DNA of 64,000 bases from positions 1 to 64,000 of the forward strand of contig NKIP01000021.1 in NCBI GenBank assembly GCA_002256145.1, in the 5' to 3' direction. Positions 1 to 64,000 of this stretch are shown here, piece by piece (the stretch's first letter is position 1; the number at the start of each line of letters is the position of its first letter). The DNA is from Comamonadaceae bacterium PBBC1. GTDB lineage: Bacteria > Pseudomonadota > Gammaproteobacteria > Burkholderiales > Burkholderiaceae_C. The translations under genes and the position numbers were made by a program. A model generated the notes under the pieces. The model had not been told where the DNA came from, did no database searches, and saw nothing but the letters and a program-made list of their open reading frames with translations.

Positions 1-108
1 AAACCGCCCAAACTGATCATTGGAGCCATGATGCGCAAGCTCATTCATGTGGCTGTTGGCGTGCTCAAGTCGAACAAACCGTTCAACTCGGCACTTCACT
101 GCGCTTGA
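1..108 (+). CDS. IS110-family transposase, C-terminal end only
   Basis: The reading frame is open from base 1 and stops at 106-108, giving 35 residues that begin KPPKLIIGAMMRKL and end in FNSALHCA. This resembles the last residues of IS110-family (DEDD, transposase_20-type) transposases, which act on circular intermediates and usually make no target duplication. The rest of the gene lies left of the window, so intactness cannot be judged. It is the only insertion-sequence coding remnant seen in the window. The assignment rests on family resemblance of a short tail. Confidence 0.75.
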   Translation, partial: KPPKLIIGAMMRKLIHVAVGVLKSNKPFNSALHCA

Positions 109-225
109 CACGCATCACAGTATCTACCAATACCGTGGCTCCCCGTAGGTCGGCAGCTTCAGCTCCGACATGGCCCGCTGCGCCACAGGCCCGGTGACGA
201 GACCCAAGCCGACCTACCGAAGACT
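109..225 (+). mobile_element. Non-coding 3' flank of the IS110-type element
   Basis: Downstream of the transposase stop there is non-coding sequence with a perfect 10-base inverted repeat, GTAGGTCGGC at 145-154 and GCCGACCTAC at 208-217. This is probably the right end of the element, but the exact junction with the chromosome cannot be seen without the left end. IS1111-group members of the IS110 family carry subterminal inverted repeats and a structured RNA at this side of the gene, which is a possible reading here. Confidence 0.4.
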
Positions 226-295
226 GTGCTTAACGAGCACCATCGGCCTGCCCAAGGTCACAAAGACTCTAAAATTACTTCCGACTCATATTTCC

Positions 296-330
296 ACACC
301 CCCCTCCTTCTTGGCGGGGGGTGTTTTGCT
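296..330 (+). terminator. Rho-independent terminator-like hairpin upstream of mfd
   Basis: A perfect 9-bp stem (296-304 with 316-324, six consecutive G:C pairs) has an 11-base loop and is followed by TTTTGCTTT. It sits only about 25 bases before the mfd ATG, so it probably ends transcription arriving from the left. Confidence 0.7.
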
Positions 331-348
331 TTATCCATCGCCCACGCC

Positions 349-3300
349 ATGCAACTCCCCAGCCTGACCACCGGTAAACGCTTCACCCTGCCCCGCCCCG
401 TGGGATCGGCCGATGCCGTGCTGCTGGCCCAGCTGGCGCAGCGCGAAAAAAAGGCTGGCAAGCTCACCGCCATCGTGACCGCCGATGCATCAGACGCCCA
501 ACGCCTGATGGACGAGCTGGTGTTTTTTGCACCCGATCTGCGCTGCGTGATGTTCCCCGACTGGGAAACCCTGCCCTACGACACGTTTTCGCCGCACCAG
601 GACCTGATCTCTGAGCGCCTGGCCACGCTCTGGCGCATCAAGCAACGCAACCACGCCGAGAGTGCCGACGTGGTGCTGGTGCCCGCCACCACGGCGCTGT
701 ACCGGCTGGCGCCGCCGTCCTTTTTGGCAGGCTACACCTTCGAGTTCAAAGTCAAGCAAAAGCTCGACGAAGCCCAGCTCAAGGCCCAGCTCACGCTGGC
801 TGGCTACTCACATGTGAGCCAGGTGGTCAGCCCCGGCGAATACGCGGTGCGCGGCGGCCTGATCGACCTCTTCCCCATGGGCTCACTCGTGCCTTACCGG
901 GTAGATTTGTTCGACGACGAAATCGACAGCATCCGCACCTTCGACCCCGACAGCCAGCGCAGCCTGTACCCGGTGCCCGAGGTGCGCTTGCTGCCCGGGC
1001 GCGAGTTCCCGATGGACGAGGCGGCCCGTGCGCGTTTCAGAAGCCGCTGGCGCGAACTGCTCGAAGGCGACCCGACCAAGAGCCGCATTTACAAAGACAT
1101 GGGCAATGGCGTGGCCACGGCGGGCATCGAGTACTACTTGCCGCTGTTTTTTGAAGAAACCGCCACGGTGTTCGACTACCTGGGCGCGGGCCCCAATGCG
1201 TCACAAAGCGATGCCGCCACCGTGGTGCTGCACGGCGATCTGGAACCCGCCTTCCAGCGCTTTTGGCAAGACACCCGCGACCGCTACCCCCTGGTGCAGG
1301 GCGACCCCGAGCGGCCCGTGCTGCCGCCGGATGCGCTGTTTTTGAATGCAGAGCAGTTCTACACGCTGACCAACGGCCATGCGCAACTGGCTTTGCGCAC
1401 CGGCACCAGCGATGTGGCCGACAACGCCCTGGCTCAGCCCCTGCCCGAGCTGACGGTGGTGCGCGGTGCCGAAGACCCGTTGTCACGCTTGCAAGCCCAC
1501 ATCCACAGCGGCAAGACCCGCGTGCTGATCCTGGCCGAAAGCGATGGCCGCCGCGAGAGCCTGCTCGACTTTGTGCGCTCCAGCGGCCTCACGCCACCCG
1601 TCTTTGACAGCCTCGAAGATTTTTTGACGAGCGACGAAAAAGTCGGCATGGCCACGGCAGCGCTGGTCAGCGGTTTCCACTGGTTCGAGCACAACATCGA
1701 CTTGGTCACCGAAACCGAACTGTTTGCCGCAGGCCCCACCACGCGCCGCCGCAAAAAGCAGGAACAAGTCAGCGATGTGGAAGCGCTGATCAAAGACCTG
1801 AGCGAGCTGAATGTGGGCGACCCGGTGGTGCACAGTGCCCACGGCATTGGCCGCTACCGGGGTCTGGTCAACATGGACATGGGCCAGAAAAACGAAGACG
1901 GCACGCCCGCCCTGCAAGAGTTTTTGCACCTGGAATACGCCGACAAGGCCACCCTCTATGTGCCCGTGAGCCAGCTGCAACTGATTGGCCGCTACACGGG
2001 CGTGAGCGCAGACGAAGCGCCGCTGCACAAGCTGGGCAGTGGCCAATGGGAAAAGGCCAAACGCCGCGCCGCCGAGCAGGTGCGCGACGCCGCCGCCGAG
2101 TTGCTCAACATCTACGCCCGCCGCGCCGCACGCGAAGGCCATCCTTTCCGCTACAGCCCGCAAGACTACGAAACCTTTGCCAACGACTTTGGCTTTGAAG
2201 AAACCGCCGACCAAAAGGCCGCCATCCACTGCGTGATTCAAGACATGATCAGCCCCCGCCCGATGGACCGCCTGGTTTGTGGCGATGTGGGTTTTGGCAA
2301 GACCGAGGTCGCGCTGCGGGCCGCCTTTGTGGCCGTGACCGGCGGCAAACAGGTCGCGCTGCTGGCCCCCACCACCCTGCTGGCCGAGCAGCATTACCAA
2401 ACCCTCAAAGACCGCTTTGCCAAATGGCCCGTCAAAGTGGCCGAAGTCTCCCGCTTCAGGTCGGGTAAAGAAGTCACCGCCGCCCTCAAAGGCATCGCCG
2501 ACGGCACGGTGGACATCGTGGTAGGCACGCACAAGCTGCTGAGCGAGTCCACCAAGTTCCACGACCTGGGCCTGCTCATCATCGACGAAGAACACCGCTT
2601 TGGCGTGCGCCACAAAGAGGCCATGAAAGGCCTGCGGGCCGAGGTCGATGTACTCACGCTCACCGCCACCCCCATCCCACGCACCATGGGCATGGCTTTG
2701 GAGGGCCTGCGCGATTTGAGCGTGATTGCGACTGCGCCGCAACGCCGCTTGGCCATCAAGACATTTGTGCGCAACGAAGGCACGGGCGTGATCCGCGAAG
2801 CGGTGCTGCGCGAACTCAAGCGCGGCGGCCAGTGCTACTTTTTGCACAACGAGGTCGAGACCATCGAGAACCGCAAGCAAAAGCTCGAAGAAATCCTGCC
2901 CGAAGCCCGCATCGCCGTGGCCCACGGCCAGATGCCCGAACGCGAACTGGAGCGCGTGATGCGCGACTTTGTGGCCCAGCGCTACAACATCTTGCTGTGC
3001 TCGACCATCATCGAGACCGGCATCGACGTGCCCACGGCCAACACCATCGTGATTTCACGCGCCGACAAATTCGGCCTGGCCCAACTCCACCAGCTGCGCG
3101 GGCGCGTGGGCCGTTCGCACCACCAAGCCTATGCGTATTTGATGGTGCCCGAGATCGAAGGCCTGACCAAACAAGCCGCCCAGCGGCTCGACGCGATCCA
3201 GCAAATGGAAGAACTGGGCAGCGGCTTTTATTTGGCGATGCACGACCTGGAGATTCGCGGCGCGGGCGAAGTGTTGGGCGAAAACCAGAGCGGCAACATG

Positions 3301-3852
3301 CTCGAAGTGGGCTTTCAGCTCTACAACGAAATGCTGTCCGAAGCGGTGCGCAGCCTGAAAGCAGGGAAAGAACCCGACTTGCTCAACCCGCTGACCGCCA
3401 CCACCGACATCAACCTGCACGCCCCCGCCCTGCTGCCCAACGACTACTGCGGCGACGTGCACCTGCGCTTGTCCTTCTACAAAAAGCTGGCTACCGCCAA
3501 AACCAGCGACCAGATCGACGCATTGCTCGAAGAACTGGTGGACCGCTTTGGCAAACTGCCCCCGCAAGCGCAGACCCTGGTGGACGTGCACCGCCTGCGC
3601 GTGCTTACCCAGCCCTATGGCGTCATCAAGGTCGACGCCGCACCGGGTGTCATCCAAATCACTTTCAAGCCCAACCCACCGGTGGACCCGATGGCCATCA
3701 TTGGCCTGATCCAAAAAAACAAACACATCAAGCTGGCGGGCAACGACAAAATCCGCATCGAACGCGAACTGCCCGACCCCAAGGCGCGGGCACAGATGGT
3801 GCGGGATGTGCTGCGGAGTTTGGGGCAGCCGAACACAATCAAACAACAATGA
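349..3852 (+). CDS. mfd: Transcription-repair coupling factor Mfd
   Basis: The product is 1167 residues, the usual length. Mfd is a cytoplasmic ATP-driven translocase that removes RNA polymerase stalled at DNA lesions and recruits UvrA. The N-terminal third is UvrB-like. The RNA-polymerase-interacting CarD-like segment (VHSAHGIGRYRG) is near residue 493, Walker A (GDVGFGKTE) near 645, and the DEEH box near 745. The C-terminal TRCF domain follows the helicase core. The ATG at 349 was chosen because the protein then starts MQLPSLTTGKRFTLPRP, as in related beta-proteobacterial proteins. An upstream in-frame ATG at 226 would place the terminator hairpin inside the gene. No clear Shine-Dalgarno sequence precedes 349. 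Confidence 0.97.
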   Translation: MQLPSLTTGKRFTLPRPVGSADAVLLAQLAQREKKAGKLTAIVTADASDAQRLMDELVFFAPDLRCVMFPDWETLPYDTFSPHQDLISERLATLWRIKQRNHAESADVVLVPATTALYRLAPPSFLAGYTFEFKVKQKLDEAQLKAQLTLAGYSHVSQVVSPGEYAVRGGLIDLFPMGSLVPYRVDLFDDEIDSIRTFDPDSQRSLYPVPEVRLLPGREFPMDEAARARFRSRWRELLEGDPTKSRIYKDMGNGVATAGIEYYLPLFFEETATVFDYLGAGPNASQSDAATVVLHGDLEPAFQRFWQDTRDRYPLVQGDPERPVLPPDALFLNAEQFYTLTNGHAQLALRTGTSDVADNALAQPLPELTVVRGAEDPLSRLQAHIHSGKTRVLILAESDGRRESLLDFVRSSGLTPPVFDSLEDFLTSDEKVGMATAALVSGFHWFEHNIDLVTETELFAAGPTTRRRKKQEQVSDVEALIKDLSELNVGDPVVHSAHGIGRYRGLVNMDMGQKNEDGTPALQEFLHLEYADKATLYVPVSQLQLIGRYTGVSADEAPLHKLGSGQWEKAKRRAAEQVRDAAAELLNIYARRAAREGHPFRYSPQDYETFANDFGFEETADQKAAIHCVIQDMISPRPMDRLVCGDVGFGKTEVALRAAFVAVTGGKQVALLAPTTLLAEQHYQTLKDRFAKWPVKVAEVSRFRSGKEVTAALKGIADGTVDIVVGTHKLLSESTKFHDLGLLIIDEEHRFGVRHKEAMKGLRAEVDVLTLTATPIPRTMGMALEGLRDLSVIATAPQRRLAIKTFVRNEGTGVIREAVLRELKRGGQCYFLHNEVETIENRKQKLEEILPEARIAVAHGQMPERELERVMRDFVAQRYNILLCSTIIETGIDVPTANTIVISRADKFGLAQLHQLRGRVGRSHHQAYAYLMVPEIEGLTKQAAQRLDAIQQMEELGSGFYLAMHDLEIRGAGEVLGENQSGNMLEVGFQLYNEMLSEAVRSLKAGKEPDLLNPLTATTDINLHAPALLPNDYCGDVHLRLSFYKKLATAKTSDQIDALLEELVDRFGKLPPQAQTLVDVHRLRVLTQPYGVIKVDAAPGVIQITFKPNPPVDPMAIIGLIQKNKHIKLAGNDKIRIERELPDPKARAQMVRDVLRSLGQPNTIKQQ

Positions 3853-3893
3853 ATGTCATTGGCTTGACGCGCTGTCTCTGGTCAGGTGAAACC

Positions 3894-6656
3894 TCAATCA
3901 ATGCTGCGGTTCAAGCCAAGCACCTCTCGTAGAGCCTCCGAAATGGCAGTGTCTTCACAACTGCCAATTGTTGAAAGCCTTAGCATGCGCAAGTCAGCAT
4001 GTCGAAACACAGAATTTTTGATTTCATCACGTTCTGACTGAAGTGAGCCAGGCCGATGAAATGCCCAACCATCCACTTCAATTCCTAGGACGGGCAGCTT
4101 TCCAATGGTGTCGTAAATCAGAAAATCAACATGTGACCAAGGGTGCAGGACGAATTGACGCTCGCGATCTGTCAACGTCGGCAAGTCACTAATTAGCCAT
4201 GAAAGTGGTACACGCCTAATACATGAGAGGCTGATTTTTGAAAACTCGTCCTCCACAAGAACGTTTTTTATCACTGCCTCAGCAAGACTCTCCGAATCCC
4301 ATTCCGATGTTCGTCCATTTGCATCCAGGAACTGCTTTCGAGCTTCAGCGTAGTCTGCATACAGCAAGTCGAACACAGAGCGTATCTGAGAATGTTTTAC
4401 CAACTGCTGTTGATATCGAATGTAGCGAACGAGATCACCAAAATTCGTATCAAAGCTGTCTTGGCTCTCGGACATGATCACCGTAAAACTTCGCTGCGCC
4501 CTAGAAACAGCCACATTGAGCATTTTCGGATCATCCACAAACTCGCCAATTTGATTGTCCACTGTAGACATGATGATCGCCTGCTTCTCTCGCCCCTGAA
4601 ACCCATGGACCGTAGCCACCTCCATACCGGTGCCGAGAACATCTTTGAGCAGGGCGACTTGCGCCTTATAAGGTGCAATCACGCCAATATCAGTAACCCC
4701 TTTATGGATCAATTCAGGTTGAATTTCTTGCAAAATCACTTCTGATTGCCTTAGGTTGATACGTCCTCTTGCGTGATGCCCTGGTGCCGTGAAAACCACC
4801 TGCATGACGTCAGTCTCACCATGATCGGAAGTCATGATGATCAGTTGATCGTCGTAAAACTTTTGATTAAAAAATCCCGCGATCTTGGGGTGGCATCGGT
4901 AATGTTCTTTCAGTAGTACATCAGGCGCTTGTGGCCATAGCGCCTTTGCAGAAGACAAGAAACTATTCTCAGCATAGTTCCAAGCTCGGCGGTTCAAATC
5001 ATATTTACGCCACAGTTCTGTAGCTTGGCATTTGACTTGATCCTTGATGACGTTAGGCAACTGTTTTTCATCTCCTACAATCACTGCGCGTTTGGCACAC
5101 GACAAAGCAAGCACACCAGTTACGACATCAACTTGGGATGCCTCATCGACAATGATCAGATCAAAAAGACATTCAGGAGACAAAGAAGTCTTGATGGAAT
5201 GTGTTGTACTCAATACAACAGGGTACTCTTCAAGAAACGCATCGTATTTCGACCACAACTCCCGACTCGTAAATTGCGTCCGCTCCTTTGGCTGGCGATG
5301 TCTCTTCGCAATCACTTCACGCAACAACGTCCATGAAACGTCTTTCACTTGTTGCTGAACAGCATCAAAGTTGTTTTCTGTCAAAACACGTTCTGCGCGG
5401 GACAACTCAATTTGCAGCTCAATCAAATATTTTTCGTAATACAAGCTGCGCAAGACCATCGGGCCTTCAGCAAGCAATTTGTGTCGCTTCTTGGTCCCCC
5501 AAGGTCCGTACAGGAAAATTTGCTTGAGCAGACGTAACAAGCCAATCCGAGCCTTAGGATTTCTTTCTTCACACTCAATCTGCAACATCAACCAATCACG
5601 GGCTGACCAGCGATCTAGCATAGCCAGCGCATTTTTAGAAGGTTTTGTCCCTTCAAGTCGACAATGAAGTTCAAACTCGGTCTTGGCTTGTTTCAGCTTG
5701 ACCACGAGCGTTGCACGGTCATTATTTGCCTGAATCAATTGATCCAGAGAAGTTACCAACGATTTCAGATGCAATTCAAGTTGAGAAACATCCAAGCTTC
5801 TTTCTTGAGCTTGCTTGACCCAATCCGGATACACACTTTGCTGTGCAATGAATGCATCCTTGTTATCACGTCGGCCAAGCTTGGCTAACAAAAAACCCAA
5901 TCCTTCACCATCTAACTTGTCGGCCACATTTTGGATGGCCGCATTGTTGTTTGATACCACCGCCACCGTTTTTCCAAAGTAAATTGCGTTGGCAACTATG
6001 TTGAGAATTGTCTGCGTCTTGCCTGTTCCTGGCGGACCCTGCACAAAAACCGCTTGAGACTGAAAAGTTTTTTCTACAGCAACTTTCTGACTGACATTCG
6101 TGCCAAACGGGTAGATCAAAGGGCTTTTAGATACCTCTAATTGATCCAGGCCATCCTCTGGGACAAGATACTTGGCTAAAACGCTGGCATCTGAGACTTT
6201 GTCCAAATAACTGAACTGCTTTGTCAAAAGTGATTCATCTTCGAGGTTTTGAGCACCCGCCAATTCGGAGACATGACGAAAGTAATCCAATACCGTCCGG
6301 CAAACAGGGTCAACAGCGATATTGCGTTCTACACTGACCTCGGCCACCGCATAGGGCTTACGTCGCCCCTGTGAGCTAACGATATAGAAGTCTGAATATT
6401 TAACGATGGACTCCACGCCCCGTAGTACTTTCCCTGCAACACAGAGCTGGACTGCAGCAGGGCTATGGGTCGTTATGGGGCTTCCAAGTAGGCGTACTCT
6501 CTCTTGAGAATATGAGAACCACTGCTCTGGTGTGCTCTTGAAGCAAATTTCAATGCGTTGAGTTTGCTGAGAATTACGGAACTCGAGAACATCATCTGTT
6601 TTGTCTACCCAGTCACCCGTTTTACTTCGGACGAGCACAGGCTTTTTTTCACTCAT
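3894..6656 (-). CDS. SF1 (DNA2-like) helicase with C-terminal PD-(D/E)XK-type nuclease domain
   Basis: The 920-residue protein has an AAA_11/AAA_12-type superfamily 1 helicase core. Motif I (GPPGTGKT) is near residue 207, motif II (IIVDEASQ) near 502, followed by GDEKQLP, and the last motifs VHGFQGREKQ and NVAVSRAQ near 700. The C-terminal 100 residues contain DFLIYD, GIEVDGWAFH and RDEIKNSVFR, the layout of DUF2726/restriction-endonuclease-like folds with acidic residues and a following QSERD segment. The role is unknown; proteins of this build occur in RNA/DNA processing and in phage defence. Base composition is visibly more AT-rich than both neighbours, which suggests horizontal transfer. 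It is convergent with mfd and divergent from the toxin-antitoxin pair. Confidence 0.85.
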   Translation of the reverse strand: MSEKKPVLVRSKTGDWVDKTDDVLEFRNSQQTQRIEICFKSTPEQWFSYSQERVRLLGSPITTHSPAAVQLCVAGKVLRGVESIVKYSDFYIVSSQGRRKPYAVAEVSVERNIAVDPVCRTVLDYFRHVSELAGAQNLEDESLLTKQFSYLDKVSDASVLAKYLVPEDGLDQLEVSKSPLIYPFGTNVSQKVAVEKTFQSQAVFVQGPPGTGKTQTILNIVANAIYFGKTVAVVSNNNAAIQNVADKLDGEGLGFLLAKLGRRDNKDAFIAQQSVYPDWVKQAQERSLDVSQLELHLKSLVTSLDQLIQANNDRATLVVKLKQAKTEFELHCRLEGTKPSKNALAMLDRWSARDWLMLQIECEERNPKARIGLLRLLKQIFLYGPWGTKKRHKLLAEGPMVLRSLYYEKYLIELQIELSRAERVLTENNFDAVQQQVKDVSWTLLREVIAKRHRQPKERTQFTSRELWSKYDAFLEEYPVVLSTTHSIKTSLSPECLFDLIIVDEASQVDVVTGVLALSCAKRAVIVGDEKQLPNVIKDQVKCQATELWRKYDLNRRAWNYAENSFLSSAKALWPQAPDVLLKEHYRCHPKIAGFFNQKFYDDQLIIMTSDHGETDVMQVVFTAPGHHARGRINLRQSEVILQEIQPELIHKGVTDIGVIAPYKAQVALLKDVLGTGMEVATVHGFQGREKQAIIMSTVDNQIGEFVDDPKMLNVAVSRAQRSFTVIMSESQDSFDTNFGDLVRYIRYQQQLVKHSQIRSVFDLLYADYAEARKQFLDANGRTSEWDSESLAEAVIKNVLVEDEFSKISLSCIRRVPLSWLISDLPTLTDRERQFVLHPWSHVDFLIYDTIGKLPVLGIEVDGWAFHRPGSLQSERDEIKNSVFRHADLRMLRLSTIGSCEDTAISEALREVLGLNRSID

Positions 6657-6740
6657 GAGACAAATCCACCAATTAATTAGAAATAAATGAATTTACTTCA
6701 TCTAATTTTGCAATCCATCAATAAAACCAACTGGATCGGC

Positions 6741-6754
6741 AATGCAATTGCATT
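6741..6754. promoter_or_regulatory. 14-bp palindrome, probable operator of the prlF-yhaV operon
   Basis: AATGCAATTGCATT is a perfect palindrome 32 bases before the antitoxin ATG, in the divergent region with the helicase gene. PrlF-type antitoxins are AbrB-fold DNA binders that autorepress, so this is the likely binding site. It could also affect the helicase promoter. Confidence 0.5.
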
Positions 6755-6785
6755 ACCATTGCAGCATCCTCAGTTGGAACTGCCC

Positions 6786-7112
6786 ATGCCCGCCCTGATC
6801 GCTGCCGAATCCACCCTCACCGACCGCTACCAGACCACGGTGCCCGATGCCGTGCGCCGGGCACTCAATTTGGGCAAGCGCGACAAGCTGCGTTACACCG
6901 TACATCCCGACGGTAATGTGCTGCTGACCCGTGCAGCAGATACCGACACCGACCCGGCGATGGATGCGTTTTTGGGCTTTTTGGCCAAGGACATGACCCA
7001 GCACCCCGAGCGCCTGCAAGCGCTGGACAAGGCGCTGGTGCAGCGCGTGCAAACGCTCACAGCGGGTGTGGCCGTCGATCTGGATGCGCCTTTGTCGGCA
7101 GACGATGAATGA
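6786..7112 (+). CDS. prlF: PrlF-family type II antitoxin (AbrB/SpoVT fold)
   Basis: The 108-residue product begins MPALIAAESTLTDRYQTTVP, followed by VRRALNLGKRDKLRYTV, the swapped-hairpin AbrB DNA-binding fold of PrlF/SohA antitoxins. The antitoxin would neutralise the following YhaV toxin and repress the operon. The ATG at 6786 starts directly at the conserved domain; a longer form from 6687 would add 33 unrelated residues and run through the palindrome at 6741. The stop codon overlaps the toxin start (ATGA), showing translational coupling. Confidence 0.85.
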   Translation: MPALIAAESTLTDRYQTTVPDAVRRALNLGKRDKLRYTVHPDGNVLLTRAADTDTDPAMDAFLGFLAKDMTQHPERLQALDKALVQRVQTLTAGVAVDLDAPLSADDE

Positions 7113-7582
7113 GCAGCGCAGATGAAGCGCTGGTCGTTAACGGCTGGACGGTGTTTGCCCACCCGTTGTTTCTGGCGCAGCTGCAGGCCTTGACCGAGCA
7201 AGTGGCCGCGATGCAGGCCAAAGACCCACAGGGCTACACCCGCAAAAACGCCACCAAACGCTTGGCCGCCATCCGGCAGTTGGCTTTAGAGGTCATTCCG
7301 CAAGACCCGACACGGCCCGAATACCGACAAGGCAACACTCTGGGTGATGCCCATCGGCATTGGTTTCGGGCCAAGTTCTTTCAGCAGTACCGGCTGTTTT
7401 TTCGCTTCCATGCGGCCAGCCGCATCATCGTGCTGGCCTGGGTGAACGACGAAGACACCCGCCGCGCCTACGAAAGCCCGGACGACGCCTACCGCGTGTT
7501 TCGCAAAATGCTGGACAGCGGACACCCGCCGGGCGATTGGGATGAACTGCTGACGCAAGCCCAGGCCATGCCCAAAACGTGA
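7109..7582 (+). CDS. yhaV: YhaV-family toxin (RelE-superfamily ribonuclease)
   Basis: The 157-residue product matches the YhaV family: NGWTVFAHPLFLAQL at the start, WFRAKFFQQYRLFFRF in the middle, and IIVLAWVNDEDTRRAY with a C-terminal PDDAYRVFRKML. YhaV is a ribosome-associated mRNA endonuclease in E. coli that blocks growth unless bound by PrlF. The gene overlaps prlF by four bases. The reading frame looks complete, so the pair is probably functional. Confidence 0.88.
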   Translation: MSSADEALVVNGWTVFAHPLFLAQLQALTEQVAAMQAKDPQGYTRKNATKRLAAIRQLALEVIPQDPTRPEYRQGNTLGDAHRHWFRAKFFQQYRLFFRFHAASRIIVLAWVNDEDTRRAYESPDDAYRVFRKMLDSGHPPGDWDELLTQAQAMPKT

Positions 7583-7598
7583 TGCCCCAGACGCGATA

Positions 7599-8330
7599 AT
7601 GTCGGCCATGACCACCGCCTCCCCCACCGAATTTGCCCCCGGCCTTGCCATTCAGGGCTTCACCGCCCCCCTGCCCTTGTCCCAGTTCAAGCTGATCGCG
7701 TTTGACATGGACTCCACGCTCATCAGCATTGAATGCATTGACGAGATTGCCGACGCCGTGGGCCGCAAGGCCGAGGTGGCGGCCATCACCGAAGCCGCCA
7801 TGCGCGGCGAGATCACCGACTTCAAGGAAAGCTTGCGACGCCGCCTGGCCCTGCTCAAAGGTGTGACGCTGGCCGACATGGAGCGCGTCTACACCGAGCG
7901 CCTGAAGATCAACCCCGGCGCTGCCGAGTTGATCGCGGCTTGCCAGAAGGTGGGCATGAAGGTGCTGCTGGTGTCTGGCGGCTTCACCTTTTTTGCCGAC
8001 CGCGTGAAAGAACGCTTGAACATCGACTTTGCCCGCTCCAACCGGCTTGAGGTGGTCAATGGTGAGCTCACGGGCGGCCTGGTCATGCAAAGCTGGGGCG
8101 ACATTTGTGATGGCGCAGAAAAACGTCGCACCCTGCTCGAAGTGGCATCGCTGCTGGGCATTGAGGCCCACGAATGCATCGCCATGGGTGACGGTGCCAA
8201 CGACCTGCCCATGATGGGCGTGGCAGGTTTGTCGGTGGCGTATCACGCCAAGCCCAAGGTGCGCGAGCAGGCCATGGTCGCCATTCACACGGGCGGGCTG
8301 GACCGCCTGCTGGAAGTCGTTAAGCCCTGA
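7599..8330 (+). CDS. serB: Phosphoserine phosphatase SerB
   Basis: A 243-residue HAD-superfamily enzyme that hydrolyses O-phosphoserine in the last step of serine synthesis. The nucleophile motif FDMDSTLISIECIDEIAD is near residue 34, motif II (LLVSGGFTFF) near 125 and the metal-binding GDGANDLPM near 196. It is the short form without the N-terminal ACT-like region of E. coli SerB. ATG codons at 7599 and 7608 are both possible starts. It follows yhaV by 16 bases but is unrelated in function. Confidence 0.93.
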   Translation: MSAMTTASPTEFAPGLAIQGFTAPLPLSQFKLIAFDMDSTLISIECIDEIADAVGRKAEVAAITEAAMRGEITDFKESLRRRLALLKGVTLADMERVYTERLKINPGAAELIAACQKVGMKVLLVSGGFTFFADRVKERLNIDFARSNRLEVVNGELTGGLVMQSWGDICDGAEKRRTLLEVASLLGIEAHECIAMGDGANDLPMMGVAGLSVAYHAKPKVREQAMVAIHTGGLDRLLEVVKP

Positions 8331-8340
8331 TCAAACCCAA

Positions 8341-8364
8341 AATCAGTCATGCAAGTGACTGATT
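8341..8364. other. Stem-loop after serB
   Basis: AATCAGTCA (8341-8349) pairs perfectly with TGACTGATT (8356-8364) around a 6-base loop. There is no T-run, so it may be a weak terminator or an RNA 3' end structure of serB. Confidence 0.4.
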
Positions 8365-8450
8365 CTCCGTGTAAACCCTGAGGGTTTGGCGCTTTGTAAG
8401 TAGCCAGCTATCACCCGCTGATGGGCCTCCGCTGAAATACTGGACCTGTC

Positions 8451-8469
8451 CTTTGCAAACCATGCAAAG
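8451..8469. promoter_or_regulatory. Inverted repeat in the leader of the dehydrogenase operon
   Basis: CTTTGCA and TGCAAAG flank a 5-base spacer, 25 bases before the ATG at 8494. The position suits an operator or a leader hairpin for the following dehydrogenase genes. No regulator is encoded nearby except the ribbon-helix-helix protein at 10791. Confidence 0.35.
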
Positions 8470-8493
8470 ACATCCACATCAACGGAGACTTTC

Positions 8494-9120
8494 ATGCGCG
8501 TCATACCCCTCACCCAGAATGTCGAAGCCGCTGGCTGCGACGAAGAAAGCGGCGTTGTCCGCAAAGTCAACATGCCTTTGGCACGTCGCGATTTCCTCAA
8601 AGGGTCCGGCCTGCTGTTTGGCAGCCTCGCTTCGGGCACCATGCTCGCGGCCTTGGCCCCGTCCACCGCTTGGGCACTGGAACTGAAAAAACTCTCCACC
8701 GCCGAGGGCCAGACCCTGATGGCCATGGGCCGGGTCTTGTTCCCCCACAAAAAGCTGCCCGACGCGGTCTATGCCTTGCTGTCCAAAGACCTGGACGCCA
8801 AAGCCGCTGGTGACGCAGGCGCCGCCAAGATGATCCAGGACGGCGTGGCCTACCTGAACAAATCCACTGGCGGCAACTTTGCCAAGGCCAGCGCCAAGCA
8901 GCAATACGAGCTGGTGCTGAGCATGGAAGGCACAGCGTTTTTTGCCACCGTGCGCGGTCAGTGCGTCACATCGCTGTATGACAACGACATGGCTTATGCG
9001 GTGTTCGGCTACCCCGGCTCGGCCTGGGAAAAAGGCGGCTACATCACCCGCGGATTTCAGGACCTGAAATGGCTGCCTGCTCCATCCAAAGAAGCCAGCC
9101 CACCGCCCTTCATGGGCTGA
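8494..9120 (+). CDS. Tat-exported small subunit, gluconate 2-dehydrogenase subunit 3-like
   Basis: The 208-residue product has a twin-arginine signal (PLARRDFLKGSGLLFGS, around residues 28-44) followed by a mature region resembling the gluconate 2-dehydrogenase subunit 3 family. Such subunits chaperone and anchor a periplasmic GMC flavoprotein and are co-exported with it. The GMC gene follows 48 bases downstream. The start at 8494 has a GGAG six bases upstream; an internal ATG at 8572 directly before the Tat motif is the alternative. Cysteines in the N-terminal extension (residue 15) have no known role. Confidence 0.75.
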   Translation: MRVIPLTQNVEAAGCDEESGVVRKVNMPLARRDFLKGSGLLFGSLASGTMLAALAPSTAWALELKKLSTAEGQTLMAMGRVLFPHKKLPDAVYALLSKDLDAKAAGDAGAAKMIQDGVAYLNKSTGGNFAKASAKQQYELVLSMEGTAFFATVRGQCVTSLYDNDMAYAVFGYPGSAWEKGGYITRGFQDLKWLPAPSKEASPPPFMG

Positions 9121-9168
9121 TCCCGGCTGCTCATCGCATAGACCCCCCACAAAATACAGAGGATTGAC

Positions 9169-10737
9169 ATGGCTAAATTTGATTTCAACGACGACTCCGT
9201 GGTCGTCATCATTGGTTCAGGCGCAGGCGGCGGCACATTGGCCAACGAACTGTGCCAAAAAGGCATCAAGGTGGTGTCGCTCGAAGCGGGCGCACGCCAA
9301 TCGCAAGAATCGTTCATCAACGACGAATGGAAGTCGTTCAGCCAGCTGGCCTGGCTGGACGCCCGCACCACCTCGGGCTCCTGGCGCGTGGCCAAAGACT
9401 TTGCGGGTCTGCCTGCATGGATCTGCAAAACCGTGGGCGGCACCACCACCCACTGGGCCGGTGCCTCGCTGCGCTTTCAGGAGCACGAGTTCCGCACCAA
9501 ATCGGTCTACGGCAACGTGGCTGGCGCCAACCTGCTCGACTGGCCCGTGACACTGGACGAGCTGGCCCCCTATTACGCCAAAGCCGAAAACAAAATGGGC
9601 GTGACCCGCACCAACGGCATCCCCGGCCTGCCCGGCAACAACAACTTCAAGGTCATGCACGCGGGCGCCACTAAGCTGGGCTACAAGGAAGTGCACACCG
9701 GCAACATGGCCATCAACAGCCAGCCCCGCGATGGCCGAGGCCGCTGCATGCAGTTGGGCTTTTGCTTTCAGGGTTGCAAGAGCGGTGCCAAATGGTCCAC
9801 GCTTTACACCGAGATTCCACGCGCCGAAGCCACGGGCAATTTTGAGTTGCGACCCCAATCGCACGTCACCCGCATCGAGCACAACGCTGCAGGCAAAGTG
9901 ACCGGCGTGGTGTACTTTGACAAGGACGGCAAGGAACAGCGCCAAAAAGCCCGCGTGGTTTGTGTGGCCGGTAACGCCATCGAAACACCTCGCCTGTTGT
10001 TGATGTCGGAGTCCAGCAAGTTCAAGGACGGCCTGGCCAACTCTTCGGGCCAAGTGGGCCGCAACTACATGCGCCACATGACCGGCTCGGTTTATGCCGC
10101 CTTCAAGAACCCGGTGCACATGTACCGGGGCACCACCATGGCCGGTATCGTGCGCGACGAAGCTGCACACAACCCCAGCCGGGGCTTTGTGGGCGGTTAC
10201 GAGCTGGAAACCCTGTCGCTGGGTATCCCCTTCATGGCCGCCTTCTTGAACCCCGGTGGCTGGGGCCCTGAATTTGCCTGGTGGATGGACCACTACACCA
10301 ACCTGGCCGGCATGTGGCTGGTGGGTGAAGACATGCCCCGCGAAAGCAACCGCGTCACGCTCAACAAGAACGTCAAGGACCAGTACGGCAACTACGCGCC
10401 CAACGTCCACTTTGACGACCATGACAACGACATCGCCATGCGCAACCACGCCTTCACACAGGCCGAGCGCATCTACGGTGCGGCCGGGGCCATCAAGACT
10501 TTCCGCACGCCGCCCTACCCGTCCACCCACAACATGGGCACTTGTCGCATGAGCGCCAGACCCGAAGACGGGGTGGTCAACAAATGGGGACAATCGCACG
10601 ACATCAGCAACCTGTTTGTCAGCGACGGCAGCCAATTCACCACTGGCGGCGCAGAAAACCCCACTTTGACGATCGTGACGCTGGCCATTCGCCAAGCCGA
10701 TCAGATCGCCAAATTGATGACCGAAAAAGCGCTTTGA
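9169..10737 (+). CDS. GMC-family FAD-dependent dehydrogenase, catalytic subunit
   Basis: A 522-residue glucose-methanol-choline family flavoprotein. The FAD-binding glycine motif IIGSGAGGGTLA is near residue 13. A second GMC signature region runs through KTVGGTTTHWAGASLRF near 86. The C-terminal active-site region contains THNMGTCRMS near 453 and GGAENPT near 490. The best family match is the large subunit of membrane-bound sugar or sugar-acid dehydrogenases that pass electrons to cytochrome c. It pairs with the Tat-signal protein upstream, through which it is probably exported. No multihaem cytochrome subunit is adjacent; the nearest is a monohaem cytochrome at 11825. The substrate cannot be read from the sequence. 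Confidence 0.85.
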   Translation: MAKFDFNDDSVVVIIGSGAGGGTLANELCQKGIKVVSLEAGARQSQESFINDEWKSFSQLAWLDARTTSGSWRVAKDFAGLPAWICKTVGGTTTHWAGASLRFQEHEFRTKSVYGNVAGANLLDWPVTLDELAPYYAKAENKMGVTRTNGIPGLPGNNNFKVMHAGATKLGYKEVHTGNMAINSQPRDGRGRCMQLGFCFQGCKSGAKWSTLYTEIPRAEATGNFELRPQSHVTRIEHNAAGKVTGVVYFDKDGKEQRQKARVVCVAGNAIETPRLLLMSESSKFKDGLANSSGQVGRNYMRHMTGSVYAAFKNPVHMYRGTTMAGIVRDEAAHNPSRGFVGGYELETLSLGIPFMAAFLNPGGWGPEFAWWMDHYTNLAGMWLVGEDMPRESNRVTLNKNVKDQYGNYAPNVHFDDHDNDIAMRNHAFTQAERIYGAAGAIKTFRTPPYPSTHNMGTCRMSARPEDGVVNKWGQSHDISNLFVSDGSQFTTGGAENPTLTIVTLAIRQADQIAKLMTEKAL

Positions 10738-10790
10738 GCTGAAAGCGCCGCCCAAGATGTCCCAGATTGCTGTAGTCACAGGAGCGCACC

Positions 10791-11162
10791 ATGTGTGAAT
10801 ATTTTGTCAAAGCTGACCCCATCCAGTATGAGCAACGCTCACGCACGGTGCGCATCAAAAACGTGCTGACCAGCATCCGGCTGGAAAACATGGTCTGGGA
10901 CATCCTGGCCGAAATGGCCGAAGAAGAAGGCTGCACCACCAATGCCCTGATCGCCAAATTTCACGAAGAAATCATGGCGCACCGGGGCGAGGTGCCCAAC
11001 TTTGCATCGTTCTTGCGGGTCACCAGCATGCGTTACCTGCACCGCTCGATGATGAACCTGGAAAAGCAGCTCAACCCGCCAAACCCGGTGGCTCTGCCCA
11101 TCGCAGCACGCTCTGGGGAGACCATCGCCCCCCCAAAGATGCTCGCGGCAGTGGGCAGGTAA
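10791..11162 (+). CDS. Ribbon-helix-helix domain protein (RHH_4-like)
   Basis: The 123-residue protein has a central segment VRIKNVLTSIRLENMVWDILAE that fits the beta-strand and first helix of RHH_4-type DNA-binding domains, followed by a helix with NALIAKFHEEI and the FASFLRVTSMRYL motif. The last 30 residues look disordered. It lies 53 bases after the GMC gene on the same strand with its own GGAG ribosome site, so it may be cotranscribed and regulate the operon. DNA binding is inferred from the fold only. Confidence 0.65.
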   Translation: MCEYFVKADPIQYEQRSRTVRIKNVLTSIRLENMVWDILAEMAEEEGCTTNALIAKFHEEIMAHRGEVPNFASFLRVTSMRYLHRSMMNLEKQLNPPNPVALPIAARSGETIAPPKMLAAVGR

Positions 11163-11290
11163 TTCATCTCATCACTGCACTGACCTGGCGATCCGAGCGT
11201 TCGCCAGACGACTCGCCACGCGTGCAGTTTGGCGAGCCTGTCAGCCATCCCATCCCTCATTCCATCCCTTATTCAATTCATCCTTTTGCC

Positions 11291-11824
11291 ATGACCTTTC
11301 GCACAGAAAACCTGCCCGGCGTGAGTCCCACCACCCCCGAACAGACACGCGGCTTTGTGTTCAACCACTCGATGCTGCGCATCAAGGACCCTCAGGTCAG
11401 CCTCGACTTTTACACCCGCATCATGGGCATGCAGGTGCTGCGCAAGCTGGACTTTCCCGAGATGAAGTTCTCGCTGTATTTTCTGCACCGCCAAAGCGGC
11501 GACACCCCACCCAGCGACGAAGGCGAGCGCACCGCCTGGACCTTCAGCCAGCGCGGCATCCTGGAGTTGACCCACAACTGGGGCACCGAAAGCGACCCCG
11601 ACTTTAAATACCACGACGGCAACGCCCAGCCCCAAGGCTTTGGCCACATCTGCTTTTCGGTGCCTGACCTGGCTGCCGCCGTGTCCTGGTTTGACGAAAA
11701 CCAGGTGACTTATGTGAAGCGTCCCGACCAAGGCAAGATGAAGGACGTGGCCTTCATCAAGGACCCCGACGGCTACTGGATCGAAATCGTCCAGCCTGAT
11801 CTGCTCAAAAACCTGGGGCGCTGA
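11291..11824 (+). CDS. gloA: Lactoylglutathione lyase (glyoxalase I)
   Basis: The 177-residue product is a vicinal-oxygen-chelate protein of eukaryote-like glyoxalase I length. Metal and substrate regions are visible: FVFNHSMLRIKD near residue 18, RGILELTHNWGTESD near 90, GHICFSVPDL near 117 and DPDGYWIEIVQP near 158. The enzyme isomerises the methylglyoxal-glutathione hemithioacetal to lactoylglutathione. The ATG at 11291 is used because upstream in-frame residues are low-complexity and non-conserved. The stop codon is adjacent to the start of the next gene (TGA then ATG). Confidence 0.88.
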   Translation: MTFRTENLPGVSPTTPEQTRGFVFNHSMLRIKDPQVSLDFYTRIMGMQVLRKLDFPEMKFSLYFLHRQSGDTPPSDEGERTAWTFSQRGILELTHNWGTESDPDFKYHDGNAQPQGFGHICFSVPDLAAAVSWFDENQVTYVKRPDQGKMKDVAFIKDPDGYWIEIVQPDLLKNLGR

Positions 11825-12127
11825 ATGAAAACCGCACTGCTTTTGAGCGCGGGCTTGCTGCTGGGCGGCCACAGTTGGGCCAATGAAGCGCTGGCCAAGA
11901 AAAACGGCTGCACGGGCTGCCACGCCATGGCCAGCGCCCTAGTTGGACCGGCATTCAAGGATGTGGCCGCCAAATACGCAGACCAAGCCGACGCCAAAGA
12001 CCAGCTGATCCAGAGCATTCGCCAAGGCAGCAAGGGCAAGTGGGGTCAGATGGCCATGCCGCCCCAAGCCCAACTGTCCGCAGGCGATGCCCAAAAGCTG
12101 GCCCTGTGGGTGCTCAAAATCAAGTGA
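11825..12127 (+). CDS. Small periplasmic class I cytochrome c
   Basis: The 100-residue protein has a signal peptide (MKTALLLSAGLLLGGHSWA) and one haem motif, CTGCH, near residue 29. The likely distal methionine is in WGQMAMPPQ near 80, as in c551/c552-type cytochromes. It starts immediately after gloA and ends 16 bases before a second glyoxalase-fold gene, so the three are probably cotranscribed. It could accept electrons from the GMC dehydrogenase upstream, but that is inference from position only. Confidence 0.85.
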   Translation: MKTALLLSAGLLLGGHSWANEALAKKNGCTGCHAMASALVGPAFKDVAAKYADQADAKDQLIQSIRQGSKGKWGQMAMPPQAQLSAGDAQKLALWVLKIK

Positions 12128-12143
12128 TCGGCAGGCACAAGCC

Positions 12144-12563
12144 ATGAAATACCTGCACACCATGGTTCGGGTCAGTGATCTGGACGCATCGCTGCGCTTT
12201 TACCGGGATGCGCTGGGGCTGCAATTGCTGCGGCAATTCGATGTGCCCAGTGGGCGCTTCACGCTGGCTTTTCTGGCCGCCCCCGGCGACAGTCAGTCGC
12301 AAATCGAGTTGACGCACAACTGGGACGAGAACGCCTACACACAAGGCCGCAATTTCGGCCACCTGGCCTATGCCGTTGACGACATTTATGCCACCTGCCA
12401 AAGGCTGCAAGACCACGGCGTGCAGATCGTGCGTCCGCCCCGCGATGGCCACATGGCCTTTGTGCGCTCACCCGACCACATTTCCATTGAGCTGCTTCAA
12501 CGCGGCACCCCCCTGCCACCTGCCGAGCCTTGGGTGTCCATGCCCAACATCGGTCAGTGGTAA
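12144..12563 (+). CDS. Glyoxalase-fold (VOC) protein, second GloA-like paralogue
   Basis: The 139-residue product begins MKYLHTMVRVSDLDASLRFY and carries IELTHNWDEN near residue 52 and GHLAYAVDD near 72, the layout of short bacterial glyoxalase I. The C-terminal metal-ligand segment is DHISIELLQ. It is shorter than and distinct from the paralogue at 11291; one may handle methylglyoxal and the other a different substrate. The ATG at 12144 matches the domain start; an upstream ATG at 12087 would overlap the cytochrome gene. Confidence 0.82.
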   Translation: MKYLHTMVRVSDLDASLRFYRDALGLQLLRQFDVPSGRFTLAFLAAPGDSQSQIELTHNWDENAYTQGRNFGHLAYAVDDIYATCQRLQDHGVQIVRPPRDGHMAFVRSPDHISIELLQRGTPLPPAEPWVSMPNIGQW

Positions 12564-12595
12564 ATCACCCTCACCCTGACTCACCCGCCACGGCC

Positions 12596-13420
12596 ATGAA
12601 CTGCACCGTATCCCCAACACTCGACACCATCAGCCACGACCACGAGGCCCAGCAAGACTGGCCGCCCCATTGGGCCGTGGCCCTCATGCCCGGCTCATTG
12701 CCGATGGGCGGCGTGGTGCCCATGACGCCGATTCATGCCTTCAGCAGCAGCCCCCGTGCGCTGCAACTGAAAACGCAAACCAGCCTGAAGTCGGTCCGCC
12801 ACGACATTGAACTCGGTGGCTTGCTGGCGTTTGAGATTTCAGACTTGATCACGCCCGAAGAAGCCGATGCCATCGTCACCGCCAGCGAACTGCTGGGCTT
12901 TCGCGATGAAGCCCCGGGTATCCAGACGCCCCCGGGCATGCGCATGAACAAATCGGTGCATTGGGTGGCCGATGACCGTTTGCTCGACCCCTTGATGAGC
13001 CGCATGCGGCACCTGCTGCCCCCCAGCATCGACGGCCAACCCCTTTACGGCCTGCTCAGCCAGCGCCTGAACATGTACCGCTACGACGCCAACGACGTGT
13101 TCAACCGCCATGTGGATGGCGAATGGCCAGGCTACAGCCTGAGCGAAGACCGCCGAGACATGTTGCAATGGGGCAGCAGTGTGCGCTCGGGCCTGACCAT
13201 GATTCTTTACCTCAATGGCCCGGAAGACGGCGTCAGCGGTGGTTGCACCCGGCTGTTCAAGCCCGATGGCAGCGGGGTCGATGTGTTGCCGCGCAAAGGC
13301 TCTGCCCTGTTCTTTCGCCACGGCTTTGGCCCTCATTCGGTGGTGCACGAAGGCCGTCAGGTGGGGCCAGGCGTGTCCAAATACGTGGCCCGCATCAACA
13401 TCATGTACGGGCAGGAGTGA
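12596..13420 (+). CDS. 2-oxoglutarate/Fe(II) dioxygenase, prolyl-4-hydroxylase-like
   Basis: The 274-residue protein contains the double-stranded beta-helix iron site: HVDGE near residue 171 (first His and Asp), GPHSVVHEG near 245 (distal His), and a following YVARINIMY with the 2-oxoglutarate-binding arginine. GGCTRLFKP precedes the distal site. Such enzymes couple 2-oxoglutarate decarboxylation to substrate hydroxylation. The substrate is unknown. The N-terminal 60 residues show no domain. The ATG at 12596 avoids overlap with the preceding gene. Confidence 0.8.
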   Translation: MNCTVSPTLDTISHDHEAQQDWPPHWAVALMPGSLPMGGVVPMTPIHAFSSSPRALQLKTQTSLKSVRHDIELGGLLAFEISDLITPEEADAIVTASELLGFRDEAPGIQTPPGMRMNKSVHWVADDRLLDPLMSRMRHLLPPSIDGQPLYGLLSQRLNMYRYDANDVFNRHVDGEWPGYSLSEDRRDMLQWGSSVRSGLTMILYLNGPEDGVSGGCTRLFKPDGSGVDVLPRKGSALFFRHGFGPHSVVHEGRQVGPGVSKYVARINIMYGQE

Positions 13421-13426
13421 TCGGCC

Positions 13427-13642
13427 TCACCGTGGGGTACGCAAGGGCTTGAGCAAATCGCTCAGGCCGTTGTGGTCGATCTCTTGCATAAGCCGCAACA
13501 ACTGGCCGACCTCGCCTTTGGGAAAGCCTTCCCGCGCAAACCAGTTGAGGTAGTGACCGGGCAAGTCGGCAATCAGCACACCCTTGTGTTTGCCAAAGGG
13601 CATGGGCGTGTTGACCAGCTTCATCAGGTCCTCGGGCTTCAT
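13427..13642 (-). CDS. DUF3820 family protein
   Basis: A 71-residue protein beginning MKPEDLMKLVNTPMPFGKHK and containing LIADLPGHYLNWFAREG, typical of DUF3820 proteins, which are small, probably cytoplasmic and of unknown role, sometimes linked to exonuclease or quorum contexts. A GTG two codons upstream (13648) is the alternative start. It lies 25 bases from the end of the plus-strand oxygenase gene's opposite-strand neighbour and directly downstream of the alpha/beta hydrolase on the same strand. Confidence 0.75.
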   Translation of the reverse strand: MKPEDLMKLVNTPMPFGKHKGVLIADLPGHYLNWFAREGFPKGEVGQLLRLMQEIDHNGLSDLLKPLRTPR

Positions 13643-13667
13643 GGGCACACCTGCCTGCCTTGACCGT

Positions 13668-14477
13668 TCACGCTTCGCTCCACAACCAGTGGCGCACCCG
13701 CGCGTGGAAGGCCTCGGGCCGCGAGATCATCACCCAATGCCCGCAGAGCAAGCCCTGCACGGCGCTGCCGGGCGTGGCGGCGACTTTTTCCAGCCACTTG
13801 GCCGAATGGAACATGAAGGGTTTGCGCTCGCCATAAACAAACAGCAGCGGCATGGGCAACTGAATTTGCGACGCGCCCTTGAAGCCACCCGCTGTGCCGA
13901 ACCACCGCATGGCGTAGGGGTAGTTCATTGTGTGGGTGATCGTGGCAGGGTCTGTGGGGCAGCGCAGCCAGCGTGCCATGGCGCGGGTCATGCGGGTGCC
14001 TATTTTTTCACTGAAATGCCCCCCCACCTTCCAGGCCAGGGCCAGCCACACTTGGTAGCCCATCACCGACAATTTTTCCTTGGTGCCCCAACTGCGCAAC
14101 AAGGCACCCGAGTTGTGGTCCCCCACGTCCACCGCCACCACGCGGGCCACGCGCCCGGGGTGGCGCATGGCGAATTCGTAGCCAAAAATGCAGCCCCAGT
14201 CGTGCAGCATCAGCGTCACGGCTTTGCCAGGGCTGATCCGGTCCACGATCTGGCGCAGCAGTTGACACATCTCATCCAAGCTGGTGGCAGAGGGGCCGGT
14301 TTCAAAACCGGGCAGCGTCAGACGGGCGCAGGTGGCACGGTCTTGCAAAGCGACCACGGTGCCGTCCCAAAGCGCACGGGTGTCGGGCCATCCGTGCAGC
14401 ATGAGGATGACTTCGTCACCCTCACCTTGAAGCCAGACTTCGGTGCCGTTGACAGTGATGCACAGCTCGTTGTTCAT
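13668..14477 (-). CDS. Alpha/beta hydrolase, epoxide hydrolase/haloalkane dehalogenase type
   Basis: The 269-residue protein has the oxyanion motif LMLHGWPDT near residue 27 and the nucleophile elbow LMLHDWGCIFG near 97, where Asp replaces Ser as in epoxide hydrolases and haloalkane dehalogenases. The C-terminal catalytic histidine is probably in GLLCGHWVMISRPE near 246. There is no signal peptide, so it is cytoplasmic. The REP array lies directly upstream of its start. The substrate is not predictable from sequence alone. Confidence 0.8.
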   Translation of the reverse strand: MNNELCITVNGTEVWLQGEGDEVILMLHGWPDTRALWDGTVVALQDRATCARLTLPGFETGPSATSLDEMCQLLRQIVDRISPGKAVTLMLHDWGCIFGYEFAMRHPGRVARVVAVDVGDHNSGALLRSWGTKEKLSVMGYQVWLALAWKVGGHFSEKIGTRMTRAMARWLRCPTDPATITHTMNYPYAMRWFGTAGGFKGASQIQLPMPLLFVYGERKPFMFHSAKWLEKVAATPGSAVQGLLCGHWVMISRPEAFHARVRHWLWSEA

Positions 14478-14515
14478 GATTTTGAGGGGTCAGTGTGTTG
14501 ACAAATAAGGCCGAG

Positions 14516-14731
14516 GATTTGAGCGCAAACATCGCCAGCAGGGCTGGCTCCCACATGGGCCAAGCAAATTTGTAGGAGCTTGCCCTGCAAGCGATCACAC
14601 GCAGATTTGAGCGCAAACATCGCCAACAAGACTGGCTCCCACATGGACCAAGGGAATTTGTAGGAGCTTGCCGTGCAAGCGATCACACGCAGACCACAAG
14701 CCCCCACATCGCCAGCAGGGCTGGCTCCTAC
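14516..14731. repeat. REP/BIME-like array, 88-base period, five hairpin units
   Basis: Two 88-base tandem copies (14516-14603, 14604-14691) and a partial third are visible. Within them are five 25-base units with a GTAG or GTGG head followed by an imperfect GC-rich hairpin and ending GAT(C/G). Plus-strand units are at 14572-14596 and 14660-14684 (GTAGGAGCTTGCC head). Minus-strand units are at 14530-14554, 14618-14642 and 14707-14731 (G-T-G/A-G-GAGCCAG head). Alternating orientation and the GTAG head match REP elements moved by RAYT transposases. The array fills the gap between two minus-strand genes and may act as a terminator or mRNA stabiliser. Confidence 0.8.
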
Positions 14732-14747
14732 AAAAACAACGGTGTGA

Positions 14748-15944
14748 TCACAGCGCCTTGGCCAGACGCGCCACGCCTTCAAGGATCTTGTCTTCGCCCA
14801 CGGTGGCAAAGCTCAGGCGGAAGGTGGCGTGGTCGGGGTGGGCGCAGAAGAATGGCGTGCCCGGCACGAAGGCCACGCCTTGGTCGATGGCGCGTTTGGC
14901 AAACACATTGCCGTCAGCCACCTTGCCACCTGCGCCCGTCAGGCGTGCCCAAACGAACAGGCCGCCGTGGGGCTGCACAAACTCGACCGCATCGCCCAAT
15001 TCGCGGCGCAGCGCATCGCCCATGGTTTGGGCACGTTGGGCATACACAGCACGCACTTTGTCCAGCGTGGCCGGCATGCGCCCCGCCAACAGGTATTGCG
15101 CGGCCGTGGCCTGGGCAAAGGTGCTGGTGTGGGCGTCGCTGAACTGTTTGCACATGGTGGCGCGGGCCAGCAATTCGGCGGGGGCCACCATCCAGCCCAC
15201 ACGCAGGCCAGGCGACAGCACTTTGGACAGCGAGCCACAATGCACCAGCAGCTCACGGCTGCCGGGCACCGATGCGCTCATGGCCAGCAGACTGGGTGGT
15301 GGTGCTTCACCAAAGTACAAATCGCCATAAGGATCGTCTTCGACGATCAGGGTCTGGTGCTTGACGGCCATCTCCAGCACCTGTTGGCGGCGCTCAGCGC
15401 TGAGCAAGGCACCGCTGGGGTTGCCAAAGGTGGGGATCAAATACACAAACTTCGGTTGGTGCTCGGCGATCAGCTTTTCCAGTTCGTCGGTCTTCACACC
15501 CTGGCCGTCCACCGGGGCGCTGATGAGTTCGGCCCCATACAAACGGAAGCACTGAATGGTGGCGAGGAATGTCGGGCCTTCCACGATCACCTTGTCACCG
15601 GGGCTGATCATGGTTTTGCCGATCAAGTCCAGCGCCTGCTGGCTGCCGGTGGTCACGATCAGCTGGTCGGCGGCCACCTCTTGGGCACCCTTTTGGCCCA
15701 TGAAGTGCGCCAGTTGCTCGCGCAGCGGGCCAAAGCCTTCGGTCGCACCGTATTGCAGGGCAGCCCCCGGGTCTTGGCTCAGGGCGGCGTTGCTGGCTTC
15801 GCGGATGCCGTCCACATCAAACATGGCGCTGTCGGGAAAGCCGCCCGCAAAGCTGATGATGCCCGGCTTGCCCAAGAGCTTGAACAGCTCTCGGATGGCG
15901 GAGGTTTCGACATTGTTCAGGCGGTCGGCAAATTGCAAAGGCAT
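14748..15944 (-). CDS. PLP-dependent class I aminotransferase (LysN/2-aminoadipate type)
   Basis: The 398-residue fold-type I enzyme begins MPLQFADRLNNVETSAIREL and contains ISFAGGFPDSAMFD near residue 33, IVEDDPYGDLYF near 204 and the PLP-binding lysine in GSLSKVLSPGLRVG near 241. This pattern is shared by 2-aminoadipate transaminases, aromatic aminotransferases and the catalytic domain of MocR proteins; no DNA-binding domain is present here. It is therefore a free enzyme with broad amino-acid/2-oxo-acid specificity. The ATG at 15944 was chosen over 15989 from the conserved N-terminus. Confidence 0.85.
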   Translation of the reverse strand: MPLQFADRLNNVETSAIRELFKLLGKPGIISFAGGFPDSAMFDVDGIREASNAALSQDPGAALQYGATEGFGPLREQLAHFMGQKGAQEVAADQLIVTTGSQQALDLIGKTMISPGDKVIVEGPTFLATIQCFRLYGAELISAPVDGQGVKTDELEKLIAEHQPKFVYLIPTFGNPSGALLSAERRQQVLEMAVKHQTLIVEDDPYGDLYFGEAPPPSLLAMSASVPGSRELLVHCGSLSKVLSPGLRVGWMVAPAELLARATMCKQFSDAHTSTFAQATAAQYLLAGRMPATLDKVRAVYAQRAQTMGDALRRELGDAVEFVQPHGGLFVWARLTGAGGKVADGNVFAKRAIDQGVAFVPGTPFFCAHPDHATFRLSFATVGEDKILEGVARLAKAL

Positions 15945-16012
15945 GGTGGTGTATCTTTCAGGTTGTCTTGGCCGACATTTTGCCAACATCTGTACACCTA
16001 CTTTTTATTCCC

Positions 16013-16654
16013 ATGAAACCCGCACAGATCGAATCTTTTTTTGCCACCTTGCAAGCCGCCAACCCCATGCCCGTGACCGAGCTGGAATACACCAGTGTTT
16101 TTGAGTTGCTCGCTGCCGTGTTGCTGTCGGCCCAGGCCACCGACGTGGGCGTGAACAAGGCCACGCGCAAGCTGTTTCCCGTGGCGGGCACACCCCAAAA
16201 GATTCTGGATCTGGGTTTGGAGGGTCTGGAGAATTACATCAAGACCATTGGCCTGTACCGAAGCAAAGCCAAACACCTGATGGAAACCTGCCGAATTTTG
16301 GTGGAGCAGCACGGCGGCCAGGTGCCCCGCACCCGTGAAGCCCTCGAAGCCCTGCCCGGTGTGGGCCGCAAAACGGCCAATGTGGTGCTGAACTCGGCCT
16401 TTGGCGAGCCCACCATGGCGGTGGACACGCACATCTTTCGCATGGGCAACCGCACGGGCTTGGCCCCGGGCAAAACGCCTTTGGCGGTCGAGCTCAAGTT
16501 GCTCAAACGCATTCCCGCCCAGTATTTGGTGGATGCGCACCACTGGCTGATCCTGCACGGGCGCTATGTGTGCCAGGCCCGCAAACCGCTGTGTGGCCAG
16601 TGCGCCGTGGCCGCGTTTTGTGACTTCAAGCCCAAAACCAGCGCGATTCAGTAG
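16013..16654 (+). CDS. nth: Endonuclease III
   Basis: A 213-residue base-excision repair glycosylase/AP lyase that removes oxidised pyrimidines. The helix-hairpin-helix LPGVGRKTANVV near residue 112 carries the catalytic lysine, and the catalytic aspartate is in VDTHIFR near 136. A C-terminal [4Fe-4S] cluster motif C-x6-C-x2-C-x5-C is present from CQARKPLC. The ATG at 16013 gives the standard N-terminus. Its end overlaps the convergent serine hydrolase gene by seven bases. Confidence 0.96.
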   Translation: MKPAQIESFFATLQAANPMPVTELEYTSVFELLAAVLLSAQATDVGVNKATRKLFPVAGTPQKILDLGLEGLENYIKTIGLYRSKAKHLMETCRILVEQHGGQVPRTREALEALPGVGRKTANVVLNSAFGEPTMAVDTHIFRMGNRTGLAPGKTPLAVELKLLKRIPAQYLVDAHHWLILHGRYVCQARKPLCGQCAVAAFCDFKPKTSAIQ

Positions 16655-17895
16655 CGCTCAGTGCGCCCGCCCAGCGACTGCAGCACCCCCAGCCAAAAGG
16701 CAGCGCGTTCGGCATAGGGCTCCGGATCTTGGTGGCCGCTGGCTTGGGCATAGACGGCGGTTTGCACCATCACGATGCCGGTGGCCGGTTGCACAAACAC
16801 CGTCTGACCATACACCCCTTGAAAGCCGAAACTGCGCTCTTTCAAGGGGTGCAACCAAAACTGGTAGCCGTAGCCAAAATAAGGCGTGGCCTTGTAAGGC
16901 GCAAAGGCGGGCGGCTGCAACGCAGCATCGGTCGCCTCGCGCAAATAGTCTGCGGGCAATATTTGTTGCTCGCCCAGCTTGCCGTCTTTGGCCATCAAAA
17001 CGCCCAGCCGCCCCCAGTCGCGCAAGCTGGCGTTGAAACAAAAATACGCCCCGGCCTGCCGGTCTCGGCCATGGCACCAAAAGGCATCACGTTCGGCCCC
17101 CATGGGTTTCCAGAGCCACTCACTGGTCAACTCGGCCATGCTGCGGCCCGTGGCACCCGTCAGAACGCGGCCCAGGACTTCGGTTTCGGCGCTGGCATAG
17201 ACAAATTTTTGCCCCGAGGGGCTGTGGCGGTCTGAAAACGAGCGCAGCACGCTGGCAACCGTTGGGCTGCCCGTGGCAAAACTGCGTGAGAGTTTCGAGA
17301 CATCGTCTTGCCCGTCGTAGCGTTCGGTGAAGGTCAGGCCAGAACTCATGCGCAGCAAATGCCGGATCGGGGTCTGCCCATAGGCACTGCCCTGCAGGTC
17401 TTTGGCGTATTGGCCGGCCGGGTCATCGAGCGAGGCGATCAAGCCCCTTTGCAAGGCGGCCCCCACCAACATCGAGGTCACGCTTTTGGCCATGGAAAAC
17501 GACAAAAACCGGGCATCTTCGGTGCGACCATAACGGTAACGCTCGGCCACGATTTCGCCATTTTTAAGGATCAACAAGCCCGTGATGCGGCGGCGCTCCA
17601 GGTACTCGTCCAGGGTATAGCCCAGGTTGCGGTAACGGTATTTGATCTCTGCAGGCACACTGGCCTGTGGCAAAGGCAAAACGCTGTTGCCGCGCGCCAC
17701 GTTTTCAGTCAAAACGCCTGGCACACGGTCGAGTGCAGACCAGGCACCCACCCGGTTCTCCATGGCCGTCCAGCGTGGCCCGTTGGGGTAGCCCAGCGAT
17801 TTGCCCAGCGCCTCTTCATCGGGTTCAGCCTGGGCAGCGGGGCACACGGCCAAAGCCATCACCAGTGCCCAGCCAGGTGTCAGGGAATGGGTCAT
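16648..17895 (-). CDS. Exported serine hydrolase of the beta-lactamase/esterase fold
   Basis: The 415-residue product has a signal peptide (THSLTPGWALVMALAVCPAAQA) and the penicillin-binding-type active site SMAK near residue 137, with YASAET as the probable second motif. It is related to class C beta-lactamase-like esterases and 6-aminohexanoate dimer hydrolase (NylB-type) rather than to true resistance enzymes. The start is two bases after the TauD-like gene stop, so the two are cotranscribed. Substrate unknown; a peptide, amide or ester is expected. Confidence 0.8.
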   Translation of the reverse strand: MTHSLTPGWALVMALAVCPAAQAEPDEEALGKSLGYPNGPRWTAMENRVGAWSALDRVPGVLTENVARGNSVLPLPQASVPAEIKYRYRNLGYTLDEYLERRRITGLLILKNGEIVAERYRYGRTEDARFLSFSMAKSVTSMLVGAALQRGLIASLDDPAGQYAKDLQGSAYGQTPIRHLLRMSSGLTFTERYDGQDDVSKLSRSFATGSPTVASVLRSFSDRHSPSGQKFVYASAETEVLGRVLTGATGRSMAELTSEWLWKPMGAERDAFWCHGRDRQAGAYFCFNASLRDWGRLGVLMAKDGKLGEQQILPADYLREATDAALQPPAFAPYKATPYFGYGYQFWLHPLKERSFGFQGVYGQTVFVQPATGIVMVQTAVYAQASGHQDPEPYAERAAFWLGVLQSLGGRTERY

Positions 17896-17897
17896 GG

Positions 17898-18881
17898 TCA
17901 AACCAAAGCCACTGGAGCCGGAAATCCGTTGCGCCCGGGAAACTCGGGTGCCAATGGTCGGGCATTGGGCATCTTGACCCACAAGCGCCACATCTTGCGG
18001 TTGAGCTCGTGCACGCCGTGGTCTTCAAACTCGTTGCGCGAGTGCAGCACGGCGTAGTTGTTGGCAAATTGCAAATCGCCGGGCTCCAGCATCATGCTCA
18101 GGCGGAAATCTTCGCGGTGCATGATCTCGTCGAACAAATCGAGCGCTTCGATTTCGACCTTGGACAGCGGCAAATTGCGGATTTCATGGCCCAGCTCGAT
18201 GTACTGGCGCAGGTAGCGACAGCTGAGCTTGCCTTGGTGGTGGCTAAAAATCGGTGACAGGCTGGGCAGGTCTTCACACAGGTGCGAAAAATACCAGGTG
18301 CGGAAGTACAGACCCAGGTACTCGGGGTGCTTTTGCAAAATTTCGTTGTAGATCGCCGCCACACTCACCAGCGAACTCAAACCACCCTGCTTGGCCTTGC
18401 GCATGCACAACAGGCCCACCACGTCAGACGGGTCTGAGTGGTAAGGCAGGTAGAGGTTGGTTTCATAGACGCGGGTGGTCTTTTTCGTCACATCACCCAC
18501 GTTCATGACCAAGCCCAGCAGGTCGCCCTTGGGGTTTTGCCGAACAGGCACGCCCATGTGCAGACCAATGCCGTAGTAGATGATCTGAATGTCTGCTTCG
18601 CTGTAACGCTCGACCGGCAAGCCGCGCAGCACCAAAAATCCCCGACCGTTTTCCAGTTCGTCGCTGTAGGTTTTCAGGTCCTGCGCCCAGTCGCCAATCG
18701 GAAAGTCTTCGCGACTGAAATTGGGAAACGTCAGCCCTTTGGCCTTGACATGGGCCAGAGCGGCGTCGAGGGTTGCCAACACTTTCGGGCTTAAGACATG
18801 CATCCAAGTGGTGTCGCCGACCATGTCGGCGCCCTTCCAGACCGCTGGCCCGGTGATGGCTTGTTTCATGATCAGGCTCAT
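17898..18881 (-). CDS. TauD/TfdA-family 2-oxoglutarate dioxygenase
   Basis: The 327-residue protein has the facial triad of the TauD family: LPYHSDPSD near residue 138 (His and Asp), NNYAVLHSRNEFED near 277 (distal His) and NRKMWRLWV near 293 (2-oxoglutarate-binding Arg). LENGRGFLVLRGLPVERYSE near 77 is the typical N-terminal core. These enzymes oxidise a substrate carbon next to a heteroatom, for example taurine or betaines. The substrate is not evident and no sulfonate transporter is adjacent. It sits between glutaredoxin and the exported serine hydrolase on one strand. Confidence 0.85.
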   Translation of the reverse strand: MSLIMKQAITGPAVWKGADMVGDTTWMHVLSPKVLATLDAALAHVKAKGLTFPNFSREDFPIGDWAQDLKTYSDELENGRGFLVLRGLPVERYSEADIQIIYYGIGLHMGVPVRQNPKGDLLGLVMNVGDVTKKTTRVYETNLYLPYHSDPSDVVGLLCMRKAKQGGLSSLVSVAAIYNEILQKHPEYLGLYFRTWYFSHLCEDLPSLSPIFSHHQGKLSCRYLRQYIELGHEIRNLPLSKVEIEALDLFDEIMHREDFRLSMMLEPGDLQFANNYAVLHSRNEFEDHGVHELNRKMWRLWVKMPNARPLAPEFPGRNGFPAPVALV

Positions 18882-18919
18882 GGCGATTCCTTGAACGTGG
18901 ACACAGCCACAAAAGAGTT

Positions 18920-19162
18920 TTAACGGCCCAATTGCACCAAGGCGGCTTGCAAACCCGCCAAACCACCCACGCGCTGGTCGTTGATGAAGATTTGGGGCAT
19001 TTGGCGCACCGAAGGGCCACATTTTTCGTAAAAGGCCATGCGTTCGGCTTCGCCGTCGATTTTGATTTCTTCAAAGGCCAACGACTTGGACTTGAGCACC
19101 ATTTTGGCGGATTCGCACTGTGGGCAGGCGGACTTGGAGTAGACAACGATTTTGAGTTCCAT
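18920..19162 (-). CDS. Glutaredoxin-like protein
   Basis: The 80-residue protein starts MELKIVVYSKSACPQCESAK and has a CPQC active site near residue 13, a conserved cis-proline region MPQIFIND near 53 and VGGLAGLQ near 63. It is a single-domain cytoplasmic thiol oxidoreductase in the glutaredoxin/NrdH group. It precedes the TauD-like gene by 38 bases on the same strand. The exact partner is unknown. Confidence 0.85.
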   Translation of the reverse strand: MELKIVVYSKSACPQCESAKMVLKSKSLAFEEIKIDGEAERMAFYEKCGPSVRQMPQIFINDQRVGGLAGLQAALVQLGR

Positions 19163-19200
19163 GGCTTGGATTTTAGCCATGGCCATGCACGCAGGCGGCA

Positions 19201-19968
19201 TCAGGCCACGCGCGGCAAGACCACCCACTGCCCATCGAGCGCATGGATGCGAATTCGCTGGTCAAACACCGCCTCGATGGCGGCGTGCGTGGCCGCATCG
19301 CAGCCTGCGCCGTGGTGCACCACTTGGCCTTCGCACATGACCACGATGTCATCCGCGTGCAGCGCCATGCCGATCTCGTGCAGCACACTGAGCACGGTGG
19401 TGCCTTGCGCCAAGAGGCAATGCACCTGCTCCAACCAGTCGACTTGGTGCGGCGGGTCCAGGTTGGCCAGGGGCTCGTCCATCAACATGGTGGGCGCATT
19501 GCCCGCCATGGCGCGGGCCAGCAGCACGCGTTGGCGCTCGCCACCCGACAGCTCGCCCAGCATGCGCTCGCGCCAATCCCAGGCCTGTGTGGCCTTGAGG
19601 GCGGCTTCGACCATCTGCGCGTCTTGCGCGGAGGGTGCAGCCAGCCAGCTTTGGTGCGGCAAGCGGCCGAGCATGGCCACGTCCCACACCCGCAAATCCA
19701 GCGTGCTGGCTTCGCCCTGCCCCAGCCAGGACAGTTGCAGCGCCCTTTGTTGGCGGGTGAGTGAGGCCAGCGGCTGGCCCTGCCACAGCACTTGCCCGCT
19801 GTGTGGCAACAAACCCGCCAGCGCCTTGAGCAAGCTCGATTTGCCCGCCCCGTTGGGGCCGACCACACAGGTCCAGCGGCCTGCTGCGATCTGCAGGTCA
19901 ATGCTTTTGAGGACCTGACGCCCACCCAACTCGGCGCACAGTTGCCGGGTTTGCAGCGCGGCGCTCAT
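19201..19968 (-). CDS. btuD: ABC transporter ATPase for cobalamin (BtuD-like)
   Basis: The 255-residue ATPase has Walker A GPNGAGKSS near residue 35, the signature LSGGERQRVLLARA near 131 and Walker B MLMDEPLANLD near 156, with LHEIGMALHADD as the switch-histidine region. It belongs to the FecCD-permease-associated iron-siderophore/B12 group. Its start overlaps the permease gene stop by four bases. Location in a riboswitch-led operon supports vitamin B12 import. Confidence 0.9.
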   Translation of the reverse strand: MSAALQTRQLCAELGGRQVLKSIDLQIAAGRWTCVVGPNGAGKSSLLKALAGLLPHSGQVLWQGQPLASLTRQQRALQLSWLGQGEASTLDLRVWDVAMLGRLPHQSWLAAPSAQDAQMVEAALKATQAWDWRERMLGELSGGERQRVLLARAMAGNAPTMLMDEPLANLDPPHQVDWLEQVHCLLAQGTTVLSVLHEIGMALHADDIVVMCEGQVVHHGAGCDAATHAAIEAVFDQRIRIHALDGQWVVLPRVA

Positions 19969-20969
19969 GAACGCACCCCCATGTCGGCATCGAGGTACAC
20001 GCGCCAAAGCAAATAGCCCCCGCCCAGCACCGCCGTGAGCACGCCCACGGGCAGCTCTTGTGGTGCCAACATCACACGGGCCATCACATCGGCCAGCACC
20101 AGCAAGGCCCCACCCATCAGGGCCGACAAGAGCAAGCGCCAAGCGTGTGTGCAGCGCACCAGCGAGCGCACCAAATGCGGCGCGGCCAAACCGACAAACG
20201 CCACCAGCCCGATGTGCGCCACCGCCGCCCCCGTGGCCAAAGAAACCACACCCACCAGCACCATGCGGGCCAGTGGCAGCGGCACGCCCAGGCTTTGCGC
20301 GGTGGCTTCGCCCAAACTTAAAGCGTCCAGCACACGGGCAAAAATCCAGGCCAGCACCATGCACAAGGCCAGCACCACCGACATGGTGGCGCAGGCGCTC
20401 CAGCTGACAAACGCGGTCGAGCCCAGCATGAAGCCCTGCATGGCCTGCAAGACTTGGGGCTGCAGCAGCGAGATCAAAGACGTGACCGCCCCCAACACCA
20501 CGCCCACCACCACGCCCGCCAACAACAGGCGCAGGGTTTGTTGCACACCACGCGCCAGCAGCAGTGTGAGCACCACGGCCAGCACCGCACCCACAAAGGC
20601 CGCGCCCGTGAGGCCCAGGCCCAGCCAAGCGGTCATGGCCCAAGCGCTGCCACCCCACAAGCTCAAATACACACCCACCCCCAGCGACGCGCCCGAGGCA
20701 CTGCCCAGCAAATACGGATCGGCCAGGGGGTTGCGAAACAGGCCTTGCGCCACCGCCCCGGCCAGGCCCAGCAAGGCCCCGCCCAGCCACGCGCCCAGGC
20801 TGCGCGGCAAGCGGATCTCCCACACGATCTGGCGCGACACCGCATCGGCCCCTGCCAACCACCAGGCCTGCCAGCCCTGACTGCCAGCGGCGGTACCCAG
20901 CACCACCACGGACAGGCCCACGGCCAAGAGCAGCAATGCCCAGCGAGATGCTTGGCTGTGTGTGTTCAC
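19965..20969 (-). CDS. btuC: FecCD-family permease for cobalamin (BtuC-like)
   Basis: A 334-residue inner-membrane permease with about ten hydrophobic segments and FecCD-family landmarks: LPRSLGAWLGGALLGLAG near residue 55, NPLADPYLLG near 81 and GLAAPHLVR near 239. It would form a dimer with two BtuD-like ATPases and receive B12 from BtuF. It overlaps genes on both sides by four bases, so the transporter is translated as one unit. Confidence 0.9.
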   Translation of the reverse strand: MNTHSQASRWALLLLAVGLSVVVLGTAAGSQGWQAWWLAGADAVSRQIVWEIRLPRSLGAWLGGALLGLAGAVAQGLFRNPLADPYLLGSASGASLGVGVYLSLWGGSAWAMTAWLGLGLTGAAFVGAVLAVVLTLLLARGVQQTLRLLLAGVVVGVVLGAVTSLISLLQPQVLQAMQGFMLGSTAFVSWSACATMSVVLALCMVLAWIFARVLDALSLGEATAQSLGVPLPLARMVLVGVVSLATGAAVAHIGLVAFVGLAAPHLVRSLVRCTHAWRLLLSALMGGALLVLADVMARVMLAPQELPVGVLTAVLGGGYLLWRVYLDADMGVRS

Positions 20970-21883
20970 CGCTGGACACCAGTGTCGGCTTGGGACGCTG
21001 CGCGGTTCAGACAGTCGGCCATCAGCTGTGCGCCTTCGGCCATGCGCGGGCCGGCCCGCACCAACATGTCCGACTCATCCTGTTTGAACACACACAAGCG
21101 CTGACCTTGCATGGCCCGCAAGCGGCTCCAGCCCGGGCGTTGCAGCATGCTGGCGCGGCTGCTGTCGCCCGCCATGATCACGTCAGGCCGTGCCTGCACC
21201 ACCCATTCGGGATTGACCTGGGGAAACGGCCCCAACGATGCCGGCAAAATGTTCGCCACCCCCATGCGCGTGAGCGTCTCACCCATGAAAGACGATTCAC
21301 TTGCGCCATAGGGCGCAGGGCTCACCTCAAAGTAAACCCGCTGCTGCCGTGCAGCGGGGCTGAGCGATTGCACCGCTGCCTGCACGCCCGCCTGAATGCC
21401 CTGCCACACCCGGTCGCTCTCAGCGGCGGGCACATGCAGCGCCTGCGCCACGGTGCGCCACACGCGCTGCGCGTCGGCGTGGTTGCGCGGCTCCAGGCGC
21501 AGCACCTTCAGGCCCAGCGCCTGCAAGCGGTCTGCACCCCGGGTGGAACCTGCCGCCAGCACCAGGTCGGGCTTGAGCGCGACGATGCTCTCAATGTTCG
21601 GGTCCAGCCCCCCGCCCACACGCGGCACCGACTTGACCGACTCGGGCCAATTGGAATACCGGTCCAAGCCCACCAGTTTGTGGCACTGCTTCAAGGCACA
21701 AACGGTTTCGGTGAGGGACGGCAGCAAGCTCACGATGCGCTGCGGGGCTTGGGCGATCTGCACTTTTTGCTGGCGGTCGTCGAGCACGGTAACTGCTTGT
21801 GAGGCTTGTGCGGCTTGCACACACAACCACACGGCAACCACCAGGGCCAAGGATGGAGCCCAGCGTCGCAAGCGCTCAGCCAT
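20966..21883 (-). CDS. btuF: Periplasmic cobalamin-binding protein (BtuF-like)
   Basis: The 305-residue product has a signal peptide (residues about 8-30, ending AAQASQA) and the class III binding-protein fold: RIVSLLPSLTETVCAL near residue 45, IVALKPDLVLA near 93 and a C-terminal GPRMAEGAQLMADCL. It would carry B12 from the outer-membrane receptor to BtuC. The ATG at 21883 lies inside the end of the preceding gene (overlap of eight bases), which supports this start. Confidence 0.88.
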   Translation of the reverse strand: MAERLRRWAPSLALVVAVWLCVQAAQASQAVTVLDDRQQKVQIAQAPQRIVSLLPSLTETVCALKQCHKLVGLDRYSNWPESVKSVPRVGGGLDPNIESIVALKPDLVLAAGSTRGADRLQALGLKVLRLEPRNHADAQRVWRTVAQALHVPAAESDRVWQGIQAGVQAAVQSLSPAARQQRVYFEVSPAPYGASESSFMGETLTRMGVANILPASLGPFPQVNPEWVVQARPDVIMAGDSSRASMLQRPGWSRLRAMQGQRLCVFKQDESDMLVRAGPRMAEGAQLMADCLNRAASQADTGVQR

Positions 21884-22679
21884 GCAGCGCTTCCCATTGG
21901 CTGAAGATGCGGTGCATCTGCGCCACGCCATCGGTGAGCGCGGCAGGCCCGGGCTGCAAAATGTCGGCCGATTTGATTTCAAAAATCTGCCCGGTCCACA
22001 CGGCCGGCACGTCTTGCCAACCAGGCCTCGCCGAAACTTTTTCGGGGCGAAACTTCTTGCCGCACCACGAGCCGATGATGATGTCGGGCGCACGCTCCAC
22101 AATGCTTTGCCCGTTGGCAATGATCCGGTCCTTGCCCAGGGACTGCAGCGCCAGCTCTGGAAACACATCGTCGCCGCCAGCAATCCCCATCAATTCAGAC
22201 ACCCAGCGGATGCCGCTGATGTGCGGCTCGTCCCACTCCTCAAAAAACACCTTGGGGCGGCGCTTGAAGCCTGCGGCCCGCTGCGCGATGGCATCGAGTT
22301 CGGCACGCATGCCCTGCAAGCGCACAAGGCCTTGCTCGGCCTGCCCCACCATGGCCGCCACTTGGTAGAGCATGGAAAAAATCTCATCCACGCTGCGCTG
22401 GTTGAACACAGTGACCTGCACGCCGGCCTTGATCAACAAAGACGCGATCTCGGCCTGCAGGTCCGAAAACCCAAAAACACAATCGGGCTTGAGCGCCAAG
22501 ATTTTGTCAATCTTGGCGCTCAAGAACGCACTGACCTTGGGCTTTTCTTCCCGGGCCCGGCGCGGGCGCACTGTGTAGCCAGAAATGCCCACAATGCGCG
22601 CCTCTTGCCCCAGCAAATAGAGCCACTCCGTTGTCTCTTCGGTGAGACATACGATGCGTTGAGGCAAGAGGTGTTGCAT
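21876..22679 (-). CDS. Second BtuF-fold cobalamin-binding-like protein, no signal peptide
   Basis: The 267-residue product also has the class III periplasmic-binding fold (RIVCLTEETTEWLYLLGQ near residue 8, KILALKPDCVFGFSD near 58, PDIIIGSWCGKKF near 204). It starts directly with the domain, so it appears cytoplasmic. It lies between btuB and btuF with an eight-base overlap at the btuF side. Such signal-less relatives are common in proteobacterial B12 operons and their role is not established; it may hold or deliver imported corrinoids. Calling it a transport component would be an over-reach. Confidence 0.75.
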   Translation of the reverse strand: MQHLLPQRIVCLTEETTEWLYLLGQEARIVGISGYTVRPRRAREEKPKVSAFLSAKIDKILALKPDCVFGFSDLQAEIASLLIKAGVQVTVFNQRSVDEIFSMLYQVAAMVGQAEQGLVRLQGMRAELDAIAQRAAGFKRRPKVFFEEWDEPHISGIRWVSELMGIAGGDDVFPELALQSLGKDRIIANGQSIVERAPDIIIGSWCGKKFRPEKVSARPGWQDVPAVWTGQIFEIKSADILQPGPAALTDGVAQMHRIFSQWEALHG

Positions 22680-22692
22680 GGGCCGGGTCCAA

Positions 22693-24546
22693 TCAATGTT
22701 TCATTTTCCAACTCAGGCCCACCGTGGTGGTGCGCGGCAACTGGTTGTAGCCATAAGCTGTTTGGTACGGGCTGTTCGTGGCATTTTCCACGCGCCCAAA
22801 CAGTGTCCAGTCCCGGCTGAGGTTGTAACGAGCCGTCACATCCAGCAAGGTGTTGCTGCGCAAGCCGGGCACACCCTCAATGTCCGGGCGTGGTCCTGTG
22901 TAGCGCACGCTGACCCCCATGGTCAACAAACCCAGAGCTTGGGAGACCGACACCGAAGCCAGGGTCTTGGCCCGGCGAACCAATCTTTGACCCGTTTCTT
23001 CGTTCACCGGGTCTTGCAAAGTCAAGCTGGCACGCAAATCGGTCGTGTTCAGTTGACCGCTGTAACTCGTTTCAAGGCCTTTGTTTTTGGCGCTGCTGAT
23101 GTTGCTGAACTGCCATGTGTTCATGTCATACAACAACAAGTCGCGTGTGCTTGAAACAAACCAAGTTGAACGCAAACGGTGAGGACCCTGCGCCCATTGC
23201 ACACCCACCTCTCGGGTCTTGGCAGACTCTGGGCGCAAGTCAGGGTTACCGCTGTAGGGGTCAAACAAATAACCCAGCGGGGGCATGTTGAACGCTGTGG
23301 CATAGCTGGCAATCAGCTTCCATTGCGCATTCAGATCCAAGCCATAGCCCAAATACACGGAATCTTTGGCAGCCAAGCCTTGAACGTCATCTCGGCGCAG
23401 GTTCAATTGCAAACTGTGGGCGGCTTGTCTGTAGACCACACCACCGTAAATGGCTTTGGCGGTCCGATCACGGGTCAAGCCCGACACACCGTCGGTGGCC
23501 ATGTCAATGGATTGTGTTTGATGGTCCATGCCAGCGGACAACACCATGGATGGCAAATCAAACTGATGGGTCCACGACAACAATCGGGTCTGTGTTTGGG
23601 CATGTGTGGTGAAAGAGTAGCCCCCCACGGTGCGGGTGTCATTGAGCTCTTTGGCGTCTGAAAAGCTCAGACGAGAAGTCCACAAAGGCCCCATGCGTCC
23701 TGACGCATACACGGTGTGGCTGTCCAGCTGGGTGCGGCCTTGATGAACATCTGTGGGTTCGGCAAAACTGCCAGACACATCGTAATCAAAGCGACCCTGG
23801 GTATGCGATGAGCGCAAACCCAATTTGAAGTCAGGGCTCAGTTGGTAAGACAGATTCAAGGCATGGTTGTCGTTGCGATACCCATCACGATCGGGATGGG
23901 TATTGAGGGTTTGGGCGGGGTTGGCCGCATTGATGCCATCGGTTCGGTTTTTCCCCACGGACAAAGCGTAAGCGAAAGAGCCCACCGCACCACTTGTCCC
24001 CGCATTCCATCGCTGGGCACCCAGCGAGCCCTGCTCAGCGGTCACATAGACCGTCGGCTGACCTTTTCCTTGACGGGTGAAAACCTGAATCACGCCCCCG
24101 ACGGCCCCCCCGCCATGAATGGCCGAGACATTTCCACGCACAATTTCGATGCGCTCAACTTGGTCAAGCATGATGTGCTCCAGGCTGACCGCACCCGTGG
24201 TGTCTTGTTTGGTCATGGGGATGCCATCCACCAAAACCAGCACCTGCAAGGAGGCCGCGCCACGCAAAAAAACTGTGGACTGACCGCCCCGACCACCACT
24301 TTGGGTGAACTGAAATCCAGCCTCGCGTGCAAGCAAAGTTGGCAAGTCCAACACCTGCGACTGCTCAATGGCATCTCGCCCCAACACTGTCGTGTGGGGC
24401 AACACCTCGGTCAAAATTTGTTCAGTACGGCTGGCCGTCACCACCATTTCGGGCGCTGGGCCTTGCGACCAGGCCACACCTGAAGCCAATGACAGCAAAG
24501 ACAGTGCAGGCGCAACACGCCGCGCACAAAGAGAACGATTTTTCAT
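22693..24546 (-). CDS. btuB: TonB-dependent vitamin B12 outer-membrane receptor
   Basis: The 617-residue product has a signal peptide, a plug domain (EMVVTASRTEQILTEVLP near residue 33, then GGRGGQSTVFLRG near 80 and VERIEIVRGNVSAIHG near 127), and a C-terminal beta barrel ending in TTTVGLSWKMKH. The length matches BtuB. The first residues EMVVTASR serve as the TonB-box region. It is the first gene after the cobalamin riboswitch and 13 bases before the signal-less binding protein gene, so the whole uptake operon is under B12 control. Confidence 0.92.
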   Translation of the reverse strand: MKNRSLCARRVAPALSLLSLASGVAWSQGPAPEMVVTASRTEQILTEVLPHTTVLGRDAIEQSQVLDLPTLLAREAGFQFTQSGGRGGQSTVFLRGAASLQVLVLVDGIPMTKQDTTGAVSLEHIMLDQVERIEIVRGNVSAIHGGGAVGGVIQVFTRQGKGQPTVYVTAEQGSLGAQRWNAGTSGAVGSFAYALSVGKNRTDGINAANPAQTLNTHPDRDGYRNDNHALNLSYQLSPDFKLGLRSSHTQGRFDYDVSGSFAEPTDVHQGRTQLDSHTVYASGRMGPLWTSRLSFSDAKELNDTRTVGGYSFTTHAQTQTRLLSWTHQFDLPSMVLSAGMDHQTQSIDMATDGVSGLTRDRTAKAIYGGVVYRQAAHSLQLNLRRDDVQGLAAKDSVYLGYGLDLNAQWKLIASYATAFNMPPLGYLFDPYSGNPDLRPESAKTREVGVQWAQGPHRLRSTWFVSSTRDLLLYDMNTWQFSNISSAKNKGLETSYSGQLNTTDLRASLTLQDPVNEETGQRLVRRAKTLASVSVSQALGLLTMGVSVRYTGPRPDIEGVPGLRSNTLLDVTARYNLSRDWTLFGRVENATNSPYQTAYGYNQLPRTTTVGLSWKMKH

Positions 24547-24627
24547 GGAAAACGAACAAGTCAAACGCCCTCACCGCCTTCCCCGACAGTGCATGGGCTT
24601 TACAACCCGTCTTGCGACAGGTCACCT

Positions 24628-24845
24628 TGTTGGCCGGTATCCGGGCTGACAGAGCGACCTTCATCACCTTCCCAGCCGTCTGTTTCAGGGCGGCCAGTGG
24701 TTTGAGATGAAAGCTGGGTTTCCGTTTGACTGAAAACCCGTCTGCTTACCGTTGCGGGGGCAGCGCAGGTTAGGTGGGCCGAGTTGGCTTGTCCCTCCTG
24801 CTTCCCGTTGAACTGCGAGCCGTGAACCGGCAGCGCGAGCACCAA
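24628..24845 (-). ncRNA. Cobalamin (B12) riboswitch
   Basis: Read on the minus strand, the leader contains the conserved core CTGCCCCCGCAACGGTAA (24751-24769 region), the flanking GGCCCACCTAACCTGCG, the AACCACTGG segment and a B12 box GTCAGCCCGGATACCGGCC near 24631-24650. This is the adenosylcobalamin riboswitch layout. It ends about 80 bases before the btuB ATG, where ligand binding would block ribosome access or transcription. Boundaries are approximate. Confidence 0.93.
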
Positions 24846-24908
24846 CAGCGCCCATTTTAGGAGTGAAGCTGTCGGCAAACCTACACTTGACCTAGAACAA
24901 ACCAACAA

Positions 24909-24926
24909 ATTCAGTGGCCACTGAAT
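24909..24926. promoter_or_regulatory. 18-bp perfect palindrome between the btuB riboswitch and zapB
   Basis: ATTCAGTGGCCACTGAAT is a perfect palindrome. A TACAAT sequence (24935-24940) lies 8 bases downstream towards zapB, so the palindrome would overlap the -35 region of that promoter and lies upstream of the riboswitch transcript on the other strand. No regulator is known from the sequence. Confidence 0.45.
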
Positions 24927-24966
24927 GACTCCCCTACAATAAGGTACATCTGTTTTCTTGTAAGCC

Positions 24967-25179
24967 ATGGCCAATTCCGACACCATCGATCAAATTGCCG
25001 AACGTGTGGATCACTTGTTGCTGCGCCACGAAGAGCTTCAAAAGACCAACACTTTGCTGTCCCAGCAAGTCCAGTCTCTCAGCCTAGAACGCGACCATCT
25101 CAAATCGCGCCTCGCTGCGGCCAGAGCCCGGGTCGACGCCTTGATTGATCGCCTGCCCAGTGCTGCAACTTCGCCCTGA
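24967..25179 (+). CDS. ZapB-like coiled-coil protein
   Basis: A 70-residue protein with a heptad-rich helix throughout (IAERVDHLLLRHEELQKTN, then QQVQSLSLERDHLKSRLAAA). It fits the TIGR02449/DUF904 group found immediately upstream of zapA in beta- and gammaproteobacteria and thought to take part in cell-division (FtsZ ring) structures. It is 11 bases upstream of zapA. The ZapB-like function is inferred from length, coiled coil and position. Confidence 0.8.
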   Translation: MANSDTIDQIAERVDHLLLRHEELQKTNTLLSQQVQSLSLERDHLKSRLAAARARVDALIDRLPSAATSP

Positions 25180-25190
25180 AAGGCTTCTCC

Positions 25191-25502
25191 ATGACCACAC
25201 AACAAATCGACGTCCAGATCATGGGCCAGAGTTATGTTCTGGGCTGTCCAGAGGGGGGACAAGCACGTCTTCTGGGGGCTGTTCGCAAAGTGGATGAAGC
25301 CATGTGCAAAATTCGCGACGCTGGCAAGATCAAGGCCCGTGAGCGCATTGCCGTGTTGGCCGCCTTGAATGTGGCCTTTGAACAAAACGAGCCCCCCCCC
25401 GCCTCATCGCCTGAAGCGATCCCGGCCAATACACAACAACGCCTGATGCAATTGCTGGAAAAGCTCGATGGCTCTCTGAATCAAGATGGTCAGTTGATTT
25501 AG
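25191..25502 (+). CDS. zapA: Cell division protein ZapA
   Basis: The 103-residue product begins MTTQQIDVQIMGQSYVLGCP and contains VRKVDEAMCKIRDAGK and ERIAVLAALNVAFE, the ZapA N-terminal beta domain and start of the coiled coil. ZapA bundles FtsZ filaments at the division site. It is followed by 6S RNA, as in many proteobacteria. The coiled coil is interrupted by a proline-rich stretch (NEPPPASSPEAIP) near residue 66. Confidence 0.92.
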   Translation: MTTQQIDVQIMGQSYVLGCPEGGQARLLGAVRKVDEAMCKIRDAGKIKARERIAVLAALNVAFEQNEPPPASSPEAIPANTQQRLMQLLEKLDGSLNQDGQLI

Positions 25503-25572
25503 GATTTCTCGCCGCGCAGGTCATCTGGCCCGCGCTGCATCTTGCGGCCACAAATGCCCCTACAATGAACAG

Positions 25573-25746
25573 GTCTGCGGTGCATGCCGGGCTTTATATT
25601 TCCTTGAACCAATGCTCTTAGAGCCCGGGCTTGGAACATTGGCTGGTGAGCGTGATCATCTCGCGTCAGATGAACCCAACGTCAGTCTGCCCTCGCCCAC
25701 CTGAACCCCCGGTTCAGGATGACGGTCCGGTGGCACTTGCAGACAC
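25573..25746 (+). ncRNA. ssrS: 6S RNA
   Basis: Just downstream of zapA a TACAAT (-10) at 25561-25566 precedes a transcript of about 174 bases. The ends pair (GTCTGC near 25573 with GCAGAC near 25739), enclosing a large open internal region, TTGGCTGGTGAGC, and the hairpin CTGAACCCCCGGTTCAGG, all as in 6S RNA. It ends in a short T-run. 6S RNA mimics an open promoter and binds sigma-70 RNA polymerase in stationary phase. Exact ends are approximate. Confidence 0.88.
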
Positions 25747-25770
25747 CTTTTCTCACTCCCCCGCTCAAAA

Positions 25771-26586
25771 ATGATCATCGAACCCTTGCTGTTGGCTGAA
25801 TTGGCCGTTCTTGGCCTGTGCACTGGCTTTTTGGCAGGCCTCTTAGGAATCGGTGGCGGCATGATCATGGTGCCGTTCCTCACCTACATGCTGGGCGCTC
25901 GCGGTGTCAGTCCTGACCTGGCAGTCAAAATGGCCATCGCCACGTCCATGGCTACCATCATCTTCACCTCGGTGTCCAGTGTGCGGGCCCATCACAAGAA
26001 AAAAGCTGTGCGCTGGGACCTGGTCAAAGGCCTGGCCCCTGGCATTGTCATGGGCAGTCTGATTGGCAGCATGGGCATTTTTGCATTTGCCAAGGGTGCT
26101 TATCTGGCCTTGTTTTTTGCCCTCTTTGTGGGTTTTTCGGCCACACAAATGTTTCTGGATAAAAAACCCGCTCCTTCGCGTCAAGTGCCTGGTTTTCAGG
26201 GATTGCTCGGCGCAGGTGGCCTGATCGGCCTGCTTTCGGGCTTGGTGGGCGCTGGCGGCGGCTTCATCAGCGTGCCTTTCATGGCTTGGTGCAATGTGGC
26301 CATCCACAACGCGGTAGCCACCAGCGCAGCGCTGGGCTTTCCGATCGCGCTGGCCAACGTGGCCGGCTACATCGTGAGCGGGCAAAACGTGCAAAACCTG
26401 CCGGACTATACCTTTGGCTACTTGTGGTTGCCCGCTTTGGTGGTGATTGCGGTGTGCAGCGTGCTGATGGCCCCGATTGGAGCGTCCACCGCGCACAAGT
26501 TGCCCGTCAAGCAACTCAAGCGCGTATTTGCAAGCGTGCTGTATTTGCTGGCCGCTTACATGCTCTATAAGGGCCTGTCCGCTTGA
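25771..26586 (+). CDS. TauE/SafE-family sulfite/organosulfonate exporter
   Basis: The 271-residue membrane protein has about eight hydrophobic segments and the family repeats GLLGIGGGMIMVPFL near residue 30 and GLVGAGGGFISVPFM near 162. TauE/SafE proteins move sulfite, sulfonates or related anions across the inner membrane. Substrate is not evident here. It takes the place downstream of 6S RNA where fau (ygfA) is found in enterobacteria. Confidence 0.88.
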   Translation: MIIEPLLLAELAVLGLCTGFLAGLLGIGGGMIMVPFLTYMLGARGVSPDLAVKMAIATSMATIIFTSVSSVRAHHKKKAVRWDLVKGLAPGIVMGSLIGSMGIFAFAKGAYLALFFALFVGFSATQMFLDKKPAPSRQVPGFQGLLGAGGLIGLLSGLVGAGGGFISVPFMAWCNVAIHNAVATSAALGFPIALANVAGYIVSGQNVQNLPDYTFGYLWLPALVVIAVCSVLMAPIGASTAHKLPVKQLKRVFASVLYLLAAYMLYKGLSA

Positions 26587-26632
26587 TGGAGCGAGGCCCG
26601 CAGCCACCGATTCAGGCTGCAGGCCAACCAAA

Positions 26633-27364
26633 TCAACGCAGCACAATGCTGCCCGAAATGTTCACCACCACGCGTGACTTGCCGGCCACCGCTGGCACCG
26701 GCATCGGCGACGGCGCGTCCATCTGGGCCATGGCCATGCGCGGCATGACCTGGCCCTCGCCCGCCTCCTGGGCGCTCACGCGCACGTCTTTGAGCGTGTA
26801 AGTAGCAAAGCCAAACTGCTTCGTCAGGGATTGGGCTTTGCTCTGAAAATTCGCCACCGCTTCGGTCTGAATGCGCGCTTCAGCCGCAGTTTTCTGCTCG
26901 GAACTCAACCGCCAGTCGATCTGCGACACCGTCAAATCTGGCATGCGCCCTGCGAGGGTGGTGATTTGCTCGACATCACGGCCTTGCAAAACAAGTTGCG
27001 CAGAGCCCACCCAGCCGTTCATCTTGCCTTCACGGCCATAGCGTGGTGACACATTCATCTCGCCCGTTTTCACCTCCAAGGCCCCGGGTTTGGCCATAGG
27101 GGTGGCCACAGCCAAAGCGGCGGACACCATGGCGTTGAGCTGTTTTTGCACGGCAGGGGCCTGCAAGCCTTCTTTTTGGACCGACAGGGTGATCACCAAC
27201 CAGTCTTGCGCGACCTCGGTCTGGGCCGAGGCAGTCAAATGCAAGACTTGGTTGAGTGGGGCATGGGGGACGCCGGATGCACTTTGGGCCTGCACGGATG
27301 CGACAGGCAGGGCCAGCGCAGTCATCAGGACCCAAGCCATCGAGGGTGTTCGGATCAGTTTCAT
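26633..27364 (-). CDS. SIMPL-domain periplasmic protein
   Basis: The 243-residue product has a signal peptide (MKLIRTPSMAWVLMTALALP to AQA) and a SIMPL (DUF541) fold, with LTASAQTEVAQDWLVITLSV near residue 46 and an internal SPRYGREGKMNGWVGSAQL near 107. Family members form multimers in the periplasm or outer envelope and their function is unclear. The ATG at 27364 matches the signal peptide start. Confidence 0.82.
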   Translation of the reverse strand: MKLIRTPSMAWVLMTALALPVASVQAQSASGVPHAPLNQVLHLTASAQTEVAQDWLVITLSVQKEGLQAPAVQKQLNAMVSAALAVATPMAKPGALEVKTGEMNVSPRYGREGKMNGWVGSAQLVLQGRDVEQITTLAGRMPDLTVSQIDWRLSSEQKTAAEARIQTEAVANFQSKAQSLTKQFGFATYTLKDVRVSAQEAGEGQVMPRMAMAQMDAPSPMPVPAVAGKSRVVVNISGSIVLR

Positions 27365-27465
27365 GGGGAGTCTTTCGCGGAAGGTGGCAAAAACAACGGG
27401 CACTTGCCGCTGTGATTGTGAATGCCGCAGAAAGCATCCCACGCCCCGGGCCCTGCGCTTTGGTG

Positions 27466-28143
27466 TCAGGGTGTAACGCACCATGGTGCCTGGTCATGCA
27501 CCAGGCCCATCCACAAGGCCCAGGCCGAGACGGCGGACAACGCCAAGCCTGAGACACGCATACCCCATGCCCCATCACCCAAGCTTTGGATGCGCAAAAA
27601 CAACCAAGGGCCTGCCCACAAACTGAGGCTGCTGCCCAATGCAAACAAAGCCATGGTGGTCGCTCCCTCCAAGGGCTGGCTGGTCAAAGCGGCCACCATC
27701 AACGCGGAATACAGCAGACCGCAGGGCATCAAAGCCCACAAGCCCCCAACCATCCACGGGGCTGCACGCCCCCAACGGGCATTAAAGGCGCGAACCTTGG
27801 CCCAAAGTTGCCTTGCCGCACCATCGAGCCATGCGGGTTGCCGCGCCTGCAGCATGAGCAACACCCCCAGTGCCAAAGCTGACAAATGCAGCAAAGTCCA
27901 GATCGGACGAATGGCTGCTGACTGCGTGGTCAGCCACCCCAAGCCCTGCACACTGGCAGCAGCCACTGCACCCAGCAGTGAATACCCACCCAGGCGCCCC
28001 AGTTGAAACGCCAGCAGCGCTTGCCCACGCCGCGCTCCTGCCGCTTGCCCCAAGCCCGCACAGGCAGCGCCACACATGGCCACGCAGTGCGGTCCGCCCA
28101 GCAACCCCATCATCAAGGCCGTGATGGCCAAAGAACTTTGCAT
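27466..28143 (-). CDS. DsbD_2/SafE-like membrane protein of the cbb3 locus
   Basis: The 225-residue protein has six or so membrane helices and the motif GGPHCVAMCGAACAGL near residue 16, a pair of cysteines typical of the DsbD_2 (PF13386-type) family associated with metal handling and cytochrome oxidase assembly. It lies downstream of hemN on the same strand (64 bases) and near the cco genes, so a role in copper or redox supply to cbb3 oxidase is likely but inferred. Confidence 0.72.
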   Translation of the reverse strand: MQSSLAITALMMGLLGGPHCVAMCGAACAGLGQAAGARRGQALLAFQLGRLGGYSLLGAVAAASVQGLGWLTTQSAAIRPIWTLLHLSALALGVLLMLQARQPAWLDGAARQLWAKVRAFNARWGRAAPWMVGGLWALMPCGLLYSALMVAALTSQPLEGATTMALFALGSSLSLWAGPWLFLRIQSLGDGAWGMRVSGLALSAVSAWALWMGLVHDQAPWCVTP

Positions 28144-28207
28144 TGAATTTCCAATTGTTGGTATTCAGTGGCATTGTCCGTGAAGCAGCCAAGCTTGAAA
28201 CCCACAC

Positions 28208-29590
28208 TCAAATGATTTTGGAAAAACGACTGTAATCCCGGTCTTTTTGCAGATACCGGTCAAACACCATGGCCACGCCACGCACAAAAAACCAGCCCAT
28301 GCCGGTGACTTGAATGCCGCCATCGCTCAGTTGCACCAAGCCTTGTGATTGCATCTCTTGCAGTTGTTCCAGCTCCTTTGCAAACACCATCTTGAAATCA
28401 ATCAACCAAGCCAGATTGATGGACTCGTATTGCAAATGTCCTTGGCACATGAGTGCCATGATGACCGAGCGTCGGATCAGGTCATCTCGCGTGAGCGACA
28501 GACCCCGAACCACTGGAAAACGCCCTTGATCCAGCAACTCGGCATACTCGGGCATGGTCTTGGCATTTTGGCTGTAGGTGGCACCCACACGCCCAATGGA
28601 AGACACGCCCAAGGCAATCAGGTCACAGTCGGCTTGCGTGCTGTAGCCCTGAAAATTGCGGTGCAAACGCCCTTGCCGCTTGGCCACGGACAGGCTGTCC
28701 TCAGGCAAAGCAAAGTGGTCCATGCCGATGTAGACATAACCTGCATCGGTCAAAGCGTCCAGCGAGCGCGAGAGCATTGCCACCTTGCCAGCAGCCGATG
28801 GCAATTCGTGTGCGTGGATGCGCCGCTGCGGCTTGAAACGCTCGGGCAAATGGGCGTAGGCATACAGGGCGATGCGGTCCGGGCGCAACCGATTGACCTG
28901 TGCCAAAGTGCGCTCAAACGATTCGGGCGTTTGCAAAGGCAAACCGTAAATCAGGTCCACATTCACCGACTCAAATCCCAAACGACGGGCCGCTGCAACC
29001 AGTTGGAAGACTTGTTCGGCGGGCTGGATGCGGTGCACCGCTTTTTGCACATCCGGATCGAAGTCCTGGACACCAAAACTCAAGCGATTGAAACCCAGCT
29101 CGGCCAAAACCGCCAAACGGCTTTCGTCCACGGTGCGCGGGTCCACCTCGACCGAATATTCACCGCCAGGAGCAAAGACAAAGTGTTCACGCAGCATGGC
29201 CATGAGTTGGCGCAACTGGGCATCACTCAAGAATGTGGGCGTTCCGCCCCCCAAATGCAGTTGACTGACCGCTTGGCCGCGACCCAGATGGCGGGTGTGC
29301 AGCGCCACCTCTTTGTTCAGGTAATGCAGATAAGTCGCTGCTTGCTCTTTGTGTTTGGTGATGATTTTGTTGCACGCACAGTAATAACAAAGGGATTCAC
29401 AAAACGGTATGTGCAGGTACAACGACAAGGGCGGCTGCTTGCCCACCGCACCCGTTTGACGGTGGGCCAAGGCTTGGATGTAGTCGGCTTGGCCAAAGGT
29501 GTCCACAAAACGGTCCGCCGTTGGGTAGGAGGTGTATCGGGGCCCTGGCACGTCAAAACGGACCAACAACTCGGGGGTGATGACAGACAT
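28208..29590 (-). CDS. hemN: Oxygen-independent coproporphyrinogen III dehydrogenase
   Basis: The 460-residue radical SAM enzyme decarboxylates coproporphyrinogen III for haem synthesis without oxygen. The N-terminus has RFDVPGPRYTSYPTADRF, and the [4Fe-4S]/SAM motif C-x3-C-x2-C is in FCESLCYYCAC near residue 62. LHLGGGTPTFL follows near 106, and the sequence continues through the family's C-terminal domain. Start at 29590 (ATG) gives the usual N-terminus. An FNR box lies 71 bases upstream, as expected for a gene needed in low oxygen. Confidence 0.96.
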   Translation of the reverse strand: MSVITPELLVRFDVPGPRYTSYPTADRFVDTFGQADYIQALAHRQTGAVGKQPPLSLYLHIPFCESLCYYCACNKIITKHKEQAATYLHYLNKEVALHTRHLGRGQAVSQLHLGGGTPTFLSDAQLRQLMAMLREHFVFAPGGEYSVEVDPRTVDESRLAVLAELGFNRLSFGVQDFDPDVQKAVHRIQPAEQVFQLVAAARRLGFESVNVDLIYGLPLQTPESFERTLAQVNRLRPDRIALYAYAHLPERFKPQRRIHAHELPSAAGKVAMLSRSLDALTDAGYVYIGMDHFALPEDSLSVAKRQGRLHRNFQGYSTQADCDLIALGVSSIGRVGATYSQNAKTMPEYAELLDQGRFPVVRGLSLTRDDLIRRSVIMALMCQGHLQYESINLAWLIDFKMVFAKELEQLQEMQSQGLVQLSDGGIQVTGMGWFFVRGVAMVFDRYLQKDRDYSRFSKII

Positions 29591-29660
29591 GGCTTGGCCC
29601 TTCACTCAAACGTTTTCACAAAAAACAATGTGACTGTGCCTTTTTGGGAATACATAAGTT

Positions 29661-29674
29661 TTGATGCACGTCAA
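29661..29674. promoter_or_regulatory. FNR box between hemN and fnr
   Basis: TTGATGCACGTCAA matches the TTGAT-N4-ATCAA consensus with one mismatch. It lies between divergent hemN (start 29590) and fnr (start 29798). A weaker half-like site (TTGATCCAAGGCAA) is at 29758-29771 near the fnr start and may allow autoregulation. Confidence 0.75.
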
Positions 29675-29797
29675 AGGGTGTACTTGTTTTAGAGGATTTC
29701 CCGCACAGAGCAGGTACTCATGCGATTTTGAAAGATTTTTCGGTTTAAGCTCAAACCTTGATCCAAGGCAAATCCAAAGCACTACCCGAGATAAACC

Positions 29798-30520
29798 ATG
29801 AATCCCGAAACCATCAAAGTCGCTTGCTCCAACTGCAATTTGCGTGAACTGTGCATGCCCATGGGACTGAGCGACCATGACTTAAAACGGCTTGACGACC
29901 TGGTGGCTGTGCGACGCAAAGTCAAGCGGGGCGACACCTTGTTCACCAATGGCGAAAAATTCACCTCGCTTTACGCCATTCGAACGGGGTTTTTCAAAAC
30001 CTGCTTGGCCACAGAAGACGGGCGCGACCAAGTCACGGGCTTTCAGATGGCGGGCGAGATCATTGGTCTGGACGGCATTGTGAACGACCTACACAGCTGC
30101 GACGCAGTGGCGTTAGAAGACGCCGAAGTGTGTGTGATGCCTTTTGACCGAATTGAAGAAATTTCCCGCGAAGTGACGGCGCTTCAGCACCATGTGCACA
30201 AAATCATGAGCCGTGAGATTGTGCGCGAACATGGGGTGATGCTGCTGTTGGGCAGCATGCGGGCCGAAGAACGCTTGGCAGCTTTTTTGCTGAACCTGGT
30301 GCAGCGCCTGCATGCGCGAGGGTTTTCCCAGTCCGAACTGGTGTTGCGCATGACACGCGAAGAAATCGGTAGCTACCTGGGCCTCAAATTGGAGACCGTG
30401 AGCCGAACTTTTTCAAAGTTTGTGGAAGACGGCACTGTCGAGGTCAAGCAGCGCCATGTGCGTATTTTGGATACCGAAGGTTTACAGAGGCTGGTCAACA
30501 ACACCTCCCATTGCCACTGA
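29798..30520 (+). CDS. fnr: FNR-type oxygen-sensing transcription regulator
   Basis: The 240-residue CRP/FNR-family protein has the [4Fe-4S]-cluster cysteines at 10, 13 and 19 (CSNCNLRELC) and a fourth near 101 (HSCDAV). The cyclic-nucleotide-like beta domain and dimer helix follow, then the helix-turn-helix TREEIGSYLGLKLETVSRTF near 187 with the FNR-type ETVSR recognition residues. Oxygen destroys the cluster and blocks DNA binding. FNR boxes in the hemN, ccoN and ccoI/uspA upstream regions make these the probable targets. Confidence 0.95.
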   Translation: MNPETIKVACSNCNLRELCMPMGLSDHDLKRLDDLVAVRRKVKRGDTLFTNGEKFTSLYAIRTGFFKTCLATEDGRDQVTGFQMAGEIIGLDGIVNDLHSCDAVALEDAEVCVMPFDRIEEISREVTALQHHVHKIMSREIVREHGVMLLLGSMRAEERLAAFLLNLVQRLHARGFSQSELVLRMTREEIGSYLGLKLETVSRTFSKFVEDGTVEVKQRHVRILDTEGLQRLVNNTSHCH

Positions 30521-30558
30521 GCCCTGGGCTTACGCACTGAACAGATCGTTCGGTGCTT

Positions 30559-30795
30559 TCAGCGGTTCACTTCTGCCGAGGACAGGCCCAGCAGCGCGGT
30601 CAAAGCACTGGACACCATGGCCAAGACCCAGAACGCAAAAAAGGCCAGCGTGTAAATCGCTTGCCTGGACAGGTTCAGGTCTTGCCCGAACCAATGCAGG
30701 TCGTGCGGATCCACAAACGCGAAAACCAAAACTTCCAGCAGGCCCGCCACCAAAAAAGCAGGCCAAGCGATCCACATCCAACGTTGAGCGAGCAT
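30559..30795 (-). CDS. Small membrane protein of the cbb3 cluster
   Basis: The 78-residue product begins MLAQRWMWIAWPAFLVAGLL and has two predicted membrane helices (residues about 8-26 and 48-68). It lies 17 bases after the ccoH-like gene at the 3' end of the operon. Comparable small proteins follow ccoH in related cco clusters, but no family is recognised here with certainty. A role in oxidase assembly is inferred from position. Confidence 0.6.
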   Translation of the reverse strand: MLAQRWMWIAWPAFLVAGLLEVLVFAFVDPHDLHWFGQDLNLSRQAIYTLAFFAFWVLAMVSSALTALLGLSSAEVNR

Positions 30796-30812
30796 CGTGT
30801 CTCCCTTGGGGA

Positions 30813-31097
30813 TCAGGGTTTGGTGGGTTCAGCAACAGGCGCTTGCAGCGCAGCGGGCAACTCGCCTGTGGCCGCATGGTTGCGCCCCTGCATGGCGGGC
30901 ACATGGGTGATGCCCTGGCGCTCTTGCGAGGCTGTGCGCGGTGTGACTTGGAGCACCGGGTCCGGGTTGGTCACGGCAATATAGAGTGTGATGAAACCGG
31001 CCACCACCACCACGGCGGGGCCGCCAAAAACCATCCACACCAAGCCGAAACGCCACCAGGGTTGCCCCTCTTGGCGCGCATTGAGAACCTTGTTCAT
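30813..31097 (-). CDS. ccoH: CcoH/FixH-like cbb3 oxidase assembly protein
   Basis: The 94-residue product has one membrane helix (WRFGLVWMVFGGPAVVVVAGF, around residues 15-36) followed by ITLYIAVTNPDPVL and a short tail. This fits the truncated FixH/CcoH type seen in Burkholderiales; full FixH is about 150 residues, so the periplasmic domain is shortened. CcoH aids stable assembly of CcoNOP. It is 26 bases downstream of ccoG. Confidence 0.7.
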   Translation of the reverse strand: MNKVLNARQEGQPWWRFGLVWMVFGGPAVVVVAGFITLYIAVTNPDPVLQVTPRTASQERQGITHVPAMQGRNHAATGELPAALQAPVAEPTKP

Positions 31098-31123
31098 GCT
31101 TGTCTTTCAAAAATGGGGGTCTC

Positions 31124-32581
31124 TCAACGAGGGACCAGGAAGACGGTTTTTTCGCTCAGCTGTCCGACCGATTGGCCGTTGGGCGAACGCGATTCGATTC
31201 GGAAATGGATCGCGTGCGAACCGGCTGGGGCCGCATCATAGGGCAACTGCAAACGAACAGACACCCAGCGCGACTCGGTGGCGGCCACTTGCACGTCCGT
31301 TTCGCTCGCCAGATTCAAGCCCGGCAAGCCATCGACCTGCAGGTGGAACGTCAGGTTTTGTTCCGCCGCGTTCATGATCTGCAGGCGATAAACGTTTTCA
31401 ATCTTGCCTCCCGCCACGATACGGGCCATGGTGGCACGGTCGCGCACGATGTCCACTTTGAACGGGTCTCGGTTCCACAAGGACAAGCCAACACCAATGA
31501 TGATGGCCCACAGCACAGCGGTGTAGACCAACACGCGAGGGCGGAAAATGCGCCGCAGCGTTTGCGCCCAGCTCCAGCCCTTGTCCATGGCGTTTTGCGT
31601 GGAGAACTTGATCAAGCCCCGCTCGTAGCCCACCTTGTCCATCACGGTGTCGCACACGTCCACACAGGCACCACAGCCAATGCATTCGTACTGCAAGCCT
31701 TTGCGAATGTCGATGCCAGTGGGGCAGACCTGCACACACAGGGTGCAGTCGACACAAGCGCCCAGCCCCATGACTTTGGGGTCCGCCTTCTTGGAGCGGG
31801 CACCCCGTGGCTCACCACGCGCTTCGTCGTAAGTCACGATCAAGGTGTCCTTGTCGAACATGGCACTCTGAAAACGCGCATAGGGGCACATGTATTTGCA
31901 CACCTGCTCGCGCATGAAGCCCGCATTGCCGTAGGTGGCCAAGCTGTAAAACAGAATCCAGAAAATTTCCCAGGGGCCAAAACCCAGCGACAAGATGGAT
32001 GCCGTCAACTCGCGAATCGGCGTGAAGTAGCCGACAAAGCTGAAACCTGTCCAAAGCGACAACGCGATCCAGGCCAGTTGCTTGCCGGTTTTGCGCCACG
32101 CCTTGTTGAAGCTCAAAGGGGCGGCATCGAGTCGCATGCGCGCGGAACGATCGCCTTCAAACTGGCGCTCGATCCACAAGAAGATTTCGGTGTAAACCGT
32201 TTGCGGGCAAGCAAAACCACACCACAAACGCCCGGCGACTGCCGTGAACAAAAACAGCGACAGCGCCGAGATGACCAGCAAAGCCGTCAGGTAAATGAAG
32301 TCCTGCGGGTACAACACCAGGCCGAAAATGTAGAACCGGCGAGCGCCCAGGTCGAACAGCACCGCCTGGCGCTGTCCCCACTCCAGCCAAGGCAGGCCGT
32401 AAAAAACAAGCTGCGTGATCACCACCATCAGCCATCGCCATTTGGCAAAAACGCCCTGAACACTGCGGGGGTAGATTTTCTGGTGCGCTTGGTACAGCGA
32501 CACCATCTCCACATCGCCCTCGGCGGGCACGGGGGTGATTGTAATCACGCTGCGAGAGGGGCGATCTTCAGGGGTGGACAA
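31124..32581 (-). CDS. ccoG: CcoG ferredoxin-like copper reductase for cbb3 assembly
   Basis: The 485-residue protein has four N-terminal to middle membrane helices, a WCGFACPQTVYTE motif near residue 120, and two [4Fe-4S] motifs, CVDCTLCVQVCP near 278 and CIGCGACVDVCD near 303, then a membrane helix and C-terminal immunoglobulin-like domain ending in TVFLVPR. CcoG reduces Cu(II) to Cu(I) for CcoN. The start at 32581 follows the hairpin after ccoP. Confidence 0.93.
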   Translation of the reverse strand: MSTPEDRPSRSVITITPVPAEGDVEMVSLYQAHQKIYPRSVQGVFAKWRWLMVVITQLVFYGLPWLEWGQRQAVLFDLGARRFYIFGLVLYPQDFIYLTALLVISALSLFLFTAVAGRLWCGFACPQTVYTEIFLWIERQFEGDRSARMRLDAAPLSFNKAWRKTGKQLAWIALSLWTGFSFVGYFTPIRELTASILSLGFGPWEIFWILFYSLATYGNAGFMREQVCKYMCPYARFQSAMFDKDTLIVTYDEARGEPRGARSKKADPKVMGLGACVDCTLCVQVCPTGIDIRKGLQYECIGCGACVDVCDTVMDKVGYERGLIKFSTQNAMDKGWSWAQTLRRIFRPRVLVYTAVLWAIIIGVGLSLWNRDPFKVDIVRDRATMARIVAGGKIENVYRLQIMNAAEQNLTFHLQVDGLPGLNLASETDVQVAATESRWVSVRLQLPYDAAPAGSHAIHFRIESRSPNGQSVGQLSEKTVFLVPR

Positions 32582-32603
32582 AATGCAAACCTTGGTTCAA
32601 ATG

Positions 32604-32628
32604 CTGCATCAGGTCCAGCCTGATGCAG
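32604..32628 (-). other. Strong intercistronic stem-loop between ccoP and ccoG
   Basis: CTGCATCAGG (32604-32613) pairs perfectly with CCTGATGCAG (32619-32628) around a 5-base loop. In the transcribed minus strand it lies directly after the ccoP stop and is not followed by a T-run. It is probably an mRNA 3' stability or processing element that sets ccoNOQP above ccoG levels. Confidence 0.6.
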
Positions 32629-32638
32629 GGGGTTCAGA

Positions 32639-33571
32639 TCACTTGGCAGGGCTCACCGAGGCGCTGGCTACAGCGTTGTTGGACAAGCCCCAGACATAAG
32701 ATGCCAAGACATGGATTTGGCCTTCGGTCAACTTGGCAGCCTGCGCGGGCATCTGGTTGACCTTGCCGTTGTTGATCATGTTGACAATGGCGTTCTCACC
32801 CCAGCCGTGCAACCAGATGTCGTCCGTCAAGTTGGGGGCTCCCATGGCATGGTTGCCCTTGCCGTCCATGCCGTGGCAGGCTGCACAAGCACCAAACTTG
32901 GACTTGCCCAACTGTGCGCGCAATGAATCGTGGGGGCTGGCCGACAGGCTCAGCACATAGTGCGCCACGTTGCGCACGTCTTCGGGCGTGCCTACTGCCG
33001 CCGCCATGGGTGGCATGTTGCCCATGCGCCCTTGCACCAAGGTCGCTTTGATAGCATCGGGCGTGCCGCCATACAACCAATCACCATCGGCCAAGCTGGG
33101 GAAACCTTTGCTGCCGCGTGCGTCAGAGCCGTGGCACTGGGCGCAGTTGTTCATGAACAAACGGTCACCTATGGCCAGGGCCTGTGGGTCTTTGGACACC
33201 TCTTCGGGCGGCATGCCCGAGAACTTGGCATACAGCGGGGCCACTTCGGCATTGCCTTTGGCCACTTCGGCCTCGTACTGACCGGCCGAAGACCAACCGA
33301 ATTTACCGGCAAAGTTGCCCGCACCGGGGTACATCGCCAAGTACAAAAAAGCAAAAATGATGGTGATGATGAACAAGCCCACCCACCAACGGGGCAAGGG
33401 GTTGTTCATCTCGCGCAGGTCACCGTCCCAGACGTGGCCGGTGGTGTTGTCGTTGGCGGTCATGGCCTTGGCCTTGCCGCTGAACCACAACAAAAGCAGA
33501 CAAGCAATGATGCTGACCAGCGTGATGCCGGCCACATACAAGTGCCAGAAGTTGCTGATGAAGTCACTCAT
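32639..33571 (-). CDS. ccoP: cbb3 oxidase dihaem cytochrome c subunit CcoP
   Basis: The 310-residue subunit has two N-terminal membrane helices (residues about 8-30 and 62-80) with NPLPRWWVGLF before the second, then two c-type haem motifs, CAQCH near 143 and CAACH near 228, each with distal methionine segments (MGNMPPM and NQMPAQ). It receives electrons from soluble cytochrome c and passes them to CcoO. Confidence 0.96.
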   Translation of the reverse strand: MSDFISNFWHLYVAGITLVSIIACLLLLWFSGKAKAMTANDNTTGHVWDGDLREMNNPLPRWWVGLFIITIIFAFLYLAMYPGAGNFAGKFGWSSAGQYEAEVAKGNAEVAPLYAKFSGMPPEEVSKDPQALAIGDRLFMNNCAQCHGSDARGSKGFPSLADGDWLYGGTPDAIKATLVQGRMGNMPPMAAAVGTPEDVRNVAHYVLSLSASPHDSLRAQLGKSKFGACAACHGMDGKGNHAMGAPNLTDDIWLHGWGENAIVNMINNGKVNQMPAQAAKLTEGQIHVLASYVWGLSNNAVASASVSPAK

Positions 33572-33612
33572 GGAATTTCCTTGAAGTATTTTTTTGAGTT
33601 CTGAAGGACCGC

Positions 33613-33753
33613 TCAGTCGTCCTGGCGAAACGGCAATTGCGCCGCTTCGTCAAAGCTGGCCTGGTTGCGCCTAGACCATGCCCAAACCACGATGCCGATA
33701 AAGGCAACGAAGGCGAGGACGGTCACGATGGATCGCAATGTATTGATGTCCAT
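33613..33753 (-). CDS. ccoQ: cbb3 oxidase small subunit CcoQ
   Basis: A 46-residue product with sequence MDINTLRSIVTVLAFVAF then IGIVVWAWSRRNQASFDE, giving one membrane helix and a charged C-terminus ending FRQDD. Length, position between ccoO (9 bases) and ccoP, and composition are diagnostic. CcoQ stabilises CcoP binding or protects the complex from oxygen. The short length hides it from size-filtered gene finding. Confidence 0.92.
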   Translation of the reverse strand: MDINTLRSIVTVLAFVAFIGIVVWAWSRRNQASFDEAAQLPFRQDD

Positions 33754-33762
33754 GGCTGTGCC

Positions 33763-34389
33763 TTATTTGCGGTGAATGCCGAGCACTTGCAGATAAGCAA
33801 TGACCGCATCCAACTCGGTTTTGCCTTTGACTTCTTCAGGTGCTTTGGCCAACTCTTCATCGGTGTAAGGTGCACCCAAGGTCCGCAAGGCCGACATGTG
33901 CGCCACCACTGTGCCGTGGTCTGCAGCCGTCTTTTCCAACCAAGGGTAAGCAGGCATGTTGGACTCGGGCACCAAATCACGGGGATTGGTCAAGTGAATG
34001 CGGTGCCACTCATCACTGTAGCGGCCGCCCACACGGGCCAGATCAGGACCGGTGCGCTTGCTGCCCCATTGGAAGGGGCGGTCATAGACGAATTCACCCG
34101 CCAAAGAATAAGAGCCGTAGCGCAGGGTTTCAGCACGGAAGGGGCGAATCATCTGCGAATGGCAGTTGTAGCAACCTTCGCGCACATACACATCGCGCCC
34201 CACCACTTGCAGTGCGGTGTAGGGCTTGAGGCCCGCCACCGGTTCGGTGGTGGATTTTTGGAAGAACAGGGGCACGATTTCAACCATGCCACCAACCAAC
34301 AAGACGATGAAGATCAGAACGATCATCAAAAAGTTGTTGGTCTCGACTTTCTCATGCGACAAGCCGCCTGTTTTAGGGTTTTGAGCCAT
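33763..34389 (-). CDS. ccoO: cbb3 oxidase monohaem cytochrome c subunit CcoO
   Basis: The 208-residue subunit starts with a membrane anchor ([20 protein letters not shown], around residues 19-38) followed by the haem motif [14 protein letters not shown] near 75 and the distal-Met region [10 protein letters not shown] near 145. It passes electrons from CcoP to the CcoN haems. Start at 34389 is 14 bases after ccoN ends. Confidence 0.96.
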
Positions 34390-34402
34390 GTTTTATTTCT
34401 CC

Positions 34403-35839
34403 TCAGTGTGCAGGTGCGAGTGTCGGGATCTGGACTTCCACAGAGCGCCCCATGGACACGGTCTTGAAAGTGTTCCAAAGCATGATGACCATGCCACTCA
34501 GGTACAACAAACCACCCAGCAAACGCAAGGCATAGAACGGGAAGGTCGCTTTCACAGATTCCACAAAGGTGTAGGTCAAGGTGCCGTCGGCGTTGATGGC
34601 GCGCCACATCAGGCCTTGCATCACACCGGCAATCCACATCGCGGCGATGTAGATCACAATGCCGATCGTGGCGGTCCAGAAGTGGATTTCGATGGCTTTG
34701 ACGCTGTACATCTGCTTTTGGCCAAACAGGCGGGGAATCAGGTAGTACATCGAGCCCATGGTCACCAGACCCACCCAACCCAAAGCACCTGAGTGCACAT
34801 GGCCCACAGTCCAATCGGTGTAGTGGCTCAGCGCGTTCACGGTCTTGATGGACATCATCGGACCTTCAAAGGTCGACATGCCATAGAAAGACAAGGACAC
34901 GATCAGGAAACGCAGGATCGGGTCGTCGCGCAGTTTGTGCCATGCGCCCGACAAGGTCATGATGCCGTTGATCATGCCGCCCCAGCTGGGAGCCAACAAG
35001 ATGAGCGAGAAGACCATGCCCACGGACTGTGTCCAGTCAGGCAAAGCGGTGTAGTGCAGGTGGTGAGGACCGGCCCACATGTAAGTGAAGATCAGTGCCC
35101 AGAAGTGCACGATCGACAGACGGTATGAGTAGACGGGCCGCTCGGCTTGCTTGGGAATGAAGTAATACATCATGCCCAGGAAACCAGCTGTCAAGAAAAA
35201 GCCCACCGCGTTGTGGCCGTACCACCACTGCACCATGGCGTCTTGCACACCCGCGTAGGCTGAGTAAGAGTGCAACAGACCGGTCGGCAGTTGAATGTTG
35301 TTGACGATGTGCAACAAGGCGACGGCGATGATGAAAGCACCGAAAAACCAGTTGGCCACATAAATGTGACGCACCTTACGGATGCCCACCGTGCCAAAGA
35401 ACACAAAAGCAAAAGCCACCCAGACCACCGCGATCAGCAGATCGATGGGCCAAATCAGCTCAGCGTATTCCTTGCTTTGGGTCAGGCCCAGAGGCAAAGA
35501 AATGGCGGCCAAGACGATGACCAGCTGCCAGCCCCAGAAGGTGAAAGCGGCCACCTTGTCACTGATCAAGCGCACGTTACAGGTGCGCTGCACCACGTAA
35601 TAGGCGGCGGCAAACAAGCCGCAACCACCAAACGCAAAAATCACCGCGTTGGTATGCAAGGGCCGCAGACGGCCATAGCTGAGCCAGGAAATGCCGAAAT
35701 TGAGTTCCGGCCAAGTCAGTTGGGCTGCAATGATCACGCCAACCAGCATGCCCACCACACCCCAAACCACCGTCATGATGGCGAACTGCCTGACAACTTT
35801 ATCGTTGTAGGTGGTCGCCTGCACATTGGCAAATTTCAT
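34403..35839 (-). CDS. ccoN: cbb3 oxidase catalytic subunit CcoN
   Basis: The 478-residue haem-copper oxidase subunit I has 12 membrane helices, with conserved histidines in [18 protein letters not shown] near 207, [13 protein letters not shown] near 258 and [11 protein letters not shown] near 346. It reduces O2 to water at the binuclear haem b3/CuB centre with high oxygen affinity. The ATG at 35839 is used; an FNR box lies about 60 bases upstream. Confidence 0.97.
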
Positions 35840-35900
35840 TTTCACCTCTTCTTTTTTAAAAACTTCACTTCGAGTTTGCCTCGGTGTATACCCTGAACAC

Positions 35901-35914
35901 TTGATCAAAATCAA
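35901..35914. promoter_or_regulatory. FNR box upstream of ccoN
   Basis: TTGATCAAAATCAA is a perfect FNR consensus palindrome. It lies 62 bases upstream of the ccoN ATG, and its right end overlaps the stop codon of ccoS. It gives ccoNOQP a promoter separate from the upstream ccoI-ccoS part. Confidence 0.88.
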
Positions 35915-36048
35915 TCGTTGCGCAAAATACGCTCGCCTTCGGCCTCAATGTCTTCAAATTGGCCTCGGTCAATGGCCCACCACAGACCCATGAGGATGAA
36001 AAACACCAAGGCCACAGACAAAGGGATCAACAAATACAGGATATCCAT
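35911..36048 (-). CDS. ccoS: cbb3 maturation protein CcoS
   Basis: A 45-residue product beginning [20 protein letters not shown] and ending in [13 protein letters not shown], with one membrane helix and the conserved [11 protein letters not shown] segment. CcoS is needed for insertion of haem or copper into CcoN. It sits 20 bases downstream of ccoI. The short length makes it easy to miss. Confidence 0.93.
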
Positions 36049-36068
36049 GGGGTGCTTTCTTCCACATT

Positions 36069-38471
36069 TCAAGCAGGGTTGAGTTCAGGCGTGGCTCGAG
36101 GCGAAAGCTCAACAAAAGCTTTCGACAAACGCAAGGCATTGAGCACCACCAGCAAAGAACTGAGCGCCATGCCCAAGCCAGCGGCCCAAGCGGGCAACCA
36201 GCCCATCAGGGCCAAGGGCACGCACGCGGCGTTGTAGACACCTGCCCAGATCAGGTTTTGTTTGACGATGCGCAAAGTCCTGCGACTGCGCTGGACGGTG
36301 TCCACCAGGGCACCCAAGTGTCCCCCCATCAGGACAAAGTCAGACTTGGATTGGGCCAAGGGCACGGCCTGCCCCAAAGCGAATGACACATCGGCACCCG
36401 CGAGCACCGGCCCATCGTTCAGGCCATCGCCCACCATGGCCACTTTGTGCCCCTGGGACTGCATGGCCTGCAGTGCTTGCAATTTGTGCTGCGGGCTGCA
36501 TCCCCCTTGGGCATCCGCGATGCCGACAGCCTGTGCCACTTGGGTCACGGCCGCCTGGCCATCGCCCGACAATACTTTCAGGGACAAGCCCATGTCCTTC
36601 AATTGCTGGACCACCTTTGCGGCTTCGGGGCGAACTTCTTCGGCCAGCTCAAACGTGGCCAGCCAACCCGATGCATCGGCCAAGCTGACTTGCAGGTGGT
36701 GGCCCCCGATCGCCGGGGCGGCACAAAAACGGGGTGAACCCAAACGCAAATCCAAAGGCTGCGCCCCTTCCATCACACGCCCCTGAACGCCCTGTCCGGC
36801 CAACTCAGTGACCTCTTGCGCAGTCAGCGCCTCGAGCGCGGGCAACCGTTGCGCGACATCGGCTTGTCTGCGCGCCTCGGACCAGAGGGCACGAGACACC
36901 GGGTGCAAAGAGTGGCGTGCCAAGCTGCCCGCCCAGGCCAGCACCTGTGCCTTGGTCAAGCCCTCTCGGGTGTGCGTGTGCACCACCTGAAAAGCGTCGC
37001 GGGTCAACGTACCGGTTTTGTCAAAAATCACGGTATCAATGTGGGCCAGGTTTTGCAAAGCACTGAGCCTGCGCACCAACACACCACGGCGAGCCAGCGC
37101 CCCGGCCGTGGCCAGCATGGCGGCGGGCGTGGCCAGCGACAAAGCGCAGGGACAGGTCACGATCAACACCGCCACAGCCACCATCACGGCATGCGCGGGG
37201 TCACTGGGCCACCAGAAAATGGCCGAAGCCAGCGAAGCCAGCAGCACGGCCACCAAAAATGGCTTGGCCCAGCGGTCCACCAGCAAGGCCATGCTGGGCT
37301 TGGAGATCGAGGCGCTTTCCATCAAGGAAACAATTTGGGCGTAACGCGTGGCCGCACCGATTTGCTCAATTTGCACCTGCAGCGTGCCCGTCAAGTTATG
37401 GCTGCCTGCAATCACCCGATCGCCAGCACGCCGCGCCAGCGGCCGGGACTCGCCCGTCAACAAGGCCTCGTCCACCTGAGTCTGTCCAAGCAACACCAGG
37501 CCATCGCCCGCAAACGCTTCACCGGGCATGACCTCGATCACGTCCCCCACTTGCAAACGGCGAATCGACAAAAGCACCCAGCTGCCATCGCTCTGGCGCT
37601 TGCGCACACTGTCAGGCAAGCGGTTGAGCACGGCCTCCAGCGCCCCGGCCGTGCGGTCACGCATGCGCTGCTCCAGCCAGCGACCCATCAACAAAAAGAA
37701 AACAAACATGGTGAACGAGTCAAAAAAGACCTCGGCCCCGAATGGCCCCTCGGGTTCAAAGGTGCCCAAAGTACTGACCGTAAAAGTGACCACCATGCCC
37801 AGCGCCACGGGCAAATCCATGCTGATCTGGCGCTGGCGCAGGTCTCGCCAGGCGTTGCTCAGAAAAGGGGTGCATGAGAAAAAAATCACAGGCAATGACA
37901 ACACCCAAGACGCCCAGCGCAACAAATACAGGGCTTCGTCCGAGATCTCACCCGGCTGCGTGAGGTAGGTCGGGGTGGCGTACATCATGACTTGCATCAT
38001 GCACATGGCCGCCACGGACAAGCGCCAAACCATGCGCCGAGCCTCCTTGCGGCGGCGTTCGTGAGCGTGCGCGTCGTTGGCAGGCAAGGCCTTGTAACCA
38101 TGGCTTTCAACCGAGCGCATCCATTCCGAGGGACGCGTGTGCTCAGGGGACCAAACAATCTGCCCTCTGTGGCTGGCACCGCTGATTTGCACCGACTGCA
38201 CGCCAGGCACCGCACGCAAGGCATCTTCCAAGGTGATGGCGCAAGCGGCGCAGTGCATGCCCTCAAACACCACACTGGAACGCCAGCAACCCGATTCGGT
38301 CTTCTCCGGCAAACTGAATGCAGCCCACTCTTCGGGTTCATCGAGCAAATGCAAGCGCTGCTCAGGCGATTGCCCCTGAGCACTTTCGACACCCTGCGTC
38401 TCGCGCGAATGGGCAAGGACGGCGGATGGATGGCGTGCGTCGGGAACGGAAGGAACATTGACTTGAGTCAT
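36069..38471 (-). CDS. ccoI: Copper-exporting P1B-type ATPase CcoI/FixI
   Basis: The 800-residue P-type ATPase has an N-terminal heavy-metal domain with GMHCAACAITLED near residue 70, a CPC metal-binding helix (TCPCALSLATPAAML) near 439, the phosphorylation motif DKTGTLT near 484 and GDGLNDGPVLAGA near 665. It moves copper to the periplasm for the CuB site of cbb3 oxidase (CopA2/FixI type). The ATG at 38471 was chosen; an FNR box lies 35 bases upstream. Confidence 0.95.
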   Translation of the reverse strand: MTQVNVPSVPDARHPSAVLAHSRETQGVESAQGQSPEQRLHLLDEPEEWAAFSLPEKTESGCWRSSVVFEGMHCAACAITLEDALRAVPGVQSVQISGASHRGQIVWSPEHTRPSEWMRSVESHGYKALPANDAHAHERRRKEARRMVWRLSVAAMCMMQVMMYATPTYLTQPGEISDEALYLLRWASWVLSLPVIFFSCTPFLSNAWRDLRQRQISMDLPVALGMVVTFTVSTLGTFEPEGPFGAEVFFDSFTMFVFFLLMGRWLEQRMRDRTAGALEAVLNRLPDSVRKRQSDGSWVLLSIRRLQVGDVIEVMPGEAFAGDGLVLLGQTQVDEALLTGESRPLARRAGDRVIAGSHNLTGTLQVQIEQIGAATRYAQIVSLMESASISKPSMALLVDRWAKPFLVAVLLASLASAIFWWPSDPAHAVMVAVAVLIVTCPCALSLATPAAMLATAGALARRGVLVRRLSALQNLAHIDTVIFDKTGTLTRDAFQVVHTHTREGLTKAQVLAWAGSLARHSLHPVSRALWSEARRQADVAQRLPALEALTAQEVTELAGQGVQGRVMEGAQPLDLRLGSPRFCAAPAIGGHHLQVSLADASGWLATFELAEEVRPEAAKVVQQLKDMGLSLKVLSGDGQAAVTQVAQAVGIADAQGGCSPQHKLQALQAMQSQGHKVAMVGDGLNDGPVLAGADVSFALGQAVPLAQSKSDFVLMGGHLGALVDTVQRSRRTLRIVKQNLIWAGVYNAACVPLALMGWLPAWAAGLGMALSSLLVVLNALRLSKAFVELSPRATPELNPA

Positions 38472-38505
38472 GTTTCGAAGATAAGACAGGCGACACGAAC
38501 AAAGC

Positions 38506-38519
38506 TTGATGTGCATCAA
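38506..38519. promoter_or_regulatory. FNR box between ccoI and uspA
   Basis: TTGATGTGCATCAA is a perfect FNR palindrome. It lies 35 bases upstream of the ccoI ATG and about 60 bases upstream of the uspA ATG, so one site can serve both divergent genes. Confidence 0.88.
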
Positions 38520-38578
38520 GCGAGCTCACTTAGAGCTCTTCTAAGCTCAGGTTTTATCCATCTGAACAGGAGCAACTC

Positions 38579-39022
38579 ATGTACAAACGCATTCTTGTGG
38601 CCACGGACGGCTCCACCTTGTCCAAAAAAGCCGTGGCCAGCGCCATTGAACTGGCCGCCACCTGCAACGCAGAACTGGTCGCCCTCAAGGTGGTGCCACG
38701 CTACCCTCAGGCCTACTTTGAAGGCAGCATTCCCTTGTCTGCAGAGGAAATTTCTCGTGTGGAAGCACAGTGGGCGGAGTCGGCAAAAGCCCAATTGGCA
38801 ACCGTCGAAAAGTCAGCCAAATCCAAATCTGTGCTCGTCAAAGTCATCACTGTCAAATCAGACGTGGTCTCAGACGCCATCATTGCCTCTGCCAAAAAAC
38901 ACAAAGCCGACTTGATCGTGATGGCCTCACACGGCCGCAAAGGCATCAAACGCTTGTTGCTGGGCAGCGAGACCCAACAGGTGCTGACGCACTCGCATAT
39001 TCCTGTGCTGGTGTTGCGCTGA
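38579..39022 (+). CDS. uspA: Universal stress protein UspA
   Basis: The 147-residue product begins MYKRILVATDGSTLSKKAV and has the ATP-binding signature GRKGIKRLLLGSETQQVL near residue 122, the Usp fold that binds ATP or AMP. It is expressed under FNR-type control here, as in Pseudomonas, where Usp proteins support anaerobic survival. It is divergent from ccoI across a perfect FNR box. Confidence 0.93.
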   Translation: MYKRILVATDGSTLSKKAVASAIELAATCNAELVALKVVPRYPQAYFEGSIPLSAEEISRVEAQWAESAKAQLATVEKSAKSKSVLVKVITVKSDVVSDAIIASAKKHKADLIVMASHGRKGIKRLLLGSETQQVLTHSHIPVLVLR

Positions 39023-39028
39023 AAGGTC

Positions 39029-39049
39029 CCAGGCGGCAGGACCGCCTGG
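39029..39049. terminator. Hairpin after uspA
   Basis: CCAGGCGG and CCGCCTGG pair perfectly around a 5-base loop, starting 7 bases after the uspA stop. There is no T-run, so it may be a factor-dependent terminator or a stabilising end. Confidence 0.45.
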
Positions 39050-39101
39050 AACATTCATCGCGTCGATCATGTTTTGAATCGACAATACATAAAATTTAAA
39101 T

Positions 39102-39117
39102 AAAATGAATTCATTTT
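39102..39117. promoter_or_regulatory. 16-bp palindrome, with a second partial copy at the next start codon
   Basis: AAAATGAATTCATTTT is a perfect palindrome 18 bases before the ATG at 39135, in an AT-rich stretch. A related core ATGAATTCAT recurs at 39135-39144 over the start codon. Two spaced copies look like an operator pair for the ABC binding-protein gene. Confidence 0.4.
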
Positions 39118-39134
39118 TTATGGTGACATGATTC

Positions 39135-40445
39135 ATGAATTCATTTCGCAGTAGGCATGGGCTCATTGTTAAAGAGAGTCATTGTGTTGGCCGTACGCTG
39201 ATCGCATGCGGCTTACTGTGGGCCAGCCTGTATGGCATCAACACCGCCCAGGCACAAGAGTTGACCATCGAAAGTTGGCGCAAGGATGACCAGATTTTTT
39301 GGGACAAGGTCCTGATTCCAGCTTTCCAGCGACAGCACCCGGGCATCCAATTGAAGTTCAAGCCCGAAGAACCCCTGGCCTACGATTCTCGACTCGAGGC
39401 CAGGTTGTCGACTCGGCGGGCGGGGGATTTGATTTTTTGCCGCCCTTTTGATGCCAGCGTGCGCATGCAAGCCAAAGGTTATTTGGTCCCCCTCAAAGAA
39501 GAGGCACTGAAAAACTTCAATCCCCAAGCCCGAAGGGCCTGGACCACCGACGACGGTGCCACCACCTACTGCATGCCCGTTGCTTATGTCATGCATGGGC
39601 TGTTTTACAACAAAAAAATCTTGCGGGACCTGAAATTGCAAGCCCCGACCACTTGGGAGCAGCTTTACCAATTGCTGAGCCAAGTGGCAGACCACAAGAC
39701 GGTGACGCCTTTGGCCTTGGGCACGGCGGACATGTGGGAGTCCACCCAAGTGGTCTTCACCGGCCTGGGTCCCAACTTCTGGGAAGGCGAAAAAGCACGT
39801 TTTGGGCTGATGGAGGGGACGGTCAAATTCACCGACCCTGGTTTCATCAGGGCCTGGAAAATGATGGCCCAACTCAAACCCTACATGCATCCCGCACAAA
39901 ACAGCATGTCCAACGGCGACATTCAATTGCTGTTTGCCACGGGCAATGCAGCGGTCTATCCATCAGGCTCTTGGGACATCGACTTTTTGCGCAGCACCAG
40001 CTTTGCTTACAAAAAACCCATCGATCTGGGCGTTTTCAAGCCGCCCGTCGAACACCCGGGGCAATCCTGTCACATTTCGGTCCACCCAGATTTCGGGATA
40101 GGGGTGAACAAAAACAGCCCCCATCAAGCCGCAGCCCAAAAATTCATGGCCTGGTTGGGTACAGCTGATTTTGCGCAGTTGCTCACCGACACCCTGACAG
40201 GCTACTTTCCACTGGCAGACCACCCCATCAAGATCGATGACCCACTGGGCAAAGAAATGCAAAGCTGGCGAAAAACATGCCAAGACACCATTCGCCTGAA
40301 CGCCCAAAAAATCAACCGCGTCTGGCCCTCTATGGAAGAGGAACTTTGGCACGTCAATGTCAAAGTCCTCAACCAGGAAATGAGCCCAGAACAAGCGGCC
40401 AAGCACATTCAGGGTGTGCATGAAAAAAATGCCTACCTGAAGTGA
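39135..40445 (+). CDS. ABC-type sugar-binding protein, orphan
   Basis: The 436-residue protein has an N-terminal signal (TLIACGLLWASLYGINTAQA) and class I binding-protein features: ELTIESWRKDDQIFWDKVL near residue 37, FNPQARRAWTTDDG near 125 and a mid-region WESTQVVFTGLGPNFWEG. It resembles COG1653-type maltose/oligosaccharide-binding proteins. No permease or ATPase gene is adjacent, so it may serve a transporter encoded elsewhere or a signalling role. The start at 39135 is the first ATG after the AT-rich leader. Confidence 0.8.
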   Translation: MNSFRSRHGLIVKESHCVGRTLIACGLLWASLYGINTAQAQELTIESWRKDDQIFWDKVLIPAFQRQHPGIQLKFKPEEPLAYDSRLEARLSTRRAGDLIFCRPFDASVRMQAKGYLVPLKEEALKNFNPQARRAWTTDDGATTYCMPVAYVMHGLFYNKKILRDLKLQAPTTWEQLYQLLSQVADHKTVTPLALGTADMWESTQVVFTGLGPNFWEGEKARFGLMEGTVKFTDPGFIRAWKMMAQLKPYMHPAQNSMSNGDIQLLFATGNAAVYPSGSWDIDFLRSTSFAYKKPIDLGVFKPPVEHPGQSCHISVHPDFGIGVNKNSPHQAAAQKFMAWLGTADFAQLLTDTLTGYFPLADHPIKIDDPLGKEMQSWRKTCQDTIRLNAQKINRVWPSMEEELWHVNVKVLNQEMSPEQAAKHIQGVHEKNAYLK

Positions 40446-40455
40446 GGCACTGAGC

Positions 40456-40486
40456 CGAATGACCGATTGGCCGGGTCATTCGCTTT
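40456..40486. terminator. Hairpin between convergent genes
   Basis: CGAATGACC pairs perfectly with GGTCATTCG around a 9-base loop, followed by CTTT on the plus strand. It lies between the stops of the plus-strand binding-protein gene and the minus-strand malonyl-CoA synthetase gene. Confidence 0.6.
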
Positions 40487-40520
40487 GAAAATGACCCGAC
40501 CTGATCCATGGCAGTTCAAA

Positions 40521-42080
40521 TCAGAACAAAGCTTTGTATTGATCGCGCAGCAGGTTTTTTTGCACCTTGCCCATGGTGTTGCGCGGCAACTCGGGCACCA
40601 CAAAACAGCGCTTGGGGATCTTGAAGTTGGCCAGTTTGGCTTTGAGCTCGGCCAAAATGGCTTCAGGCTTCACGTCAGCCCCGGATTTGGCAATGACCAC
40701 CGCCACGCCCACTTCACCAAAATCGGGATGGGACACACCGATGACGGCACTTTCGGCCACACCAGGCATCTCGTTGATATAGCCCTCGATCTCGGCCGGG
40801 TACACGTTGTAGCCGCCGCTGATGATCAAGTCTTTGCTGCGGCCCACGATGGTCACATAGCCACGTTCATCCACTTTGCCCACATCGCCCGTTTTGAAGA
40901 AGCCGTCAGCGGTGAACTCTTCGGCAGTTTTTTCAGGCATGCGCCAGTAGCCCTTGAAGACATTGGGACCTTGCACCTGAATGCCCCCGATCTCACCCAC
41001 GGGCATGTCTTGGCCATCGTCGCCACGCACGCGCAAGGACACGCCCGGCAAGGGAAAGCCCACCGTGCCACCGCGCCGCTCAGACTGCTCGGCATAACGC
41101 TGGTCAGCCGCATAGGGGTTGGAGGTCAGCATGGCGGTCTCGCTCATGCCATAGCGCTCCAAGATGGTGTGGCCTGTGCGCTGCTGCCATTCGGTGAAGG
41201 TCTCGATTAGCAAGGGGGCGGAGCCCGCGATGAACAATCGCATCTGGCTGACCGCCGCCTTGTCGAGGGTGGGCTCGGCCAGCATGCGCACATACAGCGT
41301 GGGCACGCCCATGAAAACGGTGGCCTCTTTCATGCGGGCAATCACGCGTTTGGGGTCGAACTTGGCCATCCAGATCATCTTGCTGCCGTTGATCAGGGCA
41401 CCATGAATGGCCACGAACAGGCCGTGCACATGGAAGATGGGCAAGGCGTGGATGAGCACATCCCCCTGGCCTGCAGGCCCACCGGTTGCCGTCCAGCCCC
41501 AGTAATCCTTGAGCGTGAGTGCATTGCTCAGCAAATTGCCATGTGTGAGCATGGCCCCCTTGCTGCGGCCGGTGGTGCCGCTGGTGTAAAGGATGGCGGC
41601 CAGGTCATCGGCCAGTCGCGGTACGGGGGTGTGCTGGTCGCTGTGCTGAGCTGCACGGTCGAGCAAGCTGCCGGTGCGGTCGTCATTCAAGGTGAACACA
41701 TGCTGGGTGCCTGCCTTGAACGCGATCTTGCTCACCCAGCCAAAATTGGCCGCACTGCACACCACCACGGCCGGTTCGGCATTGCCAATGAAGTACTCGA
41801 TCTCAGCGCTTTGATAGGCGGTGTTGAGTGGCAAAAACACGCAGCCCGCACGCAAGCAAGCCAGATAAAGCACCATGGCTTCGACCGATTTTTCGACCTG
41901 CACGGCCACCCGACTGCCCTCGGGTAAATCCAGCGATTGCAGCAAATTGGCCACCATGGCCGTGGCGCGATCAAGGTCTTGCCAGCTGTACAGCAAGCCC
42001 TCGTCGGTTTCAACCGCTACAGCGCTCAAATCGTCTGGAAATGCAGCTCGCAAAGCGGAAAAAAGATTGTGGTGACTCAT
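40521..42080 (-). CDS. matB: Malonyl-CoA synthetase-like acyl-adenylating enzyme
   Basis: A 519-residue ANL-superfamily enzyme with the AMP-binding motif ILYTSGTTGRSKGAMLTH near residue 163, LERYGMSETAML near 310 and the hinge VTIVGRSKDLIISGG near 409, with C-terminal lysine in LPRNTMGKVQKN near 502. The N-terminus and spacing fit MatB-type malonate or methylmalonate CoA ligases better than long-chain acyl ligases, but specificity is not certain. It is 69 bases downstream of a Bug protein on the same strand, which may bring in the acid. Confidence 0.72.
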   Translation of the reverse strand: MSHHNLFSALRAAFPDDLSAVAVETDEGLLYSWQDLDRATAMVANLLQSLDLPEGSRVAVQVEKSVEAMVLYLACLRAGCVFLPLNTAYQSAEIEYFIGNAEPAVVVCSAANFGWVSKIAFKAGTQHVFTLNDDRTGSLLDRAAQHSDQHTPVPRLADDLAAILYTSGTTGRSKGAMLTHGNLLSNALTLKDYWGWTATGGPAGQGDVLIHALPIFHVHGLFVAIHGALINGSKMIWMAKFDPKRVIARMKEATVFMGVPTLYVRMLAEPTLDKAAVSQMRLFIAGSAPLLIETFTEWQQRTGHTILERYGMSETAMLTSNPYAADQRYAEQSERRGGTVGFPLPGVSLRVRGDDGQDMPVGEIGGIQVQGPNVFKGYWRMPEKTAEEFTADGFFKTGDVGKVDERGYVTIVGRSKDLIISGGYNVYPAEIEGYINEMPGVAESAVIGVSHPDFGEVGVAVVIAKSGADVKPEAILAELKAKLANFKIPKRCFVVPELPRNTMGKVQKNLLRDQYKALF

Positions 42081-42149
42081 GGAACTCCCTCAAACTCTGG
42101 CAAATAAGCACATCCAGACCAGCTCAGGATCTGGCCTTCAAAAAACAAC

Positions 42150-43145
42150 TCAGTCGAGTTTGGCACCCGATGCCTTCACGACTTGAGACCACTTGGCCAG
42201 CTCTTTCTTGATAAAAGTATCAAATTGACTGGTAATTAGATTTGGAAAATCGGCGCCTTGGTTGGCCCAAACGGCTTTGGCCTCATCAGTCAGACAAGCG
42301 CGACGAATTTCTTCGATGGCCCGAGCTTGCGCATCGGCAGGCGTTCCCTTAGGTGCCCAGACGCCATACCAAGTGGAAACGGTGTAATCGGGCAAACCCA
42401 ACTCGGTTGAGCAGGGAACATCTGGAAAGGCCGGATTTCGTTTGGCACCCGAAACCATCATGGCCTTGACTCTGCCGCTTTTGATGTGCGTTGCCGATGA
42501 GCCCAAACCATCAAACATCATGTCTACATTGCCCGCAATCAGGTCTTGCAATGCAGGACCTGCACCACGATACGGTATGTGAGTGATGAATGTTTTGGTC
42601 TGAAGCTTGAACAACTCACCGGCCAAATGATGAGAGGTTCCGCCACCGGCGGAGCCATAGTTCAAACGAGCTGGGTTCTTTTTAACAAAGTCCAAAAACG
42701 CTTTGAAATCAGTCGCTTGAACTTTTTTAGGGTTCACCACCAACACTTGGGGCACATTGGCCACCAAAATCAGCGGCACCAAGTCACGTTCGAGATCGTA
42801 ATCAAGTTTTGGATACATGCTGGGCGCTATCGTGTGATGCACTGCGCCCATGAACAAGTTGTAACCATCTGGAGACGATTTAGCTGCCACTCCGGCACCC
42901 AAAGTACCCCCGGCCCCACCACGGTTATCAATGATCAGTTGCTTGCCCGTTAATTTGGAAAACTGAGCCGACAAAGGTCTGGCAAACGCATCTGTCCCAC
43001 CACCGGCAGGAAATGGAACCACCATCGTCACTGGCTTGGTGGGCCAAGCAGATTGGGCTTGAGCCCAAAGCGGGATTGCACCCGAAACGGCGGCCAAGGT
43101 TTTCAGAAAATCCCGACGCTGGCTCACTAGGTTTGAATCTGTCAT
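42150..43145 (-). CDS. Bug/TctC-type periplasmic solute-binding protein
   Basis: The 331-residue product has an export signal with RRDFLKTLAAVSG (twin-arginine-like) and the Bug fold: PTKPVTMVVPFPAGGGTDAFAR near residue 37 and DNRGGAGGTLGAG near 74. Bug proteins bind carboxylates or aromatic acids for tripartite tricarboxylate transport (TctAB), but no TctA or TctB is nearby. The ATG at 43145 has AGGAGACA just upstream. Its position before matB suggests an organic-acid ligand. Confidence 0.88.
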   Translation of the reverse strand: MTDSNLVSQRRDFLKTLAAVSGAIPLWAQAQSAWPTKPVTMVVPFPAGGGTDAFARPLSAQFSKLTGKQLIIDNRGGAGGTLGAGVAAKSSPDGYNLFMGAVHHTIAPSMYPKLDYDLERDLVPLILVANVPQVLVVNPKKVQATDFKAFLDFVKKNPARLNYGSAGGGTSHHLAGELFKLQTKTFITHIPYRGAGPALQDLIAGNVDMMFDGLGSSATHIKSGRVKAMMVSGAKRNPAFPDVPCSTELGLPDYTVSTWYGVWAPKGTPADAQARAIEEIRRACLTDEAKAVWANQGADFPNLITSQFDTFIKKELAKWSQVVKASGAKLD

Positions 43146-43292
43146 GACGTGTCTCCTCTTTTTGGTGGGAGTGCGCATCATAAAGTCTTTGACACCGAAT
43201 GACCGCAGCAGGTGTCGCACAAAAATCAGAGGAATTGCGCAACAGGCAAGAGCCCTCTGTCTGCCAGCAAGATCAACAATCTGCAGGAGTTT

Positions 43293-43961
43293 TCAAAAGG
43301 ATGCCAAAGTATGCACAGCCCATTCAAATCCTTTTTCGGGCTGCTGCACGTCCAGCTGAACAACTCGCAATCCACAACGCAAGGCACCGTCAATATTTCG
43401 TGGCTGGTCGTCCACGAACACCGCGTGCTCGGCCCGCACCCCCAAAGCCTGCAAACAAGCTTGGTAAGCGCGCGGGTCGGGCTTGAGGATCTGGGTGTAA
43501 GTGGCGTCCACGATCACGTCAAACTGCTGGAGCAAGGGCAAACGCTCGCGAAAATCAGCCCCGTAAAACAGGTCCAGCTCGTTGGACAAAATGCCCAGCT
43601 TGTAGCCCAGCGCCTTGGCTTGGTGGATGGCCGCCACCGCTTCGGGCCGGATCACGGCCTGCACATCGGCCCCCCGGGCACGCTGGACAAAGGTTTGCAT
43701 CGCGGTCCAGTCTTCCCCCAGCAAGCGCCCGACCTCGCGGGTGCGCTGCAGCCAGTAATCGCGTTCACTGATCTGATCGGCCTGCATGGCTTGCCACAAC
43801 GCATCGGTTTCTGGGGCAAACGGGCCTTGCCAAGTGAGCGTGCCGGCGGCCAGGCCCAAAGCGGCTTCACTCAGGGCGTGGGTTTCAAACAGGGTGCGGC
43901 TGATGACGCCGCCAAAGTCCAGAATCAAAGCCTTGTCTTCGGGTTTCACGGCATCAGACAT
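43293..43961 (-). CDS. HAD-superfamily hydrolase at the end of the amine operon
   Basis: The 222-residue product starts MSDAVKPEDKALILDFGGVI, where the HAD motif I is D-x-G-G-V (second Asp replaced by Gly, as in several HAD-IA phosphatases). Motif II (LGILSNELD) is near residue 121, motif III lysine in QILKPDPRAYQ near 155 and motif IV FVDDQPRN near 179. A phosphatase or dehalogenase-like role is possible. It overlaps the Tm-1-like gene by eight bases. Confidence 0.8.
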   Translation of the reverse strand: MSDAVKPEDKALILDFGGVISRTLFETHALSEAALGLAAGTLTWQGPFAPETDALWQAMQADQISERDYWLQRTREVGRLLGEDWTAMQTFVQRARGADVQAVIRPEAVAAIHQAKALGYKLGILSNELDLFYGADFRERLPLLQQFDVIVDATYTQILKPDPRAYQACLQALGVRAEHAVFVDDQPRNIDGALRCGLRVVQLDVQQPEKGFEWAVHTLASF

Positions 43962-45213
43962 GTGAGGCTTTCTTGCCCACAGCGGGCACCACCAGCCCAC
44001 GCGCAAGCCAATCGTCAAACACTGCAAGCACCTGCTGCACAAAGCCCGCATCGTTGATGTGTGCATCGATGCGCGAGACCTCGGCCGCGCCCCAATCGCA
44101 TTGCACCATTTCGTCCATCATCGCGGCCAGACCTTCTGGATCGTGCAGCGGTGCACCGACCCGGTCCCACTCTTGTATACCTTGCAGGGGCAGCACCAGA
44201 TGCACCGGGCCTTGCGCCTGACGCAAGCGGTTGGTCAACTCCCGAGCAAATTCACGGCGCATGTCTGCGTCGATGCCCACCGACGCGATCAGGCGGTTGT
44301 GGTCGTGTGAGGGCCGCCCGGCAAAGCGCTCGGGCATCTGACCCCAGGCGGGGTAATCCACCAGGTCGGTCGCACCCGGGGCGACGATCATGGGCACGCC
44401 TTTGAGGCCAGCGCCCATCAAGCGGTCCGGCCCCGCGCTCACCACCGAGCCGCCCATCTGGTTGACCATCTCCTGCAGGCTGAAATCCATCACGCAGGCG
44501 AACTGACCTTGTGCAGCCAGCGATTCAAACGCCCGGCCCCCCATGCCTGTGGTGTGAAACACCGCCAGGTCAAATCCGCGTTTGTCGAGTTCGGGCTGCA
44601 GTTGAACCATGTATTTCAGGCAACTCGAGCCCAAGGACGTCATGCCCACCACCGGCCGGTCAAAACGCGGCACCCGCGCCACGCGGCAGGCCCCCACCAC
44701 CGCGCCTGCGGCTTGGGCCAGCGCCGACTGGCACAGGCTGTTGAGGCCGTAAAGGCCGCCCGCCCACAGCACCATCATCAAATCGGGCGGCATGCGCTCA
44801 GGTGGCAACAGGGGCGAAAACGCCACCGTGGACAACACCACTTTGGGCACGCCCAGCGGCAAGCTGCTGGCGACATCGAGCGCCAAATCGGTGCCCATGG
44901 TGCCGCCCAGCACCAGCAAGCCGTCCATGCTGCCCGTGCGCTGCAATTGCACCGCCAGGCGACTTGCACCCAGGGCCATCAAGGCCATGGCGCTGTTTTC
45001 GTCGCCACTGTCCATGACCTGCTGCAGCGTCACGCCCGCAGCTGCAGCCACATCGGTGTTGGCGATGTCCGGGACCACACGCCCTTTGGCCAGCACGCCC
45101 ACGTCCATGATCAGTGCCTGGCCACCAGCGGCCTGCACCTGCTCGCGCATGAAGCCGATCTCGTCGCTCTTGGTGTCGACGGTGCCGACGATCAGGATGA
45201 CCGGGCTCTTCAT
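43954..45213 (-). CDS. Tm-1-like (UPF0261) ATP-binding domain protein
   Basis: The 419-residue protein matches the UPF0261/Tm-1-like family: SPVILIVGTVDTKSDEIGF near residue 3, MDGLLVLGGTMGTDLAL near 95, GMTSLGSSCL near 188 and HDHNRLIASVGIDADMRREF near 304. The family has an N-terminal ATP-binding part and a C-terminal TIM-barrel-like part; plant Tm-1 binds a viral replicase, but the bacterial role is unknown. It overlaps the aminotransferase gene stop by four bases, so it is part of the operon. Confidence 0.85.
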   Translation of the reverse strand: MKSPVILIVGTVDTKSDEIGFMREQVQAAGGQALIMDVGVLAKGRVVPDIANTDVAAAAGVTLQQVMDSGDENSAMALMALGASRLAVQLQRTGSMDGLLVLGGTMGTDLALDVASSLPLGVPKVVLSTVAFSPLLPPERMPPDLMMVLWAGGLYGLNSLCQSALAQAAGAVVGACRVARVPRFDRPVVGMTSLGSSCLKYMVQLQPELDKRGFDLAVFHTTGMGGRAFESLAAQGQFACVMDFSLQEMVNQMGGSVVSAGPDRLMGAGLKGVPMIVAPGATDLVDYPAWGQMPERFAGRPSHDHNRLIASVGIDADMRREFARELTNRLRQAQGPVHLVLPLQGIQEWDRVGAPLHDPEGLAAMMDEMVQCDWGAAEVSRIDAHINDAGFVQQVLAVFDDWLARGLVVPAVGKKASHV

Positions 45214-46574
45214 GCGCGGCCCTCCTGCACAGCCGCAAACGCGGCTTCGAGCACGTCGCACATGAAGTCGACCTCCTCACGGGTGATGACCAGCGGCGGT
45301 GACAGGATCAGGTTGGGGCCGGAGATGCGCACCATCAGGCCCGCTTTGTAGGCCGCCTTGGCCACCCGCGCCGGGATGTCGCTGCTGCGTGTCATCGGCG
45401 TGCGTTTGGCCTTGTCGCTCACCATCTCGATGCCCAGCATCAGGCCCACACCACGCACATCGCCCACAAAGGCGCAGGTGTCCACCAACTTGCGCAAGCG
45501 GGTCTGCAGGTGCGCGCCCACACGGGCGGCGTTGCCGGTGATGTCCAGCGCCTCGATCTGGTCGAGCGTGGCCAGTGCCGCAGCAGCCGCCACCGGGTGC
45601 GCGCTGTAGGTGTAGCCGTGCGAGACCGAGGCCGTGCCCGTGGTGTCGGCATCAAACACGTCGGCAATGCGGCGGTTGATGGCCGTGGCCCCGAGCGGGA
45701 TGTAGCCCGAAGAAATGCCCTTGGCCAGGCACCACATGTCGGCATTCACCCCCCAAAGGCGGGTGCCAAACATCTCGCCGCTGCGGCCAAAGCCGGTCAC
45801 CACCTCGTCGGCGATCAAGAGCACGCCGTATTTATCGCAAATCTGGCGCACCAGCGGCCAGTAGTTGGGCGGCGGCACGATCACCCCGCCCGCGCCCTGC
45901 ACCGGCTCGGCAATGAAAGCGGCCACCGTGTCCGGCCCCTGAAAGACGATCTCGCGCTCCAGCAACTCGGCGCAGATTTCGCCCAGTCGGATCGGGTCAT
46001 CGGTGTAGGGGTTGTGGTAGGCCCAAGGCGTGTCGATGTGGAAGCACCCGGGCAGCAGCGGCTCATAGGCGCGGCGGAAATTGGTGTTGCCGTTCACGCT
46101 CATGCCGCCAAAGTGCACACCGTGGTAACCCTGGCGCAGGCTGATGAACTTGAAGCGGTCGGCCTGACCCTTGAGCTTCCAGTACTGGCGGGCCACCTTC
46201 AATGCGCCCTCCACCGCGTCCGAGCCACCGTTGGAAAACATCACGGTGGCCACGTCTTCGGGCTGCATCATTTGCACCAGGCGTTTGGACAACTCGATCG
46301 CCCGCACATGGGTGGTGCCGCGGAACACGTTGTAAAAAGGCAGCTCGTCCATCTGCGCCACGATGGCGTCGCGCACAGGTTTGTTGCTGTGGCCCAGGTT
46401 GCAGGCCCACAGCCCCCCCACGCCGTCCAGCATCTTGTGGCCATCTACATCCCAGATCCAGCAGCCCTCGCCTTTGGCGATGATGTCGGGGGTGGATTTT
46501 TTCATCGCCCCCGGGTGGGCCATGGGGTGCCACAGGTATTGCGCGTTGTCGGCCTTGAGTTGCTCGTGGTTCAT
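45210..46574 (-). CDS. Class III aminotransferase (omega-amino acid/pyruvate type)
   Basis: The 454-residue fold-type I PLP enzyme contains VMFSNGGSDAVEGALKVAR near 109, LLIADEVVTGFGRSG near 252 and the PLP lysine in CLAKGISSGYIPLG near 285. It is closest to omega-amino acid-pyruvate or diamine aminotransferases (SpuC-like). It would remove an amino group from an amine or omega-amino acid made by the upstream genes. It lies 17 bases after the aldehyde dehydrogenase gene. Confidence 0.88.
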   Translation of the reverse strand: MNHEQLKADNAQYLWHPMAHPGAMKKSTPDIIAKGEGCWIWDVDGHKMLDGVGGLWACNLGHSNKPVRDAIVAQMDELPFYNVFRGTTHVRAIELSKRLVQMMQPEDVATVMFSNGGSDAVEGALKVARQYWKLKGQADRFKFISLRQGYHGVHFGGMSVNGNTNFRRAYEPLLPGCFHIDTPWAYHNPYTDDPIRLGEICAELLEREIVFQGPDTVAAFIAEPVQGAGGVIVPPPNYWPLVRQICDKYGVLLIADEVVTGFGRSGEMFGTRLWGVNADMWCLAKGISSGYIPLGATAINRRIADVFDADTTGTASVSHGYTYSAHPVAAAAALATLDQIEALDITGNAARVGAHLQTRLRKLVDTCAFVGDVRGVGLMLGIEMVSDKAKRTPMTRSSDIPARVAKAAYKAGLMVRISGPNLILSPPLVITREEVDFMCDVLEAAFAAVQEGRA

Positions 46575-46591
46575 GTCGCGTACTTTCAAAA

Positions 46592-48076
46592 TCAAAGCTG
46601 AATCCAGGCCGTTTTCAGGTCCAGGTATTTGTCCATGGCATGCATCGACTTGTCGTGCCCATTGCCCGACTGCCGCACCCCGCCCAGCGGCACGGTGATG
46701 TCGGGGCCGCCATAGGTGTTGACGTGCACCAGCCCGGCCTTGATGGCGCGCACCATGCGGTGGGCACGAGACAGGCTGCCCGTCCAGACACCTGCGGCCA
46801 GGCCGTATTCGGTGCCATTGGCCAAGCGCACGGCCTCGGCCTCGTCCTCAAACGGCATCACGGCCAGAACCGGGCCAAAGACTTCTTGCCGGGCAATCTC
46901 CATCTCGGGCTGAACGCCATCGAGCACGGCGGGGCTCATGAACTGGCCACCAGGCACAGGCGCAATCACCTGACCACCGGTGCGCAGACGCGCGCCCTGC
47001 TCTAAAGCACGGGCCAGCATGCTCTGGTTGCGGGCCAGTTGGCGGGCGCTGCTCACGGCACCAATGTCCATCGTCACATCCAGCGGGTCACCCACACGCA
47101 GGCTGGAAGCGATGTTTTGCAAGCGATCCACGAATTCGTCATGCACCGAGCGCTGCACCAAGAGGCGCGAACCCGCCACACACACCTGACCGCTGTTGCG
47201 GAAGATGCCCATGGCCGAGACCTTGGCCGCCTGCGCCAGATCGGGCGCATCGTCAAACACCACATTGGGCGACTTGCCGCCCAGCTCCAGGTACACCCGC
47301 TTGAGGTTGGACTCGGCCGAAGCCTTGAGCAACATGCGTCCCACTGGGCCCGATCCGGTGAAGGTCAAGATGTCCACGTCCATGTGCCGCGCCAGCGCCT
47401 CGCCCGCCTCAGCGCCGGTGCCGGTGACCACATTGAGGACACCCGGCGGCAAGCCCGCATCCAGGCACAGCTGCGCCAGGCGAAGCAAAGACAGCGAGGC
47501 GTCTTCGGACGGCTTGAGCACCACCGAGTTGCCTGCTGCAAGCGCTGGGGCGATCTTCCAGGCACCGATCATCAGCGGAAAGTTCCAGGGCACGATGGCC
47601 CCCACCACGCCAACCGCCTCCTTGTGGATCAGCCCCAAGGTGCCTTCTGGGGTAGGGGCGATCTCGCCGTTGATCTTGTCCACACACTCGGCGTAGTAGC
47701 GGAAGGTGCCCGCAGCACTGCCCGGCTCGGCCTTCCAGGCCATCGCAATCTCGGTGCCGTTATCGCGCACGCCCAGCACCGCCAGCTCGGCGTGGTGCGC
47801 CTCGATGCGGTCGGCGATGCGGTGCAGAATTTTCTTGCGCTCGGCCGGCGCCATGCGCGACCACACGCCTTGCTCAAAACTGCGGCGGGCCGCCTGCACC
47901 GCGCGGTCGACGTCCACAGCCCCGGCAGCGGCGATGCTGCAAAGCGTCTGCCCGTCGATGGGCGAGACCACGGGCAAGGTCTGGCCAGATGCTGCGGGCT
48001 GCCACTGGCCGTCGATCAGCAGGCCTTGGTGGGCAATGGGCAAGTGGCGCAGTGCGTCGATGTGTTCTTGTTTCAT
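46592..48076 (-). CDS. PuuC-like aldehyde dehydrogenase
   Basis: The 494-residue NAD(P)-dependent enzyme has the catalytic Glu in YLELGGKSPN near 264 and Cys in NSGQVCVAG near 298. The C-terminus SGNGHDKSMHAMDKYLDL closely resembles E. coli PuuC (gamma-glutamyl-gamma-aminobutyraldehyde dehydrogenase). It would oxidise an aldehyde made from an amine to the acid. The position between the ferredoxin and aminotransferase supports amine catabolism. Confidence 0.88.
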   Translation of the reverse strand: MKQEHIDALRHLPIAHQGLLIDGQWQPAASGQTLPVVSPIDGQTLCSIAAAGAVDVDRAVQAARRSFEQGVWSRMAPAERKKILHRIADRIEAHHAELAVLGVRDNGTEIAMAWKAEPGSAAGTFRYYAECVDKINGEIAPTPEGTLGLIHKEAVGVVGAIVPWNFPLMIGAWKIAPALAAGNSVVLKPSEDASLSLLRLAQLCLDAGLPPGVLNVVTGTGAEAGEALARHMDVDILTFTGSGPVGRMLLKASAESNLKRVYLELGGKSPNVVFDDAPDLAQAAKVSAMGIFRNSGQVCVAGSRLLVQRSVHDEFVDRLQNIASSLRVGDPLDVTMDIGAVSSARQLARNQSMLARALEQGARLRTGGQVIAPVPGGQFMSPAVLDGVQPEMEIARQEVFGPVLAVMPFEDEAEAVRLANGTEYGLAAGVWTGSLSRAHRMVRAIKAGLVHVNTYGGPDITVPLGGVRQSGNGHDKSMHAMDKYLDLKTAWIQL

Positions 48077-48118
48077 GATTTCTCCCTACGTTCAATGGAT
48101 CAGTGGTCCGAAAAATTT

Positions 48119-48433
48119 TCAGTCAGGCACATGCAGCACGATGCCGTCCAGCGCAGCAGAGGCCATCAGCTGGCAGCTCAAGCGGCTGCCGCTTTGGCGT
48201 GGCGCGATGACGATGTCGAGCATGGCGTTTTCGACCTCATCCATCGGCGGGCAAGCAGCCAGCCAGGCTTCGTCGACGTAGACGTGGCAAGTGGCGCACG
48301 ACAGACAGCCACCGCATTCGCCCGCCACGCCGGGGATGCCGTTCATCTGCGCGGCGTCCATCAGGTTGGTGCCGTCGTTCACGTCGTCGCTCACGCGGTC
48401 GCCGTTGCTCATGATCCAGTGCACTTGGGGCAT
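48119..48433 (-). CDS. Plant/adrenodoxin-type [2Fe-2S] ferredoxin
   Basis: The 104-residue protein has the cluster motif C-x5-C-x2-C in GECGGCLSCATCHVYVD near residue 39, plus a fourth cysteine in SRLSCQLM near 86, the adrenodoxin/putidaredoxin layout. This type donates electrons to class I P450s. It is 17 bases after the ligase gene and two genes downstream of the P450. No ferredoxin reductase gene is in the cluster. Confidence 0.92.
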   Translation of the reverse strand: MPQVHWIMSNGDRVSDDVNDGTNLMDAAQMNGIPGVAGECGGCLSCATCHVYVDEAWLAACPPMDEVENAMLDIVIAPRQSGSRLSCQLMASAALDGIVLHVPD

Positions 48434-48450
48434 GGGTGGGTTCTTTCAGG

Positions 48451-49743
48451 TCAGATGAATCGGATGTAGTGGTCGCGCAGCGCATCGCCTTCGAGGCCTG
48501 CGGTGCGTTCGATCTCGTGGCGCTTGATGCCCACATGGTTGGCCACCAGGCCTTCGCCCAGCGCTTGCGTCAGCACGATATCGGCTTCGAGGGCATCTAG
48601 CGCACCCTCCAGGGTGCCGGGGACGCTCTGGGTCGCGTCCTTGTTTTCGAGGCAGTCGCCGGTTTCGGCAGGCTGCAGTTTGTAAGCATTGGCCACGCCC
48701 AAACGGGCGGCCTGCAGCACGGCGGCGGTGTGGGTGTAGGGGTTGGCGGCAGCGTCGCCCATGCGGTGCTCAATGCGTGCGCCCGGACCGCTTTCAGCCG
48801 ACAGGCGCACCGTGACGCCCCGGTGGTCCACCGCCCAGTTTTGCCAGAAGCCCGAAAGGCTGGCCGGTTGCAGGCGCTGGTAGGAGTTGGCGCTGGGGGC
48901 CAACAAGCCCGCCAAAGCCTGGTGGTGGTGCATCAGCCCTGCCGTGCAGCCGAGCGTCAATGCATTGAACTGGCTGGCGTCGTGGCCGCCCGAGATCGCA
49001 TTGTGGCCTTGGCCGTCACGCAGGCTGAAGTTGATGTGCACCCCGCTGCCCCCCACGGTGAGGATGGGTTTGGGCATGAAAGTCAACACAATGCCGTGCT
49101 GGAAAGCAACTTCGCGGGCCAGCAGGCGGAACAAAAAGATGTCGTCTACCGCCTTCACGGCACGGTCGTATGTCAGCGTGAACTCGAACTGCGGCGCGTC
49201 GTATTCGGTGTTCATGCTGTCGATGCGAAAGCCCGCGGCCGTGGCCTTTTCCCACAAGGCGTCGGTGAAGCCCCTCGGATCGGAGAATGGACCGGTTGAA
49301 TACACATGGGCCGCAGGCGTGTCGTAGGGTTTGAGCGAGCCGTCCGGCTCGATCTGGAAGGCAAAGGCTTCGAGCTCAATGCCCACCATCGGGTCGTAGC
49401 CCATGGCCTGCCAGTCGGCCACGGCACGCTTCAAGGCGCTGCGCCCGCACATGGGCAGCGGTGTGCCGTCGTTGGCTTTCAGATCGCCAATGGCCACTTG
49501 GGTGAACGGCTGCCAGCCCGGGCGGATGTCGTCGGCGGTGTAGACCGCCTCCATGTCGGGCAGGCCTTCCATGACCATCGCACCCGGGGCAGGAATCAGC
49601 TCTTTTTCATACGTCACGCCAAAAGTGCCGCGACAAAAACGGGCACCGCCGCCCTGCCCGGGTTGGAGCGTGACGTATTTGCCCCGCGCAATGGCCAGGT
49701 GGTCACAAAACAGCACCCGCAGGCGTTCTTGAACATTCGACAT
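48451..49743 (-). CDS. Glutamine-synthetase-like gamma-glutamyl-amine ligase
   Basis: The 430-residue protein has the GS catalytic fold: EYDAPQFEFTLTYDR near residue 174, GSGVHINFSL near 225, SYQRLQPASLSG near 286 and ARIEHRMGDAAANPY near 322. The N-terminal domain is short and true GS-I adenylylation features are not seen, as in PuuA-type and aniline/isopropylamine gamma-glutamyl ligases. It would join glutamate to an amine using ATP. It lies 23 bases after the P450 gene. Confidence 0.85.
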   Translation of the reverse strand: MSNVQERLRVLFCDHLAIARGKYVTLQPGQGGGARFCRGTFGVTYEKELIPAPGAMVMEGLPDMEAVYTADDIRPGWQPFTQVAIGDLKANDGTPLPMCGRSALKRAVADWQAMGYDPMVGIELEAFAFQIEPDGSLKPYDTPAAHVYSTGPFSDPRGFTDALWEKATAAGFRIDSMNTEYDAPQFEFTLTYDRAVKAVDDIFLFRLLAREVAFQHGIVLTFMPKPILTVGGSGVHINFSLRDGQGHNAISGGHDASQFNALTLGCTAGLMHHHQALAGLLAPSANSYQRLQPASLSGFWQNWAVDHRGVTVRLSAESGPGARIEHRMGDAAANPYTHTAAVLQAARLGVANAYKLQPAETGDCLENKDATQSVPGTLEGALDALEADIVLTQALGEGLVANHVGIKRHEIERTAGLEGDALRDHYIRFI

Positions 49744-49766
49744 GGTGATTCCTTTCAAACCTAGGT

Positions 49767-51032
49767 TCAGATGAGGTGCATGCGCACCGGCAGGCGTTTA
49801 ATGCCACAAACAAAATTCGAGCGCAAAAAGGCGTGTTCGCCTGTTTGCTCAATGCGGTCGACACGTTGGATCAACTCTTGCAGCAAGACGCGCAACTCCA
49901 GCCGCGCCAGCCACATGCCCAGACAGGCGTGCGCCCCGCCCTGCCCAAACGACAGGTGGCGGTTCACGCCCCGGCTCAAGTTGACAGTGAAAGGCTGCTC
50001 AAAGGCCCGCTCGTCGCGGTTGCCCGAGATGAACCAGAGCAGCACCTTGTCGCCCGCCTTGACATGTTTGCCGTGGTAATCAAAGTCCTCGGTCGCGGTG
50101 CGGCGAAAGTGCGTGGCGGGTGAGGCCCAGCGGATGAACTCGTCGGCCACGCCCTCCCAAGCGGCCTCGCCCTGCACCGCCTTGAGCTGCGCCATGAGGC
50201 CCGGTTGGTTGGCCAGCGCATGCAAAGCCGCCGCAATCGAATACCGCGTGGTGTCGTTGCCCGCTGCCACCAGCAGGCAAAAGAAATTGCGAAATTCGGT
50301 GTCGCTGATCACATTGCCTTGCGCATCGGGCTGGGTGATCAGGTGCAGCACGCCGCTGGTGTCGCCCGCTGCGCGTTTGCGCTCCATCATCTGGGCCGCG
50401 TAGTCGAACAAGTCGGCCCCTGCAGGCGAGCGAAACGGCATGAAGCGGTAGGCCTCGGTGTCCATCTTGTCGACGACATGGCTGGTGAAGTCGCTGTCGG
50501 TGTTGGCCATGAGCGCATCGCCTTTGTCCACCAGCCAGTCCAGGTCTTCCTCGGGCAGGCCCGCGATGCGCCCGAGCATGCGCATCGGCAGCTGGCGGGC
50601 GATCTGGTGTGTGGCGTCAAACTCACCCAGCCCCAGCGCTTGGTCGAGGATGCCCACACAGAGCTCGCGGATTTGGTCTTCGTACAGCGCCATCATGGGC
50701 TTGGAAAAGGCCTTGGCCACCAGCATGCGGGTGCGGGTGTGCTCGGGCGGGTCGGTCTCCTGGAAGGTGCGCCGCGCCATGTACTCCTCGTGCGTCTGGT
50801 CCTCCATGCGGATGCCTTGGGCTGAAGACAAGCGCTGGTGGTTGCGGTTGAGCTCCAAGATGTCGGCATGCCGCGTGACCGACCAAAAGCCCTTGCCTTC
50901 GGACCAATCGCACCAGGCCATCGGGTCTTCGTCGCGCAGACGCTGGAAGGTGTTGTGCGGCGTGCCGTTCACATAGCTGTCGTGGTCCGCCAAATCGGCG
51001 TGGCCATCGTCGGTGGGGTGCCAGACGGTCAT
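49767..51032 (-). CDS. Cytochrome P450 (bacterial class I)
   Basis: The 421-residue soluble P450 has the I-helix AAGNDTTRYS near 247, the ExxR in DEFIRWASP near 290 and the haem-binding FGQGGAHACLGMW with Cys near residue 369. There is no membrane anchor. Class I P450s take electrons from a [2Fe-2S] ferredoxin, which is encoded in the same operon. It overlaps the amidotransferase-like gene by four bases. The substrate is unknown; a C-H or N-dealkylating oxidation of an amine or its gamma-glutamyl derivative is proposed. Confidence 0.93.
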   Translation of the reverse strand: MTVWHPTDDGHADLADHDSYVNGTPHNTFQRLRDEDPMAWCDWSEGKGFWSVTRHADILELNRNHQRLSSAQGIRMEDQTHEEYMARRTFQETDPPEHTRTRMLVAKAFSKPMMALYEDQIRELCVGILDQALGLGEFDATHQIARQLPMRMLGRIAGLPEEDLDWLVDKGDALMANTDSDFTSHVVDKMDTEAYRFMPFRSPAGADLFDYAAQMMERKRAAGDTSGVLHLITQPDAQGNVISDTEFRNFFCLLVAAGNDTTRYSIAAALHALANQPGLMAQLKAVQGEAAWEGVADEFIRWASPATHFRRTATEDFDYHGKHVKAGDKVLLWFISGNRDERAFEQPFTVNLSRGVNRHLSFGQGGAHACLGMWLARLELRVLLQELIQRVDRIEQTGEHAFLRSNFVCGIKRLPVRMHLI

Positions 51033-51766
51033 TCTTGATTTTTCCTTGCGTGTTCAAAAAACTGCACCATCCACTGGCCAAACAGCGGCACATCGGCGGC
51101 CTGCTGCAGGCTGGTGTGGGCGCGGGCCATGGTGTTCGTGTCGAGCTTGTCAGCCAAGTAGCCCAGCAGCGCCTGCATGAACACCAGCGGCATTTCGGGG
51201 TGGTACTGCGTGGTCCAGATGTGCTGGCCGATCTGCATCGAGCCAGTGGGGCAAAAATCGCTGCCACCCAGGCATTCGGCCCCCTCGGGCATGCGGGTGA
51301 CCTGTTCGTTGTGGGCGGCCATCAAGGTGGTGGTGCTTTGCGCGGGAAGCATCCAGGGGTGGGTGTGATGCCAGTGCGTGGGCGCTGTGCCCAAGCCCCA
51401 ACCCGCCGCGTTGCGCGCCACCTGCCCGCCCAGCGCTCGGGCCACCGCCTGGTGGCCAAAGCACAGGCCAATCAGCGGTTGGCGTGCGGCATGCACGGCA
51501 CGGATGAAATCCAGCAAAGGCCCGACCCAAGGCAGGCTGTCGTCGTTGACCGAAGCCGGGCTGCCGGTGATGACATAGCCATCAAAAGTCTCAGGGCCGC
51601 TCGGAAATACGCCGTCCTTGACCGAAACCACTTCAAAAGACCAGTCAGGCCGCAAGGGCTGCAGCAACTGGACGACCTTTTGACCGTCATTCGGAAAATG
51701 CGCGGCAAACGCCGAGGTGTCGTTGTTGGTCAGCAAAACGGCGATATGCAAGTTCGGCAGGTTCAT
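51029..51766 (-). CDS. Class I glutamine-amidotransferase-like hydrolase
   Basis: The 245-residue protein has the nucleophile elbow PLIGLCFGHQAVARALGG with Cys near 102 and the His-Glu pair in QYHPEM near 189. No synthase partner domain is present. Stand-alone proteins of this kind hydrolyse gamma-glutamyl amides, as proposed for AtdA2 in aniline catabolism. It is the first gene of the minus-strand operon and is divergent from the AraC-type regulator. Confidence 0.85.
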   Translation of the reverse strand: MNLPNLHIAVLLTNNDTSAFAAHFPNDGQKVVQLLQPLRPDWSFEVVSVKDGVFPSGPETFDGYVITGSPASVNDDSLPWVGPLLDFIRAVHAARQPLIGLCFGHQAVARALGGQVARNAAGWGLGTAPTHWHHTHPWMLPAQSTTTLMAAHNEQVTRMPEGAECLGGSDFCPTGSMQIGQHIWTTQYHPEMPLVFMQALLGYLADKLDTNTMARAHTSLQQAADVPLFGQWMVQFFEHARKNQE

Positions 51767-51921
51767 CGGGTGTCTTTCAAGCTGACAGCCATGCTATGCA
51801 CAAGGCGCTCATGGCGCTATCAAGTTTGGGCATCACACACCCCGGGTTTTCACGAAAAAGCCTGCCCATGCGAAACAGGCACACTCAGGTGCATGCCCCA
51901 GCTGACTGTTTTGACTTTTTG

Positions 51922-52881
51922 ATGACCTCACCCACCCCCGATTCGCCCTGGGTCCAAGTGCTCGACACCCAGGACATGGACCAGCACGCCCTGGCCCAGC
52001 AAGGCTGGGCGCTGCAGTACGAACAGCTCTCGCCCGGCCAGTTCAAGGGGCGTATCCACCAGGTTCACCTGCCCGAGGTGACGCTGCTGCGCGAAGACAC
52101 CAGCATCGCCTTACGCCAGCGCGGGCGGCTGCATGAGAGCGTGTACGGCTTTGCCATGGCGCTGCAGGACTCCTCCGACCTGTTTTTCAACGGCCAACGG
52201 GTGCCCGCCCACGCCATCATGTGTGGCAAGGGCGACGAGGTGGACCTCACCACCCCGCCCCACTTCACCCTGATGGCCGTGGTCGTCAACCGCAGCCTGC
52301 TCAACCCGCTGTGGGAGCGCATGTACCAAAAACCCCTGGCGCATTGGCTCGAAAAGCAGCTGGTGCTGCAAACCACCGACATCAAAGCCCAGAACCTGCG
52401 CGACATGCAGCTCACCGTCCTGGACCAGGCCAGCGCGCTGGCCCACCGCCAGCACGACCCCCAGGCCCTGCGCCAGCTGCGCGACGAGATCCTGATGGAA
52501 TGGCTCGAAGCCTTGCCTGCGAAGGTCGACACCTCGGAGTTGCCCACCCTGGAGCGGAGAAAAAAACTGGTGGACCGCGCCTGCGAGCTGATGCTGGGCC
52601 ACGCCGACGAGCCCTTGTCCATCTTGGAGGTATGCAGCCGTGTCGGCACGAGTCGGCGAAAGCTCAACTACTGCTTTCAGGACGTGCTGGGCACCACGCC
52701 CATCAAGTACCTGCGCTCGCTGCGCCTGAACAGCGTGCGCCGCGCCCTGCGCCAGGCTGCGCCCGGCGTCACCATCCAGGACATCGCCTCTCACTGGGGC
52801 TTTTGGCACCTGAGCCAATTCGCCCAGGACTACCGTCGCCTGTTTGGCGAGCTGCCCTCCGACACCCTGCACAAGAGATGA
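51922..52881 (+). CDS. EutR-like AraC-family transcription regulator
   Basis: The 319-residue protein has a C-terminal AraC helix-turn-helix pair (LEVCSRVGTSRRKLNYCFQD near 234 and IQDIASHWGFWHLSQFA near 283) and ends in LPSDTLHKR, close to E. coli EutR, the ethanolamine regulator. The N-terminal part starts DMDQHALAQQGWALQYEQLS, also EutR-like, and would sense an amine or amino alcohol. The ATG at 51922 leaves a 155-base divergent promoter gap; earlier in-frame ATGs at 51796 and 51868 are possible. Confidence 0.82.
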   Translation: MTSPTPDSPWVQVLDTQDMDQHALAQQGWALQYEQLSPGQFKGRIHQVHLPEVTLLREDTSIALRQRGRLHESVYGFAMALQDSSDLFFNGQRVPAHAIMCGKGDEVDLTTPPHFTLMAVVVNRSLLNPLWERMYQKPLAHWLEKQLVLQTTDIKAQNLRDMQLTVLDQASALAHRQHDPQALRQLRDEILMEWLEALPAKVDTSELPTLERRKKLVDRACELMLGHADEPLSILEVCSRVGTSRRKLNYCFQDVLGTTPIKYLRSLRLNSVRRALRQAAPGVTIQDIASHWGFWHLSQFAQDYRRLFGELPSDTLHKR

Positions 52882-53753
52882 GCACCGCCCGCCAAACCCA
52901 GCTCACCGCCATCCTGACCATGGTCGCGGCCATGGCTTGCCTGTCGACGCAAGACACTTTCAGCAAAAAGCTGATGCTCAGCGTGGCCCCGGTCATCATC
53001 ATTTGGACGCGCTATGCCCTGCAGACCGCGCTGGTCAGCGCCACGATCTGGCGCAGACAATCGCCCGAACTGTGGCGCACACGGCAGTGGCGTCTGCAGT
53101 GGCTACGCGGCGCGCTGGTCGTGGGGGGCAGCGTGTTGGGTTATGGCGCTTTGCAGCGCATGCCTGTGGCCGAGTTCACCGCCATTTATTGCCTGGTGCC
53201 GCTGGCCGTGACTTTTGTGGCCCGGTTTGTGATGAAAGAAAGCGTGTCCTGGCTGGGCTGGCTGTGTGTGGCGGGCGGCATGATGGGTGCCCTGCTGGTG
53301 GTGCGTCCAGGGGGCCATGTGGACCCGACGGGTGCCTGCCTGGCACTGATGGGGGTGGTCTGCTACACCGGCTTTCAAACCCTGACTGGGTACTTGGCGC
53401 GGCAGGACTCGCCGCTGACCATCCAGCTGTGCACCAGCGCGCTGGGCTTGGCGCTCATGTCGGCCGTGGTGCCGTTTTTCTGGCCGGACCAGATGTCCTG
53501 GCCAGACTTGGCCCTGCTGGGCTTGGTGGCGCTGGCGGGCTCTTACGGCCAGTATTTCACGGTGCTGGCGTTTTCCAAAGCGCCCGCCTCGGTCTTGTCG
53601 CCCTACCTGTACACGGCCATCGGTTTTTCTGCACTGGGCGGCTGGTGGATGCTTGACCACCTGCCTGACGCACTGGCCCTGTGCGGCATGGGGATGATCG
53701 CGGGCTTTGGCCTGGCCACAGGCTGGCTCAACCAACACAAGGCCACAGCATGA
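52878..53753 (+). CDS. DMT-superfamily (EamA) transporter
   Basis: The 291-residue membrane protein has about ten hydrophobic segments in two EamA repeats, with TQDTFSKKLMLSVAPVII near residue 24 and GQYFTVLAFSKAPASVLSP near 222. EamA proteins move metabolites such as amino acids or amines. It overlaps the regulator stop by four bases, so it is probably coexpressed with the regulator and may export toxic intermediates or the amine substrate. Confidence 0.85.
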   Translation: MSTARQTQLTAILTMVAAMACLSTQDTFSKKLMLSVAPVIIIWTRYALQTALVSATIWRRQSPELWRTRQWRLQWLRGALVVGGSVLGYGALQRMPVAEFTAIYCLVPLAVTFVARFVMKESVSWLGWLCVAGGMMGALLVVRPGGHVDPTGACLALMGVVCYTGFQTLTGYLARQDSPLTIQLCTSALGLALMSAVVPFFWPDQMSWPDLALLGLVALAGSYGQYFTVLAFSKAPASVLSPYLYTAIGFSALGGWWMLDHLPDALALCGMGMIAGFGLATGWLNQHKATA

Positions 53754-54820
53754 ACACACCGCTTTTCAGCCCCAGCTATCGCGAGGCCCGCGCTCGATTT
53801 GTGCTGGCCGCGCAAGCCTGCAACGCACAGTTGCACATTAACGCCATGTCACTGCCAGGTGCAAATGGCGAGCAACTCGCCATGGATGTGGCCGTGCACG
53901 GCCCGGCCGATGCCGCACAAGTGCTGATGACCACCAGCGCAGTGCACGGCATCGAGGGGTTTTGCGGCTCGGCCATCCAGACGGGCTTGCTGCAATACCT
54001 GACGCTGCCGCCCGGAGTGGCCGTGGTGCATGTGCACGCAGTCAACCCGCATGGGTTTTCACATGCTCGCCGGGTGAACGAAGACAACGTCGACCTCAAC
54101 CGCAACTTCATTGACTTTTCCCAGCCCCTGCCGGTCAACGCCGACTACGCGCAGGTTCACGAACTGCTGCTGCCAACCCACTGGCCGCCCAGCCCAGAGG
54201 CCAGCGCTGCTTTGCAGGCTCAGGCCGATGCCTGGGGCGAGCGCCGCATGCAGCGGGCCATCACCAGTGGGCAGTACCAGTTTCCCCAAGGCGTCTGGTT
54301 TGGGGGGCTGGCCCCCACTTGGAGCCACCGCACGTTCAGGCAGGTGCTGCAAAAGCACCTCAGGCAAGCGCGCCAGATCGCCTGGATCGACCTGCACACC
54401 GGCCTGGGGCCTCACGGCCACGGCGAGCGCATTTTTGCCTGCACCGACAACGGCCAGACCCTGCAACGCGCCCGCCAGTGGTGGGGGCCAGACATCACTT
54501 CGGTAGATACGGGCACGTCCCAGAGCGTCCCGCTCTCGGGCCCGATCCAGATGGCCATTTATGAAGAGTGCCCGCAAGCGCAGTACACCGGCATTTGCTT
54601 GGAGTTCGGCACCTTGCCCCTGGCACAGATGATCCAGGCCATGCGGGCCGATCACTGGCTGGCCCTGCATCCAGAAGCCCAGCCCGAGCAGCAACGCGCC
54701 ATCCGTGCCGACATGCTGCAGGCCTTCAACCCGCCCTCGCCCGCTTGGCAAGAACAGGTCTGGCAGCAGGGATTACAAGCGGCGCAGCAGGCCATCCAGG
54801 GCTTGGGTACAACAGACTGA
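53750..54820 (+). CDS. DUF2817 (M14-like zinc carboxypeptidase) protein
   Basis: The 356-residue product has SAVHGIEGFCGS near residue 64 (His and Glu zinc ligands), HAVNPHGFSHARRVNEDNVD near 93, a further His in WIDLHTGLGPHG near 215 and a C-terminal glutamate region TGICLEFGTLPLAQ near 281. The fold is related to M14 carboxypeptidases and DUF2817 amidohydrolases. A role in cutting a glutamyl or amide bond of the amine pathway is possible. It overlaps the transporter stop by four bases. Confidence 0.8.
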   Translation: MNTPLFSPSYREARARFVLAAQACNAQLHINAMSLPGANGEQLAMDVAVHGPADAAQVLMTTSAVHGIEGFCGSAIQTGLLQYLTLPPGVAVVHVHAVNPHGFSHARRVNEDNVDLNRNFIDFSQPLPVNADYAQVHELLLPTHWPPSPEASAALQAQADAWGERRMQRAITSGQYQFPQGVWFGGLAPTWSHRTFRQVLQKHLRQARQIAWIDLHTGLGPHGHGERIFACTDNGQTLQRARQWWGPDITSVDTGTSQSVPLSGPIQMAIYEECPQAQYTGICLEFGTLPLAQMIQAMRADHWLALHPEAQPEQQRAIRADMLQAFNPPSPAWQEQVWQQGLQAAQQAIQGLGTTD

Positions 54821-54966
54821 ACCGGGTCACCCTCCGCTTTTTCGGGAAAACCCCGCCCAGGGTTTGCAAGTTTTCGATAGCTTGAAACCCGTATCTTGTT
54901 CAGACTTTGGTTCTGCTGCGGGGTGTCAAGCGCCCCACTCCAAAAAGACACACAAGGACGACACCC

Positions 54967-55944
54967 ATGATTTCACGCCGAACGATTTCCAGCCTGCTCG
55001 CAGGCCTGCTGGGCAGCTTGATGGTGCTCAGCGCCTCTGCGCAAAGCTTTCCCAACAAGATGGTCACTTTCATGGTGCCCTATCCGGCAGGGGGGGCCTC
55101 TGATGCTGTGGCCCGCATGGTTCAGATCGAGTACGAAAAAAGCCTGGGCCAGAAAATCATGGTCGAAAACCTCGGTGGCGTGAGCGGCGCTCTGGGCATT
55201 CAAAAGGTGTTGGCCGCACCGGCCGATGGCTACTATCAAATCCTGGGCACGCCCATGGAGCTGGTCATGGCGCCCCTGGCGCTGTCGGCGGTGAAGTTCA
55301 AGCCCGAAGAACTTCGTCTGGCCAGCCTGATGGGCCGCACATCCATTGGACTGGCGATCCGCAAGGACATCCCGGCCAACAACATCGAGGAATTTCTGGC
55401 TTGGGCCAAAGGCAAACAAGTCAGCTATGCCAGCGTGGGTCAAGGATCGCTGTACCACATCATGGGCGAACAATTCAAAGCGCAAAGCAAACTCGACATG
55501 CTGCACGTGCCCTACAAGGCTGCTGTGCAGATCTTCACCGACCTGGGTGGCGGCGCGGTGGACATGAGCTTTACCCCTCTGGCAGGACCGGCCCCGGGCA
55601 TGATCAAGGACGGCCGTTTCAAGTTGATCGGCGTGTCCTCGCCCCAGCCTCACACGCTTTTCCCCAACGTGGCGCCGATCAGCGCCCACAAAACCTTCCC
55701 GGGTTTCAACTTTGACATCTGGATCGGTCTGCAAGTGCCCAAAGGCACGCCCGAGGCCGCCGTTCAGAAAATCAACCAGGCCATGAACGAAGCCATCAAG
55801 AGCGAGGCTTATGTCAAAGGCATGTCCACCACGGGCAGCCAGATACCTGCGCCCATGAGCATGGCCGAGCTGGACAAGTTTTACTACGGCGAAGTGGAAC
55901 GCTACCGCGCCTTGTTCAAGGCCGCCAAGGTCGAACCGCAGTGA
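54967..55944 (+). CDS. Bug/TctC-type periplasmic solute-binding protein
   Basis: The 325-residue product has a signal peptide (SLLAGLLGSLMVLSASAQ) and the Bug motifs MVTFMVPYPAGGASDAVAR near residue 32 and ENLGGVSGALGIQK near 70. Ligand unknown. It starts 146 bases after the peptidase-like gene and is followed by a strong terminator, so it may be its own unit. No TctAB genes are adjacent. Confidence 0.88.
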   Translation: MISRRTISSLLAGLLGSLMVLSASAQSFPNKMVTFMVPYPAGGASDAVARMVQIEYEKSLGQKIMVENLGGVSGALGIQKVLAAPADGYYQILGTPMELVMAPLALSAVKFKPEELRLASLMGRTSIGLAIRKDIPANNIEEFLAWAKGKQVSYASVGQGSLYHIMGEQFKAQSKLDMLHVPYKAAVQIFTDLGGGAVDMSFTPLAGPAPGMIKDGRFKLIGVSSPQPHTLFPNVAPISAHKTFPGFNFDIWIGLQVPKGTPEAAVQKINQAMNEAIKSEAYVKGMSTTGSQIPAPMSMAELDKFYYGEVERYRALFKAAKVEPQ

Positions 55945-55985
55945 AACACTGAGTGCGCAGCGCACCCGTGCTGACGCTCGCGCCA

Positions 55986-56026
55986 CCCGGGACATGCTCA
56001 CCCCTCGTGACATGCCCGGGTTTTTT
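55986..56026 (+). terminator. Rho-independent terminator after the Bug gene
   Basis: A long stem built from CCCGGG/CCCGGG, CATG/CATG and TCAC/GTGA with small bulges and a CCCTC loop is followed by six Ts at 56021-56026. It ends the Bug gene transcript. Confidence 0.88.
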
Positions 56027-56049
56027 CATTCCAGCCTAACTTGTTCAGC

Positions 56050-57510
56050 ATGACCGATTTCACTTACAGCACCGCCACCGAAATGATGGCCCGCCTGCGC
56101 GCAGGCGAAGTGACCAGCAGCCAATTACTCGCACAGCACATCGCCCGCGTCGAGCAGCGCGATGGCCCGATCAACGCCGTGGTGGTGCGCACCTTTGAGG
56201 CCGCCCGCGAACGCGCCGCCCAAGCCGACGCGGCGCGTGCCCATGGCGAAGACTGGGGGCTGCTGCACGGCCTGCCCATGACCGTCAAAGAGTCGTTTGA
56301 CCTGCCGGGCACGCCCACCTGCTGGGGCTTTCCTCAGTACAAGGACAACATCGCACAACAACCAGCCGTGGCCGTGCAGCGCTTGCTGAACGCCGGGGCG
56401 GTGGTGTTTGGCAAGACCAATGTGCCGGTGGCTTTGGGCGACTGGCAATCGTTCAACCCGGTCTATGGCACGACCCATAACCCCTGGGACCTGAGCCGCA
56501 CGCCGGGCGGATCGTCGGGCGGGGCCAGCGCGGCGCTGGCCGCAGGCATGACGCCGCTGGAGCTGGGCAGCGACATTGGTGCCTCCATCCGCAACCCGGC
56601 ACATTACTGCGGCGTGTATGGCCACAAACCCACCTGGGGTGTGGTGCCCATGGAGGGCCACCAATTGCCCGGTGTGCGCTGCATTGACAGCCTGGACATT
56701 GCCGTGGCAGGGCCGCTGGCGCGCAGCGCTCAGGACCTGCAACTGGCCATGCAGGTGCTGACCACCCCCTTGCAACAGTTTGGCCCCATGGGTTGGACGC
56801 CCACCCAATGGCGGCAGACCGACAAAGCCCCCTGGCAATGCCGCGTGGCCATCGTCTACGACGACCCCGAGGCTCGGGTGGACCAGAGCATTCAAGACCG
56901 GCTGCACGCGTTGGCCGACTTTTTGCGGTCGCAAGGCGTGACCGTGCTGGACGACCACCGACCGGTGGACAGCGCGCAGTCGCACCGTGTGTACTCCTAC
57001 CTGCTGCGCTCGGCCACTGGCGCCTGGCTGGACGACGCGACCTTTGCCCGCTTTCAGGCGCTGGGCCAGCAAGCCGACCCGGCGCTGGACACCATGCGCG
57101 AGCGCGTCTGGCGCGGCAGCACCCTGACGCACCGCGACTGGGTCGAGTTTGACCAGCAACGCGCCGTGCTGCGGACTCAGTGGCAAAGCTACTTCGAGAC
57201 TGTGGACCTGCTCATCACGCCAGTGGCCACCTCGCCCGCCTTTTTGCACAACCAGCAAGGCGAACGTTGGGAGCGCATGCTGCAGGTCAACGGCCAGAAC
57301 CAGCCGCACACTGACAGTCTGTTCTGGGCGGGCTATCCCGGCTTGGTGGGCCTGCCCGCCACCGCCATCCCGATCGGTCAAAGCCCGGACGGCTTACCCG
57401 TTGGCGCGCAAATCATCGGCAACAGTTTGGCCGACCCGCTGTGCCTGAACATGGCCCGCTGGCTCGAAACCGAGTGGTGCGGCTTTGTGCAGCCACCGCA
57501 CCTGGCTTGA
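56050..57510 (+). CDS. Amidase signature family amidohydrolase
   Basis: The 486-residue enzyme has the Ser-cisSer-Lys triad: catalytic Lys in PMTVKESFD near residue 79, cis-Ser and nucleophile region TPGGSSGGASAAL near 153-160 and GSDIGASIRNPA near 176. It cleaves amides (aliphatic or aryl) to acid and ammonia. The ATG at 56050 is used; a TTG three codons earlier (56041) is less likely. It follows the terminator and has its own transcript start. Confidence 0.9.
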   Translation: MTDFTYSTATEMMARLRAGEVTSSQLLAQHIARVEQRDGPINAVVVRTFEAARERAAQADAARAHGEDWGLLHGLPMTVKESFDLPGTPTCWGFPQYKDNIAQQPAVAVQRLLNAGAVVFGKTNVPVALGDWQSFNPVYGTTHNPWDLSRTPGGSSGGASAALAAGMTPLELGSDIGASIRNPAHYCGVYGHKPTWGVVPMEGHQLPGVRCIDSLDIAVAGPLARSAQDLQLAMQVLTTPLQQFGPMGWTPTQWRQTDKAPWQCRVAIVYDDPEARVDQSIQDRLHALADFLRSQGVTVLDDHRPVDSAQSHRVYSYLLRSATGAWLDDATFARFQALGQQADPALDTMRERVWRGSTLTHRDWVEFDQQRAVLRTQWQSYFETVDLLITPVATSPAFLHNQQGERWERMLQVNGQNQPHTDSLFWAGYPGLVGLPATAIPIGQSPDGLPVGAQIIGNSLADPLCLNMARWLETEWCGFVQPPHLA

Positions 57511-57588
57511 ACCCCCCAAATCACACCGTGCCCCTGACTGGCCAACCACTGGATGGTCTGAGCAAGGTCACAGCACAAGGTCTCAAGG

Positions 57589-58575
57589 TCAGTCCACCGT
57601 GATTTTTTCATCCTTCACGATTTTGGCCATGGCCGGAATTTCTGACTTGATCCATTGGCCAAACTGCTCAGGTGACATGCTCGAGGGCTCGGCCCCCAAT
57701 GTGACCAAGCGCTCTTTGATGTCGGGCATGGCGGCGATCTTTTGGACCTCTGCATTGAGCTTGTCCACAATCGCTTTGGGCGTTCCAGCGGGTGCCAAAA
57801 GACCCTGAAAACTGCCGGTCAAGAAACCCGGCAGGCTCTCACTGATGGCGGGTACATCGGGCAACTGGCCATTGCGCTTGGTGCTGGACACCGCAATGAG
57901 TTTGATTTTTCCGGCTTTGACATGTGGGTAGGTGGCCACCATGCCATTGAACATCACATCCACCTGGCCACCGATCAGATCGGTGATGGCCTGTGCCCCA
58001 CCTTTGTAAGGGACATAACCCCACTCGATACCCTGCCGCTGGGCAAACATGACACCGGCCAGGTGCGTGGCGCTGCCCATGCCCGCCGCCGCTGCGTAAT
58101 TGAGTTTGCCCTTTTGTGCTTTGGCGTATGCCACCAATTCGGCGGGTGTGTTGGCGGGCACCTTGGTGCTGACGGCCAACAGGTGGGGTGAATAGGCCAC
58201 CATGCCGACGGGAGCGAAGTCATTGAGCACATTGAACGGCAATTTGTACAAAGCCGGGCTGATGACCAGGTTGCCCACATCCATGAGCACCAAGGTGTGA
58301 CCGTCGGGGGCCGACTTGGCGACCCAATCAGCGCCCAAATTGCCGTTGGAGCCCGGTTTGTTGTCCACCACCACGGGCTGACCCCAAGACTCGGTCAGCT
58401 TTTGCCCGACCAAACGGGCCAGCACATCGGATGTGCCGCCTGCCGGAAAAGGCACCACGATCCGGATCGGTTTGCTGGGGTAAACGGCCGGGCCAGAGGC
58501 GGATGTCTGGGCTTGCGCCTGCAAACCCGTTAACACGGCGATGACGCCAAAGGCCAGTGAAAAGCTTTTTTTCAT
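57589..58575 (-). CDS. Bug/TctC-type periplasmic solute-binding protein
   Basis: The 328-residue product has a signal peptide (SLAFGVIAVLTGLQAQA) and Bug motifs SKPIRIVVPFPAGGTSDVLAR near 34 and VDNKPGSNGNLGADWV near 71. It is the third Bug protein of the window and lies convergent with the amidase. Ligand unknown; no TctAB neighbour. Confidence 0.88.
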   Translation of the reverse strand: MKKSFSLAFGVIAVLTGLQAQAQTSASGPAVYPSKPIRIVVPFPAGGTSDVLARLVGQKLTESWGQPVVVDNKPGSNGNLGADWVAKSAPDGHTLVLMDVGNLVISPALYKLPFNVLNDFAPVGMVAYSPHLLAVSTKVPANTPAELVAYAKAQKGKLNYAAAAGMGSATHLAGVMFAQRQGIEWGYVPYKGGAQAITDLIGGQVDVMFNGMVATYPHVKAGKIKLIAVSSTKRNGQLPDVPAISESLPGFLTGSFQGLLAPAGTPKAIVDKLNAEVQKIAAMPDIKERLVTLGAEPSSMSPEQFGQWIKSEIPAMAKIVKDEKITVD

Positions 58576-58635
58576 GGTGCATGTCTCCTGTGGTTGTAAT
58601 TTGGCTGAAAACGAACTTGCAAGCGCCGGGGCACT

Positions 58636-60018
58636 TCAATAGGTCAACTCCAGCACCGTGGTGCGACCCTCTGCCAAGGGCCAAGTCAAGCCGACCAGGC
58701 GCTCGCCGTTGAATTCAGCGGCCACAGTTCGCTGGGTTTTGTCATCCAGCCGCAGTTTGGAACTGGCCACGCCCGCTCCGGGGGGCACCCCCGGCAAGCT
58801 CGTTTTGCCGTCCAGGCGCATGCTGTCACGCGGCGGGTCAAAGTAGCCACGGGGCCGCACAAAACTGACCAGTGCCGCAGCCGACCGGTCGGCCTCGGCC
58901 ACGCGCTCGGGCTTCATGTGAACAATGTCGCTCGAGCGCGGGAATGGGCTGCGGTAAATGTGTGTCGTGGCATAGCCCTTGGCCGTGATGACAAACTCAT
59001 AGGTTGCTTGTGATGTGCCTTTGAAAGGCCCCCAAAGCCCGTCGGTGCCCACTGTTTTTTGATGCACCGCAGCGCCTTTGCGCTGCCCTGTCACGGGGTC
59101 GATCTCATAAACCTCAAGGCCTGCACCAGCCAGTGGCAAATTGTTCACAAAGTTGCCGCTCTGCGCGTCTTGTGGATTCAAGCCCAAACCCACCACTTTG
59201 CCGTTCAAAAGCACCGAAGCCTCGGTTTGGATGCCCAAAGCAGGCGTGCGACCCGTGATGAAACGGTAAGTGGCTTCAAAAGCCGCTGCCGAATAAGACG
59301 TTTCGCGGTGGTCAATGCGGGGGATCACCACGTTGGTCGCCCCTTTGAGCTCCGGGCCGGCAAAAGTCACGTTGGTCGCTTTGCCTTTCATGCCAATCCA
59401 CAGGCCATCGGGCTGCGCAAACTTGTCGTTGTTGTCCGAACGGATGGTCATCCATTTGGCTAGGCCACAGACCTCGTCGCCCTGTGCATTTTTGGGCGCA
59501 TTGAGCTGACTCAGAAAGGGTCCAGTGCCGGAAAATTCATTGGCTTCGTTGACGCCGGGAATAGCCTGAACACCGTGATTGGGTGTGCCGCCCAGCACCG
59601 CATGGCTGACGAGGTTTTGCCCCCCACCATTGCAGATGAAGTTGCGAATCGCATTGCCACCCCGCGAGTTGCCGACCAACACCACCTGCGCGGCACCGGT
59701 TCGCTTCAAGACCGCTTGCACTTCTTCGCGCAAAAAGGCCATGTGCTCGGCGGTGGAGGTGCGGCCCGCTTGGGGCCTGTTGTCGGCGTCTCGCGCCAGG
59801 GGATAGGGCACATCGATGGCATGCAGGCGTTCACGCGGCCAGCCGTTGGATTCAAAGCGCCACATCGTGCTTTGCCACAGGGCGGCCGTGTCCCCATTGC
59901 CGTGGACAAACACCACGGGCGGTTTGTCAGCCCCCGCAGTGCGCAAGGTACCCGAGCAGGCCCCCAGCAACAGCGTGGACAAAGCAGCAAGCCAAAGGTT
60001 TCTGCGCAGCAAATTCAT
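58636..60018 (-). CDS. Exported lipoprotein alpha/beta hydrolase with C-terminal beta domain
   Basis: The 460-residue product has a lipoprotein signal (LAALSTLLLGACSG, lipobox Cys near 21), a lipase-like core with PPVVFVHGNGDTAALW near 33 and the nucleophile elbow VVLVGNSRGGNAIRN near 114, then a long C-terminal part with beta-rich repeats (EVYEIDPVTGQRKGAAV near 302). The layout resembles extracellular lipases with a C-terminal beta barrel. Substrate unknown; ester or polyester cleavage is possible. Confidence 0.75.
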   Translation of the reverse strand: MNLLRRNLWLAALSTLLLGACSGTLRTAGADKPPVVFVHGNGDTAALWQSTMWRFESNGWPRERLHAIDVPYPLARDADNRPQAGRTSTAEHMAFLREEVQAVLKRTGAAQVVLVGNSRGGNAIRNFICNGGGQNLVSHAVLGGTPNHGVQAIPGVNEANEFSGTGPFLSQLNAPKNAQGDEVCGLAKWMTIRSDNNDKFAQPDGLWIGMKGKATNVTFAGPELKGATNVVIPRIDHRETSYSAAAFEATYRFITGRTPALGIQTEASVLLNGKVVGLGLNPQDAQSGNFVNNLPLAGAGLEVYEIDPVTGQRKGAAVHQKTVGTDGLWGPFKGTSQATYEFVITAKGYATTHIYRSPFPRSSDIVHMKPERVAEADRSAAALVSFVRPRGYFDPPRDSMRLDGKTSLPGVPPGAGVASSKLRLDDKTQRTVAAEFNGERLVGLTWPLAEGRTTVLELTY

Positions 60019-60104
60019 GGGACCCGTCCTTCCATGTCAAAAGTGCTTCATGGTGAAGGATTCCGTTCACGGGTGCTGACCCGAAGGTGTCAGCCCACGC
60101 CCTT

Positions 60105-60902
60105 TCAGTTGGGTTTTCGGGCTGAGAAGGCCCACAAAGCCACGCCGCCCAACATCATCGGCACACACAACCACTGCCCCATGCTCATGCCCAGACTCAA
60201 AAGGCCCAGATGCGCATCGGGTTCGCGGAAAAATTCGGCCACAAAGCGGAAAAAACCGTAGCCGAGCAAAAAGGCTGCCGACACTTGGCCGGTGGGACGG
60301 TCTTTGCGGGCAAACCACCACAGCAACACAAACAACAGCAAGCCTTCCAGGGCAATTTGGTAGAGCTGCGAGGGGTGGCGCGGCAAATCGCCCGCCCCCC
60401 GGAACACCATGCCCCAAGGCAGCGAAGGGTCGGCCACCCGGCCCCAAAGCTCGCCATTGAGGAAATTGCCCACCCGTCCGGCGGCAAGTCCCGTGGGCAC
60501 ACAGGGCGCGACAAAATCCATGACCTGCAAAAACGACCGCTGTCGACTGCGTGCAAACCACACCATGGCCAAGATCACGCCCAGCAAGCCCCCGTGAAAA
60601 CTCATGCCACCTTGCCAGACAGCCAGGATTTCCAGGGGATTCGACAGGTAATAAGCGGGTTTGTAAAACAAGCAATAACCCACGCGCCCGCCCAAAATGA
60701 CACCGAGCACGCCCAAAAACAGGATGTCTTCCACATCGCGTTTTTGCCATTGCGGCAGGTGCTTGAAGGGCGCATGGCCCAGACGACGCACGCCCAACCA
60801 GAAAAACAAGCCAAAAGCGGCCAAGTAAGTCAGGCCATACCAATGGATGGCCAAGGGGCCCAATTGCAGGGCGACGGGGTCGATTTGAGGATGGATCAGC
60901 AT
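60105..60902 (-). CDS. lgt: Prolipoprotein diacylglyceryl transferase
   Basis: The 265-residue membrane enzyme transfers diacylglyceryl to the lipobox cysteine of prolipoproteins. The signature [13 protein letters not shown] near 144, the essential His/Gly region [11 protein letters not shown] near 99 and [10 protein letters not shown] are present, with seven membrane segments. The ATG at 60902 was chosen over 60917. It is divergent from ilvD. Confidence 0.95.
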
Positions 60903-61005
60903 GCCCGGATTGTGCACCGGAGATGCCTCGAACTGGACACAAAGGCCTGACCAGCGCCCGTTAGAATGTGGCGACTTTCTTTTGGGCTTCTACTGAGACA
61001 CCACC

Positions 61006-62709
61006 ATGAGCGACAAAATCATCCCGATCACCCCCATCAACCGCCGCAGCGCCAACATCACACAGGGCAAATCCCGTGCCCCGAACCGCTCGATGTACTA
61101 CGCCATGGGCTACGAAGAGGGCGATTTCGTCAAACCCATGGTGGGCGTGGCCAACGGCCACAGCACCATCACCCCGTGCAACAGCGGCTTGCAAAAACTG
61201 GCCGACGCGGCCATCCAAGGCATTGAAGAAGCCGGTGGCAACGCCCAGGTGTTTGGCACCCCGACCATCTCGGACGGCATGGCCATGGGCACCGAGGGCA
61301 TGAAGTTCTCGCTGGTCAGCCGCGAAGTGATCTCGGACTGCATCGAAACCTGCGTGCAAGGCCAGTGGATGGACGGCGTGCTGGTGGTCGGCGGCTGCGA
61401 CAAGAACATGCCCGGCGGCATGATGGGCATGTTGCGCGCCAACGTGCCGGCCATTTATGTCTACGGCGGCACCATCTTGCCCGGCCGCTACCAAGGCAAA
61501 GACCTGAACATCGTGAGCGTGTTCGAGGCCGTGGGCGAAAACGCTGCGGGCAAATTGAGCGACTTTGACCTGAAAGAAATCGAAAAACGCGCCATTCCCG
61601 GCACAGGTTCTTGCGGCGGCATGTACACCGCCAACACCATGTCATCGGCTTTCGAGGCGCTGGGCATGTCCCTGCCCTACTCGTCGACCATGGCCAACCC
61701 GCACGACGAAAAGCAAAACTCGGCCAAAGAATCGGCCAAGGTACTGATCGAGGCCATCAAGAACGACTTGAAGCCCCGCGACATCGTGACCAAAGAAGCC
61801 ATCGAAAACGCCGTGGCGGTGATCATGGCGACCGGCGGCTCAACCAACGCGGTGCTGCACTTCTTGGCCATCGCCCACACCGCAGGCGTGGACTGGACGA
61901 TCGACGACTTCGAGCGCATGCGCAAGAAAATCCCCGTGATTTGCGACCTCAAGCCCAGCGGCAAATATTTGGCCGTCGACCTGCACCAAGCGGGCGGCAT
62001 TCCGCAAGTCATGAAAACCTTGCTGGCCGCTGGTTTGTTGCACGGCGACTGCATGACCATCACAGGCAAAACCATTGCCGAAAATCTGAAAGACGTGCCC
62101 GACGTTCCTCGCGCTGACCAAGATGTGATCCGCCCCATCGACAAGCCCATGTACGCCGAAGGCCACTTGGCTATCCTCAAGGGCAACCTGTCGCCTGAAG
62201 GCGCCGTGGCCAAGATCACTGGCCTGAAAAACCCGGTCATCACCGGCCCAGCCCGTGTGTTCGACGACGAGCAATCGGCCCTCGAAGCCATTTTGGCGGG
62301 CAAGATTGTGGCTGGCGACGTGATGGTTTTGCGTTACCTCGGCCCCAAAGGCGGCCCTGGCATGCCCGAAATGCTGGCCCCCACAGGTGCACTGATCGGT
62401 GCCGGTCTGGGTGAAAGCGTGGGCCTGATCACCGACGGTCGCTTCTCCGGTGGCACCTGGGGCATGGTGGTGGGCCACGTCGCCCCTGAAGCCGCAGCAG
62501 GTGGCACCATCGCCTTTGTGAACGAGGGTGACAGCATCACCATCGACGCTCACAAGCTGATTTTGGAGTTGAACGTGCCCGAAGCCGAACTGGCCAAACG
62601 CCGTGAAGGCTGGAAAGCCCCCGAGCCCCGTTACACCCGTGGCGTGCAGGCCAAGTTCGCTTTCAACGCATCGAGCGCCAGCAAAGGTGCTGTGCTCGAC
62701 CTGTATTGA
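61006..62709 (+). CDS. ilvD: Dihydroxy-acid dehydratase
   Basis: The 567-residue [Fe-S] enzyme dehydrates 2,3-dihydroxy acids in valine, leucine and isoleucine synthesis. Cluster cysteines are in [12 protein letters not shown] near 131 and [14 protein letters not shown] near 203, with a third cysteine upstream (ITPCNSGLQ near 59). [11 protein letters not shown] is near 477. The start at 61006 matches the family N-terminus. It ends 13 bases before a strong terminator. Confidence 0.97.
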
Positions 62710-62722
62710 CGCGTACTTGACG

Positions 62723-62760
62723 CCCACAAAAAAGCCGCTTTTCAGCGGCTTTTTTGTGGG
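62723..62760. terminator. Bidirectional rho-independent terminator after ilvD
   Basis: A perfect 17-bp stem (CCCACAAAAAAGCCGCT pairing with its complement 62744-62760) encloses a 4-base loop. A run of A on one side and T on the other allows termination in both directions, serving ilvD and the convergent GlcG-like gene. Confidence 0.93.
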
Positions 62761-62814
62761 TCAATGCTATTGGCAAACCCGTCAGAACAGCCGCAGGCTG
62801 CCCTGATCAGACCA

Positions 62815-63222
62815 TCACAGACCGATGGCGGCGATACCGGCTTTGGCGATCTGAGCGTCTTCGTTCGACTTGACGCCGCTCACACCGACTGCGCCCAGGC
62901 AAAAACCGTCTTTCATGATCGGCACACCGCCTTCGAGCATGCCGTGGATGGTCGGAGCCGACAAAAAGGAAGTGCGTCCACCATTGATCACGTCTTCGTA
63001 CACCTTGCTCTCGCGGCGACCCAAGGCTGCGGTGTGCGCTTTGGCTGGGGCGATGTGCGAAGACACGGGAGGCGCACCGTCCAGACGGGCAAAGTGCAGC
63101 AAATGGCCACCCGCATCCACAATGGCGATGCTGACTGCCCAATTGTTCTGGAGGGCTTCGGCTTCGGCCGCAGCGGCAATGGCTTTGACATCGGACAGTT
63201 CGAGAGAAGACTGAGTTTTCAT
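62815..63222 (-). CDS. GlcG/HbpS-like protein
   Basis: The 135-residue product begins MKTQSSLELSDVKAIAAAAE and contains VSIAIVDAGGHLLHFARLDG near residue 29 and GAVGVSGVKSNEDAQIAKAG near 109, the GlcG/HbpS (PF03928) fold. Such proteins bind small ligands or haem, or pair with oxidases; role here unknown. The ATG at 63222 removes a short upstream in-frame extension. Confidence 0.85.
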   Translation of the reverse strand: MKTQSSLELSDVKAIAAAAEAEALQNNWAVSIAIVDAGGHLLHFARLDGAPPVSSHIAPAKAHTAALGRRESKVYEDVINGGRTSFLSAPTIHGMLEGGVPIMKDGFCLGAVGVSGVKSNEDAQIAKAGIAAIGL

Positions 63223-63412
63223 GGGCGTGAGGGTCTGAAAAATGAAAACCACAAGCATACACGGGCCCGCGCCCTCGATTGCTCACTTCAACGCAAAACT
63301 GATGCACCCGTATAACCCCATCAACTGCCGGGAATCCCAGGAGTCAAGCCAAAGCGATGAGGGTCACCCTACAATGAGACCACCTTTAATCAGGCATGAC
63401 AGGAGATACACC

Positions 63413-64000
63413 ATGAGCGACCTTCAAACTCTCAATTCCAATGGCTGGGGCCATGTGGACACAGCGGCTCGCAACCGCGTTCTGCGCAACACTTATTGGC
63501 TGCTGGCCTTGAGTCTATTGCCCACTGTTTTGGGCGCTTGGCTTGGCGTGGCCACTGGCATCACCCGTTCACTGTCCGGCGGCGTGGGCCTGATTGTGTT
63601 CATGGCCGGAGCCTTCGGTTTCATGTTTGCCATCGAAAAAACCAAAAACTCTGCGGCTGGCGTGCCCGTCTTGTTGGCATTCACCTTCTTCATGGGTTTG
63701 ATGCTGTCCCGCATGATCGCCATGGTGCTGGGCTTCAAAAACGGCTCCGAACTGATCATGACCGCCTTTGCAGGCACAGCAGGCGTGTTTTTCGTGATGG
63801 CCAGTTTGGCCAGTACCATCAAACGTGATCTGTCAGGCATGTCCAAGTGGCTGTTTGTCGGTGCTTTGGCCATCATGATCGGCGGCATCATCAACGTGTT
63901 TGTGGGCTCTACTGTGGGCATGATGGTCATCTCGGTCATGGCCATTGGCATTTTCAGCGCTTACATGTTGTATGACCTCAAACAGATCATCGATGGCGGC
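63413..64000 (+). CDS. Bax inhibitor-1/YccA-family membrane protein (cut by window end)
   Basis: The frame is open for 196 codons to the last base. It begins MSDLQTLNSNGWGHVDTAAR and has at least six hydrophobic segments, with FEIEKTKN-like FAIEKTKNSAAG near 63 and AYMLYDLKQIIDGG at the end, as in YccA/YbhL proteins. These act in membrane protein quality control through FtsH (YccA) or as calcium leak channels. AGGAGA lies upstream of the ATG. The stop is beyond the window. Confidence 0.9.
   Translation, partial: MSDLQTLNSNGWGHVDTAARNRVLRNTYWLLALSLLPTVLGAWLGVATGITRSLSGGVGLIVFMAGAFGFMFAIEKTKNSAAGVPVLLAFTFFMGLMLSRMIAMVLGFKNGSELIMTAFAGTAGVFFVMASLASTIKRDLSGMSKWLFVGALAIMIGGIINVFVGSTVGMMVISVMAIGIFSAYMLYDLKQIIDGG

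Follow-up and report, generated by a model that had tools for sequence, protein, structure and literature searches.

An eight-gene operon of Comamonadaceae bacterium PBBC1 that may channel aromatic amines into homoprotocatechuate by gamma-glutamylation and a cytochrome P450

Introduction

What does a bacterium make of a glutamine synthetase (GS)-like ligase that is encoded directly beside a cytochrome P450? The question is raised by eight genes within a 64,000-nucleotide stretch of DNA from Comamonadaceae bacterium PBBC1 (the window), in which a preliminary description had seen a candidate amine-catabolic operon. The answer that we favor, by a little over an even chance, is that the operon converts a primary aromatic amine to homoprotocatechuate (3,4-dihydroxyphenylacetate), the likeliest substrate being a tyramine/dopamine-class phenylethylamine.

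Results

Organization and conservation of the operon

The operon was confirmed by open reading frame analysis and domain searches at positions 43293..51766, with all eight genes on the minus strand and either overlapping, in three cases, or separated by gaps of 42 bases or less. The tight packing and the domain calls first proposed for these genes therefore hold. The eight genes and a divergent regulator are as follows.

51796..52881, plus strand: AraC-family regulator, divergent, possible operon regulator (HTH_18; EutR-like match under the cut-off)
51029..51766, minus strand: class I glutamine amidotransferase-like protein, putative gamma-glutamyl-amide hydrolase with an AtdA2-like role (PF00117)
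49767..51032, minus strand: cytochrome P450 monooxygenase, putative substrate a gamma-glutamyl conjugate (PF00067)
48451..49743, minus strand: predicted GS-like gamma-glutamyl-amine ligase (Gln-synt_C, PF00120)
48119..48433, minus strand: [2Fe-2S] ferredoxin, putative P450 redox partner (Fer2, PF00111)
46592..48076, minus strand: aldehyde dehydrogenase (ALDH), putative arylacetaldehyde dehydrogenase (Aldedh, PF00171)
45210..46574, minus strand: class III aminotransferase, putative arylethylamine transaminase (Aminotran_3, PF00202; PRK07481 subfamily over the cut-off)
43954..45213, minus strand: Tm-1-like UPF0261 protein with N and C domains (PF06792 and PF23189)
43293..43961, minus strand: HAD-family hydrolase (PF00702)

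The amidotransferase and P450 genes overlap by 4 bases, and 23 bases separate the P450 gene from that of the ligase, which starts at an ATG at 49743 with GAAAGGAA just ahead. Gaps of 17, 42, and 17 bases lie between ligase and ferredoxin, ferredoxin and ALDH, and ALDH and aminotransferase (ATG at 46574), and the Tm-1 gene overlaps its neighbors by 4 bases on the aminotransferase side and 8 bases on the HAD side. In the window, the amidotransferase, P450, ferredoxin, ALDH, and aminotransferase all retain their catalytic motifs. No reductase for the P450/ferredoxin pair is encoded among the eight genes. An alternative start for the AraC regulator at 51922 was dropped; most of its relatives begin to align at residue 1 or 2.

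The same gene order was sought elsewhere, as the preliminary description had suggested. Of 36 betaproteobacterial-type loci (L004–L038 and L068, with L018 filed as Akkermansia), 30 have the complete eight-gene set in this order on a single strand, in some cases with extra genes inserted. Five of the six incomplete loci (L013, L023, L034, L035, and L068) are interrupted by contig ends. L038 starts inside the P450 gene at a contig end and holds the core without the second half; ALDH, aminotransferase, Tm-1, and HAD genes were all missing from the 10 kb after its ligase. The AraC regulator is retained in 27 of the 36 loci, and some of the remainder are interrupted. The eight-gene operon is thus a real, conserved unit of freshwater bacteria, and its gene order is not due to chance. 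The P450 is carried by 34 of 90 Limnohabitans genomes; in a wider family sample, 4 of 299 genomes were positive, three of them Limnohabitans. A malonyl-CoA synthetase gene lies downstream of the operon, at a distance that varies in Limnohabitans. A malonate-semialdehyde route was tried and rejected, malonyl-CoA synthetase occurring outside betaproteobacterial-type loci only as 23–24% matches at two loci; a homarine idea led nowhere among the literature matches listed.

The core (amidotransferase, P450, ligase, and ferredoxin) was also found in Rhodobacteraceae and other Proteobacteria. For these relatives, 38 loci were compiled that lie outside the main Limnohabitans set and have 7 kb or more of upstream sequence; they take in L037, four plasmid loci, and L055 and L087, both of which are without the P450. 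The amidotransferase gene lies within 4 kb of the ligase gene in 28 of the 38. The aminotransferase, whose query began one codon late in these comparisons, is present in only 8 of the 38, and so is the ALDH, with L037, a Limnohabitans-like operon, among the ALDH-bearing loci.

The ligase lacks the ammonium site

Ligase residues were compared with reference to E. coli GlnA. The metal, glutamate, and ATP residues examined (Glu-129, Glu-131, Glu-212, Glu-220, His-269, Arg-321, Arg-339, Glu-357, and Arg-359) are kept in 79 of 79 copies. The ammonium-site residues Asp-50, Tyr-179, and Glu-327 are substituted in all 79, as they are in the aniline-type ligase of pLME1 and in PuuA, and residue 327 is Leu, the same as in the pLME1 ligase. 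Because these residues are lost, ligation of glutamate to an amine is expected rather than glutamine synthesis, in line with the gamma-glutamylation originally proposed; by the same comparison, a ligase that makes only glutamine is unlikely. A true glutamine synthetase was rejected on this ground, and another GS of the genome scores 454.9 bits against 242.9 bits. Against the PuuA equivalog model, the ligase reaches 184.6 bits, below the cut-off of 650. Identity to the pLME1 ligase is about 26%, and the two do not group together in a tree in which GlnA, PuuA, and the Sagittula row sit on long branches of uncertain placement.

P450, ferredoxin, and amidotransferase

As previously proposed, the P450 and [2Fe-2S] ferredoxin genes stand in one operon with the ligase gene, and their motifs are intact. 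The P450 shows the AGNDT, ExxR, and heme-Cys motifs; its identity is 62–73% across L038–L082 where it is present, 59% to Novosphingobium, and 39% to Streptomyces canus. The four-Cys motif of the ferredoxin is found in the window and in 59 of 59 relatives with a near-full frame. In the amidotransferase, a Cys elbow (GLCFGHQ) and a YHPE motif are present in the window. The elbow recurs in 64 of 65 relatives with a near-full frame; the HPE motif was found in 42 of 65 by a strict pattern and a looser pattern picked mixed sites, and conservation is claimed here for the Cys elbow. At E 0.001, the protein matches only the GATase family PF00117 and not the PuuD family (Peptidase_C26); it shares 41.7% identity with the pLME1 protein across 56% of the length. 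In Sagittula (L098), a ligase–amidotransferase–P450 triad lies inside another aromatic cluster. In open-licence PMC, no paper on a P450 that acts on gamma-glutamyl-arylethylamines was among the matches listed.

The second half of the operon

The ALDH is 66–67% identical to ALDHs of the Ruegeria TM1040 and Shimia clusters, 48% to PuuC, and 40% to FeaB, and scores 548.7 bits against the PuuC equivalog model (cut-off 850). The best solved relative of the aminotransferase is an omega-transaminase. The HAD protein had no PDB match at 1e-10; its homologue adjoins the aminotransferase in L065 and L115.

Linkage to homoprotocatechuate genes

Both halves of the operon are linked to hpa genes in relatives. 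Upstream of the core in Shimia (L043) are CHMI/HpaF (PF02962), HpaE, HpaD_Fe, HpaD, and HpaH, all over the cut-off. Away from the P450, aminotransferase and ALDH genes lie beside hpa genes in L111 and, together with Tm-1, in L108, where the Tm-1 homologue sits between ALDH and hpa genes. At least three hpa genes accompany 8 of the 38 loci, and a second ring-cleavage set (LigB-type dioxygenase/FAH/acetoacetate-decarboxylase-like) another 8, so that 16 have either; neither set was found within the fetched stretch of the other 22. The amidotransferase gene was not nearby in the eight loci with the second set. An aromatic amino acid decarboxylase (PF00282), whose best PDB match is a DOPA decarboxylase, occurs at 9 of the 38 loci. 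It also lies within hpa operons, among them that of Ruegeria TM1040.

Among 296 Rhodobacteraceae genomes, HpaH was present in 52 of 54 with the P450 and 61 of 242 without it (odds ratio 77, p 1e-23, uncorrected for phylogeny, so that shared ancestry may inflate the association). In 10 of these 52 genomes, three of them already known, P450 and HpaH are within 30 kb of each other. HpaH scored at least 300 bits in 30 of the 37 genomes or records from which the loci come, and five of the other seven have the second set. The presence of the core beside hpa or decarboxylase genes in part of the relatives, together with this co-occurrence, argues for aromatic amines of the phenylethylamine type rather than polyamines or cyclic amines. 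Within Limnohabitans (n = 90), co-occurrence is uninformative: an HpaD_Fe-type dioxygenase is present in 81 genomes, the P450 in 34, and both in 32 (p 0.47), and hpa is therefore independent of the P450 operon.

The lower pathway in the PBBC1 genome

The proposed lower pathway, hpa/hpc meta-cleavage of the 4-hydroxyphenylacetate type, is encoded by an hpa operon elsewhere in the PBBC1 genome. The regulator HpaR and HpaD_Fe, HpaE, HpaG-C, and HpaH exceed their cut-offs, HpaI falls 2.8 bits short (366.0 against 368.8), and HpaG-N is the best match but under the cut-off; the one candidate frame for HpaF gave no match. The usual entry to this pathway is the two-component HpaBC acting on 4-hydroxyphenylacetate, whereas PBBC1 has no PF03241 (HpaB) match; HpaB occurs in 2 of the 90 Limnohabitans genomes. 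The Rhizobium metagenome-assembled genome that carries the core (L039) also encodes an HpaB-type protein near its hpa operon (L114; 768.6 bits, under the cut-off), so the P450 is not a mere replacement for HpaB. That idea is further weakened by 49 genomes of the genus Limnohabitans that have the hpa dioxygenase without the P450. No PF00282 match was found in the PBBC1 genome, and the amine would therefore need to be imported.

Discussion

The closest known arrangements are the aniline/1-naphthylamine dioxygenase systems AtdA1–A5/NpaA1–A5 and the related pLME1 cluster, with the gene names DcaQ/DcaT. As in these, an oxygenase is encoded together with a GS-like gamma-glutamyl ligase and a hydrolase of the class I amidotransferase-like type, which bears out the AtdA analogy drawn in the preliminary description. 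The oxygenase here is a P450 with ferredoxin, in contrast to the two-subunit Rieske dioxygenase of Atd/Npa, no Rieske subunit being encoded among the eight genes; an aminotransferase and an ALDH are added, and the linkage is to homoprotocatechuate genes. By this analogy, the PBBC1 operon would best be read as the equivalent of the AtdA aniline system with a P450 as its oxygenase. According to PMC11335346, the product of Atd/Npa feeds ring cleavage, the oxygenase is inactive on the free amine, and AtdA2-type proteins hydrolyze the conjugate.

The E. coli Puu pathway (PuuA, PuuB, PuuC, and PuuD) shares the idea of a gamma-glutamyl ligase and an ALDH, and PuuA is likewise without the ammonium-site Glu. 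The flavin oxidase PuuB, already reported missing, is indeed absent as a family from the eight proteins, as is a PuuD-family hydrolase. With the ligase and ALDH also scoring well short of the equivalog cut-offs for PuuA and PuuC, a simple Puu variant in which the P450 merely replaces PuuB was rejected.

In the proposed route, the GS-like ligase would use ATP to join the gamma-carboxyl of glutamate to the amine. The P450, receiving electrons via the ferredoxin and a reductase encoded outside the operon, would then hydroxylate the conjugate, most likely on the ring (e.g. gamma-glutamyl-tyramine to gamma-glutamyl-dopamine). The amidotransferase-like protein would cut the gamma-glutamyl bond, freeing the amine and controlling the level of conjugate. 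The class III aminotransferase would convert the amine to an arylacetaldehyde and the ALDH would oxidize this to the arylacetate, the ring of which would be cleaved by the separately encoded hpa operon. We infer the substrate, the regiochemistry of the P450, the order of steps, and the roles of the Tm-1-like and HAD proteins.

An alternative that we regard as unlikely assigns the P450 a PuuB-like part: it would hydroxylate the carbon next to the nitrogen of a gamma-glutamyl-arylethylamine (e.g. gamma-glutamyl-dopamine), giving glutamine and an arylacetaldehyde for oxidation by the ALDH to 3,4-dihydroxyphenylacetate. N-Dealkylation is common P450 chemistry, the operon holds an ALDH, and the linkage to hpa and to a decarboxylase best matching a DOPA decarboxylase speaks for this reading too. 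This scheme, however, leaves the co-located aminotransferase and amidotransferase without an obvious task, and tyramine would need a different ring hydroxylase, yet HpaB is absent from the genome. The ligase–amidotransferase–oxygenase logic and Leu-327 shared with pLME1 (L100) would suit an arylamine of the aniline type, in which case ligase and amidotransferase would act as AtdA1/AtdA2 and the P450, in place of a Rieske dioxygenase, would supply an aminophenol or catechol for meta-cleavage. The Sagittula triad agrees with such a substrate. So does the observation that, of the 8 loci carrying the second ring-cleavage set, 7 are without an aromatic amino acid decarboxylase. The low identity of the ligase to its pLME1 counterpart and their separation in the tree make it improbable, nevertheless, as do the misfit with the aminotransferase, ALDH, and decarboxylase links and the best matches of the hpa genes to homoprotocatechuate models.

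Detoxification of mixed amines or nitrogen scavenging, with no dedicated catabolic product, would account for the patchy spread in the genus and the family sample and for a divergent regulator that is weakly EutR-like; we consider it very improbable in view of the strong co-occurrence with HpaH and the conservation of the eight-gene order across 30 loci. Cyclic-amine P450 systems have adjacent genes for a P450, a ferredoxin, and a GS-like protein, a gene content that the PBBC1 operon shares. A cyclic secondary amine (pyrrolidine, piperidine, or morpholine) could then be opened by the P450, as in mycobacteria, and the resulting amino-aldehyde processed by the aminotransferase and ALDH. According to PMC9477822, PipA and MorA are cyclic-amine P450s, and related Gulosibacter P450 genes are numbered next to a glutamine synthetase gene. 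The present operon differs from the PipA/MorA systems in its linkage to aromatic ring-cleavage genes; such a dioxygenase would be needless for a cyclic amine, whereas many genomes carry hpa or LigB-type genes along with the core, and this is the least probable of the readings weighed here.

The preferred phenylethylamine route can be drawn more narrowly, tentatively and with considerable doubt, as a dedicated path for biogenic amines in which the P450 would act on gamma-glutamyl-tyramine and not on free tyramine or 4-hydroxyphenylacetate. Tyramine would pass through gamma-glutamyl-tyramine, gamma-glutamyl-dopamine, and dopamine to 3,4-dihydroxyphenylacetate, in a route analogous to the aniline system but with a P450. 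Limnohabitans in freshwater and roseobacters in the sea might in this way feed on amines and gamma-glutamyl-amines of algal and invertebrate origin, and a kinase/phospho-lyase pair in some roseobacters might add beta-hydroxylated amines (octopamine and norepinephrine). Limnohabitans is named among key Daphnia gut bacteria, and changes in dopamine, L-DOPA, 3-methoxytyramine, and octopamine are reported for the Daphnia gut (PMC12825155); according to PMC6454038, gastropods use gamma-glutamyl conjugation as a route for monoamines. The operon may be linked ecologically to such amines. If the proposed route is correct, gamma-glutamylation as an activation tag for oxygenases would extend from arylamines and Rieske enzymes to natural phenylethylamines and P450s, and for a set of unassigned "glutamine synthetase" and "P450" genes in freshwater and marine bacteria, a part in turning over tyrosine-derived amines could be put to the test.

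Operon structure and conservation

Eight closely packed minus-strand genes had been proposed as an operon in the preliminary description, and their coordinates were confirmed.

Genes of the operon in the window
51029–51766, minus, amidotransferase
49767–51032, minus, P450
48451–49743, minus, GS-like ligase
48119–48433, minus, [2Fe-2S] ferredoxin
46592–48076, minus, aldehyde dehydrogenase (ALDH)
45210–46574, minus, class III aminotransferase
43954–45213, minus, Tm-1-like UPF0261 protein
43293–43961, minus, HAD protein

A divergent AraC-type regulator lies upstream, and the genome (4.59 Mb, 60 contigs) is given as 100% complete. Genes for a TctC-like binding protein (42150–43220, sequence reading) and a malonyl-CoA synthetase (40521–42080, PRK07514 above cut-off) follow downstream on the same strand, at a spacing from the operon that differs among relatives.

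Loci were the best 80 of 93 relatives from a genome-collection scan, with the closest ligase relatives in Limnohabitans (97–98%). All eight genes were found in unchanged order in 30 of 36 betaproteobacterial-type loci; contig ends truncate the operon in five, and in the 10 kb read for L038 its second half (ALDH to HAD) was absent. An extra frame lies between ligase and ferredoxin in L022, L023, L029 and L033, that of L022 matching ferredoxin-NAD reductases, which would fit a class I P450 chain. An extra protein precedes ALDH in L022, L025 and L029; in L022 it belongs to the amino acid permease family. Insertions interrupt the operon between ferredoxin and ALDH in L006, L011 and L023; that of L011 encodes a C-5 cytosine DNA methylase, and L023 has a similar frame. 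The P450 was present in 34 of 90 genomes of the genus (two clearly partial matches) and in 4 of 299 genomes of a wider family sample, three of them from the genus. Locus L018 is catalogued under an Akkermansia MAG, yet carries a Limnohabitans-type operon and ligase (96%), and L049 and L050 are identical in sequence, binned as Flavobacteriia and as Roseobacter.

Ligase residues and phylogeny

Ligase relatives (79 scored) were aligned using E. coli GlnA, PuuA and the pLME1 ligase as references. All 79 retain the residues inspected for metal, glutamate and ATP, and in all 79 the ammonium-site residues D50, Y179 and E327 are replaced. These ligases have Leu, Met or Ile at position 327, where the pLME1 ligase has Leu and PuuA has Tyr. 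Since the ammonium site is replaced and the other residues are kept, the expected activity is attachment of glutamate to an amine and not to ammonia. The 17 rows for proteobacterial ligases of the operon kind grouped together (100/100) in a 25-sequence tree, separate from the pLME1 ligase and from PuuA. Contig 12 of the operon-bearing genome encodes another GS-like ligase (L096, 9393–10874; 41% to the pLME1 ligase); from 10955 onward comes a ferredoxin-like frame with 45% identity to the window ferredoxin.

Association with homoprotocatechuate genes

In Shimia thalassica (L043), homoprotocatechuate meta-cleavage (hpa) genes lie upstream of the core: CHMI/HpaF, HpaE, HpaD_Fe, HpaD, HpaG-like, HpaH and HpaI-like, followed by GntR, then amidotransferase (opposite strand), P450, ligase and ferredoxin. 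Next come aminotransferase, IclR, TctCBA and ALDH, and after these another class III enzyme, an APH-family protein and the first part of a Tm-1-like gene. HpaD, HpaD_Fe, HpaE and HpaH exceed curated cut-offs and HpaI and HpaG fall below; the IclR, GntR and Tct names come from sequence reading and TM1040 annotation. The second class III (PLP) enzyme (18610–20846) best matches a phospho-lyase among solved structures and precedes the APH-family protein. Homologues occur in L044, L065 and L111; one idea is that the two proteins might form a route suited to beta-hydroxylated amines.

Outside the main Limnohabitans set, 50 loci were mapped (L037–L067, L069–L087), and the P450 adjoins the ligase in 46. 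Neighbours were counted in the 38 with at least 7 kb upstream: amidotransferase in 28, ferredoxin immediately 3' of the ligase in 20, TctA in 10, aromatic amino acid decarboxylase in 9, aminotransferase and ALDH in 8 each, and Tm-1 in 6. At least three hpa genes were found in 8 loci and only an HpaI homologue in 5 more. A second, distinct ring-cleavage set is seen in two Streptomyces plasmids (L086, L087) and Novosphingobium (L085), where a GS-like ligase, adjoined by the P450 in L085 and L086, keeps company with LigB-type dioxygenase, ALDH, FAH and acetoacetate-decarboxylase-like genes. This set occurred in 8 of the 38 loci and either set in 16; neither was found in the stretches fetched for the other 22. 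The decarboxylase (PF00282) has DOPA decarboxylase as its best solved relative, and in Ruegeria TM1040 it sits inside the hpa operon, which includes HpaR, between hpaD and an FAH-family (hpaG-like) gene; no HpaBC annotation was found within the 28 kb read around that operon. On a Sagittula stellata plasmid (L098, 9920–13227), a ligase–amidotransferase–P450 triad near an annotated salicylyl-CoA 5-hydroxylase gene shows the same logic within another aromatic cluster.

Among the 37 genomes or records from which loci were drawn, HpaH scored at least 300 bits in 30, 25 over cut-off. Five of the remaining seven have the second ring-cleavage set; the MAG loci L053 and L055 had neither HpaH at 300 bits in the genome nor that set at the locus. 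In a sample of 296 genomes of the Rhodobacteraceae, the family of the Shimia genome, P450 (E ≤1e-120) was carried by 54 and HpaH (E ≤1e-80) by 113; 52 genomes carried both, 2 P450 alone, 61 HpaH alone and 181 neither (odds ratio 77, p = 1.3e-23, or 5e-22 minus four genomes known to carry the core). In 10 genomes with both, three of them already known, the genes are no more than 30 kb apart. All these co-occurrence figures are uncorrected for shared ancestry. In Limnohabitans, an HpaD_Fe-type dioxygenase is present in 81 of 90 genomes and 32 of the 34 with P450 (p = 0.47), a test that is uninformative because the dioxygenase is nearly universal there.

Contig 53 of the operon-bearing genome encodes HpaR (125 bits, cut-off 121), HpaD_Fe (447, 316), HpaE (796, 638), C-type HpaG (362, 276) and HpaH (437, 352), with N-type HpaG (155, 229) and HpaI (366, 369) under cut-off; the single HpaF candidate frame examined gave no match. 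HpaB had no match in this genome or in 88 of 90 genomes of the genus. This genome also has no PF00282 decarboxylase, so the amine would be imported.

Second-half genes were sought in ten stretches (L107–L116) chosen around strong HpaH matches, where the presence of hpa genes was therefore expected. In L108 (HTCC2150; aminotransferase, ALDH, Tm-1) and L111 (Planktotalea; aminotransferase, ALDH), homologues directly adjoin the hpa operon at a site separate from the P450. An ALDH homologue adjoins it in L113, and in L115 HAD and aminotransferase are ~5 kb away from hpa. The other six (L107, L109, L110, L112, L114, L116) yielded neither an aminotransferase nor an ALDH of the operon kind. The UPF0261/Tm-1-like protein occurs near ALDH in L084, L108 and the window (43954–45213), with hpa genes too in L108.

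Proposed pathway

In the AtdA/NpaA systems, the free amine is not a substrate of the oxygenase, and an amidotransferase-like protein hydrolyses the conjugate (PMC11335346). In Npa this protein is dispensable and regarded as reversing ligation. By analogy, the ligase would conjugate the amine, the P450 would oxygenate the conjugate and the amidotransferase-like protein would hydrolyse it, with transamination by the aminotransferase, aldehyde oxidation and ring cleavage by hpa to follow. We infer that the amidotransferase is a productive step here, unlike in Npa. Tyramine would require a single ring hydroxylation, matching the single monooxygenase of the operon, and is thus the most parsimonious choice of substrate. 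In the principal alternative, the carbon adjacent to nitrogen would be oxidised. Two observations speak against the proposal in its simplest form: the L039 genome has both the core and an HpaB-type protein (L114), and many relatives have no nearby aminotransferase or ring-cleavage genes.

The gene combination was not described among the matches listed in open-licence PMC literature. The parts and the logic are already known; the operon stands out as a variant through its P450, which takes the place of the Rieske enzyme, and through the proposed route to homoprotocatechuate.
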